DNA from: an uncultured Lachnospiraceae bacterium
GTDB taxonomy: Bacteria; Bacillota; Clostridia; Lachnospirales; Lachnospiraceae
NCBI GenBank assembly: GCA_902789175.1
Contig: CADANF010000024.1
Coordinates: 1 to 42,754, forward strand
DNA length: 42,754 nucleotides
Direction: 5' to 3'
The notes beneath the pieces are model-generated. The model saw nothing but the letters and a program-made list of their open reading frames with translations, made no database searches and was not told the origin of the DNA. Positions 1 to 42,754 of the stretch are shown one piece after another (the stretch's first letter is position 1; the number at the start of each line of letters is the position of its first letter). A program made the position numbers and the translations under genes.

Positions 1-114
1 GCCGACATACCGATTGCTCCACCATTATACAGCTAAGCAACAAGATGGATAATTCCTTACTGGCTGTAAGGGTTATTAACCATAAATATATTGTAGTAGT
101 AGGGGGTAAAAAAA
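1..114. other. Window edge, upstream of sbcD
   Basis: No gene can be supported in this stretch. One frame stays open from base 3 into sbcD, but its translation resembles nothing I recognise. The only clear signal is a Shine-Dalgarno sequence AGGGGG at 101-106, 8 bases before the TTG start of sbcD. The sbcD promoter, or an upstream operon partner, probably lies outside the window. Confidence 0.4.
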
Positions 115-1329
115 TTGAAGATATTTCATCTTGCAGATCTGCATTTTGGGAAATCTATATATGGCCGTTCAATGATAGAAGATCAGGCATTTTGGGTAGA
201 GAGATTTATAGATCTGTGTGAAGAAAAAAAGCCTGATGTTGTTATTGTTGCCGGAGATGTATATGACAGATCTTCACCGGGAGCAGAAGCAGTAAAACTG
301 TTGGATAGATTTATTACGGCAGTAACGGATCTTGGAATAAAGATTCTTATTATAGCTGGTAATCATGACAGTGGAGAAAAATTATCATTTGCAGCGGATC
401 TTCTAAAAAGAGAGGGAGTAGTTATCGCAGGAAAAATAAAAAAGGAAATGGTAAATGTAGAGATCGACGGAGTCAGATTTTATCTTATGCCTTATATATT
501 TCCTGAAGAAGTTAAGATTATCCTTAATGACGAAGAAATAAGAGGATATGATAATGCTGCAAGAAGGCTTATAGAAGAACAGCATATAGATAAGTCTAAG
601 ATAAATATCCTTATAGCACATCAAAATGTGACCGCCAATGGGATAGAAGTAGAACGTGGTGGTTCAGAATCTATGGTCGGTGGTGTAGGGGAGATAGACT
701 ATAGTGCATTTTCAGATTTTGATTATGTGGCACTTGGTCATATTCATTCTTCATATCCAGTTGGAAGAGATGAGGTAAGATATGCAGGAACACCTCTTTG
801 TTATCATTTGGAGGAAACAAGGCAGTCAGAGAGGGGACCTTTATTTATAGAGATTAAAGATAAAGTATCAGGCCCAGTCATAAGTAAAGAAGTGATAAAA
901 CCTCTTCATAATATGAGATATCTTAAAGGAAATTGTGATGAGATATATGAATTACTTAAAGATGACCAGGGAAGAAATGAATATATTGGTATTGTGATAA
1001 AGGATAAAAGAATAGATCCTGAAACAGCCGCTTATTTAAGAGACATTTTAGCTTCAAGAGATAGTATCCTTATGGATCTTACTTCGGAATATCATGAATA
1101 CTCTGCATCAGGTCAGAGTGCAAATATGGCGGATGTAAAAGAAAAGAAAAAAGAAGATCTTTTCTCTGATCTGATAAGGAGAAAGTCTAATGATATTCCG
1201 CCAAGTAATGAAGAATATGAGCTGATGAAATTTGTCAGTGAGATGATGGATAATAGGGATATTTTAGATGGTATTACTGAAGCTGATGTTGATAAGATAA
1301 TCGATGAAGCAAAAAGGATTGGGGGCTGA
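115..1329 (+). CDS. sbcD: Exonuclease subunit SbcD (Mre11-type phosphoesterase)
   Basis: This is the nuclease subunit of the SbcCD complex, which opens hairpins and processes double-strand ends and stalled forks in the cytoplasm. The metallophosphoesterase motifs appear in order: ADLHFGK near residue 7, AGDVYDRSSP near 46, AGNHDS near 81, AHQNVT near 169 and GHIHSS near 209. They supply the two-metal site. The C-terminal part corresponds to the capping and SbcC-binding region. At 404 residues the length is normal for the family. The start is TTG at 115, chosen because an AGGGGG ribosome site lies 8 bases upstream and the MKIFHLADLH beginning is typical of SbcD. sbcC follows after 5 bases, so the two are almost certainly co-transcribed. 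Confidence 0.95.
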   Translation: MKIFHLADLHFGKSIYGRSMIEDQAFWVERFIDLCEEKKPDVVIVAGDVYDRSSPGAEAVKLLDRFITAVTDLGIKILIIAGNHDSGEKLSFAADLLKREGVVIAGKIKKEMVNVEIDGVRFYLMPYIFPEEVKIILNDEEIRGYDNAARRLIEEQHIDKSKINILIAHQNVTANGIEVERGGSESMVGGVGEIDYSAFSDFDYVALGHIHSSYPVGRDEVRYAGTPLCYHLEETRQSERGPLFIEIKDKVSGPVISKEVIKPLHNMRYLKGNCDEIYELLKDDQGRNEYIGIVIKDKRIDPETAAYLRDILASRDSILMDLTSEYHEYSASGQSANMADVKEKKKEDLFSDLIRRKSNDIPPSNEEYELMKFVSEMMDNRDILDGITEADVDKIIDEAKRIGG

Positions 1330-1334
1330 TATAT

Positions 1335-4300
1335 ATGAGACCGATCAGATTAGAAATGACAGCGTTTGGTTCATATAAAGAAAAAACAATAATTAACTTT
1401 GATAAATTAGCCGGTCTTTTTCTTATTACAGGAGATACGGGGGCTGGAAAGACTACGATATTTGATGCCATAGTATATAGTTTATATGGCGGATTAAGTG
1501 GTTCTGATTCAAGGGATAGAACTCCGGATATGATGCACTGTGACAGGGTTCCCAAGTCAGAAGATACAAAGGTAATCTTTGAATTTGAACAGGACAAGAA
1601 AAGTTACAGGGTTGAAAGAACATTACATTTCAGTAAAGTCAGGGGAAGTTCGAAGGATAATCCTCAGTACGGCACAGCAAAACAGGATGCAGTACTTTAT
1701 GAGCCAGATGATGTAGTCATAAAAGGATTAACTCTTGTAAATAACAGATGTATAGAGTTGATCGGATTTGATAAAAATCAATTCTGTCAGGTTGTGATGC
1801 TTGCTCAGGGAGAATTTCAGAGGTTTTTAAAGGCTGACAGTGAAGAGAGAAGTGACATTTTAGGAAAGATATTTGATAACAGTATTTATGTAAGATATCA
1901 GGAATACTTTAAGAGAGCAGCTGACAGATTAGAAAAATTAAGAAGTTCTAATATGATGGCTATTGAAAATCAGTTAGAGAATGTTTTTTATGCACCAAAG
2001 GATTCTTCTAATGAATTTCTTGCAGGAGATAAGGAATTGCTTGATAAATTAAGTGAGCTTATCTCAAATGAAGAGATTGATAAAAAAGAAGATGATAAAA
2101 AATATGAAGAGGAAAGTGCAAAAAAAAGCAAGATCATTACCAGGATCACAAAGGCTGAAAATGACAATAAAAATCTAAAGAGTTTAGAAGAAAATAAGAT
2201 TAGATTAGAGGAATTAAAGATAAGGATTCCTGAAATTGAAAAGTTAAAGAATACAAAGGAAAAGATAAGCAATATAAGATTTATCATTTCTGTTGAGAGA
2301 GATAAATATAACGAAGCAAAAACTTCGCTGGATAAAACCAGAGAAGATATAGATCTTTATTCTGCGAAATTAAAAAAGCTGGATATGGATTTAAAAGAAG
2401 CTGAGACAAGTGTAGAAAAAGATAATGATGTTAAGAAAAAAATAGAAGGATTATCTAATGAGATCGCAGCAATATCAAAGACTATTTCTGATTATGATTC
2501 TTTGATCTTAAAGCAAAAGGAGTTAGAAAAAGAAAAAAAAGAAAGTGATGCACTGGATAAGAAAAAGGATGAATATAAGGAAGAGTTAGAGAAGAAAGTA
2601 AAGAGCATCTCTATTAAAGAAAAAGAAATAGAGGGACTGAGTAATCTACAGAATAATAAGGCAGACATTGATAAAAAAATAATTGAAATATCTAAGATTA
2701 TTGAAGTATTAAAAAAAGCGAGTGATGATATTTCTGATATAACTAACATTTCAAATCAGTTATCAATAGAGCAAAAGAAGAGTCTTTTATTAAATGAGGA
2801 TGTAAGGGCATGTTATGAAAAGTATTATGAATTAAACAGACTTTTCCTCAATAACTATTCAATTATCTTAGGAGATAATCTAAGACAGGAAGTAGAAAAA
2901 AAAGGAGAAGCTGTATGTCCTGTATGTCATTCTCATATTGTAAAAGGTGACTTACTTATATCAAAAATAGAGACAGATAAGATCATTACTGAAGATGAAG
3001 TAAAGCTGGCTGAGAAACAATATAATGATAGTAATGATAAATTAAGTAAGCAAAAGTCTTTACTTGAAGGTATAAAAGAAAGATTAGAAGAAAAGAAAGA
3101 GAATCTTCTAAAAACTGTTGATGGTGTAATAGATTTTAAGGATTATGATGATCTTAAAGGTAGTGAGGCAGTTTCACATTTCCTTTTAGAAAATAAGGAA
3201 GAAAAGGATAGGCTTGATAAAGAATTTAAAAGGATAGAAGAAGATATCATTTCTTTGGAAAAGCTTAAGGATGAAGTTAAAGAAGAAAGAGACCTGGTAG
3301 AAAAAATAAGACAGGACTCAGAAAAAAATGATGGAGATATCCTTAAAGTAAAAGGAAGTATCGCAGCATTAGAAGAAGCTGTAAAACAGCTGAAGTCAAA
3401 GCTTGAATTTGAATCTAAAGATGCAGCTGATGAAATGATCCGAAAAAAATCAAAAGAAAAGGATGATCTATCGAAAAAAGTAAAAGAAAATGAGGATAGA
3501 TTAAAGGCTTTAAAAGAAGAATCATCTAAGATAAATGGTCTTATTGATAAGGAAAAGAAAGAAGAACCGCTTCTTTCTAGCAGAGAAGAAGCCTTAAAGA
3601 TAAGCTTTGATCAGGTTATAAAGGAAAATGGTTTTGATACCTGGAATGAGGTAGAGGACTTTCTTTTAAAGAATAACATATCTTTAGAAACGGCTAAGGA
3701 CTGGATAGATATTAAAGATAAAGAGATAAATGACTTTAATACTGAATATACCGGAGCAAGTGTCTTATTAAACGAACTGATAGAAAAGACCAAGGGACTG
3801 GAATTTACTGATATTTCAGATCTTATTACCTTATCAGATGAATCTGATAAGGCTCTCAGTGAAATCAATGACCATAGGACTTATATGATAAGTCTTATCA
3901 ATAATCATAAGCAGGTATTTGAGAAGATAAGAGAAAACAGAGAGGCTTTAAGAAATACAGATAATTCTTATAATATCCTTAAAAGACTTTCAGATCTGGC
4001 AAATGGTTCAAATTCAGAAGGCGGACAGCTTACATTTGAGAGATATGTAATGGGAGCTGTGTTTGATGAGATTGTCAGAGCATCAAATATAAGACTTGAT
4101 ATGATGTCTAATGGAAGATATAGTTTAGTTCATAATGTGGACGCAAAAAGAAGGACTGAAAAGGCGGGGCTTTTACTTGCAGTTTTAGATAACAGCAGCG
4201 GAGCTGAAAGAGAAGCGGCATCACTTTCAGGTGGCGAATCATTTCTTGTTTCCATGTCTCTTGCCCTTGGATTATCTGATATCGTAAGACAGCATGCGGG

Positions 4301-4526
4301 TGGAAGAAGCCTTAATTGTCTTTTTATTGATGAAGGTTTTGGTACTCTTGATGATGAAAAGTTAGATAATGCTATAGCGGTACTAAATACTTTGAGCCAT
4401 GGAAGAGAAAATCTGGTAGGCATCATTTCCCATGTGGATAAGTTATATGGAAGCATAGATCAAAAGCTTATAATTAGGTCAACGGATGATGGAAGTAAGG
4501 TAACAATGCAGGGGATTGTAGAATAA
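1335..4526 (+). CDS. sbcC: Exonuclease subunit SbcC (Rad50-type ATPase)
   Basis: SbcC is the SMC-like ATPase partner of SbcD. It tethers DNA ends and gates access to the nuclease. The 1063-residue protein has the full architecture: Walker A GDTGAGKTT at residues 33-41, a Q-loop region around QVVMLAQGEF, two long Lys/Glu-rich coiled coils (about 190-500 and 550-880), a zinc-hook CPVC at 528-531 between them, the ABC signature LSGGES near 963, and Walker B CLFIDEGFGTLD near 995-1006. Length and motif order match intact family members and no frameshift is seen. It starts 5 bases after sbcD and ends 31 bases before a strong terminator hairpin. Confidence 0.95.
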   Translation: MRPIRLEMTAFGSYKEKTIINFDKLAGLFLITGDTGAGKTTIFDAIVYSLYGGLSGSDSRDRTPDMMHCDRVPKSEDTKVIFEFEQDKKSYRVERTLHFSKVRGSSKDNPQYGTAKQDAVLYEPDDVVIKGLTLVNNRCIELIGFDKNQFCQVVMLAQGEFQRFLKADSEERSDILGKIFDNSIYVRYQEYFKRAADRLEKLRSSNMMAIENQLENVFYAPKDSSNEFLAGDKELLDKLSELISNEEIDKKEDDKKYEEESAKKSKIITRITKAENDNKNLKSLEENKIRLEELKIRIPEIEKLKNTKEKISNIRFIISVERDKYNEAKTSLDKTREDIDLYSAKLKKLDMDLKEAETSVEKDNDVKKKIEGLSNEIAAISKTISDYDSLILKQKELEKEKKESDALDKKKDEYKEELEKKVKSISIKEKEIEGLSNLQNNKADIDKKIIEISKIIEVLKKASDDISDITNISNQLSIEQKKSLLLNEDVRACYEKYYELNRLFLNNYSIILGDNLRQEVEKKGEAVCPVCHSHIVKGDLLISKIETDKIITEDEVKLAEKQYNDSNDKLSKQKSLLEGIKERLEEKKENLLKTVDGVIDFKDYDDLKGSEAVSHFLLENKEEKDRLDKEFKRIEEDIISLEKLKDEVKEERDLVEKIRQDSEKNDGDILKVKGSIAALEEAVKQLKSKLEFESKDAADEMIRKKSKEKDDLSKKVKENEDRLKALKEESSKINGLIDKEKKEEPLLSSREEALKISFDQVIKENGFDTWNEVEDFLLKNNISLETAKDWIDIKDKEINDFNTEYTGASVLLNELIEKTKGLEFTDISDLITLSDESDKALSEINDHRTYMISLINNHKQVFEKIRENREALRNTDNSYNILKRLSDLANGSNSEGGQLTFERYVMGAVFDEIVRASNIRLDMMSNGRYSLVHNVDAKRRTEKAGLLLAVLDNSSGAEREAASLSGGESFLVSMSLALGLSDIVRQHAGGRSLNCLFIDEGFGTLDDEKLDNAIAVLNTLSHGRENLVGIISHVDKLYGSIDQKLIIRSTDDGSKVTMQGIVE

Positions 4527-4556
4527 AACAGCTTCACAAATATCCTGTCATAGCTT

Positions 4557-4604
4557 AAAATACAGAGTGTGATATGACATTTGTCATGTTGCATTCTGTA
4601 TTTT
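4557..4604 (+). terminator. 22-bp terminator hairpin after sbcC
   Basis: Bases 4557-4578 pair with 4583-4604 over 22 consecutive positions when G-U wobbles are allowed, around a 4-base loop (ATTT). The stem begins with AAAA and ends with TTTT, so it could stop transcripts in either direction, though the T tract is short. It separates sbcDC from the next gene, whose ribosome site GGGAGG begins only 7 bases after the stem. Confidence 0.65.
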
Positions 4605-4624
4605 ACTTATGGGAGGAAAAATAT

Positions 4625-5752
4625 ATGCCACATTCATCAGGTGGAGGATCAAGTCATGGATCACATGGAGGATCAAGCCATCACAGTTCTTCTGGAAGGG
4701 GAGGTTCATCTTTTAGAGAGTCATCCTCATATTTTCCGGGTTCTAGAAGATATAGTTACTTTTATCGTGGAAGAACTCATTATTATTATTCAAATAAATC
4801 GCCAAATGATTCAAAATTCAGATTCCTTCTGATATTATTCTATATTCCATTCTTTTTTGGAATAAGTGTAATGACAAAGCAGATCTTTGGAAAGTATGCC
4901 AAGATTAAAGTTGATTATAATGACACCATTGTAGTTGAAGATAATATTGAAGTAGTAAAGGATGAGGCAGGTCTTTACAGGAGTTTCGCAGATTTTCAGT
5001 CAAAAACCGGTATTACACCTGCGCTTGTTACAATAAAGTATGAGGATTATGCACTTAATTATAATTCTTTAGAGGACTATGCTTATTCTGAATATCTTAT
5101 AAGATTTAATGATGAAAAGCATTGGCTTTTTGTTTATGAGGAAGTTGGAGATCCTGATAAGATAAGTATCCCGGTTGACAGTGTTCATTATCCGGATCCG
5201 GCAGAACCAGCCTGGGCATTTGAAGGAATGCAGGGAAATGATACAGATCCGATCCTTACAACAGAAGTAACAGATAAATTCAATGCAATTCTTCGTAAAA
5301 AACTTTTAGAGGGAGAAAGTCCTGATAAAGCCTTTAGTTATGCATTTGATCAGATAACACCAACACTTATGAAATTTAAGTGGTCACCGGAAATGATAGC
5401 TCCATTATTTATGTTTGGATTCGTAGTATTACATATGATATTAATGTGTGGACTTACACCTAAGCAGCTGGCTAAGAGAAAGGCTGTACTTGCTCCGGGA
5501 GGAGAGGGAGAAGACTCACTTAAGACAGATGAATATGGATATATAAAAGCAGCTAATGATTCATTTTCCAGTGGATATGGTGATAATAGCAGTCCGTATT
5601 CCAGTGGATATGGGGATAATAGCAGTCCGTATTCCAGCGGATATGGTGATAATCCATATTATACAGATAATTATGGATATACAGAATCTAAAACAGACCC
5701 GGAACCTGAAAAAATTGACTTTCCTCAGAAAGGAAGTAAGGGAGAGCTGTAA
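4625..5752 (+). CDS. Two-TM protein with Ser/Gly/His-rich N-terminus
   Basis: I do not recognise this gene as a named family. With the start at 4625 (GGGAGG 8-9 bases upstream; an earlier in-frame ATG at 4574 lies inside the terminator hairpin) it encodes 375 residues. Residues 1-60 are low complexity, rich in Ser, Gly, His, Tyr and Arg. A membrane segment spans about 66-84, a globular region of about 170 residues follows, and a second membrane segment lies near 258-279. The tail carries a tandem Ser-Ser-Gly-Tyr-Gly-Asp-Asn repeat. The globular part loosely recalls TPM/YgcG-type extracytoplasmic domains, which also sit beside Gly/Ser-rich stretches, but that is only a weak resemblance. The next gene also encodes a membrane protein of unknown role. 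Confidence 0.75.
   Translation: MPHSSGGGSSHGSHGGSSHHSSSGRGGSSFRESSSYFPGSRRYSYFYRGRTHYYYSNKSPNDSKFRFLLILFYIPFFFGISVMTKQIFGKYAKIKVDYNDTIVVEDNIEVVKDEAGLYRSFADFQSKTGITPALVTIKYEDYALNYNSLEDYAYSEYLIRFNDEKHWLFVYEEVGDPDKISIPVDSVHYPDPAEPAWAFEGMQGNDTDPILTTEVTDKFNAILRKKLLEGESPDKAFSYAFDQITPTLMKFKWSPEMIAPLFMFGFVVLHMILMCGLTPKQLAKRKAVLAPGGEGEDSLKTDEYGYIKAANDSFSSGYGDNSSPYSSGYGDNSSPYSSGYGDNPYYTDNYGYTESKTDPEPEKIDFPQKGSKGEL
5567..5653 (+). repeat. 33-bp in-gene tandem repeat
   Basis: Two near-identical 33-base units (5567-5599 and 5600-5632) are followed by a 21-base partial third copy (5633-5653). They encode the repeated block SSGYGDNSSPY in the C-terminal tail of the preceding membrane protein. The near identity at base level suggests recent slippage or copy-number variation. 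Confidence 0.85.
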
Positions 5753-5781
5753 AGAATAAAGTGGCTAAATCAATGATTTAA

Positions 5782-5790
5782 TGATATAAT
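5782..5790 (+). promoter_or_regulatory. Candidate extended -10 promoter
   Basis: TGATATAAT at 5782-5790 matches an extended -10 element (TGnTATAAT). The -35 region 17 bases upstream (TGGCTA) is poor, as extended -10 promoters tolerate. It lies 34 bases before the ATG at 5825 and just ahead of an AGGGGGAG ribosome site. Confidence 0.4.
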
Positions 5791-5824
5791 CCATGTAGTT
5801 TTAAATTTATAGGGGGAGTATTTT

Positions 5825-6532
5825 ATGGCTCAGAAAAATGGTAATAAGAATTATCAGAATAAAAATAAAGGTAATGTAAATCAGAATAATAAGAATAATG
5901 ATAAGGTTAATGCCAAGGAAACTGAAAGAGAGATTCCTGTACAGTCAGAAGCTATTCCATTTTTAGGACTCGAAAATCATGGAATACATATAACACCAGG
6001 AAATCTTGTAAGTGGCCTTACATTTTTAGGAAACATCTTCCTTGTCATTGGAGTGTTTTTACCATTTGTAAAATTCACAGTATCCGGAAATTCAAAGGAA
6101 ACATCTATGCTTGAATTAGGAGGAACTAATGTACATGGTGTAGCACTTATAATAATGGCGATCCTTTCAATCATTCTTACTATTGCAAAGCATCGTAATA
6201 CATCCGGTATTTCAAATATGTTATGTGCTGTTTACGTTTTCTTTTTCTCTTATGATGTAGTTAGTCAGGCGGCAAAGATTGTGGGAATGAAAGAAGCAAG
6301 AGTAAGTATAGGATTTGAGTTCCTTTCAGGCTTTGTTTTACTTGCCATTGGAATTGTCATTTTACTGGTAGGAGATATTTATCTTTTCCATAATGAATTC
6401 TTTGATAATGATATTGACAAGGGAATTGATGATATTGAATTAAAGGGTAGTAAAGGACTTCATTTTATACTTGATCTTATAAGTTATATTGTTATCTCAC
6501 TTTGCATTATCTCAAGTATTGCTCAGTTATAG
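5825..6532 (+). CDS. Multi-pass membrane protein of unknown function
   Basis: This encodes a 235-residue protein that I cannot assign to a family. Residues 1-45 are highly polar, with many Asn, Lys and Gln, and look disordered and cytoplasmic. About five hydrophobic segments follow: near 62-82, 103-120, 130-148, 163-186 and 212-234. A short loop between the first two contains Gly/Ser/Asn residues, and an acidic stretch (NDNDIDKGIDDIE-type) precedes the last helix. The start has a clear AGGGGGAG ribosome site. A candidate promoter and a 72-base gap separate it from the previous gene, so it may be its own transcript. Codon use is like that of its neighbours. Confidence 0.75.
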   Translation: MAQKNGNKNYQNKNKGNVNQNNKNNDKVNAKETEREIPVQSEAIPFLGLENHGIHITPGNLVSGLTFLGNIFLVIGVFLPFVKFTVSGNSKETSMLELGGTNVHGVALIIMAILSIILTIAKHRNTSGISNMLCAVYVFFFSYDVVSQAAKIVGMKEARVSIGFEFLSGFVLLAIGIVILLVGDIYLFHNEFFDNDIDKGIDDIELKGSKGLHFILDLISYIVISLCIISSIAQL

Positions 6533-6576
6533 AAAACTTATTTATTAGATGTTTTTTTTATGAAATAAGGTTATAT

Positions 6577-6669
6577 ATGATGGTTTTAAATAACTCCCTT
6601 GGATATAATATTGTTGATGATAGTCAGGTCTTTAATGCATATCTTACTTGCAGGCATGACAGTAAATAA
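6577..6669 (+). CDS. Possible 30-residue peptide
   Basis: An ATG at 6577 preceded by AAGG opens a 31-codon frame that ends at 6669 in the gap between two larger genes. The peptide has no recognisable features (one Cys, mixed polar residues). It may be chance. It is listed because it nearly fills an otherwise empty 160-base gap. Confidence 0.15.
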   Translation: MMVLNNSLGYNIVDDSQVFNAYLTCRHDSK

Positions 6670-6692
6670 TATTACATTATGGGGTAAATGAG

Positions 6693-7613
6693 ATGAGAAA
6701 AAGCACAGTTGTTAAAGGAATTGCTGGAGTTGGTGGTGCTCTTGCTGCAGTTGCAGGTTTCAGCAGCTTCGGTATGGCAACATATATAACTAAAATAAAT
6801 GGCCAGACTCTTGAAGAAGCAAGAAAATGGCAGGATGATCATTATGATACTTCTTTTTATGATTCTTTAAAGAAAAAGGATTATACAATAAACAGTTATG
6901 ATGATTATATTTTGAATGTTCAATTCGTAAAGAATCCCGTAGAATCAGATAAATATGTGATCCTTACTCACGGTTATACAGATAACCGCATTGGAACACT
7001 TAAGTATATGAAGATTTATCTTGATAGAGGTTTTAATTGTATCATCTGGGATCTTCGTGGACATGGACTTAATAGAAAGACATATACAACATATTCAATC
7101 AGAGAATCTAAAGATCTCTTGATGCTTATTAAAGATACAAAGAAGAGATATGGTGAAGATATCTATTTAGGATTACATGGTGAGTCTCTAGGAAGTGCTA
7201 CATCAGCAGCTGTACTGCAGTATAAACCACAGGTGGAATTTGCAGTTCTTGATTGTGGTTTTGCTGATATAGAAAATGTTCTTCGTCTTGCTATGAAGAA
7301 CGCTAAGATGCCAGGAGCAGTATTTGAAGCAGCTTCTGCCGCAAATCAGGTGATCCATGGAAACTCATTTTATGAGATGAGACCTATAGATGCACTTAAT
7401 ACCAATACAGTTCCACTTTGTTTTATCCATGGAGCAGATGATGATTTTATCCTTCCAGATAATTCGAAGCGTATGGCTGCTGCTACAAAAGGTTATAGTG
7501 AGATCCATCTTATTGATGGAGCCGGACATGCAGGTTCAGTTATAGTAAATCCTGAAAAATATAGAGAATATGTGAATGGTTTTCTTGATAAAGTTGAATC
7601 AGGTGGTTTGTAG
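6693..7613 (+). CDS. Membrane-anchored alpha/beta hydrolase
   Basis: This is a serine hydrolase of the alpha/beta fold; its substrate cannot be told from sequence. Residues 7-30 form a hydrophobic N-terminal anchor or signal, so the enzyme probably acts outside the membrane. The fold is marked by LTHGYTDNRIG (oxyanion loop, 91-101), the nucleophile elbow GESLG with Ser165, the acid near Asp250 in FIHGADDDF, and His279 in GAGHAG. At 306 residues it matches the group of Firmicute hydrolases often annotated as YqkD-like or as lysophospholipase/peptidase-like proteins. A GGGGT-type ribosome site precedes the ATG. Its 3' end overlaps a small zinc-ribbon ORF in another frame. Confidence 0.88.
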   Translation: MRKSTVVKGIAGVGGALAAVAGFSSFGMATYITKINGQTLEEARKWQDDHYDTSFYDSLKKKDYTINSYDDYILNVQFVKNPVESDKYVILTHGYTDNRIGTLKYMKIYLDRGFNCIIWDLRGHGLNRKTYTTYSIRESKDLLMLIKDTKKRYGEDIYLGLHGESLGSATSAAVLQYKPQVEFAVLDCGFADIENVLRLAMKNAKMPGAVFEAASAANQVIHGNSFYEMRPIDALNTNTVPLCFIHGADDDFILPDNSKRMAAATKGYSEIHLIDGAGHAGSVIVNPEKYREYVNGFLDKVESGGL

Positions 7614-7743
7614 TTTTTGTCACAATTCTTATCCTGCTGATTATTATTCAGTGTGCCCTAATTGTGGAACAGCATTTTTAAACGAGCCTTCTTTGGATGA
7701 AATACCAGAAGTAATAGAATTTCACCCATCGGATAAAAAATAA
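7576..7743 (+). CDS. Small zinc-ribbon protein (55 aa)
   Basis: This short frame begins with ATG at 7576 inside the end of the hydrolase gene (38-base overlap) and ends at 7743, 30 bases before the SNF2 gene. It encodes four cysteines at 12, 15, 27 and 30 in a CxxC-x11-CPNCG arrangement, the classic zinc-ribbon spacing, followed by an acidic tail (LDEIPEVIEF). The regular cysteine pattern argues against chance. A GTG at 7603 is an alternative start that would remove nine residues. The ribosome site is weak, which suggests translational coupling to the hydrolase. Function is unknown; it could be a metal-binding adaptor for either neighbour. It could also be the remnant of a longer zinc-ribbon protein. 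Confidence 0.5.
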   Translation: MVFLIKLNQVVCSFCHNSYPADYYSVCPNCGTAFLNEPSLDEIPEVIEFHPSDKK

Positions 7744-7773
7744 TATAGATGATTCAGACGAGCAAGTAAGATA

Positions 7774-10020
7774 ATGAAAAAATCATTTTCAAGTAAAGAA
7801 GCAGATAGAATTTATAATACTTCATATGAATTAGTTTTAGCTGTAGCAAAGAATAGGGAAACACTTCTTAGTTATACAAATGAAGTAAAAAAAACAGCTA
7901 ATGCTCTATTGGATAGAAATGTATCTTTTGAACTTAGTAAGATCCCTGTAGAGGAGTTAAATAGAAATAAAAATGGCTTTAGGGTAAAGACCTTAAGAAA
8001 TCAGGGGTTTGATACATTTTTAAAGCTTTATGAAACATCTCTTAAAAGTCTTATAGATGTTAATGGTATCAGTAAAGAAAATGCTTTTGATATAAAGCAG
8101 ATCGTAAATGATACTGCTGCAATTTTAAAAAATGATGCAATGATCAGACTATCTTTGGATGATAAAAATCCACAGGCCAGTTGTCTGGTCCTTGCTTTGG
8201 TTAAAAGAAAGCTGTCTATTCCACAACTTAAAGTTCTGACAGAAATTAGTTCTATAGTTAAAGAAAAAGAATTGATCTTATGTTTAAAGATTCTTAAGAG
8301 TGGGAAGGGAGCTTTTTCTTATTTTTTCTCATCTAAGAAAAAGAAAGAAAATATATGTAATGCTTATGATATCCTTTCAAATTTCCTTAATGATAATGAA
8401 GATAATATAAGAAAAGCGTTGGATGAAGCTAATCTTTTAGATATGTTAAGTTATGATCAGGCATGGGATATCTTTAGTAAGAATCCTGTTTCATTGCTTA
8501 ATATCTTAGAAGCATTAGTGCCAGGTTCGGTAGGTGTAAATGACAGTAAATATGGACTTCCGGAAGAAATAGCTGCAAAAGTTTTAACAGAAGAGCTGGA
8601 TCTGACAGGACTTCACTGCGAATTAAGAAGATATCAGGAATTAGGTGTTAAATATATCATCCATCAAAGAAAAACTCTTCTTGGAGATGAGATGGGGCTT
8701 GGAAAAACAGTTCAGGCAATAGCCGCTATGATAGTATTAAAGAATAGAGGAGCGAATCATTTTTTAGTTATATGTCCAGCTGGAGTAATGATAAACTGGT
8801 GGCGTGAGATTACTAGATTTTCCAATTTAAATGCAATAAAGATCCATGGAAAAGACAGGACGCCTGAGTTTGAAAAATGGAAAGAAATAGGTGGAGTGGC
8901 AATAACTAGTTATGAAAGCACGGAACATCTTTTGTTAGAAGATGATTTTACAATAGATATGGTGGTTGTGGACGAAGCCCATTATATAAAGAATAAAGCA
9001 GCAAAGAGAACTGTAAATACTAAAGCCTTGCTGGATAATTCAGAAAATCTGCTTTTTATGACAGGGACAGCCATAGAAAATAATGTAAGTGAAATGATCG
9101 AACTTATTAAAATATTAAATCCCGACGTTGCAGAAGGTCTTGTTGGAAAAGAAGTGTTATCTAAGGCAGTGACATTTAGGAAACTGCTGGCTCCGGTTTA
9201 CTATAGAAGAAAAAGGAAAGATGTACTGACGGAACTTCCGGAACTGATCGTAAAAGACCAGTGGGTTGATATTACTAAAGAAGAAAAGCAGTTATATTAT
9301 GCTGCGGTTTTAGAACATAGATATAACGATGCCAGACGGATTTCGTGGAATGTGGAAGATGTTTTACGATCATCTAAAGCAAAAAGGCTTTATGAGATTG
9401 CTGAACAATCCAAGCAGGGAGAACGAAAGCTGATAGTCTTTTCTTTCTTTTTGGATACCCTGGATAAAGTATCTCATCTTCTTTCTGACAGATGCCTAGA
9501 GACTATAAATGGCTCTGTCAGTTTAGCCAGAAGGCAGCAGATCTTAGATGAGTTTGAAAAGGCTCCGGCTGGAGCAGTTCTTCCGGTGCAGATTCAGGCA
9601 GGGGGAACAGGGCTTAATATTCAGTGTGCCAGCGTAGTCATATTCTGCGAACCTCAGCTTAAACCTTCAATTGAAAATCAGGCTATTTCAAGAGCTTATC
9701 GTATGGGACAGACAAGGAATGTAATTGTTTCTCATCTGCTTTGTGATAACACTGTTGATGAGAAAATAATGGAGATATTATCAGATAAACAGACGATATT
9801 TAATGCTTTTGCGGATGTTTCTGAAGCGGCAAAAAATATTAAAGAACAAGTTGCACCTGAAGGCAGGGCGGTGGTTGAAGAAATATATTTAGAAAGTAAA
9901 GAAATGCAATATAGTACCAACGATGCAGAAGATAAGGATGGTATTGAGATTGGCCAGGATTCATTTAATAAGATAATGGAACAAGAAGAGGAGAGGATTA
10001 AATCTTCGAAAATCTTATAA
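7774..10020 (+). CDS. SNF2-family DNA-dependent ATPase/helicase
   Basis: This is a superfamily 2 translocase of the SNF2/Rad54 type, which uses ATP to move along DNA and remodel protein-DNA complexes. The first 270 residues form a helical region that I do not recognise. Motif I is DEMGLGKT (about 305-312), motif Ia region FLVICPAGVMINWW, motif II DEAH (about 400-403), motif III MTGTAIEN, motif V QAGGTGLNIQ and motif VI QAISRAYRMGQTRNV. All core motifs are intact. It lacks the usual SWIM zinc domain, but a four-cysteine zinc-ribbon ORF lies directly upstream. No restriction, phage or defence partner is visible nearby, so a housekeeping repair or transcription role is as likely as defence. Confidence 0.9.
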   Translation: MKKSFSSKEADRIYNTSYELVLAVAKNRETLLSYTNEVKKTANALLDRNVSFELSKIPVEELNRNKNGFRVKTLRNQGFDTFLKLYETSLKSLIDVNGISKENAFDIKQIVNDTAAILKNDAMIRLSLDDKNPQASCLVLALVKRKLSIPQLKVLTEISSIVKEKELILCLKILKSGKGAFSYFFSSKKKKENICNAYDILSNFLNDNEDNIRKALDEANLLDMLSYDQAWDIFSKNPVSLLNILEALVPGSVGVNDSKYGLPEEIAAKVLTEELDLTGLHCELRRYQELGVKYIIHQRKTLLGDEMGLGKTVQAIAAMIVLKNRGANHFLVICPAGVMINWWREITRFSNLNAIKIHGKDRTPEFEKWKEIGGVAITSYESTEHLLLEDDFTIDMVVVDEAHYIKNKAAKRTVNTKALLDNSENLLFMTGTAIENNVSEMIELIKILNPDVAEGLVGKEVLSKAVTFRKLLAPVYYRRKRKDVLTELPELIVKDQWVDITKEEKQLYYAAVLEHRYNDARRISWNVEDVLRSSKAKRLYEIAEQSKQGERKLIVFSFFLDTLDKVSHLLSDRCLETINGSVSLARRQQILDEFEKAPAGAVLPVQIQAGGTGLNIQCASVVIFCEPQLKPSIENQAISRAYRMGQTRNVIVSHLLCDNTVDEKIMEILSDKQTIFNAFADVSEAAKNIKEQVAPEGRAVVEEIYLESKEMQYSTNDAEDKDGIEIGQDSFNKIMEQEEERIKSSKIL

Positions 10021-10058
10021 AAAAAGTTACAGTCTATGATAGGCTGTAACTTTTTTTA
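10021..10058. terminator. Bidirectional terminator between SNF2 gene and thrH
   Basis: An A-run, a 10-bp stem (AGTTACAGTC against GGCTGTAACT, one wobble) around a 7-base loop, and a T-run form a symmetric intrinsic terminator. It sits between two convergent genes and can serve both. Confidence 0.9.
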
Positions 10059-10071
10059 CTTAATTCTTATA

Positions 10072-10671
10072 TTAAAGAGCCTTCTTAATAGCATCAAGAA
10101 GTTCATCATATGTTTCATAAGCTGGGATTTCTGGATTATCAGCTTTGATCTGATCTGTACTCTTAAAAAGAAATCCTGCCTTTGAAGCTTTGATCATGCC
10201 TAAGTCATTGTGGCTGTCGCCGCTGGCGATAGTATCAAATCCGATAGACTGAAGAGCACGAACTGTTGTATATTTTGAGTTTTCGCATCTCATTCTAAAA
10301 CCTGTGATCTCGCCATTTTCAGCAACTTCAAGTTCGTTGCAGAAGATTGTAGGCATACCAAGCTTTTCCATAAGAGGTGCTGCAAACTGTGTAAATGTAT
10401 CACTGATGATGATTGTCTGTGTTAATGAGCGAAGTTCATCAAGGAATTCTTTTGCCCCAGGAATTGGGTCAATCTTTGCTATTGTATCCTGGATCTCTTT
10501 AAGTCCGAGCCCATGCTCTTTTAAAATGCCCAGTCTCCAGTTCATAAGCTTGTCATAATCCGGCTCATCTCTGGTAGTTCTCTTTAATTCAGGTATACCT
10601 GATTCTTCAGCAAATGCGATCCAGATCTCTGGTACTAAAACGCCTTCTAAGTCAAGACAAACAATGTTCAT
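10072..10671 (-). CDS. thrH: ThrH-type phosphoserine phosphatase / homoserine phosphotransferase
   Basis: This is a HAD-superfamily enzyme closely resembling ThrH, which dephosphorylates phosphoserine and can pass the phosphate to homoserine. The N-terminus MNIVCLDLEGVLVPEIWIAF is near-diagnostic: it carries motif I DLEG, a ThrH variant of the usual DxDGT. Motif II is in IIISDTF, the conserved lysine follows in the RCENSKYTT region, and motif IV is ASGDSHNDLGM. At 199 residues it fits the family (about 200). The ribosome site is AAAGGG on the minus strand. It is monocistronic, bounded by a terminator and by a tRNA gene on the same strand. In vivo roles of ThrH homologues differ between species, so the phosphotransferase activity is inference. 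Confidence 0.88.
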   Translation of the reverse strand: MNIVCLDLEGVLVPEIWIAFAEESGIPELKRTTRDEPDYDKLMNWRLGILKEHGLGLKEIQDTIAKIDPIPGAKEFLDELRSLTQTIIISDTFTQFAAPLMEKLGMPTIFCNELEVAENGEITGFRMRCENSKYTTVRALQSIGFDTIASGDSHNDLGMIKASKAGFLFKSTDQIKADNPEIPAYETYDELLDAIKKAL

Positions 10672-10714
10672 AGTGAATACCCTTTCTTATTTTTAATTTT
10701 AATATTTATGTGAG

Positions 10715-10796
10715 TGCGGTCAAAGGGACTTGAACCCTCACGAGATGTCTCACAGGAACCTAAATCCTGCGCGTCTGCCAATTCCGCCATGACCGC
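10715..10796 (-). tRNA. tRNA-Leu (anticodon UAG)
   Basis: On the minus strand the acceptor arm GCGGTCA pairs with TGACCGC. A D-arm with GCAGACGCG, an anticodon stem CAGGA/TCCTG around TTTAGGT (anticodon TAG), a long class II variable arm and a T-arm with GGTTCAAGTCC follow. The long variable arm and the anticodon identify leucine. The discriminator base is A and CCA is not encoded. It reads CUA and, by wobble, other CUN codons. Confidence 0.95.
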
Positions 10797-10844
10797 TTAA
10801 GCACTTATTTAAAATACCATCTGATCAGTTAAAAGTCAATATAA

Positions 10845-11036
10845 CTAGTATAACGTCACTTAAATAACTGGACCGAATGCTTGCCTGCTTACATCGATAG
10901 CACGCCTCAAAAATCCTCAGCGTAGCCCGCTACGCCTACATCCTCAGCGTAGCCCGCTACGCCTACGTTTTTTGAGACGCACTCTCGAGCAAGCATTCAG
11001 CGCATTAGTCCAGTTATTTTGCGAACGTTATACTAG
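10845..11036. repeat. 192-bp imperfect palindromic element (MITE-like)
   Basis: The ends are inverted copies (CTAGTATAACGT at 10845 and ACGTTATACTAG ending at 11036). Further inward, AATAACTGGAC/GTCCAGTTATT, GAATGCTTGC/GCAAGCATTC and CTCAAAAA/TTTTTTGAG also pair, so the whole unit can fold into one long hairpin. The centre holds two identical 27-base direct repeats (10913-10939, 10940-10966), each with a perfect 7-bp hairpin GCGTAGC-CC-GCTACGC. It is far more GC-rich than its surroundings and contains no ORF. This is the layout of a miniature inverted-repeat element or an intergenic palindromic repeat family. Confidence 0.75.
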
Positions 11037-11081
11037 AAAGTCTATAAGCAAAAGTATAACTAGAAAGTCTATAAGCAAAAG
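11033..11081 (+). repeat. 22-bp direct repeat, two copies
   Basis: A 22-base unit beginning CTAGAAAGTC occurs at 11033-11054 and again at 11060-11081, separated by 5 bases (27-base period). The first copy overlaps the end of the palindromic element, so the second may be a duplication made at insertion or by slippage. It could also act as a paired protein-binding site upstream of cobQ. Confidence 0.6.
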
Positions 11082-11169
11082 AAAAACAATTAAAAAGTTT
11101 ATCAGGAAAAAAATATATGATATATTGTTGCTAGATGATAATAGATAGTGTTCTGATGGAGAAAATAAG

Positions 11170-12723
11170 ATGTCTAAAGTTATTATGGTTCAGGGGACCA
11201 TGTCAAATGTCGGAAAAAGTCTTATAGTTGCCGGTCTTTGCAGGATATTTAAGCAGGATGGTTATAGGGTAGTACCATTTAAATCTCAGAATATGGCGCT
11301 TAATTCCTATGTTACAAAAGATGGCTTTGAAATGGGGCGCGCCCAGGTAATGCAGGCTGAGGCTGCAGGGGTCGAGCCTTCAGTATATATGAATCCAATA
11401 CTTCTAAAACCTACCAGTGATAAGGGGTCTCAGGTTATAGTTAATGGCGAAGTTTTAGAGGATATGAATGCCAGGGACTATTTTAAATATAAGAAGAAAC
11501 TTATACCTGTAATAAAAGAGGCATTTAAAAGATTAGAAGAAGAGGCAGATATTATCGTTATTGAAGGTGCAGGTAGTCCAGCGGAGATAAATCTAAGAGC
11601 TGATGATATTGTAAATATGGGAATGGCAGAGCTTGTTGATTCAAATGTGCTTCTTGTGGGAGATATTGATCCGGGTGGAGTATTTGCTCAGATTTACGGT
11701 ACAGTAATGCTTCTTACGGAAAATGAAAGAGACAGGATTAAAGGCCTTATAATAAATAAATTCCGGGGAGATAAGACGCTGCTTGATCCGGGAATAGTAA
11801 TGCTTGAAGAAAAGACTAAAAAAGATGTATTAGGAGTAGTTCCTTATTTATCTTTATCAATCGATGATGAAGACAGTCTTTCCATGAGATTTAAGAATAA
11901 AAAGCAGGGAATTATAAATATAGGAATAGTCCATCTTCCTCATATTTCCAATTTCACTGATTTTAATATCTTTGATCAGATAAAGGGAGTTGAAGTTCAT
12001 TATATTAAGAATCCTATGGAAATAGATGATAAGGACGTTATCATCCTTCCCGGAACTAAAAATGTTATCGATGACATGAGATTTTTAGAAAAGTCAGGGC
12101 TTTCAGATAAGATAAAAGAATATGAAAAAAATGGAAATATCATATTTGGTATCTGCGGCGGATATCAGCTTTTAGGAAAGAAGATCAAAGATCCATATAA
12201 TGTTGAGGCCGGAGGAGAGATAGATGCTTTAAGCCTTCTGGATGTGGAAACTGTTCTTTCTAAAGAAAAGATAAGAAGAAGAGTGAAGGGAAAAATAGCC
12301 GAGATAAGTGGAGAACTTGATATCTTATCAAATATAGATGTTTCCGGTTACGAGATCCATATGGGAATAACGAAAGGAAATGTTCCTTTTCTCGATAAAA
12401 TAAGTGAAATAGAAAGTAGTGATAGTAAAAATCATAAGGAAACATTTTTAGATGGTTCTTATTCTAAAAACATATATGGTTCATATGTTCATGGTATATT
12501 TGATGAGAAGAATATGGCTCTTGGTTTTATAAAAGCTCTTGCGGCAAATAAGAATAAGTGTGGAAGAATGGAAGATACAGAATATAAGAATTTTATAAAT
12601 GATCTTAAGGTTACTAATTATAAAGCCTTTAAAGAAGAGCAATATGACGTTTTAGCTGATACTTTAAGAGAGTCTTTGGATATGAAAAAAATATATGGAA
12701 TATTAAAAGATTCTGTGATATGA
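11170..12723 (+). CDS. cobQ: Cobyric acid synthase
   Basis: CobQ (CbiP) amidates four carboxylates (b, d, e and g) of adenosyl-cobyrinic acid a,c-diamide using glutamine and ATP. The N-terminal ATPase part has a P-loop variant VQGTMSNVGKS (residues 7-17) and the conserved FKSQNMALNSYVT (about 37-49). The C-terminal glutamine amidotransferase type 1 domain has GICGGYQLLGK with the nucleophile Cys near 335, and a His in SYVHGIFD near 441. At 517 residues it is normal. An SD-like GGAG lies 8 bases before the ATG. It stands alone upstream of the B12 riboswitch, with no riboswitch of its own in view, so it may be regulated differently from the rest of the pathway. Confidence 0.95.
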   Translation: MSKVIMVQGTMSNVGKSLIVAGLCRIFKQDGYRVVPFKSQNMALNSYVTKDGFEMGRAQVMQAEAAGVEPSVYMNPILLKPTSDKGSQVIVNGEVLEDMNARDYFKYKKKLIPVIKEAFKRLEEEADIIVIEGAGSPAEINLRADDIVNMGMAELVDSNVLLVGDIDPGGVFAQIYGTVMLLTENERDRIKGLIINKFRGDKTLLDPGIVMLEEKTKKDVLGVVPYLSLSIDDEDSLSMRFKNKKQGIINIGIVHLPHISNFTDFNIFDQIKGVEVHYIKNPMEIDDKDVIILPGTKNVIDDMRFLEKSGLSDKIKEYEKNGNIIFGICGGYQLLGKKIKDPYNVEAGGEIDALSLLDVETVLSKEKIRRRVKGKIAEISGELDILSNIDVSGYEIHMGITKGNVPFLDKISEIESSDSKNHKETFLDGSYSKNIYGSYVHGIFDEKNMALGFIKALAANKNKCGRMEDTEYKNFINDLKVTNYKAFKEEQYDVLADTLRESLDMKKIYGILKDSVI

Positions 12724-12793
12724 TACAAAACGGTTTTTTTATAATATGCCGTTTATAGTATGAGAGATATATTATAAAACAATAAAATATTGG

Positions 12794-12966
12794 ACATAAG
12801 GTGCTTTTGGATTGCAAGCCAAAAGTTAAAAGGGAAACAGGTTAAAGTCCTGTACGATCTCGTCACTGTGTTTAGGGAGTCCTTATATAGTTAGTGTCAC
12901 TGGATTATTTCCGGGAAGGCCATATATAGGGATTATGATCTTTGAGTCAGGAGACCTGCCTTATGT
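12794..12966 (+). promoter_or_regulatory. Cobalamin (B12) riboswitch
   Basis: The conserved B12 box AGTCAGGAGACCTGCC lies at 12945-12960. Upstream are the core signatures: GGTGC at the start, AAAAGGGAA, a GGTTAAAGTCC variant, and CGTCACTGTG. The P1 closing stem pairs ACATAAG (12794-12800) with CTTATGT (12960-12966). It precedes an exported CbiK-type protein and a corrinoid-type transporter. It should bind adenosylcobalamin or another cobalamin and reduce expression when the vitamin is plentiful. Confidence 0.93.
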
Positions 12967-12989
12967 TGGTACATTAAAGTCACGAGGAA

Positions 12990-13053
12990 TTGACTGTACA
13001 TTTACTTTGTTTCGCCTTTTTAGCGAATATACATTTTTTTCATGTGCAATCAA
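12990..13053 (+). promoter_or_regulatory. Expression-platform hairpin after riboswitch
   Basis: TTGACTGTACA (12990-13000) can pair with TGTGCAATCAA (13043-13053) with one mismatch. A small TTCGC/GCGAA hairpin sits in the loop. The right arm overlaps the first two bases of the terminator stem, so this helix could compete or stack with it. That role is inferred. Confidence 0.4.
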
Positions 13054-13078
13054 CTCTGACTTTTGTCAGAGTTTTTTT
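13052..13078 (+). terminator. Riboswitch-controlled intrinsic terminator
   Basis: AACTCTGAC (13052-13060) pairs with GTCAGAGTT (13065-13073) around TTTT, followed by more T residues. It lies after the B12 riboswitch and ends 5 bases before the AGGAGG ribosome site of the next gene. Its position fits transcription attenuation. Confidence 0.85.
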
Positions 13079-13096
13079 ATTTAGGAGGAAACTAAA

Positions 13097-14704
13097 ATGA
13101 GAAAGAAACTATTAACAGTTACTCTTGCTTCTCTTATGGCTCTTTCTCTTGCTGCTTGCGGTAAGACAGAGAATAAGACTGAGGCAACAACAACTGTAGC
13201 AACAGAAACTGCTACACAGTCTGATGCAAAGAGCAGTGAGGAAAAAGCAGCAGAAGTTGCTTCCCTTATTGACGCTATCTATGTTCAGGAATTTACTCCG
13301 GATACATATACAAAGTGTGAAAAGGCAAAGGCTGCCTGGGATGCTCTTACTGATGAAGAAAAGGAAATGGTTGAAGGCGAGTTCGCAGATCCTGACTATT
13401 TTGGAAGAGATACAGGAGATGCTGCCAAGGATGATCCATTAAATATGGATGACATTGGCGAAAATGAAATCCTTGTTGTAAGTTTCGGTACTTCATTCAA
13501 TGATAGTCGTGCTACAGATATTGGTGGAATCGAAAAGAAGATCCAGGCTGCAAATCCTGATTGGTCTGTAAGACGTGCATTTACAGCACAGATTATCATT
13601 AATCATGTATATGCCCGTGATAATGAAAGAATAGATAACGTTGAGCAGGCTCTTGACAGAGCAGTTAAGAGCGGCGTTAAGAACCTCATTATTCAGCCAA
13701 CTCACCTTATGCACGGTGCAGAATATGATGAACTTGTAGCAGCTCTTGATTCATATAAAGATAAGTTTGAGTCAGTTAAGGTTGCAGAGCCACTTCTTGG
13801 TGAAGTAGGAAGTGATGCTACAGTTATCAATGAAGATAAGGAAAATGTAGCTAAGGAAGTTGTAGCTGCAGCTGTTAAGGAAGCTGGTTTTGATTCAATT
13901 GAAGCTGCTGATAAGGATAGTGTTGCATTTGTATTAATGGGACATGGTACAAGTCATACAGCAAAGATCACATATAGCCAGATGCAGACACAGATGAATA
14001 CACTTGGATATAAGAATGTATTTATCGGAACAGTTGAAGGTGAGCCTGAAGAAACAGAATGCAGCAAGGTTATTGAAGCTGTAAAGGCTGCAGGATATAA
14101 GAAGGTAGTTCTTCGTCCACTCATGGTAGTTGCTGGTGATCATGCAAACAATGATATGGCTGGTGATGATGAAGATTCATGGAAGTCAATGTTCATAGCT
14201 GCAAAGGCTTTTGACTCAGTTGATACACAGGTTTCAGGTCTTGGTGGAATTGAAGCTATTGAAGATATCTATGTAGCTCATACAAAAGCAGCAATTGAAG
14301 CTTTAGGATCTTCTGATTCAGCATCAGAAGCTAAATTAGAAGATGGTGAATATGAAGCTGTATTTACAACAGACGGCTCAATGTTTCATATCAATGAAGC
14401 TTATGATAACAAGGGTAAGCTTACAGTTAAAGATGGTGTAATGACAATGCATATTGTTCTTACATCAGATAAGATCGTTAACCTTTATCCTGGTTCAGCA
14501 GAAGATGCTGCAAAGGATGGAGCAGAGCTTTATCAGCCAACAAAAGAAACTGTTGAATATAGCGATGGAACTACAGAAGAAGCAAATGCATTTGATATTA
14601 CAGTTCCAGCTATCGGTGAGGAATTTGATCTTGCACTTATCGGTTCAAAGGGAAAATGGTATGATCATAAGGTAAAGGTTACAGATCCAGTTAAAGTACA
14701 GTAA
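13097..14704 (+). CDS. Exported CbiK-type cobaltochelatase lipoprotein with C-terminal beta domain
   Basis: The central region (about 120-405) matches CbiK, the class II chelatase that inserts cobalt into sirohydrochlorin. Signatures are ILVVSFGTSF, QPTHLMHGAEY, VLMGHGTSH (His283, a likely catalytic or metal ligand), RPLMVVAGDHANND (His349) and DSWK. Unlike cytoplasmic CbiK, it carries a lipoprotein signal with lipobox LAAC (Cys21), an acidic linker, and a helical FIVAR-like segment (about 51-95). Residues 412-535 form an extra beta-rich domain resembling NEAT-type tetrapyrrole-binding modules; a similar module occurs in the next gene's product. It is the first gene behind the B12 riboswitch. 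Extracellular chelation, or corrinoid/tetrapyrrole handling at the cell surface, is inferred. The start has AGGAGG 8 bases upstream. Confidence 0.85.
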   Translation: MRKKLLTVTLASLMALSLAACGKTENKTEATTTVATETATQSDAKSSEEKAAEVASLIDAIYVQEFTPDTYTKCEKAKAAWDALTDEEKEMVEGEFADPDYFGRDTGDAAKDDPLNMDDIGENEILVVSFGTSFNDSRATDIGGIEKKIQAANPDWSVRRAFTAQIIINHVYARDNERIDNVEQALDRAVKSGVKNLIIQPTHLMHGAEYDELVAALDSYKDKFESVKVAEPLLGEVGSDATVINEDKENVAKEVVAAAVKEAGFDSIEAADKDSVAFVLMGHGTSHTAKITYSQMQTQMNTLGYKNVFIGTVEGEPEETECSKVIEAVKAAGYKKVVLRPLMVVAGDHANNDMAGDDEDSWKSMFIAAKAFDSVDTQVSGLGGIEAIEDIYVAHTKAAIEALGSSDSASEAKLEDGEYEAVFTTDGSMFHINEAYDNKGKLTVKDGVMTMHIVLTSDKIVNLYPGSAEDAAKDGAELYQPTKETVEYSDGTTEEANAFDITVPAIGEEFDLALIGSKGKWYDHKVKVTDPVKVQ

Positions 14705-14710
14705 TTTTTT

Positions 14711-14738
14711 AGCCCACGGCATATGTCGCGGGCTTTCT
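14711..14738 (+). terminator. Weak terminator/attenuator after CbiK-like gene
   Basis: AGCCCACG (14711-14718) pairs with CGCGGGCT (14727-14734) with one mismatch, followed by a short T-rich run. It may reduce read-through into the transporter genes, giving more CbiK-like lipoprotein than transporter. Confidence 0.5.
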
Positions 14739-14777
14739 GTAATTTAAAAAGATATTAAAAAACGGAGGTTTAAAGAT

Positions 14778-16406
14778 ATGACTCGATTAAAAAAAATAAG
14801 AAAGGCTGTATCTTTATGCCTCCTTTTTGTCTTTTTTTTATTAATGATCAGTGGCTGCGATGTAAATAAAAGAGAAAGTAATGGAGCAATCAACGCTACT
14901 GATAGTAAAGAAGAGAATGCTACAGATGAAGAAAAAGAACAGTGGCTCACAATTGATCTGTCCGGTGGAACAGGCAAGGCAAGTATAGAGTCACCTGTAA
15001 AGATAACATCTAACGATGGAAAGTATTATGCAAATATTATCTGGAGCAGTTCAAATTATGATTATGTAATATTAAATAATGAGAAATATTTGAATGAGTC
15101 TGCCCCGGGAGAAAAAAGCAGTTTTACTATCCCTGTGGAATTAGATGAGGAAATCCCGCTTATTGCTGATACTACAGCAATGAGTAAAGCTCATGAGATT
15201 GAATATACTATAAAGATTTATAGTAAAAATGAGGCAGAAGCAGAACAAAGGGATAATAATGAAAACATAAATAAAGCTGAGAGTGGCAAAAATGGTGATA
15301 CTTCTCAGAAAAAATCATCAAAGATAAAAGAAAAATATGAAGAATGTAAAAATCTTCTTTCAGAAAATGGAATAAAAAAACAGGATAAAAGCATTATAGA
15401 ATATGCTAAAGAAATTGAAATAGAAAGTTATGAAGATGATATTTATCTTATTTATATAAATGATATTGGTGTTTATTTACTGCTTCCAAAGGACAACAAG
15501 CTTGATAAGAAATTAGAGGAAAAGATAAATGAAATAGAGGATCTATATATCTTAAGAAAGGATATGGATAAAACTTATCTTGTATCAACTTCCGTTATGG
15601 ATCTTATATTATGCATCGAGGCATCTGATAATATCAGATTGTCAGGTACAAAGAGTAGTGACTGGTATCTTCCGGATGCAAAAAAACTGCTGGATAGTGG
15701 TAACATTTTATATGCAGGAAAATACAGTGCACCGGATTACGAACTTATCTTAAGTGAAAAATGTAATTTAGTGATCGAAAACATGATGATAATGCATACG
15801 CCGGAAGTACTGGAGAAATTAAGAAGTCTTGGTATACCTGTTATAGTTGAAAGATCAAGCTATGAGGACAGCCCTGAGGGAAGGCTTGAATGGATAAAAT
15901 TATACGGTATCTTATATGGAAAAGAAGACAAGGCAGATAAATATTTTGAAGAAGAGGTAGATCGTATAAAAAAAGTATCAAAGAAGGGAGACGTTAGTTG
16001 TGCCTTCTTTGCTATTAATCAGAATGGAGCTGTAAATATAAGAAACAGCAGTGACTATATTGCAAAAGATATTGAGATTGCAGGCGGCAAATATCTTCCT
16101 GACATAGATAATGGGGATAAAAAATCCACAATGAATATTCAGATGGAAGAGTTTTATGCCATGGCAAAGGATGCGGATGTGCTTATTTATAATGGCACGA
16201 TTGAAGGGGAATTAAAGGATATTAATGACCTGATAAAAAAGAATGCCTTATTTAAGGATTTTAAGGCGGTAAAGAATGGCAGAGTTTATACCACAACTGC
16301 TGACTTTTTCCAGCAGTCCAGCATGACTGGAGAGTTTATAGAGGATCTTTTTGCGGTACTATATGAAAATGGCAGTGAACTTACATTTTTAAAGAAACTT
16401 AATTAG
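14778..16406 (+). CDS. Corrinoid/metal-tetrapyrrole ABC substrate-binding lipoprotein
   Basis: This is a solute-binding lipoprotein for an importer of the FecCD/BtuCD class. The signal peptide ends in a lipobox ISGC (Cys27). Residues about 55-150 form a beta-rich module with IIWSSSNYDYV and the SSFTIPV and TTAMSKAHEIEYT signatures, in the style of NEAT-like domains. After a charged linker (150-185) a type III periplasmic-binding domain runs from about 205 to 542, seen in KSSDWYLPDAKKLLDSG, CNLVIENMMIMHTPEVLEKL and GIPVIVERSSY. At 542 residues it is longer than BtuF because of the extra module. Position behind the B12 riboswitch and before permease and ATPase genes supports corrinoid or precursor uptake. 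Heme or siderophore cannot be excluded by sequence. Confidence 0.85.
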   Translation: MTRLKKIRKAVSLCLLFVFFLLMISGCDVNKRESNGAINATDSKEENATDEEKEQWLTIDLSGGTGKASIESPVKITSNDGKYYANIIWSSSNYDYVILNNEKYLNESAPGEKSSFTIPVELDEEIPLIADTTAMSKAHEIEYTIKIYSKNEAEAEQRDNNENINKAESGKNGDTSQKKSSKIKEKYEECKNLLSENGIKKQDKSIIEYAKEIEIESYEDDIYLIYINDIGVYLLLPKDNKLDKKLEEKINEIEDLYILRKDMDKTYLVSTSVMDLILCIEASDNIRLSGTKSSDWYLPDAKKLLDSGNILYAGKYSAPDYELILSEKCNLVIENMMIMHTPEVLEKLRSLGIPVIVERSSYEDSPEGRLEWIKLYGILYGKEDKADKYFEEEVDRIKKVSKKGDVSCAFFAINQNGAVNIRNSSDYIAKDIEIAGGKYLPDIDNGDKKSTMNIQMEEFYAMAKDADVLIYNGTIEGELKDINDLIKKNALFKDFKAVKNGRVYTTTADFFQQSSMTGEFIEDLFAVLYENGSELTFLKKLN

Positions 16407-16433
16407 TAAAACAGTAAATAGGAAAAAACATAT

Positions 16434-17444
16434 ATGAAGCGAAATATAGTAGTTTTTAGCACACTTTTTCTGGGACTGATCTTAATAACATTATTCTCTA
16501 TTAAAGCAGGAAGTGTATCTTCTGACTTTAAAGAATGCCTTAGCATATTAGCAGGAAATAAGGAAAATGAAGTGCTTTATAGTATCATATGGCAGATAAG
16601 GATACCAAGAGTCATCGCCGCGATAATTCTTGGAGGAGCGCTTTCTGTGGCAGGATATCTGCTTCAGACATTCTTCTTAAATCCTATTGCAGGACCTTAT
16701 GTTTTGGGAGTTTCCTCCGGAGCAAAGCTTCTTGTAGCAATAACTATGATATTTAGTTTAAAAAAGGGAATAATACTTAATTCCTGGACGCTTATAGGAG
16801 CTGCATTCCTTGGGGCTCTTATTTCCATGGGGATTGTGCTTCTTATATCTTTCAGGATAAGGTCTATGTCTATTCTTGTAGTCTGCGGGATCATGATAGG
16901 TTATATCTGTTCAGCAGTAACAGAGATATTAGTAACATTTGCAAATGATACCAATATAGTTAATCTTCACAACTGGTCTCAGGGATCATTTTCAGGTGTT
17001 TCCTGGGAAAATGACAGGATGATACTTATAATCGTATTCTTATGTTTAGCTTTAACAGTTTTTTATATTAAGCCAATAAATGCCTATAGATTAGGAGAAA
17101 AATATGCTGCTTCCCTTGGCGTAAATATAAGGGGGCTTAAGATCGCACTTATCATATTATCAAGTTTACTTGCGGCAGTGGTAACAGCATTTGCAGGGCC
17201 TGTGTCATTTGTAGGGATAGCGGTGCCACATTTGATGAGACGTGCCTTTAAGACAGGCAAACCGGGAGTGCTTATTTTTGGATGCTTCCTTGGGGGAGCA
17301 ATAGTAACACTTCTTTCCGACACATTGGCAAGGATGATATTTGCGCCACTGGAACTTTCCATCAGTACAGTTACTGCAGTGCTTCTTGCACCAGTCATTG
17401 TGATCATGATGATAAGAAAACATAAGGCAGGTGATAATCTTTGA
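16434..17444 (+). CDS. FecCD/BtuC-family ABC permease
   Basis: This is the membrane subunit of the corrinoid-type importer, 336 residues with about ten hydrophobic segments, the usual BtuC number. Family signatures are WQIRIPRVIAAIILGGALSV (near 48-70), AGYLLQTFFLNPIAGPYVLG, LGEKYAASLGVNIRGLK near 222-238 (the cytoplasmic coupling region for the ATPase) and AGPVSFVGIAVPHLMRR (near 257). The ORF is complete. It starts 27 bases after the binding-protein gene and overlaps the ATPase start by four bases, so the three genes form one transport cassette. Confidence 0.92.
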   Translation: MKRNIVVFSTLFLGLILITLFSIKAGSVSSDFKECLSILAGNKENEVLYSIIWQIRIPRVIAAIILGGALSVAGYLLQTFFLNPIAGPYVLGVSSGAKLLVAITMIFSLKKGIILNSWTLIGAAFLGALISMGIVLLISFRIRSMSILVVCGIMIGYICSAVTEILVTFANDTNIVNLHNWSQGSFSGVSWENDRMILIIVFLCLALTVFYIKPINAYRLGEKYAASLGVNIRGLKIALIILSSLLAAVVTAFAGPVSFVGIAVPHLMRRAFKTGKPGVLIFGCFLGGAIVTLLSDTLARMIFAPLELSISTVTAVLLAPVIVIMMIRKHKAGDNL

Positions 17445-18226
17445 GTAATACAGTTATAAAAATTGATGAACTTACTGCCGGTTATGGAAAAAAAGAGATA
17501 ATAAAGGACTTTTCCATTGATATAAATGAGGGTGAGATAATCAGTATCATAGGGCCTAACGGAGTAGGAAAGTCTACTCTGCTTAAGACCATCAGAAATG
17601 AGATCCCTTCCATTAAGGGGAAAGTTTCTTATAGAAGTGATGATGGGGAATTTAGAGATATTAAGCTTATAAAAGATATTGAAAGAGCAAGGCTTATTGC
17701 TGAAGTTTCAACTGAAAAGATAAGATCTGAGATGCTTCTTGCAAAGGAAGTTGTGGAATTGGGAAGATACCCTTATACCAATAGATTCGGGATCCTTTCG
17801 GATGAAGATAAAAGAAAAGTAGATGAAGCAGTAGAAATAGTTGGTGCCAGGAAACTTTTAGATAAAGAATTTTTAAGAATGAGTGATGGAGAAAAGCAGA
17901 TCATTATGCTGGCCCGGGCTATAGCCCAGGATACTAAGGTACTGATTTTAGATGAACCCACATCTTATCTGGATATCAGATTTAAGATAAAGATAATGAA
18001 AGTGATAAAAAGACTGGTTTCTGAAAAGAACATCTCTTGTATCATGTCTCTTCACGAACTGGAACTTGCTAAATATATATCAGACAGGGTACTTGCAGTA
18101 AATAATGATAAGAGGATAGAGAATAAAGATACAGATAATACTTTCAGAGAAGAGAATATAAAGGATTTATATGGTCTTTCAGAGGAAGATCTAAAAATAT
18201 ATAAAGAAATATATAATGTTATCTGA
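17441..18226 (+). CDS. BtuD/FecE-like ABC ATPase
   Basis: This ATPase drives the preceding permease. Walker A is GPNGVGKST (about 38-46), the Q-loop region follows, the signature is a variant MSDGEKQ (about 147-153, instead of LSGGQ), Walker B is VLILDEPTSYLD (about 166-177) and the switch His is in MSLHELELA. The start is TTG at 17441, overlapping the permease stop as TTGA, typical of translational coupling. At 261 residues the length is normal. The following gene, cbiC, is only 32 bases away, so import and corrin-ring synthesis are expressed together. Confidence 0.92.
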   Translation: MSNTVIKIDELTAGYGKKEIIKDFSIDINEGEIISIIGPNGVGKSTLLKTIRNEIPSIKGKVSYRSDDGEFRDIKLIKDIERARLIAEVSTEKIRSEMLLAKEVVELGRYPYTNRFGILSDEDKRKVDEAVEIVGARKLLDKEFLRMSDGEKQIIMLARAIAQDTKVLILDEPTSYLDIRFKIKIMKVIKRLVSEKNISCIMSLHELELAKYISDRVLAVNNDKRIENKDTDNTFREENIKDLYGLSEEDLKIYKEIYNVI

Positions 18227-18258
18227 TCGTGAATGAAACAGAGCAGGGAAAAACGGTT

Positions 18259-18894
18259 ATGGCAAATAATGAATTTGAATATGTAAGACCAGAGGAAATA
18301 GAAAAGAGATCCTTTGAGATAATAACAAAAGAATTAGAGGAGCAGGGAATCGTCTTAACAGGAGATAAGTCTCCTGTGATAAAGAGAGTGATCCATACAT
18401 CTGCTGATTTTTCTTATGCTGAAAGCCTTATCTTTTCGCCGGATGCAGTTAAAAAGGCAAGGGACCTTATAAGAGATGGAGCCTGGATCGTTACAGATAC
18501 TAATATGGCGCTTTCCGGGATCAATAAGAAGAGACTGGCTATGTATGGAGGAGAAGCCCGCTGTTTTATGGCAGAAGAAGATGTGGCGAAGGAAGCGAGA
18601 GAAAGAGGAGTGACCCGTGCCACAGTAAGTATGGAATATGCTGCAAAGCTGGATAAAAGGATCATTTTTGCTATAGGAAATGCACCAACTGCACTTATCA
18701 CACTAAATCAGCTTATAAAAGATAAAGTGTTCATTCCGGATTTTATAATCGGTGTTCCTGTTGGTTTTGTAAATGTAGTTTATTCCAAGGAACTTATCAT
18801 AAACGGAAATGTTCCTTATATCGTTAACAGGGGAAGAAAGGGTGGAAGCAATATAGCAGCGGCTATATGCAATGCGCTTCTTTATGGTATGTAA
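18259..18894 (+). CDS. cbiC: Cobalt-precorrin-8 methylmutase
   Basis: CbiC moves the C-11 methyl group to C-12, giving cobyrinic acid. Conserved sequences are RVIHTSADFSYAESLIFSP, the WIVTDTNMALSGI segment, FAIGNAPTALITL and IIGVPVGFVNVVYSKE, together with the terminal GRKGGSNIAAAICNALL. The His in VIHTSAD is the likely catalytic residue. I chose ATG at 18259 because AGGG lies 10 bases upstream. A GTG at 18229 is in frame but lacks a ribosome site and would add ten residues. At 211 residues the length is normal. The stop codon is directly followed by the cbiD start. Confidence 0.92.
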   Translation: MANNEFEYVRPEEIEKRSFEIITKELEEQGIVLTGDKSPVIKRVIHTSADFSYAESLIFSPDAVKKARDLIRDGAWIVTDTNMALSGINKKRLAMYGGEARCFMAEEDVAKEARERGVTRATVSMEYAAKLDKRIIFAIGNAPTALITLNQLIKDKVFIPDFIIGVPVGFVNVVYSKELIINGNVPYIVNRGRKGGSNIAAAICNALLYGM

Positions 18895-20019
18895 ATGAAT
18901 CTAAAATATGGATTTACTACCGGAAGTTCAGCAGCAGCGGCGTCAAAGGCAGCGATTCTTATGCTCCTTTCCGGAAAAATTAAAGATAAGATATCAATAA
19001 GTACTCCAAAGGGGATTACATTTAACGCAGACATTAAGGATATAAAGCTTGATCTTAAAGCTTTAGAGGCAAGTTGTGCTGTGGAAAAGAATGGAGGAGA
19101 CGATCCGGATATAACCACAGGACTGCTTATATATTCAAAGGTATCGATAATAGAAAATGACATAGATGAACTTCTTATTGATATTGATGGTGGTGAAGGA
19201 GTAGGAAGAGTTACTAAGCCGGGACTTGATCAGCCTGTTGGAAATGCGGCTATTAATTCTATGCCACGAAAGATGATAGAAAAGGAAGTTCGTGAAGTGG
19301 CAGAACTCTATGACTTTAAAGGAAAGATCAGAGTTTTGATCTATGTTCCTTTTGGAAGAGAGACTGCTAAAAAGACATTTAATGAAAGACTTGGGATAAT
19401 AGGTGGCATTTCAATCCTTGGTACCAGCGGGATAGTAGAACCAATGTCTGATCAGGCGCTTCTGGATACTATAAGGGTTGAGCTAAATCAAAGAAAGGCT
19501 CTGGGAGATGAGATAATAGCTATAACTCCTGGAAATTACGGACAGGAATTTATGCTCAGAGCCTATGATTATCAGCTGGACAGATCTGTTAAATGTTCCA
19601 ACTTTATTGGGGACACTATTGATATGGCGGCTGAAACAGGGTTTAAGAAAATGCTATTAACAGGCCATATAGGAAAACTTATAAAACTATCCGGCGGTAT
19701 TTATAATACCCATTCAAAGAATGCTGATGCAAGGATGGAGCTTCTCCTTGCGGCAGGAATAAGAGCAGGCCTTGACGCTGTGTCAGGAAGAAATATACTT
19801 GATGCAGTATCAACGGAAGAAGGAATAAGGATAATAAAAGAAGCTGGATGCTTTGAAGAAACGATGAAATATATGATGGAAAAGATTATGTTTTTCCTTA
19901 ATAAAAGAGCCAGTGGAAAGATTGATATAGAATGTATCGTCTATTCCAATAATTACGGGCTTTTGGCAAAGAGCGACGGAGCAGAAAAATTGCTGGATGC
20001 CTTAATGAAGCAGGGATAA
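18895..20019 (+). CDS. cbiD: Cobalt-precorrin-5B C1-methyltransferase
   Basis: CbiD methylates C-1 of cobalt-precorrin-5B in the anaerobic pathway. The N-terminal YGFTTGSSAAAASKAA is the family hallmark. Further conserved segments are NGGDDPDITTGL, VGRVTKPGLDQPVGNAAIN, GISILGTSGIVEPMSDQAL and LLTGHIGKLIKLSGGIYNTH. At 374 residues the length is normal. cbiD occurs only in the oxygen-independent route, so it identifies this cluster as the cobalt-early pathway. It begins immediately after cbiC without a gap. Confidence 0.95.
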   Translation: MNLKYGFTTGSSAAAASKAAILMLLSGKIKDKISISTPKGITFNADIKDIKLDLKALEASCAVEKNGGDDPDITTGLLIYSKVSIIENDIDELLIDIDGGEGVGRVTKPGLDQPVGNAAINSMPRKMIEKEVREVAELYDFKGKIRVLIYVPFGRETAKKTFNERLGIIGGISILGTSGIVEPMSDQALLDTIRVELNQRKALGDEIIAITPGNYGQEFMLRAYDYQLDRSVKCSNFIGDTIDMAAETGFKKMLLTGHIGKLIKLSGGIYNTHSKNADARMELLLAAGIRAGLDAVSGRNILDAVSTEEGIRIIKEAGCFEETMKYMMEKIMFFLNKRASGKIDIECIVYSNNYGLLAKSDGAEKLLDALMKQG

Positions 20020-20044
20020 TTATTTATGATACGGGAGATGTGAA

Positions 20045-20821
20045 ATGGTACATTTTGTTGGTGCAGGATCTGGAGCAGTGGATCTTATAACTGTAAGAGG
20101 TATGAATTTAATAAGTAAAGCAGATATAGTGATATATGCCGGATCCTTAGTAAATAAAGATATGCTTCAATATATGAAAGAAGGGGCAGAAAGCTATGAC
20201 AGTGCCTATCTTACTTTAGAAGAAGTTATAGATTTGATAAAGAAGGCTGAGGCAGAAAATAAGAATGTGGTAAGACTTCATACAGGAGATCCAAGTCTTT
20301 ACGGAGCTATAAGAGAGCAGATGGACGAGATGGACGAACTGGGTATTTCCTATGATGTAACACCTGGAGTTACAGCAGCCTTTGGAGCGGCTGCAAGTCT
20401 TGGACTTGAATATACACTTCCTGAAATAACACAAACCCTTATAATCACAAGGGTTGAAGGAAGAACTCCTGTACCTCAGTTAGAAAAGGTAAGAGAACTG
20501 GCAAAGCATAAAACTTCCATGGCAATTTATTTAAGTACAGGGCTTCTAAAAAAATTAGAAGAAGAATTAAAGTCAGCAGGTTTAGATGAAGATACTCCGG
20601 CAGCGATTGTTTATAAGGCAACCTGGCCTGAAGAAGAAAGATATATATGTACAATCAGCACTTTAGAAGAAACAGCTAAGAAAAATAACATTAAAAAAAC
20701 TGCTATAGTACTTGTTGGAGAAGCAATAAGGACAGTGTCAAAGGACAGTAAGGCAGTAAGATCAAAACTTTACTCACCGGATTTTGAGACTGAGTTTAGA
20801 AAGATCAATATAGAACAATAG
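20045..20821 (+). CDS. cbiF: Cobalt-precorrin-4 C11-methyltransferase
   Basis: CbiF (CobM) adds the C-11 methyl from S-adenosylmethionine. It is a class III SAM methyltransferase: FVGAGSGAVDLITVRGMNLI at the N-terminus, ADIVIYAGSLVNKDML, then VVRLHTGDPSLYGAI (SAM-binding loop near 78-92) and DVTPGVTAAFGAAASLGLE. These are CbiF-specific signatures. At 258 residues it is normal. GGGAGATG provides the ribosome site. It lies between cbiD and cbiG. Confidence 0.95.
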   Translation: MVHFVGAGSGAVDLITVRGMNLISKADIVIYAGSLVNKDMLQYMKEGAESYDSAYLTLEEVIDLIKKAEAENKNVVRLHTGDPSLYGAIREQMDEMDELGISYDVTPGVTAAFGAAASLGLEYTLPEITQTLIITRVEGRTPVPQLEKVRELAKHKTSMAIYLSTGLLKKLEEELKSAGLDEDTPAAIVYKATWPEEERYICTISTLEETAKKNNIKKTAIVLVGEAIRTVSKDSKAVRSKLYSPDFETEFRKINIEQ

Positions 20822-20861
20822 TAGTTGTAAGGATAAATAGGAGATAAGATCGAAAGAAACA

Positions 20862-21917
20862 ATGATAAAAAGAGTGATCTATTTTACTGATGAAGGAGAA
20901 AAAGTTAAAGAAGAGATAGTAAAGCTTTATACCACAGATCTATGTCTTTCCCTAGATGGAAGAAAAAATGATGCAAGAAGCTTTATCTTTGATGGCTTTA
21001 AATATCATAATCCTATTATCTTTATTGGTGCTTTAGGTATAGCTGTAAGGATGATGAAAGATCTTTCGCAGGATAAATTAAAGGATAGTGCTTTTATTGT
21101 AATGGATGAAAGAAAAAGATATGTTATCCCCGTTTTATCAGGACATATGGGTGGTGCTATAGAACTTTCGTATGACATTTCCAAAAGACTTGGCAGTGAA
21201 GCAGTTATAACAACAGCAACGGATGTGGAAGAAAAATTCTCAGTAGATACATTTGCAAGGATCAATCATCTTAAGATAAAAAATAAAGAGATGATAAAGA
21301 AGGTATCCGCAAAGGTTTTAGATGGAAAAGAGATTAGGATTGCCATACCAAAAGATTGTAATTTCATAGGAGAACCCTGGGATAAGGTAAGTATTATAAA
21401 GTATAGACAAAAAGAAGTATCTGCGGATGTTCTGATAACTGAAGATGATAGTCTGGAACTTTGTAAAAATAAAGAAATGCTTATCATGAATCCTGCCCGA
21501 TATATCTTTGGAATTGGTGTAAGGAAAGGTAAAACATTTGAAGAGATAAATAGTTTTTTTATAGATAATGGAGTAAGCCGTCAGTGGATGGAGGAGAATA
21601 TTCTTTATTTTACAAGCATTGATCTAAAGGTTAAAGAAGAAGGACTTCTTAATCTGGCTTCATTTTATCATACAGAACTGATCACATTTAATGCTATGGA
21701 GTTATCTAAAATTAAAGGTGATTTTAAAGAATCTGAATTTGTAAAGAAAACTGTCGGAGTTTCAAATGTATGTGAAAGGGCAGCTTTTCTTTTAGCCAGC
21801 AGATTGGATAAGAATTTTGATAATAAATTTTATAAAGAAAAAACAGCAGGTAACGGGATTACATTTGCAATAACTAAAATAGAGAGAAATAGGTTCAGAT
21901 GGAGAGGAAAATTCTAA
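20862..21917 (+). CDS. cbiG: Cobalt-precorrin-5A hydrolase
   Basis: CbiG opens the delta-lactone of cobalt-precorrin-5A and releases acetaldehyde. The N-terminal domain shows FIGALGIAVRMM and the VIPVLSGHMGGAIELSYDIS motif (about 88-107), a central linker follows, and the C-terminal domain carries the GIGVRKGKTFEEI motif (about 220-232) plus KTVGVSNVCERAAFLLAS near the end. At 351 residues it has all three parts. Its stop codon TAA shares its last A with the ATG of cbiH, indicating translational coupling. Confidence 0.93.
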   Translation: MIKRVIYFTDEGEKVKEEIVKLYTTDLCLSLDGRKNDARSFIFDGFKYHNPIIFIGALGIAVRMMKDLSQDKLKDSAFIVMDERKRYVIPVLSGHMGGAIELSYDISKRLGSEAVITTATDVEEKFSVDTFARINHLKIKNKEMIKKVSAKVLDGKEIRIAIPKDCNFIGEPWDKVSIIKYRQKEVSADVLITEDDSLELCKNKEMLIMNPARYIFGIGVRKGKTFEEINSFFIDNGVSRQWMEENILYFTSIDLKVKEEGLLNLASFYHTELITFNAMELSKIKGDFKESEFVKKTVGVSNVCERAAFLLASRLDKNFDNKFYKEKTAGNGITFAITKIERNRFRWRGKF

Positions 21918-22660
21918 TGGAAGACAGTATGGGAAAAATATTTGTTGTAGGTTTTGGACCTGGAAATAAAGAAAATATGACGATAGATGCGCTGAATGCT
22001 ATTGAAGCATCAGATATCATCATTGGATATACAGTTTATATAGAACTTATGAAAAAAATGTATCCCTTAAAGGAATACCAATCTACACCAATGAGAAGCG
22101 AGATTGAAAGATGTCGCCTTTGTTTTGAAAAAGCTAAAGAGGGTAAAGTGGTTTCACTTATATGCAGTGGAGATGCGGGAATTTATGGGATGGCATCTCC
22201 TGTCCTTTCGCTTGCTGATGAATATGATCTTCATGATATTACTATAATTCCTGGTGTTACAGCGGCTGTATCAGGTGGGGCAGTTCTTGGTTCCCCTCTT
22301 ACATCAGACTTTTGTGTAGTGAGTCTTAGCAATGCTCTTACTCCATGGGAAGTTATTGTAAAAAGATTAAAGGCAGCGGCCAGTGGAGGCTTTGTAACTG
22401 TTCTTTATAATCCGAGAAGTAAGACAAGGCCAGGCCTTTTAAACGAAGCCGTTGATATTGTTATAAATGAAGGGGTTAGTAAAGATACTCCGTCAGGCTA
22501 TGTTAAAAATATAGGAAGAGATAAGCAGGAATATAAGATACTTACTTTAGAAGAGTTAAAGACAGCTGATATTGATATGTTTACAACAGTATTTATCGGT
22601 AATGAAGAAACAGAAGTTATAAATGATAGATTAGTAACTAGAAGGGGTTACAAAATATGA
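21917..22660 (+). CDS. cbiH: Cobalt-precorrin-3 C17-methyltransferase
   Basis: CbiH (CobJ-like) methylates C-17 and contracts the ring in the anaerobic route. Signatures are VVGFGPGNKENMTIDALNAI, ADIIGYTVYIEL-type sequence, SLICSGDAGIYGMASPVL (SAM loop), TIIPGVTAAVSGGAVLGSPL and VLYNPRSKTRPGLL. I start at ATG 21917, which has GGAGAGG about 9 bases upstream and overlaps the cbiG stop by one base; an upstream ATG at 21899 would add six residues. The product is 247 residues, normal length. Its end overlaps the next gene by four bases (ATGA). Confidence 0.93.
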   Translation: MEDSMGKIFVVGFGPGNKENMTIDALNAIEASDIIIGYTVYIELMKKMYPLKEYQSTPMRSEIERCRLCFEKAKEGKVVSLICSGDAGIYGMASPVLSLADEYDLHDITIIPGVTAAVSGGAVLGSPLTSDFCVVSLSNALTPWEVIVKRLKAAASGGFVTVLYNPRSKTRPGLLNEAVDIVINEGVSKDTPSGYVKNIGRDKQEYKILTLEELKTADIDMFTTVFIGNEETEVINDRLVTRRGYKI

Positions 22661-24762
22661 GGAAAATACTTCTATTTGCAGGCACCACAGAAGGGCGTAT
22701 TTGTGCCGAAAAATTAAAGAAATATGGCATTTCAATGGATGTCTGTGTAGCAACTGAATATGGAAAAGAAATGATCGAGCCTTCTAAGTTTATAAATATC
22801 CTTCGGGGAAGGCTTGATCTTAATGGGATAAAGGATCTGATAGATAAAAATGATTATCAGCTTGTAATTGATGCTACTCATCCTTATGCTACATGCGTAA
22901 GTAAGAACATTAAGGAGGCTGTAGAATCGAGGAATCTGCCATATATAAGGATTAAAAGAGAGTCATTATTTTTAGATTACGGAATCTATTTTAACAACTA
23001 TGATGAAATGATCCTTAGGTTAAAGAATACAAAGGGAAATATACTTCTTACTACAGGAAGTAAGGAACTTATCAGATTTTCATCAGATCCAGATCTAAAA
23101 GAAAGACTAATTGTGAGGGTTATTCCGGGAGAAGAAAGTATAAGGCTATGTAGTGAATTAGGAATAGAAAGAGAAAAGATAATAGCGATGCAGGGACCAT
23201 TTTCATTTAATATGAATCAGGCCATCATAAAGGAATATGATATAAAGATTCTTGTAACAAAAGAAAGTGGAACTGCAGGGGGATTTAGAGAAAAGATAGA
23301 GGCTGCAAAAAAGGAAGGTGTAAGCTGCTTTATTTTACGCAGGCCTAAAGACGATCTAAATGAAGAGGGGATTTCTCTGGATGATGCTATAGAAAAAACA
23401 TTTGAGTTTATGGGCATAAAGAAAAACAATATAAGCCCTGGTGGGATTCAAAAGAAAAGTAATATAAGCCTTATCGGAATAGGAATGGATGGTGAAAGAA
23501 CCCTTACCATAGAGGCAAAAAGGTATATAGAAGAGGCAGATCTTATATATGGTGCCAGCAGGATGATAGATTCTGTGGCATATTTAAACCCTAAGGCTTT
23601 ATATAAGAAAATGTATATCAGTAAAGATATTTTAGATGATATAAAAAAGCAGCTTTCATCTACGAATGAAGTGAAAAATATAGCTATTCTTTATTCTGGA
23701 GATACCGGATTTTACAGCGGGGCTTCTAAAATGAGAGACTATATTTTAAATGATGAATTTATCAAAGAAAGGATAGAATTAAAGACTCTTCCGGGAATCT
23801 CATCACTTTCAATGATGGCAGCAAGATGTAACATTTCCTATGAGAATATTGAAATAATAAGCAGTCACGGGGTCAGTGAGGATATCTGGGAAAAGAAATT
23901 AAAAAATGCTCTTGCAGAAGATAAAAATATTTTCCTGATTACATCAGGAAGAGGAGATGTAAGGTGTATCATAGATATAGCATGCCATGTTTCTAAAGAA
24001 TATCTGATCTATCTGGGAAGAAATCTTTCTTATGAAGATGAAGAAATTACTGTTATTAATTCAAAAGATTTTAATATAAAGGATATTGATGACACTGAAG
24101 GGCTTTATTCTATTATAATAAAGAGAGTTCCTGATGATAGAATATATGATGACGAGAATGATAAGAATATAGATGACTTAAATATTCTTGGTCTTAGGGA
24201 TGAAGAATTCCTTAGAGATGAAAAGACTCCAATGACTAAGGAAGAAGTTAGGGAGATCATCGTTTCAAAACTTCGCCTTAGAGATGGGGATATTCTCTTT
24301 GATATAGGCAGCGGAACAGGTTCTATAGCAATACAAGCTTCAATGTTAAAAGATATAGAAGTTTATGCAGTAGAAGAAAAAACATCTTCCTGCCTCCTTA
24401 TAAAGAAAAATATAGAAAAGTTTGGCTGCAGGAAGATAAGTATTTTTAATGACAGGGCAAGTAATGTAATAGATTCATTTCCAATGCCGGATGCTTTATT
24501 TATAGGTGGAAGCGGAGGGGAATTAGAAGAGATCATAGCAAAGCTTAATTCTAAGAAAAATGAAGATAAGAGAAGGAAGATCAGAGTTGTTATAAGCACT
24601 GTTACCCTGGAGACAGAAATGGAAATCTATGATCTTATAAAAAAATATGAGCCAGAAGATTTAGATATTGTTGAAGTTAACATTTCAAAAGCAAGAAAAC
24701 TGGGAAGATATAATCTTATGAAGGCCGAAAATCCTATAAAGATTATCTCATTTAAATTATAA
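22657..24762 (+). CDS. CbiJ-CbiE-CbiT trifunctional fusion
   Basis: This single 701-residue chain joins three corrin-pathway enzymes. Residues 1-255 are CbiJ, cobalt-precorrin-6A reductase (FAGTTEGRICAEKL, VIDATHPYATCVSKNI, MQGPFSFNMN, TKESGTAGGFREK). Residues 268-490 are CbiE, the C5 methyltransferase (IGIGMDGERTLTIEA, ILYSGDTGFYSGA, LPGISSLSMMAARC). Residues about 511-701 are CbiT, the C15 methyltransferase and decarboxylase (KTPMTKEEVR, then the Rossmann SAM motif FDIGSGTGS at 548-556, and ALFIGGSGGELEEI). CbiE-CbiT fusions (CobL-like) are common; the extra N-terminal CbiJ is less usual. Linkers of about 12 and 20 polar residues separate the parts. Each domain looks complete. It overlaps cbiH by four bases. 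Confidence 0.92.
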   Translation: MRKILLFAGTTEGRICAEKLKKYGISMDVCVATEYGKEMIEPSKFINILRGRLDLNGIKDLIDKNDYQLVIDATHPYATCVSKNIKEAVESRNLPYIRIKRESLFLDYGIYFNNYDEMILRLKNTKGNILLTTGSKELIRFSSDPDLKERLIVRVIPGEESIRLCSELGIEREKIIAMQGPFSFNMNQAIIKEYDIKILVTKESGTAGGFREKIEAAKKEGVSCFILRRPKDDLNEEGISLDDAIEKTFEFMGIKKNNISPGGIQKKSNISLIGIGMDGERTLTIEAKRYIEEADLIYGASRMIDSVAYLNPKALYKKMYISKDILDDIKKQLSSTNEVKNIAILYSGDTGFYSGASKMRDYILNDEFIKERIELKTLPGISSLSMMAARCNISYENIEIISSHGVSEDIWEKKLKNALAEDKNIFLITSGRGDVRCIIDIACHVSKEYLIYLGRNLSYEDEEITVINSKDFNIKDIDDTEGLYSIIIKRVPDDRIYDDENDKNIDDLNILGLRDEEFLRDEKTPMTKEEVREIIVSKLRLRDGDILFDIGSGTGSIAIQASMLKDIEVYAVEEKTSSCLLIKKNIEKFGCRKISIFNDRASNVIDSFPMPDALFIGGSGGELEEIIAKLNSKKNEDKRRKIRVVISTVTLETEMEIYDLIKKYEPEDLDIVEVNISKARKLGRYNLMKAENPIKIISFKL

Positions 24763-24832
24763 AGAAATTTTTTATTTTTTGCACAAACGGCAGTGGATGC
24801 GAAAGATTTAAGATAAAAAAAAGGGAGCATCA

Positions 24833-26197
24833 ATGAAAAATTATCCGGGAATTTTAATAGCTGCGCCTCAAAGTGGCAGTGGTAAGACGCTTATCACTAT
24901 ATCTTTACTAAGAGCCTATTCTTCTCTTGGGTTAAAGATAGGTGCATTTAAATGTGGCCCAGATTATATAGATCCTATGTTTCATAGAAAGGTATTAGGA
25001 CTTCCTTCAAGAAATCTTGATCTTTTCTTTGTTGATAGAGAGAAATTAAGGGAAATATATAGAGATAAAAATAATAATGACCTTTCTATAGTGGAAGGAG
25101 TTATGGGGCTTTATGACGGTTCTGATATTAAGAGTTATGTTTCCTCAGGCTATGATATTGCGGCTGCGACAGGTCTACCTATTATACTTGTTATAAATGC
25201 CAAAGGAATGGGAAGAAGTGTTATCTCACTTATAAAAGGTTTTAAGATAGATGATGATAAGAATCAGATAAAGGGAGTTATCTTAAACAGGATAACTAAG
25301 TCATTTTACGAACGATTAAAGCCTTTGATAGAAGAAGAAACAGGACTTACATGTCTTGGCTTTTTTCCTGAGGATAAGGAATTAAATATTTCCAGCAGGC
25401 ATCTAGGCCTTATGCAGCCTGAAGAAATAAAAAATTTAAATATACTGATAGATAAGGCAGCTCTTATTGCTAAAGAAAGTATAGATCTGGATAAAATAAG
25501 AGAGATAGCTGATAGTTATTGTAAATTACTATTAAAAGAATCTGACTTAAAAGAAGCGGATCATTTAGAAGATAAGAATATAAATAGAAAGCGTATTGCA
25601 GTAGCAAGGGACGAGGCATTTTCCTTTTATTATGAAGAAAATCTTGATATTTTAAGAAGATACTTTAACCTTACTTTTTTCTCGCCTATAAGGGATGAGA
25701 GATTGCCGGAGGATATAAGCGGAATTATCATTGGCGGCGGATATCCGGAAGAATATGCTAAAGAACTTTCCTCTAATAAATCCATGAAAGAAAGTATATT
25801 TAAAGCGTTAAAAAGGGGAATGCCGGTAATAGCTGAATGTGGAGGCTTTATGTATCTTTCTAAGACTCTTACCACAAAAGAAGAAAATAGCTATGAAATG
25901 GTAGGCTATGTGGATTCGAATATAAGATTTATGGGAAAGCTGGTAAGATTTGGCTACTGTGAGATAGAAGATAAAGCCACAGGAATAAAAATCCGTGGCC
26001 ACGAATTCCACTATTTTGATTCAGATAATAATGGTGATGGATGCATTATAAGAAAGAAAACAGTAGATAAGTCATGGCACGGAGTTCATAGAAATGATAA
26101 CCAGTGGATAGGTTATCCACATTTATATCTTCCTTCTTCAGAAGAATTTATAAACTGGTTTGTTTTTCAGGTAATGAATTATTCTGATAAAAACTAA
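24833..26197 (+). CDS. cbiA: Cobyrinate a,c-diamide synthase
   Basis: CbiA amidates the a and c carboxylates of cobyrinate with glutamine and ATP. The N-terminal domain has IAAPQSGSGKTLITISLL (P-loop), FKCGPDYIDPMFH and VEGVMGLYDG. The C-terminal amidotransferase domain has IIIGGGYPEEYAKELS, the nucleophile Cys in PVIAECGGFMYLS (near 331) and RGHEFHYF with GVHRNDNQWIGYPHLY near the end. At 454 residues it is normal. AAAGGGAG precedes the start. A 70-base gap without a terminator follows the fusion gene, so it is probably the last gene of the riboswitch operon. Its stop codon overlaps that of the convergent HAD gene. Confidence 0.95.
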   Translation: MKNYPGILIAAPQSGSGKTLITISLLRAYSSLGLKIGAFKCGPDYIDPMFHRKVLGLPSRNLDLFFVDREKLREIYRDKNNNDLSIVEGVMGLYDGSDIKSYVSSGYDIAAATGLPIILVINAKGMGRSVISLIKGFKIDDDKNQIKGVILNRITKSFYERLKPLIEEETGLTCLGFFPEDKELNISSRHLGLMQPEEIKNLNILIDKAALIAKESIDLDKIREIADSYCKLLLKESDLKEADHLEDKNINRKRIAVARDEAFSFYYEENLDILRRYFNLTFFSPIRDERLPEDISGIIIGGGYPEEYAKELSSNKSMKESIFKALKRGMPVIAECGGFMYLSKTLTTKEENSYEMVGYVDSNIRFMGKLVRFGYCEIEDKATGIKIRGHEFHYFDSDNNGDGCIIRKKTVDKSWHGVHRNDNQWIGYPHLYLPSSEEFINWFVFQVMNYSDKN

Positions 26198-26838
26198 GGT
26201 AAAATATCAAGTATATCCTTAGCAGTTTCGGCAAGGTAAGTAGCTCCATTTGATTCAAGTTCTTCTTTTGAACCATAGCCATAGAGAACACCGATGGAAT
26301 CTACGCCTGCATTTTTAGCTCCAAGGATATCAAAATGACGATCACCTATCATGATAGCTTTATCCTTAGGGATTTGGGCTTCATTTATTGCATCATTTAT
26401 AAGTTTTGTCTTATCTGAAGATGGATCAGTAAGAGAAGGGCTCTTGATAAATGAGAAACAGTCACTAAGACCATATTTTTCAAGAATCCTTGATGCAAAT
26501 TCTGCTGGTTTTGATGTAACTAATACTGTTGTTTTGCCTTTTTCTTTAAGGGCGAGTACCACTTCCTTAATGTCCGGATATACAGTGAGATGAAAGAGGT
26601 TTTCTGTTGAATAAACAGATCTATAATAATTTACAGCTTCTCTGGCTTTTTCCTCGGAAAAACCATATCTATTCATGAAAGAATCCATGAGAGATGGGCC
26701 AACAAAGAGACGAAGTTCATCTTCAGGACGGTTTGGCATATCAAAGTGGTCAAGGGCAAACTGAGCTGATTCCATGATACCTTTGCCGGAATCAATTACA
26801 GTGCCATCAAGATCAAACATAATTAAGTCGTAGTTCAT
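26194..26838 (-). CDS. HAD-family phosphatase (Gph-like)
   Basis: This is a haloacid dehalogenase-type phosphatase with a helical cap, like phosphoglycolate phosphatase or pyrophosphatase PpaX. Motif I is MFDLDGTVIDSG (residues 7-18), motif II TVLVTSKP (near 104), the conserved Lys lies in SSDKTKLIN, and motif IV is IMIGDRHFDILGAKNAGV. At 214 residues it is typical. The substrate is unknown. It lies on the opposite strand inside the cobalamin island: its stop overlaps the cbiA stop, and its start is 53 bases from cobT. AGGAGG provides a strong ribosome site. A corrinoid role is possible only by location; a phosphatase for the nucleotide loop (cobC) is already present. Confidence 0.85.
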   Translation of the reverse strand: MNYDLIMFDLDGTVIDSGKGIMESAQFALDHFDMPNRPEDELRLFVGPSLMDSFMNRYGFSEEKAREAVNYYRSVYSTENLFHLTVYPDIKEVVLALKEKGKTTVLVTSKPAEFASRILEKYGLSDCFSFIKSPSLTDPSSDKTKLINDAINEAQIPKDKAIMIGDRHFDILGAKNAGVDSIGVLYGYGSKEELESNGATYLAETAKDILDILP

Positions 26839-26891
26839 AACTACCTCCTACACTTTTAACTGACATTTTATTAAAGGAGTATAACAGATAA

Positions 26892-27971
26892 ATGTTAAGT
26901 CTTAAAGAAACAATAGAAAAAAATTTAATATATGACAGATCAGCGTGTGGCAAAGTGAAGGAAAGATTTGATAAGGTGGCGAAGCCTTTAGACAGTTTAG
27001 GAAAGTTTGAAGAGCTGATATCAAAGATCGGCGGTATCAGAGGAAGCGTTGATGTAAGTATTGATAATCCGGTTCTTATAATTTTTGCATCAGATAATGG
27101 AATAGTAGATGAAAATGTAAGTCAGTCAGATCACAGTGTAACTACAGAATGTGTAAAGAATATCGCGGATTATAAAAGTGTTGCTGGTGTATTTGCAAAG
27201 AAGGCTGATGCAAAGATTAAAGTCTATGATATGGGTATAATAGATGATATAGATCATGATAAATATCACATTACAAATAAAAAAATAAGAAATGGTACTT
27301 CAAATTTTCTAAAGACCAGTGCCATGACAAGAGAAGAAGTGATAAAGGCTATAGAAATAGGGATAGATGCAGCATTTTCACTTAAGGAAGAAAACGCAGA
27401 TATTATCTGTATCGGAGAGATGGGAATCGGAAATACAACCACTTCTAGTGCTGTTATCGCAGGCCTTCTTAAGATGCCTGCCAGAGATGTAACAGGTTAC
27501 GGAGCAGGGCTTTCGGATGAAGGATATAAAAGAAAGATAGAAGTTATAGATAAAGGGATAAAAAAATATGACTTATATAATAAAGATCCCCTTACTATCT
27601 TACAGAACGTTGGTGGCTTTGATATAGCAGCAATGTGTGGCATGGTGATAGGCTGTGCCGTTAATAATATCCCTGTTATATTAGATGGCCTTATAAGTCT
27701 AACAGCAGCCTATCTGGCTAAACTTATCACAGGAAAAAATATAGAAGATTTTGTCATAGCTTCTCATGTTGGTAAAGAAAAAGCTGTTAAGATATTGCTG
27801 GAAAGATTAAAACTGGATGCAGTTATTGATGCTGATATGGCTTTAGGAGAAGGAACCGGCGCGCTTCTTATGCTGATATTATTAAAGACGAATATCTTAG
27901 TTTTAGATGATACTATAAGATTTGAAGATACTGATATTGAGCAGTATGTAAGATTACATGAGGAAAGTTAA
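26892..27971 (+). CDS. cobT: Nicotinate-nucleotide:DMB phosphoribosyltransferase
   Basis: CobT activates the lower-ligand base by forming alpha-ribazole phosphate from nicotinate mononucleotide. Signatures are the N-terminal KPLDSLGKFEEL, IFASDNGIVDENVSQSD, GEMGIGNTTTSSAVIAGLL (about 175-193), NVGGFDIAAMCGMVIG and the catalytic Glu in MALGEGTGALL (near 316-326). At 359 residues it is normal. AAAGGAG lies 12 bases before ATG. It begins the second half of the island after the inverted HAD gene, and cobU follows directly. Confidence 0.94.
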   Translation: MLSLKETIEKNLIYDRSACGKVKERFDKVAKPLDSLGKFEELISKIGGIRGSVDVSIDNPVLIIFASDNGIVDENVSQSDHSVTTECVKNIADYKSVAGVFAKKADAKIKVYDMGIIDDIDHDKYHITNKKIRNGTSNFLKTSAMTREEVIKAIEIGIDAAFSLKEENADIICIGEMGIGNTTTSSAVIAGLLKMPARDVTGYGAGLSDEGYKRKIEVIDKGIKKYDLYNKDPLTILQNVGGFDIAAMCGMVIGCAVNNIPVILDGLISLTAAYLAKLITGKNIEDFVIASHVGKEKAVKILLERLKLDAVIDADMALGEGTGALLMLILLKTNILVLDDTIRFEDTDIEQYVRLHEES

Positions 27972-28502
27972 ATGCTTGTTTTAGTTTACGGTGGGTCAGG
28001 CAGCGGCAAATCAGAAATAGCTGAGGATTATTGCTTAAACCTAAGAAAAGACAGTAGTCATAAAATGATATATCTTGCTACGATGGAACCCTTTGGGAAG
28101 GAAGCTGAGGAAAGAATAAAAAGGCATAGGGATCTTAGAAAAAACAAGGGGTTTGTTACAATTGAAAAAACATGTGATATAAACGAGATTGAGGTAAAAA
28201 AGGATGATATCATCCTTTTGGAATGCATGTCTAACCTTGTTGCTAATGAGTTTTTTACAAAAAATCTTAATAATGAGGAAGTAGTAAAAAAGATAAGCCT
28301 TGATATTAAGAATCTAAGTGACAGAGTTGAAAATCTCATCATTGTATCAAACGACATATTTTCATCCGGGGAAGAATATGGAAAAGAAACCTATGAATAT
28401 ATGAAGGCTTTAGGTGAGATAAATAAAGATATTGCAAAAAAGGCAGATGTTGTTTTTGAAGCTGTAGTAGGTATTCCAGTTATCAAAAAAAGTATTAGAT
28501 AA
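27972..28502 (+). CDS. cobU: Adenosylcobinamide kinase/guanylyltransferase, atypical C-terminus
   Basis: CobU phosphorylates adenosylcobinamide and transfers GMP to it. Visible motifs are the P-loop YGGSGSGKSE (6-15), the ATMEPFGKEAEERIKRHRDLR region with the His that carries the GMP intermediate in the family, and LLECMSNLVANE (Walker B-like). At 176 residues it is normal. In typical CobU the next strand reads TNEVGxGIVP. Here that part reads VSNDIFSSGEEYGKETYEYM, so the conserved block is replaced. A short second CobU-like protein two genes downstream retains that block. The gene directly abuts cobT (stop 27971, start 27972). Confidence 0.85.
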   Translation: MLVLVYGGSGSGKSEIAEDYCLNLRKDSSHKMIYLATMEPFGKEAEERIKRHRDLRKNKGFVTIEKTCDINEIEVKKDDIILLECMSNLVANEFFTKNLNNEEVVKKISLDIKNLSDRVENLIIVSNDIFSSGEEYGKETYEYMKALGEINKDIAKKADVVFEAVVGIPVIKKSIR

Positions 28503-28522
28503 ATAAAAGAAAAGGTAGTTTT

Positions 28523-29308
28523 ATGCTAAAGAAAATTTTTAGAAGTATCGCAGTTGCATTTTCTATATATTCAAGAATACCAATGCCTCAGTTCATTTGG
28601 AACTCTGATGATATGAAATATGATATGATCTTTTTTCCATGGGTTGGTGGAGTGATAGGGGCTGTAATGCTGGCCTGGTATAAACTTTCAGATTATCTTC
28701 AGGTAGGTAAGATGGGGCAGGTATTAATACTGGTTGCAATACCTCTTATCATTACAGGAGGTTTTCATTTTGATGGATTTATGGATACAGAAGATGCTCT
28801 TAGATCTTATAAAGGAAAAGAAGAAAGATTAAAGATAATGGAGGATCCGCATATTGGGGCATTTGCAGTGATAGGTGCGTTTGTCTATATTCTGATCCTT
28901 ACAGGAACCATGTCTATGATAGGAAGTAATAAAGGATTTTATATAATATTCTGCAGTTTTTTTCTTGTCAGATGTTTAAGTGGAATTCTTACACAAATCC
29001 TTAAGTCAGCAAAAAAAAGCGGTATGCTTAAGGACACAAAGGATAATTCAGGAAATAAAGTTAAAATATTTCTTATTATCCAAATGATACTGGCACTTAT
29101 TTTTATTTTATATATCTCTATTCCTTTTGGAATGGGGGTAGCTTTAGTAATGGTTTGTTATATTTTAATCTTTAAGCATAGGTCCTATAAGCTCTTTGGC
29201 GGAGTGACAGGTGATCTTTTAGGAAGATTTTTATGTGTTGCAGAGCTGCTTATAGTTATCAGTATTTTTTTAATAGAGAACATTTTAAAGTTAGCTAAAA
29301 TATATTAG
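28523..29308 (+). CDS. cobS: Adenosylcobinamide-GDP ribazoletransferase (cobalamin synthase)
   Basis: CobS joins adenosylcobinamide-GDP to alpha-ribazole (phosphate) in the membrane. The 261-residue protein has about six or seven hydrophobic segments. Family motifs are AFSIYSRIPMPQF at the N-terminus, FFPWVGGVIGAVM, the metal-binding GGFHFDGFMDTEDALRSY (about 78-95) followed by MEDPHIGAFAVIG, and the C-terminal GGVTGDLLGRFLCVAELL. All are intact. It lies 20 bases after cobU. Confidence 0.94.
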   Translation: MLKKIFRSIAVAFSIYSRIPMPQFIWNSDDMKYDMIFFPWVGGVIGAVMLAWYKLSDYLQVGKMGQVLILVAIPLIITGGFHFDGFMDTEDALRSYKGKEERLKIMEDPHIGAFAVIGAFVYILILTGTMSMIGSNKGFYIIFCSFFLVRCLSGILTQILKSAKKSGMLKDTKDNSGNKVKIFLIIQMILALIFILYISIPFGMGVALVMVCYILIFKHRSYKLFGGVTGDLLGRFLCVAELLIVISIFLIENILKLAKIY

Positions 29309-29329
29309 AATAAAGGAAATGATATTAAT

Positions 29330-29656
29330 ATGATTCTTATAGTAGGGGGCATGGCCCAGGGAAAAACTGAATTTGCAAAGAGTTTCAATAATCTTAAGGT
29401 TATTGATGATCTTCATCTTTATATTAAAGACAGGGTTTATGCGGGAAAATCTGAGGATGAGATTTTAAGTGAGATCATGGCAATGGATATAGATAATGCT
29501 GTTATTATTGCAAATGAAGTTGGGTGTGGCATTGTTCCTATTGAAAAAAATGAGAGAGATTATAGGGAAATCTGTGGAAGAATATTAATAAGACTTGCTA
29601 AGAAGGCAAGTCATGTCTATCGGATGGTTTTAGGATTTGCAGAGGAGGTTAAATGA
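29330..29656 (+). CDS. Short CobU-like P-loop protein
   Basis: This 108-residue protein resembles a shortened CobU. It begins with a P-loop IVGGMAQGKTEFA (residues 3-16), lacks the middle section holding the RxxHxxxR guanylylation motif, and ends with ANEVGCGIVPIEKNERDYR followed by ICGRILIRLAKKASHVYRMV, which is the C-terminal block of classic CobU. The full-length cobU upstream lacks exactly this block. It may be a regulatory or complementary subunit, or a compact kinase without the guanylyltransferase function; either is inference. It sits between cobS and cobC and overlaps cobC by four bases, so it is an integral operon member. The reading frame is intact. Confidence 0.75.
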   Translation: MILIVGGMAQGKTEFAKSFNNLKVIDDLHLYIKDRVYAGKSEDEILSEIMAMDIDNAVIIANEVGCGIVPIEKNERDYREICGRILIRLAKKASHVYRMVLGFAEEVK

Positions 29657-30201
29657 AAATCTATCTTATCAGACACGGAGAGACTAAAGGAAATTTAAAG
29701 AAGAAGTATATTGGAAGAACTGATGAGAAACTTTGTAGTGAAGGGCGTATCAAATTGGAAAATAAAAAGGATAAAGGCTATTATCCTTCCTGTGATGTAG
29801 TATTTTCAAGCCCGATGAAGAGGTGTCTTGAAACTGCAGATATCATATATCCTGAAAAAAAGAAGATAATAATAGATGATCTTTCAGAGATGAATTTTGG
29901 ATGCTTTGAAGGAAAAAATTATGAGGAACTAACTCAGCTTACAGATTATTATCTTACCTGGGTAAACAGCAATTGTGAATTACCAATCCCAGGAGGAGAA
30001 TCAAAAGCTTATTTTATAAAAAGATCCGTCAGAGGATTTGAAAAAGCACTTTCGATAATAAAGAAAGATTATCCATCTGCAAATGAAGTATCACTGGTGG
30101 TCCATGGTGGAACGATAATGTCGATATTAAGCAGCAGAATGGGTGGAGATTTCTATGATTATCAGGTAAGTAATGGAGATTTTTTATGCTATACCATTTG
30201 A
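29653..30201 (+). CDS. cobC: Alpha-ribazole phosphatase (histidine phosphatase family)
   Basis: CobC removes the 5'-phosphate of alpha-ribazole phosphate or of cobalamin phosphate. The catalytic RHGE motif is at residues 7-10 (IYLIRHGETKGN), followed by YIGRTDEKLCSEGR, SSPMKRCLETADII and the second catalytic His in VVHGGTIMSIL (near 154). The Glu of the EMNFGCFEGK motif is also present. At 182 residues it is normal. It overlaps the preceding gene by four bases and the following cbiB by sixteen, so the genes are tightly coupled. The family is broad, so the assignment rests partly on context. Confidence 0.88.
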   Translation: MKIYLIRHGETKGNLKKKYIGRTDEKLCSEGRIKLENKKDKGYYPSCDVVFSSPMKRCLETADIIYPEKKKIIIDDLSEMNFGCFEGKNYEELTQLTDYYLTWVNSNCELPIPGGESKAYFIKRSVRGFEKALSIIKKDYPSANEVSLVVHGGTIMSILSSRMGGDFYDYQVSNGDFLCYTI

Positions 30202-31160
30202 TAGCTTTTATTTTGGCTTTTATATTAGATACTATATTTGGAGATCCAAGATGGTTTCCTCATCCGGTAATATTTATAGGACGGTTTATTGCTTTCCTTG
30301 AGAAAAAATGGCTTGGTGAGGATGATAACGACGATGAAAAACTGATAAATGGAAGAGTGCTTACTATTGTGGTTGTTGTAGTTACATTTGATATAACCCT
30401 GGCAGTAATTATATTTTCCTATAAGCTAAATGTAGTAGTTGGTATCATTATTGAATCTATTCTGGGAGCTACATGTCTTGCGGCAAAAGATCTTAAAAAA
30501 GAGAGCATGAAAGTCTACTATTCTATTGATGATATTAATAAAGCAAGACACGCGGTATCCATGATAGTTGGAAGAGATACAGAAAGCCTTAGTAAGGAAG
30601 GTGTAATTAAGGCTGCTGTTGAGACAGTGGCTGAAAGTACATCTGATGGTGTTATAGCTCCGATGTTTTATCTTGCCATAGGTGGACCTGGTCTTGCTTT
30701 GCTTTATAAGGCTGTAAATACAATGGATTCTATGATCGGTTATAAGAATAATAAATATCTCTATTTTGGAAGATGCGCAGCAAAATTCGATGATGTTTTA
30801 AATTTTATCCCTGCAAGGATAAGTGGAATCTTAATGGTTGCGGCGACTATATTTGATAAGAAAAACTTTGATACAAAAAATGCATGGAAGATTTTTAAAA
30901 GAGACAGACTAAAACATAAGAGTCCAAATTCAGCTCACACAGAGGCTGCGGCTGCTGGAGCATTAAATATACAGCTGGCAGGTCCAGCATACTATTTTGG
31001 AAAAAAAGTGGAGAAGGATTATCTGGGAGATAAGAATAGAGAAGTTATTTCTGATGATATTAAAAAGATGAATGAATTAATGTATCTTACCAGTATCAGC
31101 GCATTTTTTATCTGTGTTATGATATTGGGGATCATTACGACTATTTTAAATTATTGCTAA
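30186..31160 (+). CDS. cbiB: Adenosylcobinamide-phosphate synthase
   Basis: CbiB attaches aminopropanol phosphate to adenosylcobyric acid in the membrane. The N-terminal FILDTIFGDPRWFPHPVIFIG (split: FGDPRWFPHPV about 18-28) is diagnostic. Further conserved parts are ETVAESTSDGVIAPMFYL, KAVNTMDSMIGYKN, DVLNFIPARISG and HKSPNSAHTEAAAAGAL. About five hydrophobic segments are visible over 324 residues. The start at 30186 lies within the end of cobC (16-base overlap). cobD, which supplies the aminopropanol phosphate, follows after 14 bases. Confidence 0.94.
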   Translation: MLYHLIAFILAFILDTIFGDPRWFPHPVIFIGRFIAFLEKKWLGEDDNDDEKLINGRVLTIVVVVVTFDITLAVIIFSYKLNVVVGIIIESILGATCLAAKDLKKESMKVYYSIDDINKARHAVSMIVGRDTESLSKEGVIKAAVETVAESTSDGVIAPMFYLAIGGPGLALLYKAVNTMDSMIGYKNNKYLYFGRCAAKFDDVLNFIPARISGILMVAATIFDKKNFDTKNAWKIFKRDRLKHKSPNSAHTEAAAAGALNIQLAGPAYYFGKKVEKDYLGDKNREVISDDIKKMNELMYLTSISAFFICVMILGIITTILNYC

Positions 31161-31174
31161 AGAGGTAAAACTAA

Positions 31175-32224
31175 ATGCATGGTGGAGATATATACAGGAA
31201 TAAAGTTGATATAGATCTTTCGACTAATATTAATCCCTTAGGATGTCCTGAATATATAAAAGAGGCCATCAGGGATAGTATTGATGCAGTAGATAAATAT
31301 CCGGACCATACATATTCATCTCTAAGAAATGAATTAAGAAATTATCTTGGACTTAAAGATAGCATAAATTTAGAAATCTTTAACGGTGCGTCAGAATTTA
31401 TATCTTCATTTATAAGTTTTTTTAGACCTTCTAAAGCCCTTCTTTTAGCACCATCTTTTATTGGTTATAAAAGAGCCCTTGAAGCGGTGGGAACAGAAAT
31501 AAATTGGTTTTATCTGAAAGAAGAAAATAAATTTAATGTTGATTGTCAGATCTTAAATGAGATTAAAAATGAAAGATATGATGTTCTCTTTATTACAAAT
31601 CCTAATAATCCTACAGGACGTCTTATTAATAAAGACCTGATGGAAAGAATAATTAAGGAAGCAGCTGAAAATGATACAGTTGTAATAGTTGACGAGTGTT
31701 TCCTTAAAATGACCGGAAAATATGATGAATCATCAGTCCTTCATCAGATAGAAAAATATGATAATCTTATCTGTCTTAATGCATTTACAAAAACATTTGC
31801 TATTCCAGGAGTGAGACTGGGATGGGCTGCTTTTAGTAAGAAATTTAATGATTATATTAAGGCCATTCCGGAATGGAACATTTCAACAATTGCAGATTCT
31901 GTCGGACGAAGGATCCTATCTAGTGATAAGACAAAAGAATATATAAAAAAGACTTTAGATTATTTAGAAATAGAAAAAGAGTTTTTTAGGGATAGATTAA
32001 AAGAATTTAAAAATATAAAATATTATGATTTTGATGCGGATTTTGTACTTATAAAAACAAGTATCGATCTTTATCAGGAATTACTTAAAAGAAAGATTCT
32101 TATCAGAGACTGCTCTGATTATATTGGATTGGGCGGGGGATTTTACAGGATAGCTATAAAAAGTCATGAAGAAAGTATCAGATTATTTGATAATTTAAAG
32201 GAGATTTATGGAGAATTCATTTAA
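31175..32224 (+). CDS. cobD: Threonine-phosphate decarboxylase (PLP enzyme)
   Basis: CobD makes (R)-1-amino-2-propanol phosphate from L-threonine phosphate. It is a fold-type I PLP enzyme related to histidinol-phosphate aminotransferase: HGGDIY and DLSTNINPLGCP at the N-terminus, FITNPNNPTGRLI, VIVDECFLKMTG, the PLP lysine in NAFTKTFAIPGVRLGW (near 206), and the terminal GLGGGFYRIAIKS. At 349 residues it is normal. The NINPLG start and its place beside cbiB separate it from histidinol-phosphate aminotransferase. It overlaps the next gene by seventeen bases. Confidence 0.92.
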   Translation: MHGGDIYRNKVDIDLSTNINPLGCPEYIKEAIRDSIDAVDKYPDHTYSSLRNELRNYLGLKDSINLEIFNGASEFISSFISFFRPSKALLLAPSFIGYKRALEAVGTEINWFYLKEENKFNVDCQILNEIKNERYDVLFITNPNNPTGRLINKDLMERIIKEAAENDTVVIVDECFLKMTGKYDESSVLHQIEKYDNLICLNAFTKTFAIPGVRLGWAAFSKKFNDYIKAIPEWNISTIADSVGRRILSSDKTKEYIKKTLDYLEIEKEFFRDRLKEFKNIKYYDFDADFVLIKTSIDLYQELLKRKILIRDCSDYIGLGGGFYRIAIKSHEESIRLFDNLKEIYGEFI

Positions 32225-32456
32225 GTTTTTTCAGAATAAAGAATGTAAATATTTTCCATGTCATAAGGATATGGAGGAGTTAAACTGTCTTTTTTGTTAT
32301 TGTCCTCTGTATCATATGGATGAATGTCCTGGTAAATGGAAGATAGTGGAAAAAAATGGGCATAGATTTAAGTCTTGTATTGATTGTGACTTTCCTCATA
32401 GACCAAAGAACTATGCGGAGGTTATAAGATTACTTCATAATGAATTAAAGAATTAA
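32208..32456 (+). CDS. Cysteine-rich small-domain protein
   Basis: This 82-residue protein has eight cysteines: in CKYFPC, the LNCLFCYCPLY block, DECPG and SCIDCDFPH. The pattern matches the cysteine-rich small domain known from proteins linked to cobalamin biosynthesis in clostridia and archaea, where it is sometimes fused to CobD or CobZ. It probably binds zinc or an iron-sulfur cluster. Its role is not established. It overlaps cobD by seventeen bases and is the last gene of the operon, ending at a strong terminator. Confidence 0.85.
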   Translation: MENSFKFFQNKECKYFPCHKDMEELNCLFCYCPLYHMDECPGKWKIVEKNGHRFKSCIDCDFPHRPKNYAEVIRLLHNELKN

Positions 32457-32482
32457 GGTGTCACTTAAGACACCTTTTTTTA
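32455..32482 (+). terminator. Terminator of the cobalamin operon
   Basis: AAGGTGTC (32455-32462) pairs with GACACCTT (32469-32476) around ACTTAA and is followed by a run of T. It overlaps the stop codon of the cysteine-rich protein gene and closes the cobalamin genes. Confidence 0.92.
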
Positions 32483-32521
32483 TTTTGCCTAAAAAAGAAC
32501 AATTCCGGAAACGTTATAGTA

Positions 32522-32551
32522 TTGGAAATTAATTTTGATATTAATTATAAT
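32522..32551 (+). promoter_or_regulatory. Candidate promoter of the GH9 gene
   Basis: TTGGAA (32522-32527) and a perfect TATAAT (32546-32551) are 18 bases apart. About 12 bases before the -35 lies GGAAACGTTA, a half-site similar to LacI/CcpA-type operators. Transcription would start near 32558, about 47 bases before the ATG at 32605. Confidence 0.5.
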
Positions 32552-32604
32552 GGATTATGAGTGATACATACACATCATTTAGCTATAAGGAGGAAGGGAT
32601 AGCT

Positions 32605-34890
32605 ATGAGATTTAAGAAATTTGCTGCAGTTTTTCTTACTGCGGCTCTTACGCTTTCTTTGGGGGCATGTCAGGATAAGAAAAAAGAAGGCGATACCGAG
32701 ACAACAACAGCAACAACAACGGATTCAAATTTGGCTACTGAGGATGCGACTGAAAGTACAGCAGCTGAAGCAAAAAGTGATGTTGAACAGCTTCACGATG
32801 GTGATGAAGTTGTAAATCTCGATTTTGAAGATGGGGACGTGGATTCATTCTGCGAATATATGAATGGTGGTAAATTCAAATTAAGCAATGAAGAGAATCA
32901 GTTAGTAGCTTCCATCGAAAGCTGCGGCGGGCTTGATTATGCAAATCAGGCTTTTTGGGATGGTTTTAAGCTTGTTGAAGGAACGGTATATACCTATAGT
33001 TTTGATATCAGCTCAGATATCACAAGAAAGGTAGAATACAGATTACAGATCAATTCTGGTGATTATCATGCTTATTGTTCCGAAAAGATTGATGTTGGTC
33101 CGGAAGTGCTTCATTTTTCCACAGATTTTACAATGACAGAGGATTCAGATCCTGCCCCTAGAATCGTATTTAATATGGGAAAAATGGAAGATATGGCGGA
33201 AGACCCGGGACCACATAAGGTTTATATAGATAATATAAAGCTGGTGGTTAAGGATGCTTCAAATTCTATAGAGATGCAGGGACTTCCAGAGTATTCAAGG
33301 GTAAATATCAATCAGATAGGTTATAAACCTGAGGATGAGAAAATTGTATTTATAAAAGATCAGCATAATAAGGTTGTTTATGATGTCTATAACATTGATA
33401 AAGATGAAGTCGTTATGTCGGGTGAAGCAGGGGATGCTCATTTTGATTCAGAGACTGGAGATTTTGTTAGACAGGGAGATTTTTCAGAACTTGAAACAGA
33501 AGGAAGATATAAGATAGTTGCTCATATCGGAGATGAGAAAGCTGAGTCTTATGAATTCAAGATCTCAAATGATATCTATAATGATGTTTATAAAGACCTG
33601 ATAAAGATGCTTTATAAGCAAAGATGTGGAATTAAGACTGATCCTAATATCACTGGAGAAAAGCTCAGTCATGACGTATGCCATGATAAAGTGGCAAAAG
33701 TATATGCTGAGGAAGAAGCCCTTGATGTTTCAGGTGGATGGCATGATGCAGGTGACTATGGAAGATATGTTGTACCTGGAGCAAAGACCGTACAGGATCT
33801 TCTTCTTTCATATGAGCTTTTCGGAATAGATGATGATGACATGGGCATTCCTGAAAGTAATAATAATATTCCGGATATTCTTGATGAGGCAAAGTACGAG
33901 CTGGATTGGATGCTTAAGATGCAGGATAAGAGAACTGGCGGAGTATACCATAAAGTTACCTGTGCGGTTTTCCCTGAGACTGTTATACCAGAAGAAGAGA
34001 CGGATGATCTTATCATTTCACCAATCTCTGCAGCAGCAACAGGAGATTTTGCAGCAGTAATGGCTAAAGCATCAGTTATATATAAAGATTATGATCCGGA
34101 TTTTTCTGCAAAGGCGAAAGAAGCTGCTATCCTGGCCTGGAAATATCTTGAAACAACAGGAGATACAAAGGGATTCCTTAATCCATCCGATATTGTAACC
34201 GGTGAATATAAGGATGCAGTTACTCAGGATGAGATATTCTTTGCTGCAGTGGAACTTTACATTGCAGGATATGACGAAATAGGACTTAAGATAAAGGATT
34301 ATTATAATTTCCAGGTGAAAAATGGACTTGGTTGGGCTGATATAGGTACATATGCAATGTATGATCTTGTTAGATCCGATGTATCAGGGTTAGATGACCT
34401 TAAAGAAGAATTAAAGCAGTCAATGGTGAAGAGAGCAAATGATCTTAAGGAGAGAAGTAATTCGGATGCATATTATAATGCTTTACAGACGGATTATCCT
34501 TGGGGATCTAATATGGTTGTAGCATGTAATGGAATACTTTATTACATGGTTTATGATCTGACGGATAAAAGTGAGTATAAGGAATTAGCAAAGAGACAGA
34601 TGGATTATCTCTTAGGAGCAAACAATCTAGGTTATTGTTTTGTTACTGGATATGGAACTCTTTCACCTAAACATCCACATCACAGACCTTCTCAGGTTGC
34701 AAAGAAAGCTGTGAGTGGAATGCTGGTTGGAGGACCTGACAGTGGGCTTGAAGATTCATATGCAAAGGCTGTTCTTTTTGGACAACCGGCGGCTATGTGT
34801 TATGCGGATAATGAGCAGACTTATTCCACAAATGAAGTAGCTATTTATTGGAATTCGTCATTTATCCTGCTTATGTCAGCATTCAGATAA
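32605..34890 (+). CDS. GH9 endoglucanase lipoprotein
   Basis: This is a surface-anchored family 9 glycoside hydrolase that cleaves cellulose or related beta-glucans. The start at 32605 has AAGGAGGAAGGG upstream; an earlier in-frame ATG (32557) would place residues before the signal peptide. The lipobox ends at Cys22 (LGAC). An acidic Thr-rich linker follows, then a CBM4/9-like beta-sandwich (about 60-215), an Ig-like CelD N-terminal domain beginning SRVNINQIGYKPEDEK, and the catalytic (alpha/alpha)6 barrel. Catalytic features are DAGDYGRY (Asp381, Asp384), HPHHRPS near 690, and the acid Glu744 in STNEVAIYW. At 761 residues it is complete. It forms a monocistronic unit. Confidence 0.92.
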   Translation: MRFKKFAAVFLTAALTLSLGACQDKKKEGDTETTTATTTDSNLATEDATESTAAEAKSDVEQLHDGDEVVNLDFEDGDVDSFCEYMNGGKFKLSNEENQLVASIESCGGLDYANQAFWDGFKLVEGTVYTYSFDISSDITRKVEYRLQINSGDYHAYCSEKIDVGPEVLHFSTDFTMTEDSDPAPRIVFNMGKMEDMAEDPGPHKVYIDNIKLVVKDASNSIEMQGLPEYSRVNINQIGYKPEDEKIVFIKDQHNKVVYDVYNIDKDEVVMSGEAGDAHFDSETGDFVRQGDFSELETEGRYKIVAHIGDEKAESYEFKISNDIYNDVYKDLIKMLYKQRCGIKTDPNITGEKLSHDVCHDKVAKVYAEEEALDVSGGWHDAGDYGRYVVPGAKTVQDLLLSYELFGIDDDDMGIPESNNNIPDILDEAKYELDWMLKMQDKRTGGVYHKVTCAVFPETVIPEEETDDLIISPISAAATGDFAAVMAKASVIYKDYDPDFSAKAKEAAILAWKYLETTGDTKGFLNPSDIVTGEYKDAVTQDEIFFAAVELYIAGYDEIGLKIKDYYNFQVKNGLGWADIGTYAMYDLVRSDVSGLDDLKEELKQSMVKRANDLKERSNSDAYYNALQTDYPWGSNMVVACNGILYYMVYDLTDKSEYKELAKRQMDYLLGANNLGYCFVTGYGTLSPKHPHHRPSQVAKKAVSGMLVGGPDSGLEDSYAKAVLFGQPAAMCYADNEQTYSTNEVAIYWNSSFILLMSAFR

Positions 34891-34937
34891 AACTAAAATA
34901 ATACAAAAAAACAGAGCAAAATAATTACTATTATTTT

Positions 34938-34976
34938 AAGAGAAAGGGCAAAAAAATTGTTCTTTCTCTTTTTATT
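34938..34976 (+). terminator. Terminator after GH9 gene
   Basis: A 14-bp stem (34938-34951 with 34957-34970, two G-U pairs) around AAAAA is followed by T-rich sequence. It ends the endoglucanase transcript. Confidence 0.85.
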
Positions 34977-35037
34977 TCTTAAATATATTAAGCACGATCT
35001 AAAACAAATAAGAAACTGGTTAAGGGGTTAAATTCTT

Positions 35038-35060
35038 GTAAACGTTACCGTAAACGTAAC
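35038..35060. promoter_or_regulatory. Tandem GTAAACGT operator-like repeats
   Basis: GTAAACGTTACC and GTAAACGTAACC lie head to tail with a 12-base period. They resemble binding sites of LacI/GalR-type sugar regulators. They sit about 110-130 bases upstream of the proposed amylase promoter. The rest of the 34977-35127 gap shows no gene. Confidence 0.4.
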
Positions 35061-35127
35061 CGGAAGAGCTGTTTTTGTAATATACGTACAAAAAAAATAA
35101 AAATTACTTGTTTAAATTAGAGAAAAG

Positions 35128-35141
35128 TGAAAACGTTTTCG
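35128..35141. promoter_or_regulatory. CcpA/LacI-type operator (cre-like)
   Basis: TGAAAACGTTTTCG is a near-perfect palindrome and a close match to the catabolite-response element consensus. It lies directly upstream of the proposed -35 of the amylase promoter. It could mediate catabolite control or maltose-regulator control. Confidence 0.6.
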
Positions 35142-35149
35142 TTTTTTTC

Positions 35150-35177
35150 TTGCTTTTTTTTGGAAAAATTATACAAT
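35150..35177 (+). promoter_or_regulatory. Candidate alpha-amylase promoter
   Basis: TTGCTT (35150-35155) and TACAAT (35172-35177) are 16 bases apart. Transcription would start near 35184, giving an untranslated leader of about 260 bases that contains three hairpins. Confidence 0.45.
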
Positions 35178-35268
35178 AAAAAAAGATAAATAAAACGCTT
35201 AAACGAAAAAAAATGTTTGAATATGTTTCAAATCAGTCATGCGCATAGTCAATTTATCTAAAAAGGTT

Positions 35269-35413
35269 ATACAGTGTACGGGAAGCACTGTATGATCCTT
35301 AAAAAGATCAATAAGAAGGAGGGTCGAAGTAAGTAAAAGTATTTATCTGATGAAATATGGTTACGGGAATGGCCATATTTATCTATTGTCTCTGCTCGGG
35401 AAATATGGAGACA
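35269..35413 (+). ncRNA. Structured leader with three CGGGAA-loop hairpins
   Basis: Three stem-loops lie in the untranslated leader of the amylase gene. Hairpin 1: 35269-35276 with 35286-35293 (8 bp). Hairpin 2: 35353-35360 with 35373-35380 (8 bp). Hairpin 3: 35387-35392 with 35408-35413 (6 bp plus two wobbles). Each loop exposes CGGGAA although the stems differ in sequence, so the loop motif appears to be what is conserved. An AAGGAGGG sequence lies between hairpins 1 and 2. I do not recognise a known riboswitch class. A loop-binding regulatory protein or a stability element is possible. Confidence 0.5.
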
Positions 35414-35445
35414 TCGAATATCTTTATAAGTGAGGATTTTAAAAA

Positions 35446-37695
35446 ATGGGTAAAAAATTTAAAAGAGGCATGACAGGAGTCCTTCTTTCTCTCCTGATGG
35501 TGCTTTCTGTTCTTGGTTTTAATCCTTGGACAGGCAATGTCGCAAACACAACATCTCTGATTTCAGAGGTAAATGCAGCCACAAATTATGGCTTAAAATC
35601 TAATATCCAGGATGGTACTATATTACATGCCTTTAACTGGACTCTTAATGATATCAAAAACGAACTTCCAAATATTGCATCAGCTGGTTTTACAACTGTA
35701 CAGACTTCACCACTTCAGCCACATGCTTATGGTGATAAAGGTGATGAATGGTATTGGTTATATCAGCCAACTGAGTTTGTTATAGGTAATAATATCGGTT
35801 CAAGACAGGATCTTATTGATCTTTGTAATGAAGCTGATAAATATGGTATTAAGATCATGGTTGACGTGGTTGCAAACCATCTTGCTGGTGGTAAGAGAGG
35901 CGTACCTGAATATCTTAAAAAATATGAATATTATCATAATACAGAGTGGGATTCAAATAAGAATAATGTAGACTGGTGCAACAGATATCAGGTAACACAT
36001 TGTGATATCGGTCTTCCAGATCTAAATTCAGAACATGGTGATATTCAGAGATTTGTTAGAGCTTATGTTGACGACCTTAAGAGCTGTGGCGTAGATGGTA
36101 TCAGATTTGATGCAGCAAAGCACATTGCTCTTCCTTCAGAAAATTGCAATTTCTGGCCTGCAGTTACAAATAATGGAATGTATAACTATGGTGAAATCCT
36201 TGTAGGACCTGATGATAGAGAATCAGGCAATGAAGGACTCATGAAAGAATATACAAATTATATGTCTGTTACAGATTCAAATTATGGTAAGTGGGTAAGA
36301 AGATCATTTAATTCAGGAAATGCTCCATCTGGATATGGTAACTGGAGCACACCAAGTAAGGGAAGCATTGCTAATGATAAACTTGTTTATTGGGCTGAAT
36401 CACATGATACATGGTCAAATAATAGAGATGATAAAGAAGGTCATTCAATTGACATGAGCCAGAATACAATCGATAGAGCTTATGCAGTTGTTGCTAGTAG
36501 AAATGATATAGCAGCACTTTACTTCTCAAGACCTTCAGCAAATGTTAAAGAGCAGATTAAAATGTGCGAGAAAGGCAGCACACATTTTACTTCTAAGGAA
36601 GTAGCAGCAATCAATCATTTCCATAATGCAATGGATGGAAAGGATGATTGGTATGAGAATGATAATAATACTGCAGTTGTAACACGTAAAGATGGCGGTG
36701 CAGTTATCGCACTTGGTAGTGGTTCTAACAAAAATGTTAAGGTAAAGAATGCAGGTCATTATGCTAAGCCTGGTACATATACAGATGAAATTTCAGGAAG
36801 CACATTTACAGTAACATATGACACAATTGAAGGTTATGTTGGTTCAACAGGTATCGCTGTAATATACGAAAATGAGTATATCCCTGTAGAATCAGTTTCA
36901 CTTGATAATACAAAATTAAAAATTAATGTTAATGAAACAGCTAAACTTACAGAAACAGTACTTCCTTCAAATGCTACTGATAGAAGTGTTACATGGACTT
37001 CATCAGATGAGTCTGTAGCTACAGTTTCAAATGGAACAGTTACAGGTAAAAAAGAAGGTACAGCTTATATCACTGTAAAAACAAATGATGGTGGATATAC
37101 AGCTACATGTGAAGTAAAAGTTAATTATGTTCCTCATAAGAGAGTTTACTTCGACAATACTTCTAACTGGAGCACAGTAAAGGCTTATATCTGGAAGAAG
37201 GGAACAAATAATGCAGTAAAGGCTTGGCCTGGTACTGACATGCAGAAGGATGCTGACGGAAAATATTATATTGATGTAGATGTTAATAAGGGCTATAACA
37301 TGATCATCTTTAATAATGGTTCTGGTAAACAGACTGATGATCTTTCTATCCCAGCAACAGAAAACCTTTATACATATAATACAGGTAAGTGGTCTGTTAA
37401 GGGTGATAGCCCGGTGATCGAGACAAAGAGAGTATATTTTAAAAATACATCTAACTGGGGATCAGTAAAGGCTTATATCTGGAAGAAGGGAACAAATAAT
37501 GCAGTAAAGGCTTGGCCTGGTACTGATATGCAGAAGGACGCTGATGGTACATATTATGTAGATGTAAAGGTAAAAGAAGGTTATAACATGATCATCTTTA
37601 CAGATGGAAATGGTACACAGACAGCAGATCTTGCAATCCCAACAGATTCAAAGAATTACTATATATATAATTCAAACAGCTGGTCAGTAAAATAA
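35446..37695 (+). CDS. Secreted GH13 alpha-amylase with Big2 and two CBM26 domains
   Basis: This enzyme hydrolyses starch outside the cell. A signal peptide ends near residue 44 (VNA-A). The GH13 barrel follows, with region I DVVANH (140-145), nucleophile Asp222 in GIRFDAAKH, acid Glu250 in YGEILVG and Asp321 in WAESHDTW. A beta-sandwich C domain comes next (to about 480). A Big2 domain runs from VESVSLDNTKLKINVNE to the CEVKV segment. Two CBM26 starch-binding modules (about 565-652 and 662-749) each contain VKAYIWKKGTNNAVKAWPGT. No sortase motif or dockerin is visible. At 749 residues it is complete. A degraded third CBM26 lies beyond the terminator. Confidence 0.94.
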   Translation: MGKKFKRGMTGVLLSLLMVLSVLGFNPWTGNVANTTSLISEVNAATNYGLKSNIQDGTILHAFNWTLNDIKNELPNIASAGFTTVQTSPLQPHAYGDKGDEWYWLYQPTEFVIGNNIGSRQDLIDLCNEADKYGIKIMVDVVANHLAGGKRGVPEYLKKYEYYHNTEWDSNKNNVDWCNRYQVTHCDIGLPDLNSEHGDIQRFVRAYVDDLKSCGVDGIRFDAAKHIALPSENCNFWPAVTNNGMYNYGEILVGPDDRESGNEGLMKEYTNYMSVTDSNYGKWVRRSFNSGNAPSGYGNWSTPSKGSIANDKLVYWAESHDTWSNNRDDKEGHSIDMSQNTIDRAYAVVASRNDIAALYFSRPSANVKEQIKMCEKGSTHFTSKEVAAINHFHNAMDGKDDWYENDNNTAVVTRKDGGAVIALGSGSNKNVKVKNAGHYAKPGTYTDEISGSTFTVTYDTIEGYVGSTGIAVIYENEYIPVESVSLDNTKLKINVNETAKLTETVLPSNATDRSVTWTSSDESVATVSNGTVTGKKEGTAYITVKTNDGGYTATCEVKVNYVPHKRVYFDNTSNWSTVKAYIWKKGTNNAVKAWPGTDMQKDADGKYYIDVDVNKGYNMIIFNNGSGKQTDDLSIPATENLYTYNTGKWSVKGDSPVIETKRVYFKNTSNWGSVKAYIWKKGTNNAVKAWPGTDMQKDADGTYYVDVKVKEGYNMIIFTDGNGTQTADLAIPTDSKNYYIYNSNSWSVK
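37138..37692 (+). repeat. Tandem CBM26-coding duplication
   Basis: The two CBM26 modules are encoded by segments at about 37138-37401 and 37432-37692. In the core, about 85 bases beginning GTAAAGGCTTATATCTGG are nearly identical at DNA level including most third positions. This points to a recent duplication or gene conversion. Confidence 0.8.
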
Positions 37696-37711
37696 TATAA
37701 AAACTCTATTT

Positions 37712-37744
37712 ATGGAGGAGAGATAAACCTCTCCTCCATTTTTC
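37712..37744 (+). terminator. Terminator after alpha-amylase
   Basis: ATGGAGGAGAG (37712-37722) pairs perfectly with CTCTCCTCCAT (37729-37739) around a 6-base loop and is followed by TTTTT. Confidence 0.92.
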
Positions 37745-37895
37745 TATATTTTTTCAGAGATAATTTGAGATAAAAATAAATACTAAAGAATGATTCAGGA
37801 TATGATTACCATGGTTATCAAGCGAAATCTATGGTGAGAGAAATCAGGTGGTTTTTTAACTACATTACAGATGCTTATAAGAAATATATTGATAT

Positions 37896-38129
37896 GTTAA
37901 GGCGTATATATGGAAGAAGAATACAAATATTGCCGTTTCTTCATGGCCTGGGGATAATATGACTTATGATGCTGCACTTAAACTTTATTATGTTGATGTG
38001 GATATTAATGCAGGATATAACATGATAATCTTCACAGATGGTGCAGGAACACAGACTAAAGACATTCAGATTCCAGCAACTAAGGATAGTGTTTATGATT
38101 ATTCTTTAGGAAATTGGAAAACAAAATAA
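37896..38129 (+). pseudogene. Remnant of a third CBM26 module
   Basis: Translated from 37896 the frame reads VKAYIWKKNTNIAVSSWPG, then YYVDVDINAGYNMIIFTDG and IPATKDSVYDYSLGNWKTK before a stop at 38127-38129. This matches the CBM26 modules of the upstream amylase over most of their length. A stop at 37890 closes the frame upstream, there is no usable start or ribosome site, and the N-terminal strand (KRVYF-type) is gone. It is the decayed end of a longer or second amylase gene. The 150 bases before it contain a possible DYHGYQ fragment in another frame, which is too short to assign. Confidence 0.8.
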
Positions 38130-38170
38130 AAGAAGGTTAAAAAATAAGATAAGCCTTTAAATTGACATAG

Positions 38171-38217
38171 GAAGCCGTAGGGGGATGCGTAATGCGCCCT
38201 TGCGGCTTCTTTATTTT
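38171..38217 (+). terminator. Terminator upstream of potA
   Basis: GAAGCCGTAGGG pairs with CCCTTGCGGCTTC (one unpaired base and one wobble) around a GC-rich loop and is followed by TTTATTTT. It isolates the potABCD operon from upstream transcription. The rest of 38218-38291 shows nothing recognisable. Confidence 0.8.
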
Positions 38218-38291
38218 GAGGCGATAGTTAGTATAGAAATAAACTAATGGATAAAGTGATGTTGGATAAAAAATATGTATAAAAATAGTTA

Positions 38292-38320
38292 TTGACCGCT
38301 TTATAAAACAATGAAATAAT
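38292..38320 (+). promoter_or_regulatory. Sigma-A promoter of potA operon
   Basis: TTGACC (38292-38297) and AATAAT (38315-38320) are separated by exactly 17 bases, each one base from consensus. Transcription would begin near 38327. An AGGAGG ribosome site precedes the potA ATG. Confidence 0.7.
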
Positions 38321-38367
38321 CAGTAATTAGAGTGTGTTAAGCATATCTTTTTTTCAGGAGGATAGCC

Positions 38368-39414
38368 ATGAGTGAGGCGTTAATTGAACTTAAAAGTCTT
38401 TCAAAAAATTATGAAGATCAGCAGGTGCTTAAAGGTATCGATCTTACTATTCATAAAAATGAATTTCTTACTCTTCTTGGTCCATCAGGATGCGGTAAGA
38501 CAACAACTCTTAGGATAATAGCAGGGTTTGAAGAACCATCTGGAGGAGAGGTGCTTTTTGATGGAGTGGATATTTCAAAGATCCCTTCTTATAAGAGGGA
38601 AGTAAATACTGTATTCCAGAAATATGCTCTGTTTCCTTTTCTTGATGTATATGACAATATTGCATTTGGACTTAAGATAAAGAAGATGGATAAAGCCATG
38701 ATCGACCATAAGGTAAAGAAGATGCTCGATCTTGTGGGACTCACAGGATTTGATAATAGAGACGTGACAAGTCTTTCCGGAGGACAGCAGCAGAGAGTAG
38801 CTATTGCAAGAGCTCTTGTAAATGAACCTAAAGTTCTTCTTTTAGATGAGCCTTTAGGTGCGTTAGATGCTAAACTTCGTAAGGGAATGCAGACAGAATT
38901 AAAGAAGATCCAGAAAGAAGTTGGAATTACATTTATCTTTGTAACTCATGATCAGGAAGAAGCTCTTTCTATGTCTGATACTGTAGTTGTAATGAATGAA
39001 GGTATAATCCAGCAGGTTGGTACTCCTGAAGATATCTATAACGAACCGGAAAATCGTTTTGTTGCCAGCTTTATCGGAGAATCAAATATCATCCCAGCTG
39101 TGATGAAGAAAGACCTTCTGGTCAGCTTTGATGATTTTGATTTTGAATGTGTTGATAAAGGTTTTAAGGAAAATGAGGATGTGGAAGTTGTGATCCGTCC
39201 TGAAGATATAGATATTGTTAAACCTGATGAAGCAAAACTTAAGGGTAAGGTTAAATCTATCGTATTCAAGGGCGTTCATCATGAGATAGTGGTTGAAACA
39301 GAACATAGGGATTATCTTATCCATACAACAGATTATTTTGAAACAGGACTTTATGTGGGACTTAAATTTGGTCCTGATGATATTCATGTAATGTACAGGA
39401 TGGATTGGGAGTAG
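38368..39414 (+). CDS. potA: Spermidine/putrescine ABC transporter ATPase
   Basis: PotA powers polyamine import. Walker A is GPSGCGKTT (about 38-46), the Q-loop [17 protein letters not shown], signature LSGGQQQR (about 136-143), Walker [13 protein letters not shown] and the switch region [10 protein letters not shown]. The C-terminal TOBE/regulatory domain (about 245-348) is present, with [11 protein letters not shown]. At 348 residues it is normal. QKYALFPF and the following PotB/PotC genes distinguish it from maltose-type ATPases. AGGAGG lies before the start. Confidence 0.94.
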
Positions 39415-39423
39415 GAGGAAGAG

Positions 39424-40257
39424 ATGAAACATTATATAAAGCTCAACAGACCTTATCTTATCTGGTCCATACTTATACTTGTGCTTCCTCTGCTTTTGAT
39501 AGTTCTTTATTCATTTACTGCCGGAGGAAATAAGCTGGTCAATATCCAGTTTACATTAGAAAATTTTAAGAAGATTGGTGAACCGGTATATTTGGAAGTG
39601 CTTAAAAAGTCACTTTTACTTGGGCTTATATCTGTAATGATCTCGCTTCTTTTAGGTTATACCTTAGCTTACGTGATAACCAGGTTTAGTGACGGCGCCC
39701 AGGATCTTCTTATACTTACAGTAACTATTCCTATGTGGATCAATACACTCCTTAGAACTTATGCATGGATAAGTCTTATGTCAGATAATGGGATCATCAA
39801 TAAATTCCTTACATCTATCGGACTTGATCCAGTGCATATGATGTATACTGATGTGGCGGTTTTGATAGGACTTATAAGCGATATGCTTCCGTTTATGGTC
39901 ATACCTATCCATACATCCATAAGAAAGATAGATAAGTCACTAATTGAGGCTTCATATGATCTTGGTGCGAATCATTTTCAGACATTCTGGAGAGTCATTT
40001 TTAAGATGTCAATTCCAGGAGTTATAAATGGAGTTATGATGACATTCCTTCTTTCAATTTCAACTTTCGTTATTCCAAAGCTTCTTGGAGGCGGACAGTA
40101 TATGCTTATCGGTAACCTGATCGAAACTCAGTTTATCTCAGTAGGTAACTGGAATTTTGGTTCGGCGATTTCAATCATCCTTACGATAATCATTTTCGTG
40201 GGAATCCTCCTTATGAAGAAGTTCGATAAGGAAGAAAAGAAGGAGGATGAAAGATGA
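39424..40257 (+). CDS. potB: Spermidine/putrescine ABC permease
   Basis: This is a 277-residue membrane subunit with six predicted helices and the conserved cytoplasmic EAA loop IEASYDLGANHFQTFWRVIF (about 178-197) that docks on PotA. WINTLLRTYAWISLM and the PFMVIPIHTSI region are typical of PotB. It starts 10 bases after potA, with GGAGGAAGAG as ribosome site, and its end overlaps the next start by four bases (ATGA). Confidence 0.93.
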   Translation: MKHYIKLNRPYLIWSILILVLPLLLIVLYSFTAGGNKLVNIQFTLENFKKIGEPVYLEVLKKSLLLGLISVMISLLLGYTLAYVITRFSDGAQDLLILTVTIPMWINTLLRTYAWISLMSDNGIINKFLTSIGLDPVHMMYTDVAVLIGLISDMLPFMVIPIHTSIRKIDKSLIEASYDLGANHFQTFWRVIFKMSIPGVINGVMMTFLLSISTFVIPKLLGGGQYMLIGNLIETQFISVGNWNFGSAISIILTIIIFVGILLMKKFDKEEKKEDER

Positions 40258-42083
40258 AAGTAAGTAAGAAATCTAAAGTCCTTTATATCATTTATATTGC
40301 AATATGTTTTTTATTTTTCTATCTGCCTATTGTGATAACAATGATCTATTCTTTTAATTCATCCAAGAGTCTTACCAACTGGACAGGTTTTTCACTTAGA
40401 TGGTACGGACAGCTGATAGATAATGCTTCCGTTATGAAAGCGGTATACGTTTCAGTTACCATAGCGCTTTTTGCAACTGCAATATCAACAGTTCTTGGTA
40501 CAGTAACCGCTATAGGACTTTCAAAATCAAGGAAGGTGATTAAGGATGTACTTCTTAATATCAATAATCTTCCTATTATGAGTCCTGATATAGTTACAGC
40601 AATTGGATTTATGATCCTTTTCTCATCTATTATGATGCCAAAGGGTTATATAACAATGCTTATAGCACATATAGCCTTCTGTACGCCATATGTTATAACA
40701 AGTGTTTATCCGAAAGTCAGACAGCTGGATCCTTCAATTGCAGATGCAGCCATGGACCTTGGAGCAACTCCATTTGAAGCCCTTGTTAAGGTTATAATTC
40801 CAATGCTTAAAGATGGAATATATGCAGGAATACTTCTGGCATTCACTATGTCATTTGATGATTTCGTTATTTCTTACTTCGTTACAGGAAATGGAGTTCA
40901 GAATATATCAATCATCGTATATAACATGACAAAGCGTACAAATCCTACTATCAATGCTCTTTCAACTATAGTTATCCTTGTTATTGCGGTAACACTTATC
41001 ATTTCCAAGGTGGTTCCAAAGAAGGCTAAGGGAGTAATGAAGACTGTGATAGCAGGAATGTTCCTTATCCTTGTTGTGATATCACTTGTTCTTGGTATTA
41101 AGACCAATAATAAGACTCTTAGAGTTTATAATGCAGGTGAATATATTGATACGGATCTGCTTGAAAAGTTTGAGGCAGAGTATAACTGTAAAGTTATCTA
41201 TGAGACATTTGATTCAAATGAAAGTATGTATACCAAGCTTATGAGCGGTGCGGAATATGATGTTCTTATCCCATCTGATTATATGATCGAGAGACTTATC
41301 AAGGAAGAATTGATCCAGCCAATCGATTGGGAGACCATTGAAAATAAAGGTGATATAGATCCTGATATGATGAATCTTCCTTATGATAAGGGTAATAAAT
41401 ATTCAGTACCATATTTTGCTGGTACGGTTGGTATCCTTTATAACAAAAATGTTGTTTCCAAGGAAGATCTTAAGGCAGGTTGGGAAGTGCTCCGTAATAA
41501 GAAATACGCCGGAGATATTTATATGTATGATTCTGAAAGAGATTCATTTATGGTAGCTCTTAAGGCATTAGGATATTCAATGAATACAACTGATAAGAAA
41601 GAGATTGATGAAGCTTATCAGTGGCTTATAGAGCAGCGAAAGACTATGAATGTTGTATATGCAGGAGATGATGTTATCGATAATATGATATCCGGTAACA
41701 AGAGCCTCGCAGTAGTATATTCAGGAGATGCGGCCTATATTATTTCAGAGAATCCTGACCTTGATTATTATGAGCCAGAAGAAGGTACAAATGTCTGGTG
41801 CGATGGTATGGTCATAACAAACGACTGCAAAGATAAAGAACTTGCAGAAGAGTTTATTGATTTCATGCTGGATAATGAAAATGCCATGGCAAATTCTTCT
41901 TATGTTGGTTATACTTCACCAGTTAAGTCTGTTGCAGAGGAACTGGCTGAAACAGAATATGAGGGAGTATCAGCATATATGCCAAATCTTACAGCCGAAA
42001 AAAATGAATCCTTCGGTTACCAGGAACTGGCAATCAAAGAATATTATGCGGATCTTTGGACGAAAGTAAAATCTTATAAATAA
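40254..42083 (+). CDS. PotC-PotD fusion: permease plus polyamine-binding domain
   Basis: One 609-residue chain contains the second permease and the solute-binding protein of the polyamine importer. Residues 1-255 are PotC, with six helices and the EAA loop in AAMDLGATPFEALVKVIIP. An additional hydrophobic helix (about 262-284) ends the membrane part and places the remainder outside. Residues about 287-609 are a PotD-type binding domain: TLRVYNAGEYIDTDLLEKFE, YDVLIPSDYMIERLIKEE, YSVPYFAGTVGILYNKNVV and SGDAAYIISENPDLDYYEP. Such PotCD fusions are known in Firmicutes. No separate potD is present, so the fused domain must serve binding. A terminator follows. Confidence 0.93.
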   Translation: MKVSKKSKVLYIIYIAICFLFFYLPIVITMIYSFNSSKSLTNWTGFSLRWYGQLIDNASVMKAVYVSVTIALFATAISTVLGTVTAIGLSKSRKVIKDVLLNINNLPIMSPDIVTAIGFMILFSSIMMPKGYITMLIAHIAFCTPYVITSVYPKVRQLDPSIADAAMDLGATPFEALVKVIIPMLKDGIYAGILLAFTMSFDDFVISYFVTGNGVQNISIIVYNMTKRTNPTINALSTIVILVIAVTLIISKVVPKKAKGVMKTVIAGMFLILVVISLVLGIKTNNKTLRVYNAGEYIDTDLLEKFEAEYNCKVIYETFDSNESMYTKLMSGAEYDVLIPSDYMIERLIKEELIQPIDWETIENKGDIDPDMMNLPYDKGNKYSVPYFAGTVGILYNKNVVSKEDLKAGWEVLRNKKYAGDIYMYDSERDSFMVALKALGYSMNTTDKKEIDEAYQWLIEQRKTMNVVYAGDDVIDNMISGNKSLAVVYSGDAAYIISENPDLDYYEPEEGTNVWCDGMVITNDCKDKELAEEFIDFMLDNENAMANSSYVGYTSPVKSVAEELAETEYEGVSAYMPNLTAEKNESFGYQELAIKEYYADLWTKVKSYK

Positions 42084-42093
42084 ATTTTTCATT

Positions 42094-42125
42094 AGGACTG
42101 TAAAGATTATTTACAGTCCTTTTTA
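42094..42125 (+). terminator. Terminator of the pot operon
   Basis: AGGACTGTAAA (42094-42104) pairs perfectly with TTTACAGTCCT (42110-42120) around a 5-base loop and is followed by TTTTTA. A second small hairpin, GCCATAG/CTATGGC at 42138-42161 followed by GTTTTA, lies just downstream and may be a back-up. Confidence 0.92.
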
Positions 42126-42201
42126 TATTGGCGAAGAGCCATAGGCTCATGAGACTATGGCGTTTTATAAATAGATGGTTATAGACGTTTAATAATCGGA
42201 T

Positions 42202-42330
42202 ATGACAGAATATATAACTGAATTTGACAGTTTATCTGCAGATAGTTCAGATATATATGGTCTAAAAGATTTAGAATCCAGAGAAGGTCTTATCTTAGAT
42301 AGAAAAGAAGTGGAAGATATATTTATATGA
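42202..42330 (+). CDS. Possible 42-residue ORF
   Basis: An ATG at 42202 opens a 42-codon acidic frame (MTEYITEFDSLSADSSD start) ending in ATGA, which overlaps the next start. No clear ribosome site or family is visible. It could be a small coupled gene or the displaced front of the following frame after a frameshift. Confidence 0.3.
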   Translation: MTEYITEFDSLSADSSDIYGLKDLESREGLILDRKEVEDIFI

Positions 42331-42754
42331 GACTGTTGGTGTCAGCTTCTTATAATGATAAAACTCCATTTGTGGATAGTATAACCATAGGAGCAAATAC
42401 TACAAAAAGACCTGAAAAAAGAGAAAAACATTTCTTAATAAATGAAATAAGTGGTAAAGAAGTAATCTATACTGGAGAACAGGCTGAATATTCATATAAT
42501 ACTCTTGCAGATAAGGAAAATATATGGCCTATAGGCTGCTGGGAAATAGAGGGTAAGTATGCGGAACTGGATGATCCTTATAGAAAGGATGAGGATTTTA
42601 AAGGAATTGATATTATAAGAGCATTTGATGTTCCAGGAAAGCACAAACTAAAAGCTTATTATCCTGAAGAGGAAAAGGATTTTGCCACAAAAGAAATAAA
42701 AGTAATAAAGAATATGGAATATATTAATGAAAAGGATATAATATCAGCCGTTTC
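42327..42754 (+). CDS. Unrecognised protein, truncated by window end
   Basis: A frame opens at ATG 42327 and remains open to the last base (at least 142 residues). The composition is that of a soluble protein rich in Glu, Lys, Asp and Tyr, with alternating patterns such as HFLINEISGKEVIYTGEQAE and KHKLKAYYPEE suggesting beta strands, perhaps an Ig-like or galactose-binding-type sandwich. There is no signal peptide at this start, and only GGAAG about 11 bases upstream as a ribosome site. I do not recognise the family. The true start could lie further upstream if the region holds a frameshift. Confidence 0.45.
   Translation, partial: MRLLVSASYNDKTPFVDSITIGANTTKRPEKREKHFLINEISGKEVIYTGEQAEYSYNTLADKENIWPIGCWEIEGKYAELDDPYRKDEDFKGIDIIRAFDVPGKHKLKAYYPEEEKDFATKEIKVIKNMEYINEKDIISAV

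Follow-up and report, generated by a model that had tools for sequence, protein, structure and literature searches.

The locus described here raises the question why a bacterium that carries the genes for building vitamin B12 would place a chelatase of the CbiK type on the outside of the cell, behind a B12 riboswitch and in front of an ABC importer. The window, i.e. the whole stretch of DNA analysed, comprises 42,754 nt of an uncultured Lachnospiraceae bacterium (contig CADANF010000024.1 of assembly GCA_902789175.1). Its relevant features are the following:

11170..12723, + strand, CbiP (cobyric acid synthase); NCBIfam 630 bits, cut-off 273
12782..12977, + strand, cobalamin riboswitch; RF00174, 104.9 bits
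13097..14704, + strand, putative exported lipoprotein combining a CbiK-type chelatase with a predicted NEAT module at the C-terminus; open reading frame of 535 aa, CbiK E 9.2e-71, lipobox ...LSLAAC
13469..14299, + strand, CbiK catalytic domain, residues 125-401; Pfam CbiK match and residue alignment to 1qgo
14327..14701, + strand, predicted NEAT module A, residues 411-535; invariant WYDH, then V two residues on
14778..16406, + strand, BtuF-like substrate-binding lipoprotein; open reading frame of 542 aa, Peripla_BP_2 E 1.5e-32, lipobox ...LMISGC
14925..15242, + strand, predicted NEAT module B, residues 50-155; invariant HE..Y
16434..17444, + strand, BtuC-like permease (FecCD family); FecCD E 1e-76, best NCBIfam match BtuC, under its cut-off
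17441..18226, + strand, BtuD-like ATPase; ABC_tran E 4e-26, best NCBIfam match corrinoid ABC ATPase, under its cut-off
18229..26197, + strand, corrin-ring genes cbiC, cbiD, cbiF, cbiG, cbiH, a cbiJ-E-T fusion and cbiA; CbiF above its cut-off
26892..32224, + strand, late genes cobT, cobU, cobS, a partial second cobU, cobC, cbiB and cobD, from family searches; CbiB above its cut-off; CobC and CobD assigned by best-matching family, under the cut-off

The original prediction had the CbiK-like gene directly behind the riboswitch and the binding-protein gene next, and this order holds: both open reading frames are present, and the riboswitch ends 119 nt before the chelatase start. It is the single RF00174 match genome-wide and the only element returned by an Rfam scan upstream of the chelatase; cbiP lies on its other side.

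As had also been proposed, the chelatase carries a complete CbiK domain (PF06180 positions 3-262 of 262) behind a lipobox; the lipoprotein signals of both chelatase and binding protein were read by eye. Residues H283, H349, E314 and E209 align with H145, H207, E175 and E89 of Salmonella CbiK (1qgo), for which the accessible text of PMC7689651 gives 145 and 207 as the active-site histidines. Loss of these histidines in homologues would have spoken against the original prediction; none was lost, and the catalytic His and Glu residues are invariant in 81/81 sequences. The protein scores 182.6 bits against the NCBIfam SiroCoChCbiK equivalog cut-off of 400, and by sequence it is therefore a CbiK homologue, short of a confirmed equivalent. 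Among its relatives, taken as the best 80 whole-protein matches (so that the CbiK domain is present by construction), 76 have a lipobox by a simple rule and 74 carry module A within the chelatase reading frame. Cultured species such as Pseudobutyrivibrio ruminis and Eubacterium ramulus are among these relatives. BtuF and BtuC follow directly in 45 of the 65 relatives with enough downstream sequence, and were not found there, at the threshold used, in the other 20. Lipobox, module A and importer linkage thus recur beyond chance.

The adjoining genes encode the binding protein, with Peripla_BP_2 at residues 269-508, a FecCD permease and an ABC ATPase. Their assignment is by best match: BtuC reached 195.7 of the 334 bits set by NCBIfam and the corrinoid ATPase 161.4 of 537, and the BtuF-like sequence had no match among solved structures at E 0.001. 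There is nothing unusual about a B12 riboswitch ahead of a BtuC/BtuD-like transporter, and the locus might be a plain cobalamin or cobinamide importer whose chelatase has given up its enzymatic role and now only binds corrinoids beside BtuFCD. The invariant catalytic residues argue against this.

The C-terminal extra module of the chelatase (A) and the N-terminal one of the binding protein (B) had been described as comparable, and a profile comparison bears this out (hhalign 93.3%, E 2.6e-7). The likeness appears in profile and structure comparison alone; plain BLASTP of A against B gave no match (E 0.15). In predicted structures both modules adopt a NEAT-type beta-sandwich, with NEAT proteins as the leading solved matches, so that the models point to a common fold rather than to unrelated ones. 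In a Pfam search at E up to 1, NEAT was the family matched most often (46/61 A modules, 36/61 B modules); the window's own module A reaches 14.4 bits against a gathering score of 32.8, and its module B had no NEAT match. Sequence searches against solved structures gave IsdX-type NEATs for module A at E 0.04-0.08 only and, for module B, a single weak match that is not a NEAT protein. Haem-binding NEAT domains carry a YxxxY ligand motif. This pair is absent here, with YxxxV in 61/61 A modules and HxxxY in 61/61 B modules, the motif position being set from the last strand of each model. According to the models the fold is shared with IsdX1, IsdX2, Hbp2 and IsdC of the NEAT haem relay and with Shp; in contrast to the relay proteins, the modules are fused to a chelatase and a substrate-binding protein, the haem motif is altered and control is by B12. 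Our literature search, with most subscription papers outside its coverage, returned no paper joining a NEAT domain with CbiK or with sirohydrochlorin.

These likenesses also suit acquisition of iron from haem or sirohaem, the exported chelatase working in reverse to strip iron from NEAT-bound haem and the ABC transporter importing iron or ring. Going by their titles, the NEAT structures matched bind haem, and the closest solved sequence to the chelatase is FetB (9b86, E 1.2e-35), deposited as a haem-binding protein. The missing YxxxY pair and the operon shared with corrin-ring genes speak against it.

What the host genome can make for itself bears on the ring involved. HemC and HemB were not found in it, and no SUMT scored over the cut-off; judged by these three enzymes, there is no route to precorrin-2. 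The corrin-ring set itself is complete, with CbiL, K, H, F, G, D, J, E, T, C and A, plus P and B; CbiL falls slightly under its cut-off (156 bits, 163.25 needed), and cbiC-D-F-G-H-J-E-T-A lie in the chelatase operon. No second CbiK or CbiX was found, so the exported lipoprotein is the only one found. To judge from gene content, the host apparently cannot produce the early ring precursor of B12 itself. Because the substrate-making steps are missing and the later ones kept, an outside source of precursor is suggested: the bacterium would take it up half-made from its surroundings and complete the vitamin itself. Plain import of finished corrinoids is further disfavoured by the retained ring-building genes, which would serve no purpose without precursor, and by the search of the genome, in which no cytosolic chelatase was found. 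Three matches to the Met8/CysG-B domain were discarded as pathway enzymes; two lie within one TrkA potassium-transport protein, and the third is a TrkA-like protein adjoining a membrane protein, with no NCBIfam match at 1e-20.

We then compared CbiK location with HemC in 150 Lachnospiraceae genomes, 90 of which have CbiD (29 without and 61 with HemC). Exported CbiK alone occurs in 23/29 HemC-less and 9/61 HemC-bearing genomes (Fisher 3.6e-9), and any cytosolic CbiK in 2/29 versus 50/61 (Fisher, p 4.9e-12); both tests ignore relatedness. A split of CbiKs into long and short by match length was abandoned, because short-type CbiKs of three genomes (G064, G115 and G136) are lipoproteins too, and the proteins were reclassified by N-terminus; the export class rests on a simple lipobox rule plus three sequences judged by eye (G001, G088, G104). 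The two HemC-less genomes with cytosolic CbiK only are G051 and G127, and four others (G031, G077, G109, G121) have CbiD and no CbiK. G110, with its CbiK split over two matches, counts as none/other among the 61 HemC-bearing genomes and is missing from the CbiD tree (89/90 rows). This tree is poorly resolved (7/86 inner branches starred); accounting for the genomes without HemC takes 18 changes on it, so these genomes are scattered. Pairing along well-supported branches left three independent pairs (median p 1, no power); with all branches, unsupported ones included, a custom script gave median p 0.065 when the trait was exported-only CbiK and 0.022 when it was the lack of cytosolic CbiK. HemC loss goes with exported-only CbiK across the Lachnospiraceae, under a weak control for relatedness.

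HemB occurs in 0/29 HemC-less genomes, a partial 24-bit match in G127 being counted as spurious, and in 42/61 HemC-bearing corrin builders, so HemB absence alone is no marker of HemC loss. A separate CbiX that could replace CbiK in the cytosol did not emerge: the CbiX matches listed coincide with known CbiKs, apart from a single one in G069, a genome in which neither CbiD nor CbiK was matched. BtuF and BtuC lie in the same stretch as CbiK in 21/23 HemC-less exported-only genomes; at G075 and G101 no BtuF was found downstream. A recognisable CbiL is missing in 13 of these 23, for which cobalt-sirohydrochlorin itself would therefore be unusable; of the ten scored positive, G000 and G007 fall slightly under the CbiL cut-off.

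Since nine HemC-bearing genomes, all with SUMT, share exported-only CbiK, this trait is no proof of salvage. Together with 17 more genomes that have both kinds of CbiK, they fit plain corrinoid import, which we nevertheless consider unlikely given the residues and gene content above. Iron acquisition fares similarly and appears improbable to us: CbiD is present in 49/49 genomes with exported CbiK (90/150 overall), the association with HemC loss speaks against it, and a cobalamin riboswitch was found at 26 of 27 exported-CbiK loci scanned (27 of the 48 other genomes with exported CbiK), in 25 cases 52-394 nt before CbiK.

The chelatase could also serve cobalt scavenging, loading cobalt into any tetrapyrrole at hand mainly as a carrier for uptake. 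In line with this, stand-alone CbiM, as set by hand from open-frame length, is found in 0/32 exported-only genomes, the nine HemC-bearing ones included, versus 23/35 with cytosolic CbiK only (p 1.6e-9, relatedness ignored); G015 (367) and G128 (305) were scored as stand-alone because in both the match shares a contig with CbiK, at a distance of a few kb at most. Against it, seven of the 32, the host included, have a long-frame CbiM match, and the link to HemC loss is left unexplained; we regard this reading as very doubtful. The host protein is a 342-aa CbiM-PDGLE permease, the fusion being seen in the host genome. From its length it had been taken for a nickel permease; NCBIfam names it cobalt transporter CbiM (469 bits, cut-off 401), so the idea of a genome without cobalt importer was dropped, and genomes with such long-frame matches may import cobalt.

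Gene order, catalytic residues, the B12 riboswitch, the missing HemB, HemC and SUMT, the sole CbiK/CbiX and the association across genomes, together with the predicted folds, argue that the locus probably serves to salvage an early B12 precursor at the cell surface. The corrinoid-precursor salvage suggested originally is thereby strengthened, with ring and direction of metal transfer as we infer them. According to our proposal, the NEAT modules on chelatase and binding protein would capture a sirohydrochlorin-type tetrapyrrole outside the cell, and the lipid-anchored CbiK would insert cobalt there or exchange another metal for it. The loaded ring would be handed from module to module to the BtuF-like protein and imported by BtuCD, and CbiL and the remaining pathway would complete the corrin inside. 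We see about an even chance for the wider proposal of a dedicated importer of isobacteriochlorin B12 precursors, its NEAT domains shifted from haem to a sirohydrochlorin-type ring, its chelatase moved outside and metal added before uptake, as part of a "precorrin-2 salvager" lifestyle common in Lachnospiraceae. Such a locus would imply that early B12 precursors are traded among gut microbes, and suggests that NEAT domains handle non-haem tetrapyrroles.

Among known chelatases, Salmonella CbiK is cytoplasmic; it shares the catalytic domain with the chelatase, including the H145/H207 equivalents, and differs in acting on sirohydrochlorin made in the cell. Structure 2xvx, which we take to be the periplasmic CbiK of Desulfovibrio, shows the CbiK fold with the same histidines; a second CbiK in this species was reportedly described by Lobo et al. 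in 2008. The 269-aa chain of 2xvx and the 293-aa chain of FetB, presumably IhtB of Porphyromonas gingivalis, align with the CbiK domain only. FetB/IhtB with IhtCDE likewise combines a CbiK-like lipoprotein with binding protein, permease and ATPase, and the available part of PMC10913741 reads this same gene set as haem/iron uptake, a point in favour of iron acquisition. The Iht system differs in being Gram-negative and having the TonB receptor IhtA. In the available sections of PMC6461909, the steps leading to precorrin-2 are said to be missing from P. gingivalis. If our proposal is true, the same logic recasts Iht as B12-precursor uptake, and the reading of extracytoplasmic CbiK proteins as haem-iron enzymes is worth revisiting for sirohydrochlorin and cobalt.

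Tetrapyrrole-precursor (precorrin-2) salvagers were predicted by Shelton et al. from missing genes, early ring steps being gone and later ones kept as in our host; the sections available name no uptake system (PMC6461909), and a 0.6% precorrin-2 figure is quoted in the accessible part of PMC8123684. The locus offers a candidate route for them, none having been found in the literature covered. As far as the accessible text of PMC12654859 goes, B12 synthesiser bins from the rumen have BtuF, BtuC and BtuD alongside a cobaltochelatase, without NEAT modules, location or pathway loss entering the argument. The same text classes a bin without early steps as a cobinamide salvager, and says in passing that the cobaltochelatase transports sirohydrochlorin and adds cobalt.

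The original prediction had placed a CbiK-like gene directly behind a B12 riboswitch, with a binding-protein gene next, and this order was borne out by open reading frames, an Rfam-type riboswitch match and domain matches. The window is part of contig C24 in a genome of 2.75 Mb (completeness 99.64%), and the locus reads:

Upstream of the riboswitch, +, CbiP
12782-12977, +, cobalamin riboswitch, the only one found in a scan of the whole genome
After the riboswitch, +, chelatase lipoprotein, 535 aa, CbiK domain complete (residues 125-401, E 9.2e-71)
After the chelatase, +, BtuF-like lipoprotein, 542 aa, with Peripla_BP_2 at residues 269-508
After the 542-aa lipoprotein, +, FecCD permease, then ABC ATPase genes
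After the ATPase, +, corrin-ring genes cbiC, cbiD, cbiF, cbiG, cbiH, cbiJ-E-T fusion, cbiA
After cbiA, +, late genes cobT, cobU, cobS, partial cobU, cobC, cbiB, cobD

Between cbiA and cobT, a HAD-family hydrolase is encoded on the other strand (26194-26838, -). The match of the second, partial CobU (29330-29653, +), a short distance downstream of the complete one (27972-28502), covers positions 79-165 of 168. Downstream of the B12 operon we found a GH9 cellulase (32557-34890, +) and an amylase with CBM26 modules (35446-37695, +).

Among sequences of solved structures, the chelatase matches FetB best (9b86, E 1.2e-35), followed by the cobalt chelatase CbiK (1qgo, 6e-34) and a putative chelatase (2xvx, 7.2e-27), which come from P. 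gingivalis, Salmonella and Desulfovibrio, respectively. In the alignment, H283, H349, E314 and E209 correspond to H145, H207, E175 and E89 of 1qgo. The fate of the chelatase histidines in homologues had been named as a check, and H283 and H349 are kept in 81/81 sequences, as are the equivalents of E314 and E209. Judged by these catalytic residues, the chelatase is intact; the importance of H145 and H207 for cobalt insertion is described in an excerpt of PMC7689651. Two NEAT-fold modules are split between the lipoproteins of the window, module A being C-terminal in the chelatase and module B N-terminal in the BtuF-like protein.

The genome gave no match to HemC or HemB and none to SUMT over the cut-off. 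Of its five tetrapyrrole-methylase matches, three belong to the window (CbiF, CbiH and CbiE); the other two are an isolated CbiL on contig C37, whose 156 bits fall slightly below the cut-off although CbiL is its best family, and, on C20, a 16S rRNA methyltransferase. Neither a second CbiK nor a CbiX was found in the genome. Since none of the three early enzymes searched (HemC, HemB and, over its cut-off, SUMT) was found, the organism seems unable to make the substrate of its chelatase. By gene content, substrate synthesis thus appears to be absent, with later ring steps kept and the sole recognised chelatase outside the cell. Three Met8-type domain matches were rejected, falling within two proteins, TrkA on C4 and a TrkA-like protein on C23 (the latter named by sight). 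The CbiL locus (L086) is separate from the B12 operon, and the sequence of the neighbouring gene resembles that of an AraC-type regulator.

We searched a panel of 150 Lachnospiraceae genomes (149 genera), CbiX included, and fetched the CbiK neighbourhoods. HemC was present in 69/150 genomes, CbiK and CbiD in 90 each and HemB in 51; SUMT and CbiL exceeded the cut-off in 71 and 67, and CbiM was found in 56 (52 over cut-off). All 49 genomes with an exported CbiK also carry CbiD. In the 29 CbiD genomes lacking HemC, CbiK is exported-only in 23, cytosolic-only in two, absent in four and never of both classes, whereas the 61 with HemC comprise 33 cytosolic-only, 17 with both, nine exported-only and two with none or an unclassified CbiK (exported-only, Fisher p 3.6e-9; any cytosolic CbiK, 2/29 versus 50/61, p 4.9e-12; kinship ignored in both). 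SUMT over the cut-off occurs in 1/29 (G105) versus 61/61. Genomes without HemC are dispersed over a CbiD tree (18 changes), of whose branches only 7/86 are supported; these alone yield three pairs and no statistical power. With all branches used, HemC absence accompanied loss of cytosolic CbiK (18 pairs; 10.5 for, 1.5 against, median p 0.022) and exported-only CbiK (18 pairs; 9.4 for, 2.0 against, median p 0.065).

Stand-alone CbiM is found in 0/32 exported-only versus 23/35 cytosolic-only genomes (22/33 with and 1/2 without HemC; p 1.6e-9, kinship ignored); on all branches of the tree, 19 pairs gave 8.0 for and 0 against a link between exported-only CbiK and absence of stand-alone CbiM (median p 0.008). 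This pattern is compatible with cobalt arriving within a ring, CbiM being the sole importer type searched. That reading is tempered because 7/32 exported-only genomes have long-frame CbiM matches, one being the CbiM-PDGLE permease of the window's own genome, which NCBIfam names a cobalt transporter.

Of the 48 other genomes with an exported CbiK, 27 (22 HemC-less, five HemC-bearing) had one such locus each scanned for riboswitches. All but L140 (26/27) carry a cobalamin riboswitch, 52-394 nt upstream of the CbiK start in 25; in L127 the distance is 1,410 nt, with a module-B lipoprotein gene in between. BtuF and BtuC share a stretch with exported CbiK in 21/23 HemC-less genomes (exceptions G075 and G101), and both are present in 45/65 loci with >3.5 kb downstream among 80 named relatives, which were chosen by similarity. 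Locus L156 (G085) has two consecutive exported CbiK genes with one cobalamin riboswitch apiece.

Several results speak against a single uniform scheme. A recognisable CbiL was absent, by profile search with a cut-off, from 13 of the 23 HemC-less exported-only genomes (G003, G034, G058, G060, G064, G076, G083, G105, G111, G115, G132, G134, G141), so these would depend on a ring already methylated at C20 (factor III) or on some further enzyme; what they take up may be a later ring, factor III for example. In the nine HemC-bearing genomes with exported CbiK alone, either the cell's own precursor meets cobalt otherwise or the pathway uses an imported ring. No CbiK was found in four HemC-less genomes with cbi genes: G031 (L147), G077 (L148), G109 (L149) and G121 (L150). 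The two HemC-less genomes whose CbiK is solely cytosolic also depart from the scheme.

Tetrapyrrole-precursor salvagers were defined by Shelton et al., and P. gingivalis is noted as lacking precorrin-2 synthesis (excerpt of PMC6461909); a review passage puts precorrin-2 salvagers at 0.6% (PMC8123684). The P. gingivalis Iht system, as excerpted from PMC10913741, combines a CbiK-like lipoprotein, a binding protein, a permease and an ATPase as in the window, but is proposed to take iron off haem, whereas we read the window's genes as B12-precursor salvage. In a rumen study (PMC12654859), the cobaltochelatase is said in passing to transport sirohydrochlorin and add cobalt, and the gene list has BtuFCD adjoining it, like the BtuFCD-type genes here. 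Our literature search found nothing combining a NEAT domain with CbiK or with sirohydrochlorin. In the window, exported CbiK and BtuFCD-type genes are joined by NEAT modules and stand in a pathway context that together point to B12-precursor salvage.

Relatives also carry modules A and B on lipoproteins of their own, singly or in tandem, encoded between chelatase and btuF. Within the 80 named loci, ORFs grouped with CbiK carry A alone in 64 and A then B in 16, and module B is found on 50 BtuF-type ORFs. The first-round A and B models gave weak cross matches (n=27), contaminated by 11 A-model training matches that overlapped B domains, so that the profile comparison by hhalign and the predicted folds provide better evidence. 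Adjoining an exported-CbiK cluster in G066, a giant surface-type ORF (L161:1-4986) bears four NEAT-like modules in the order B-A-A-A.
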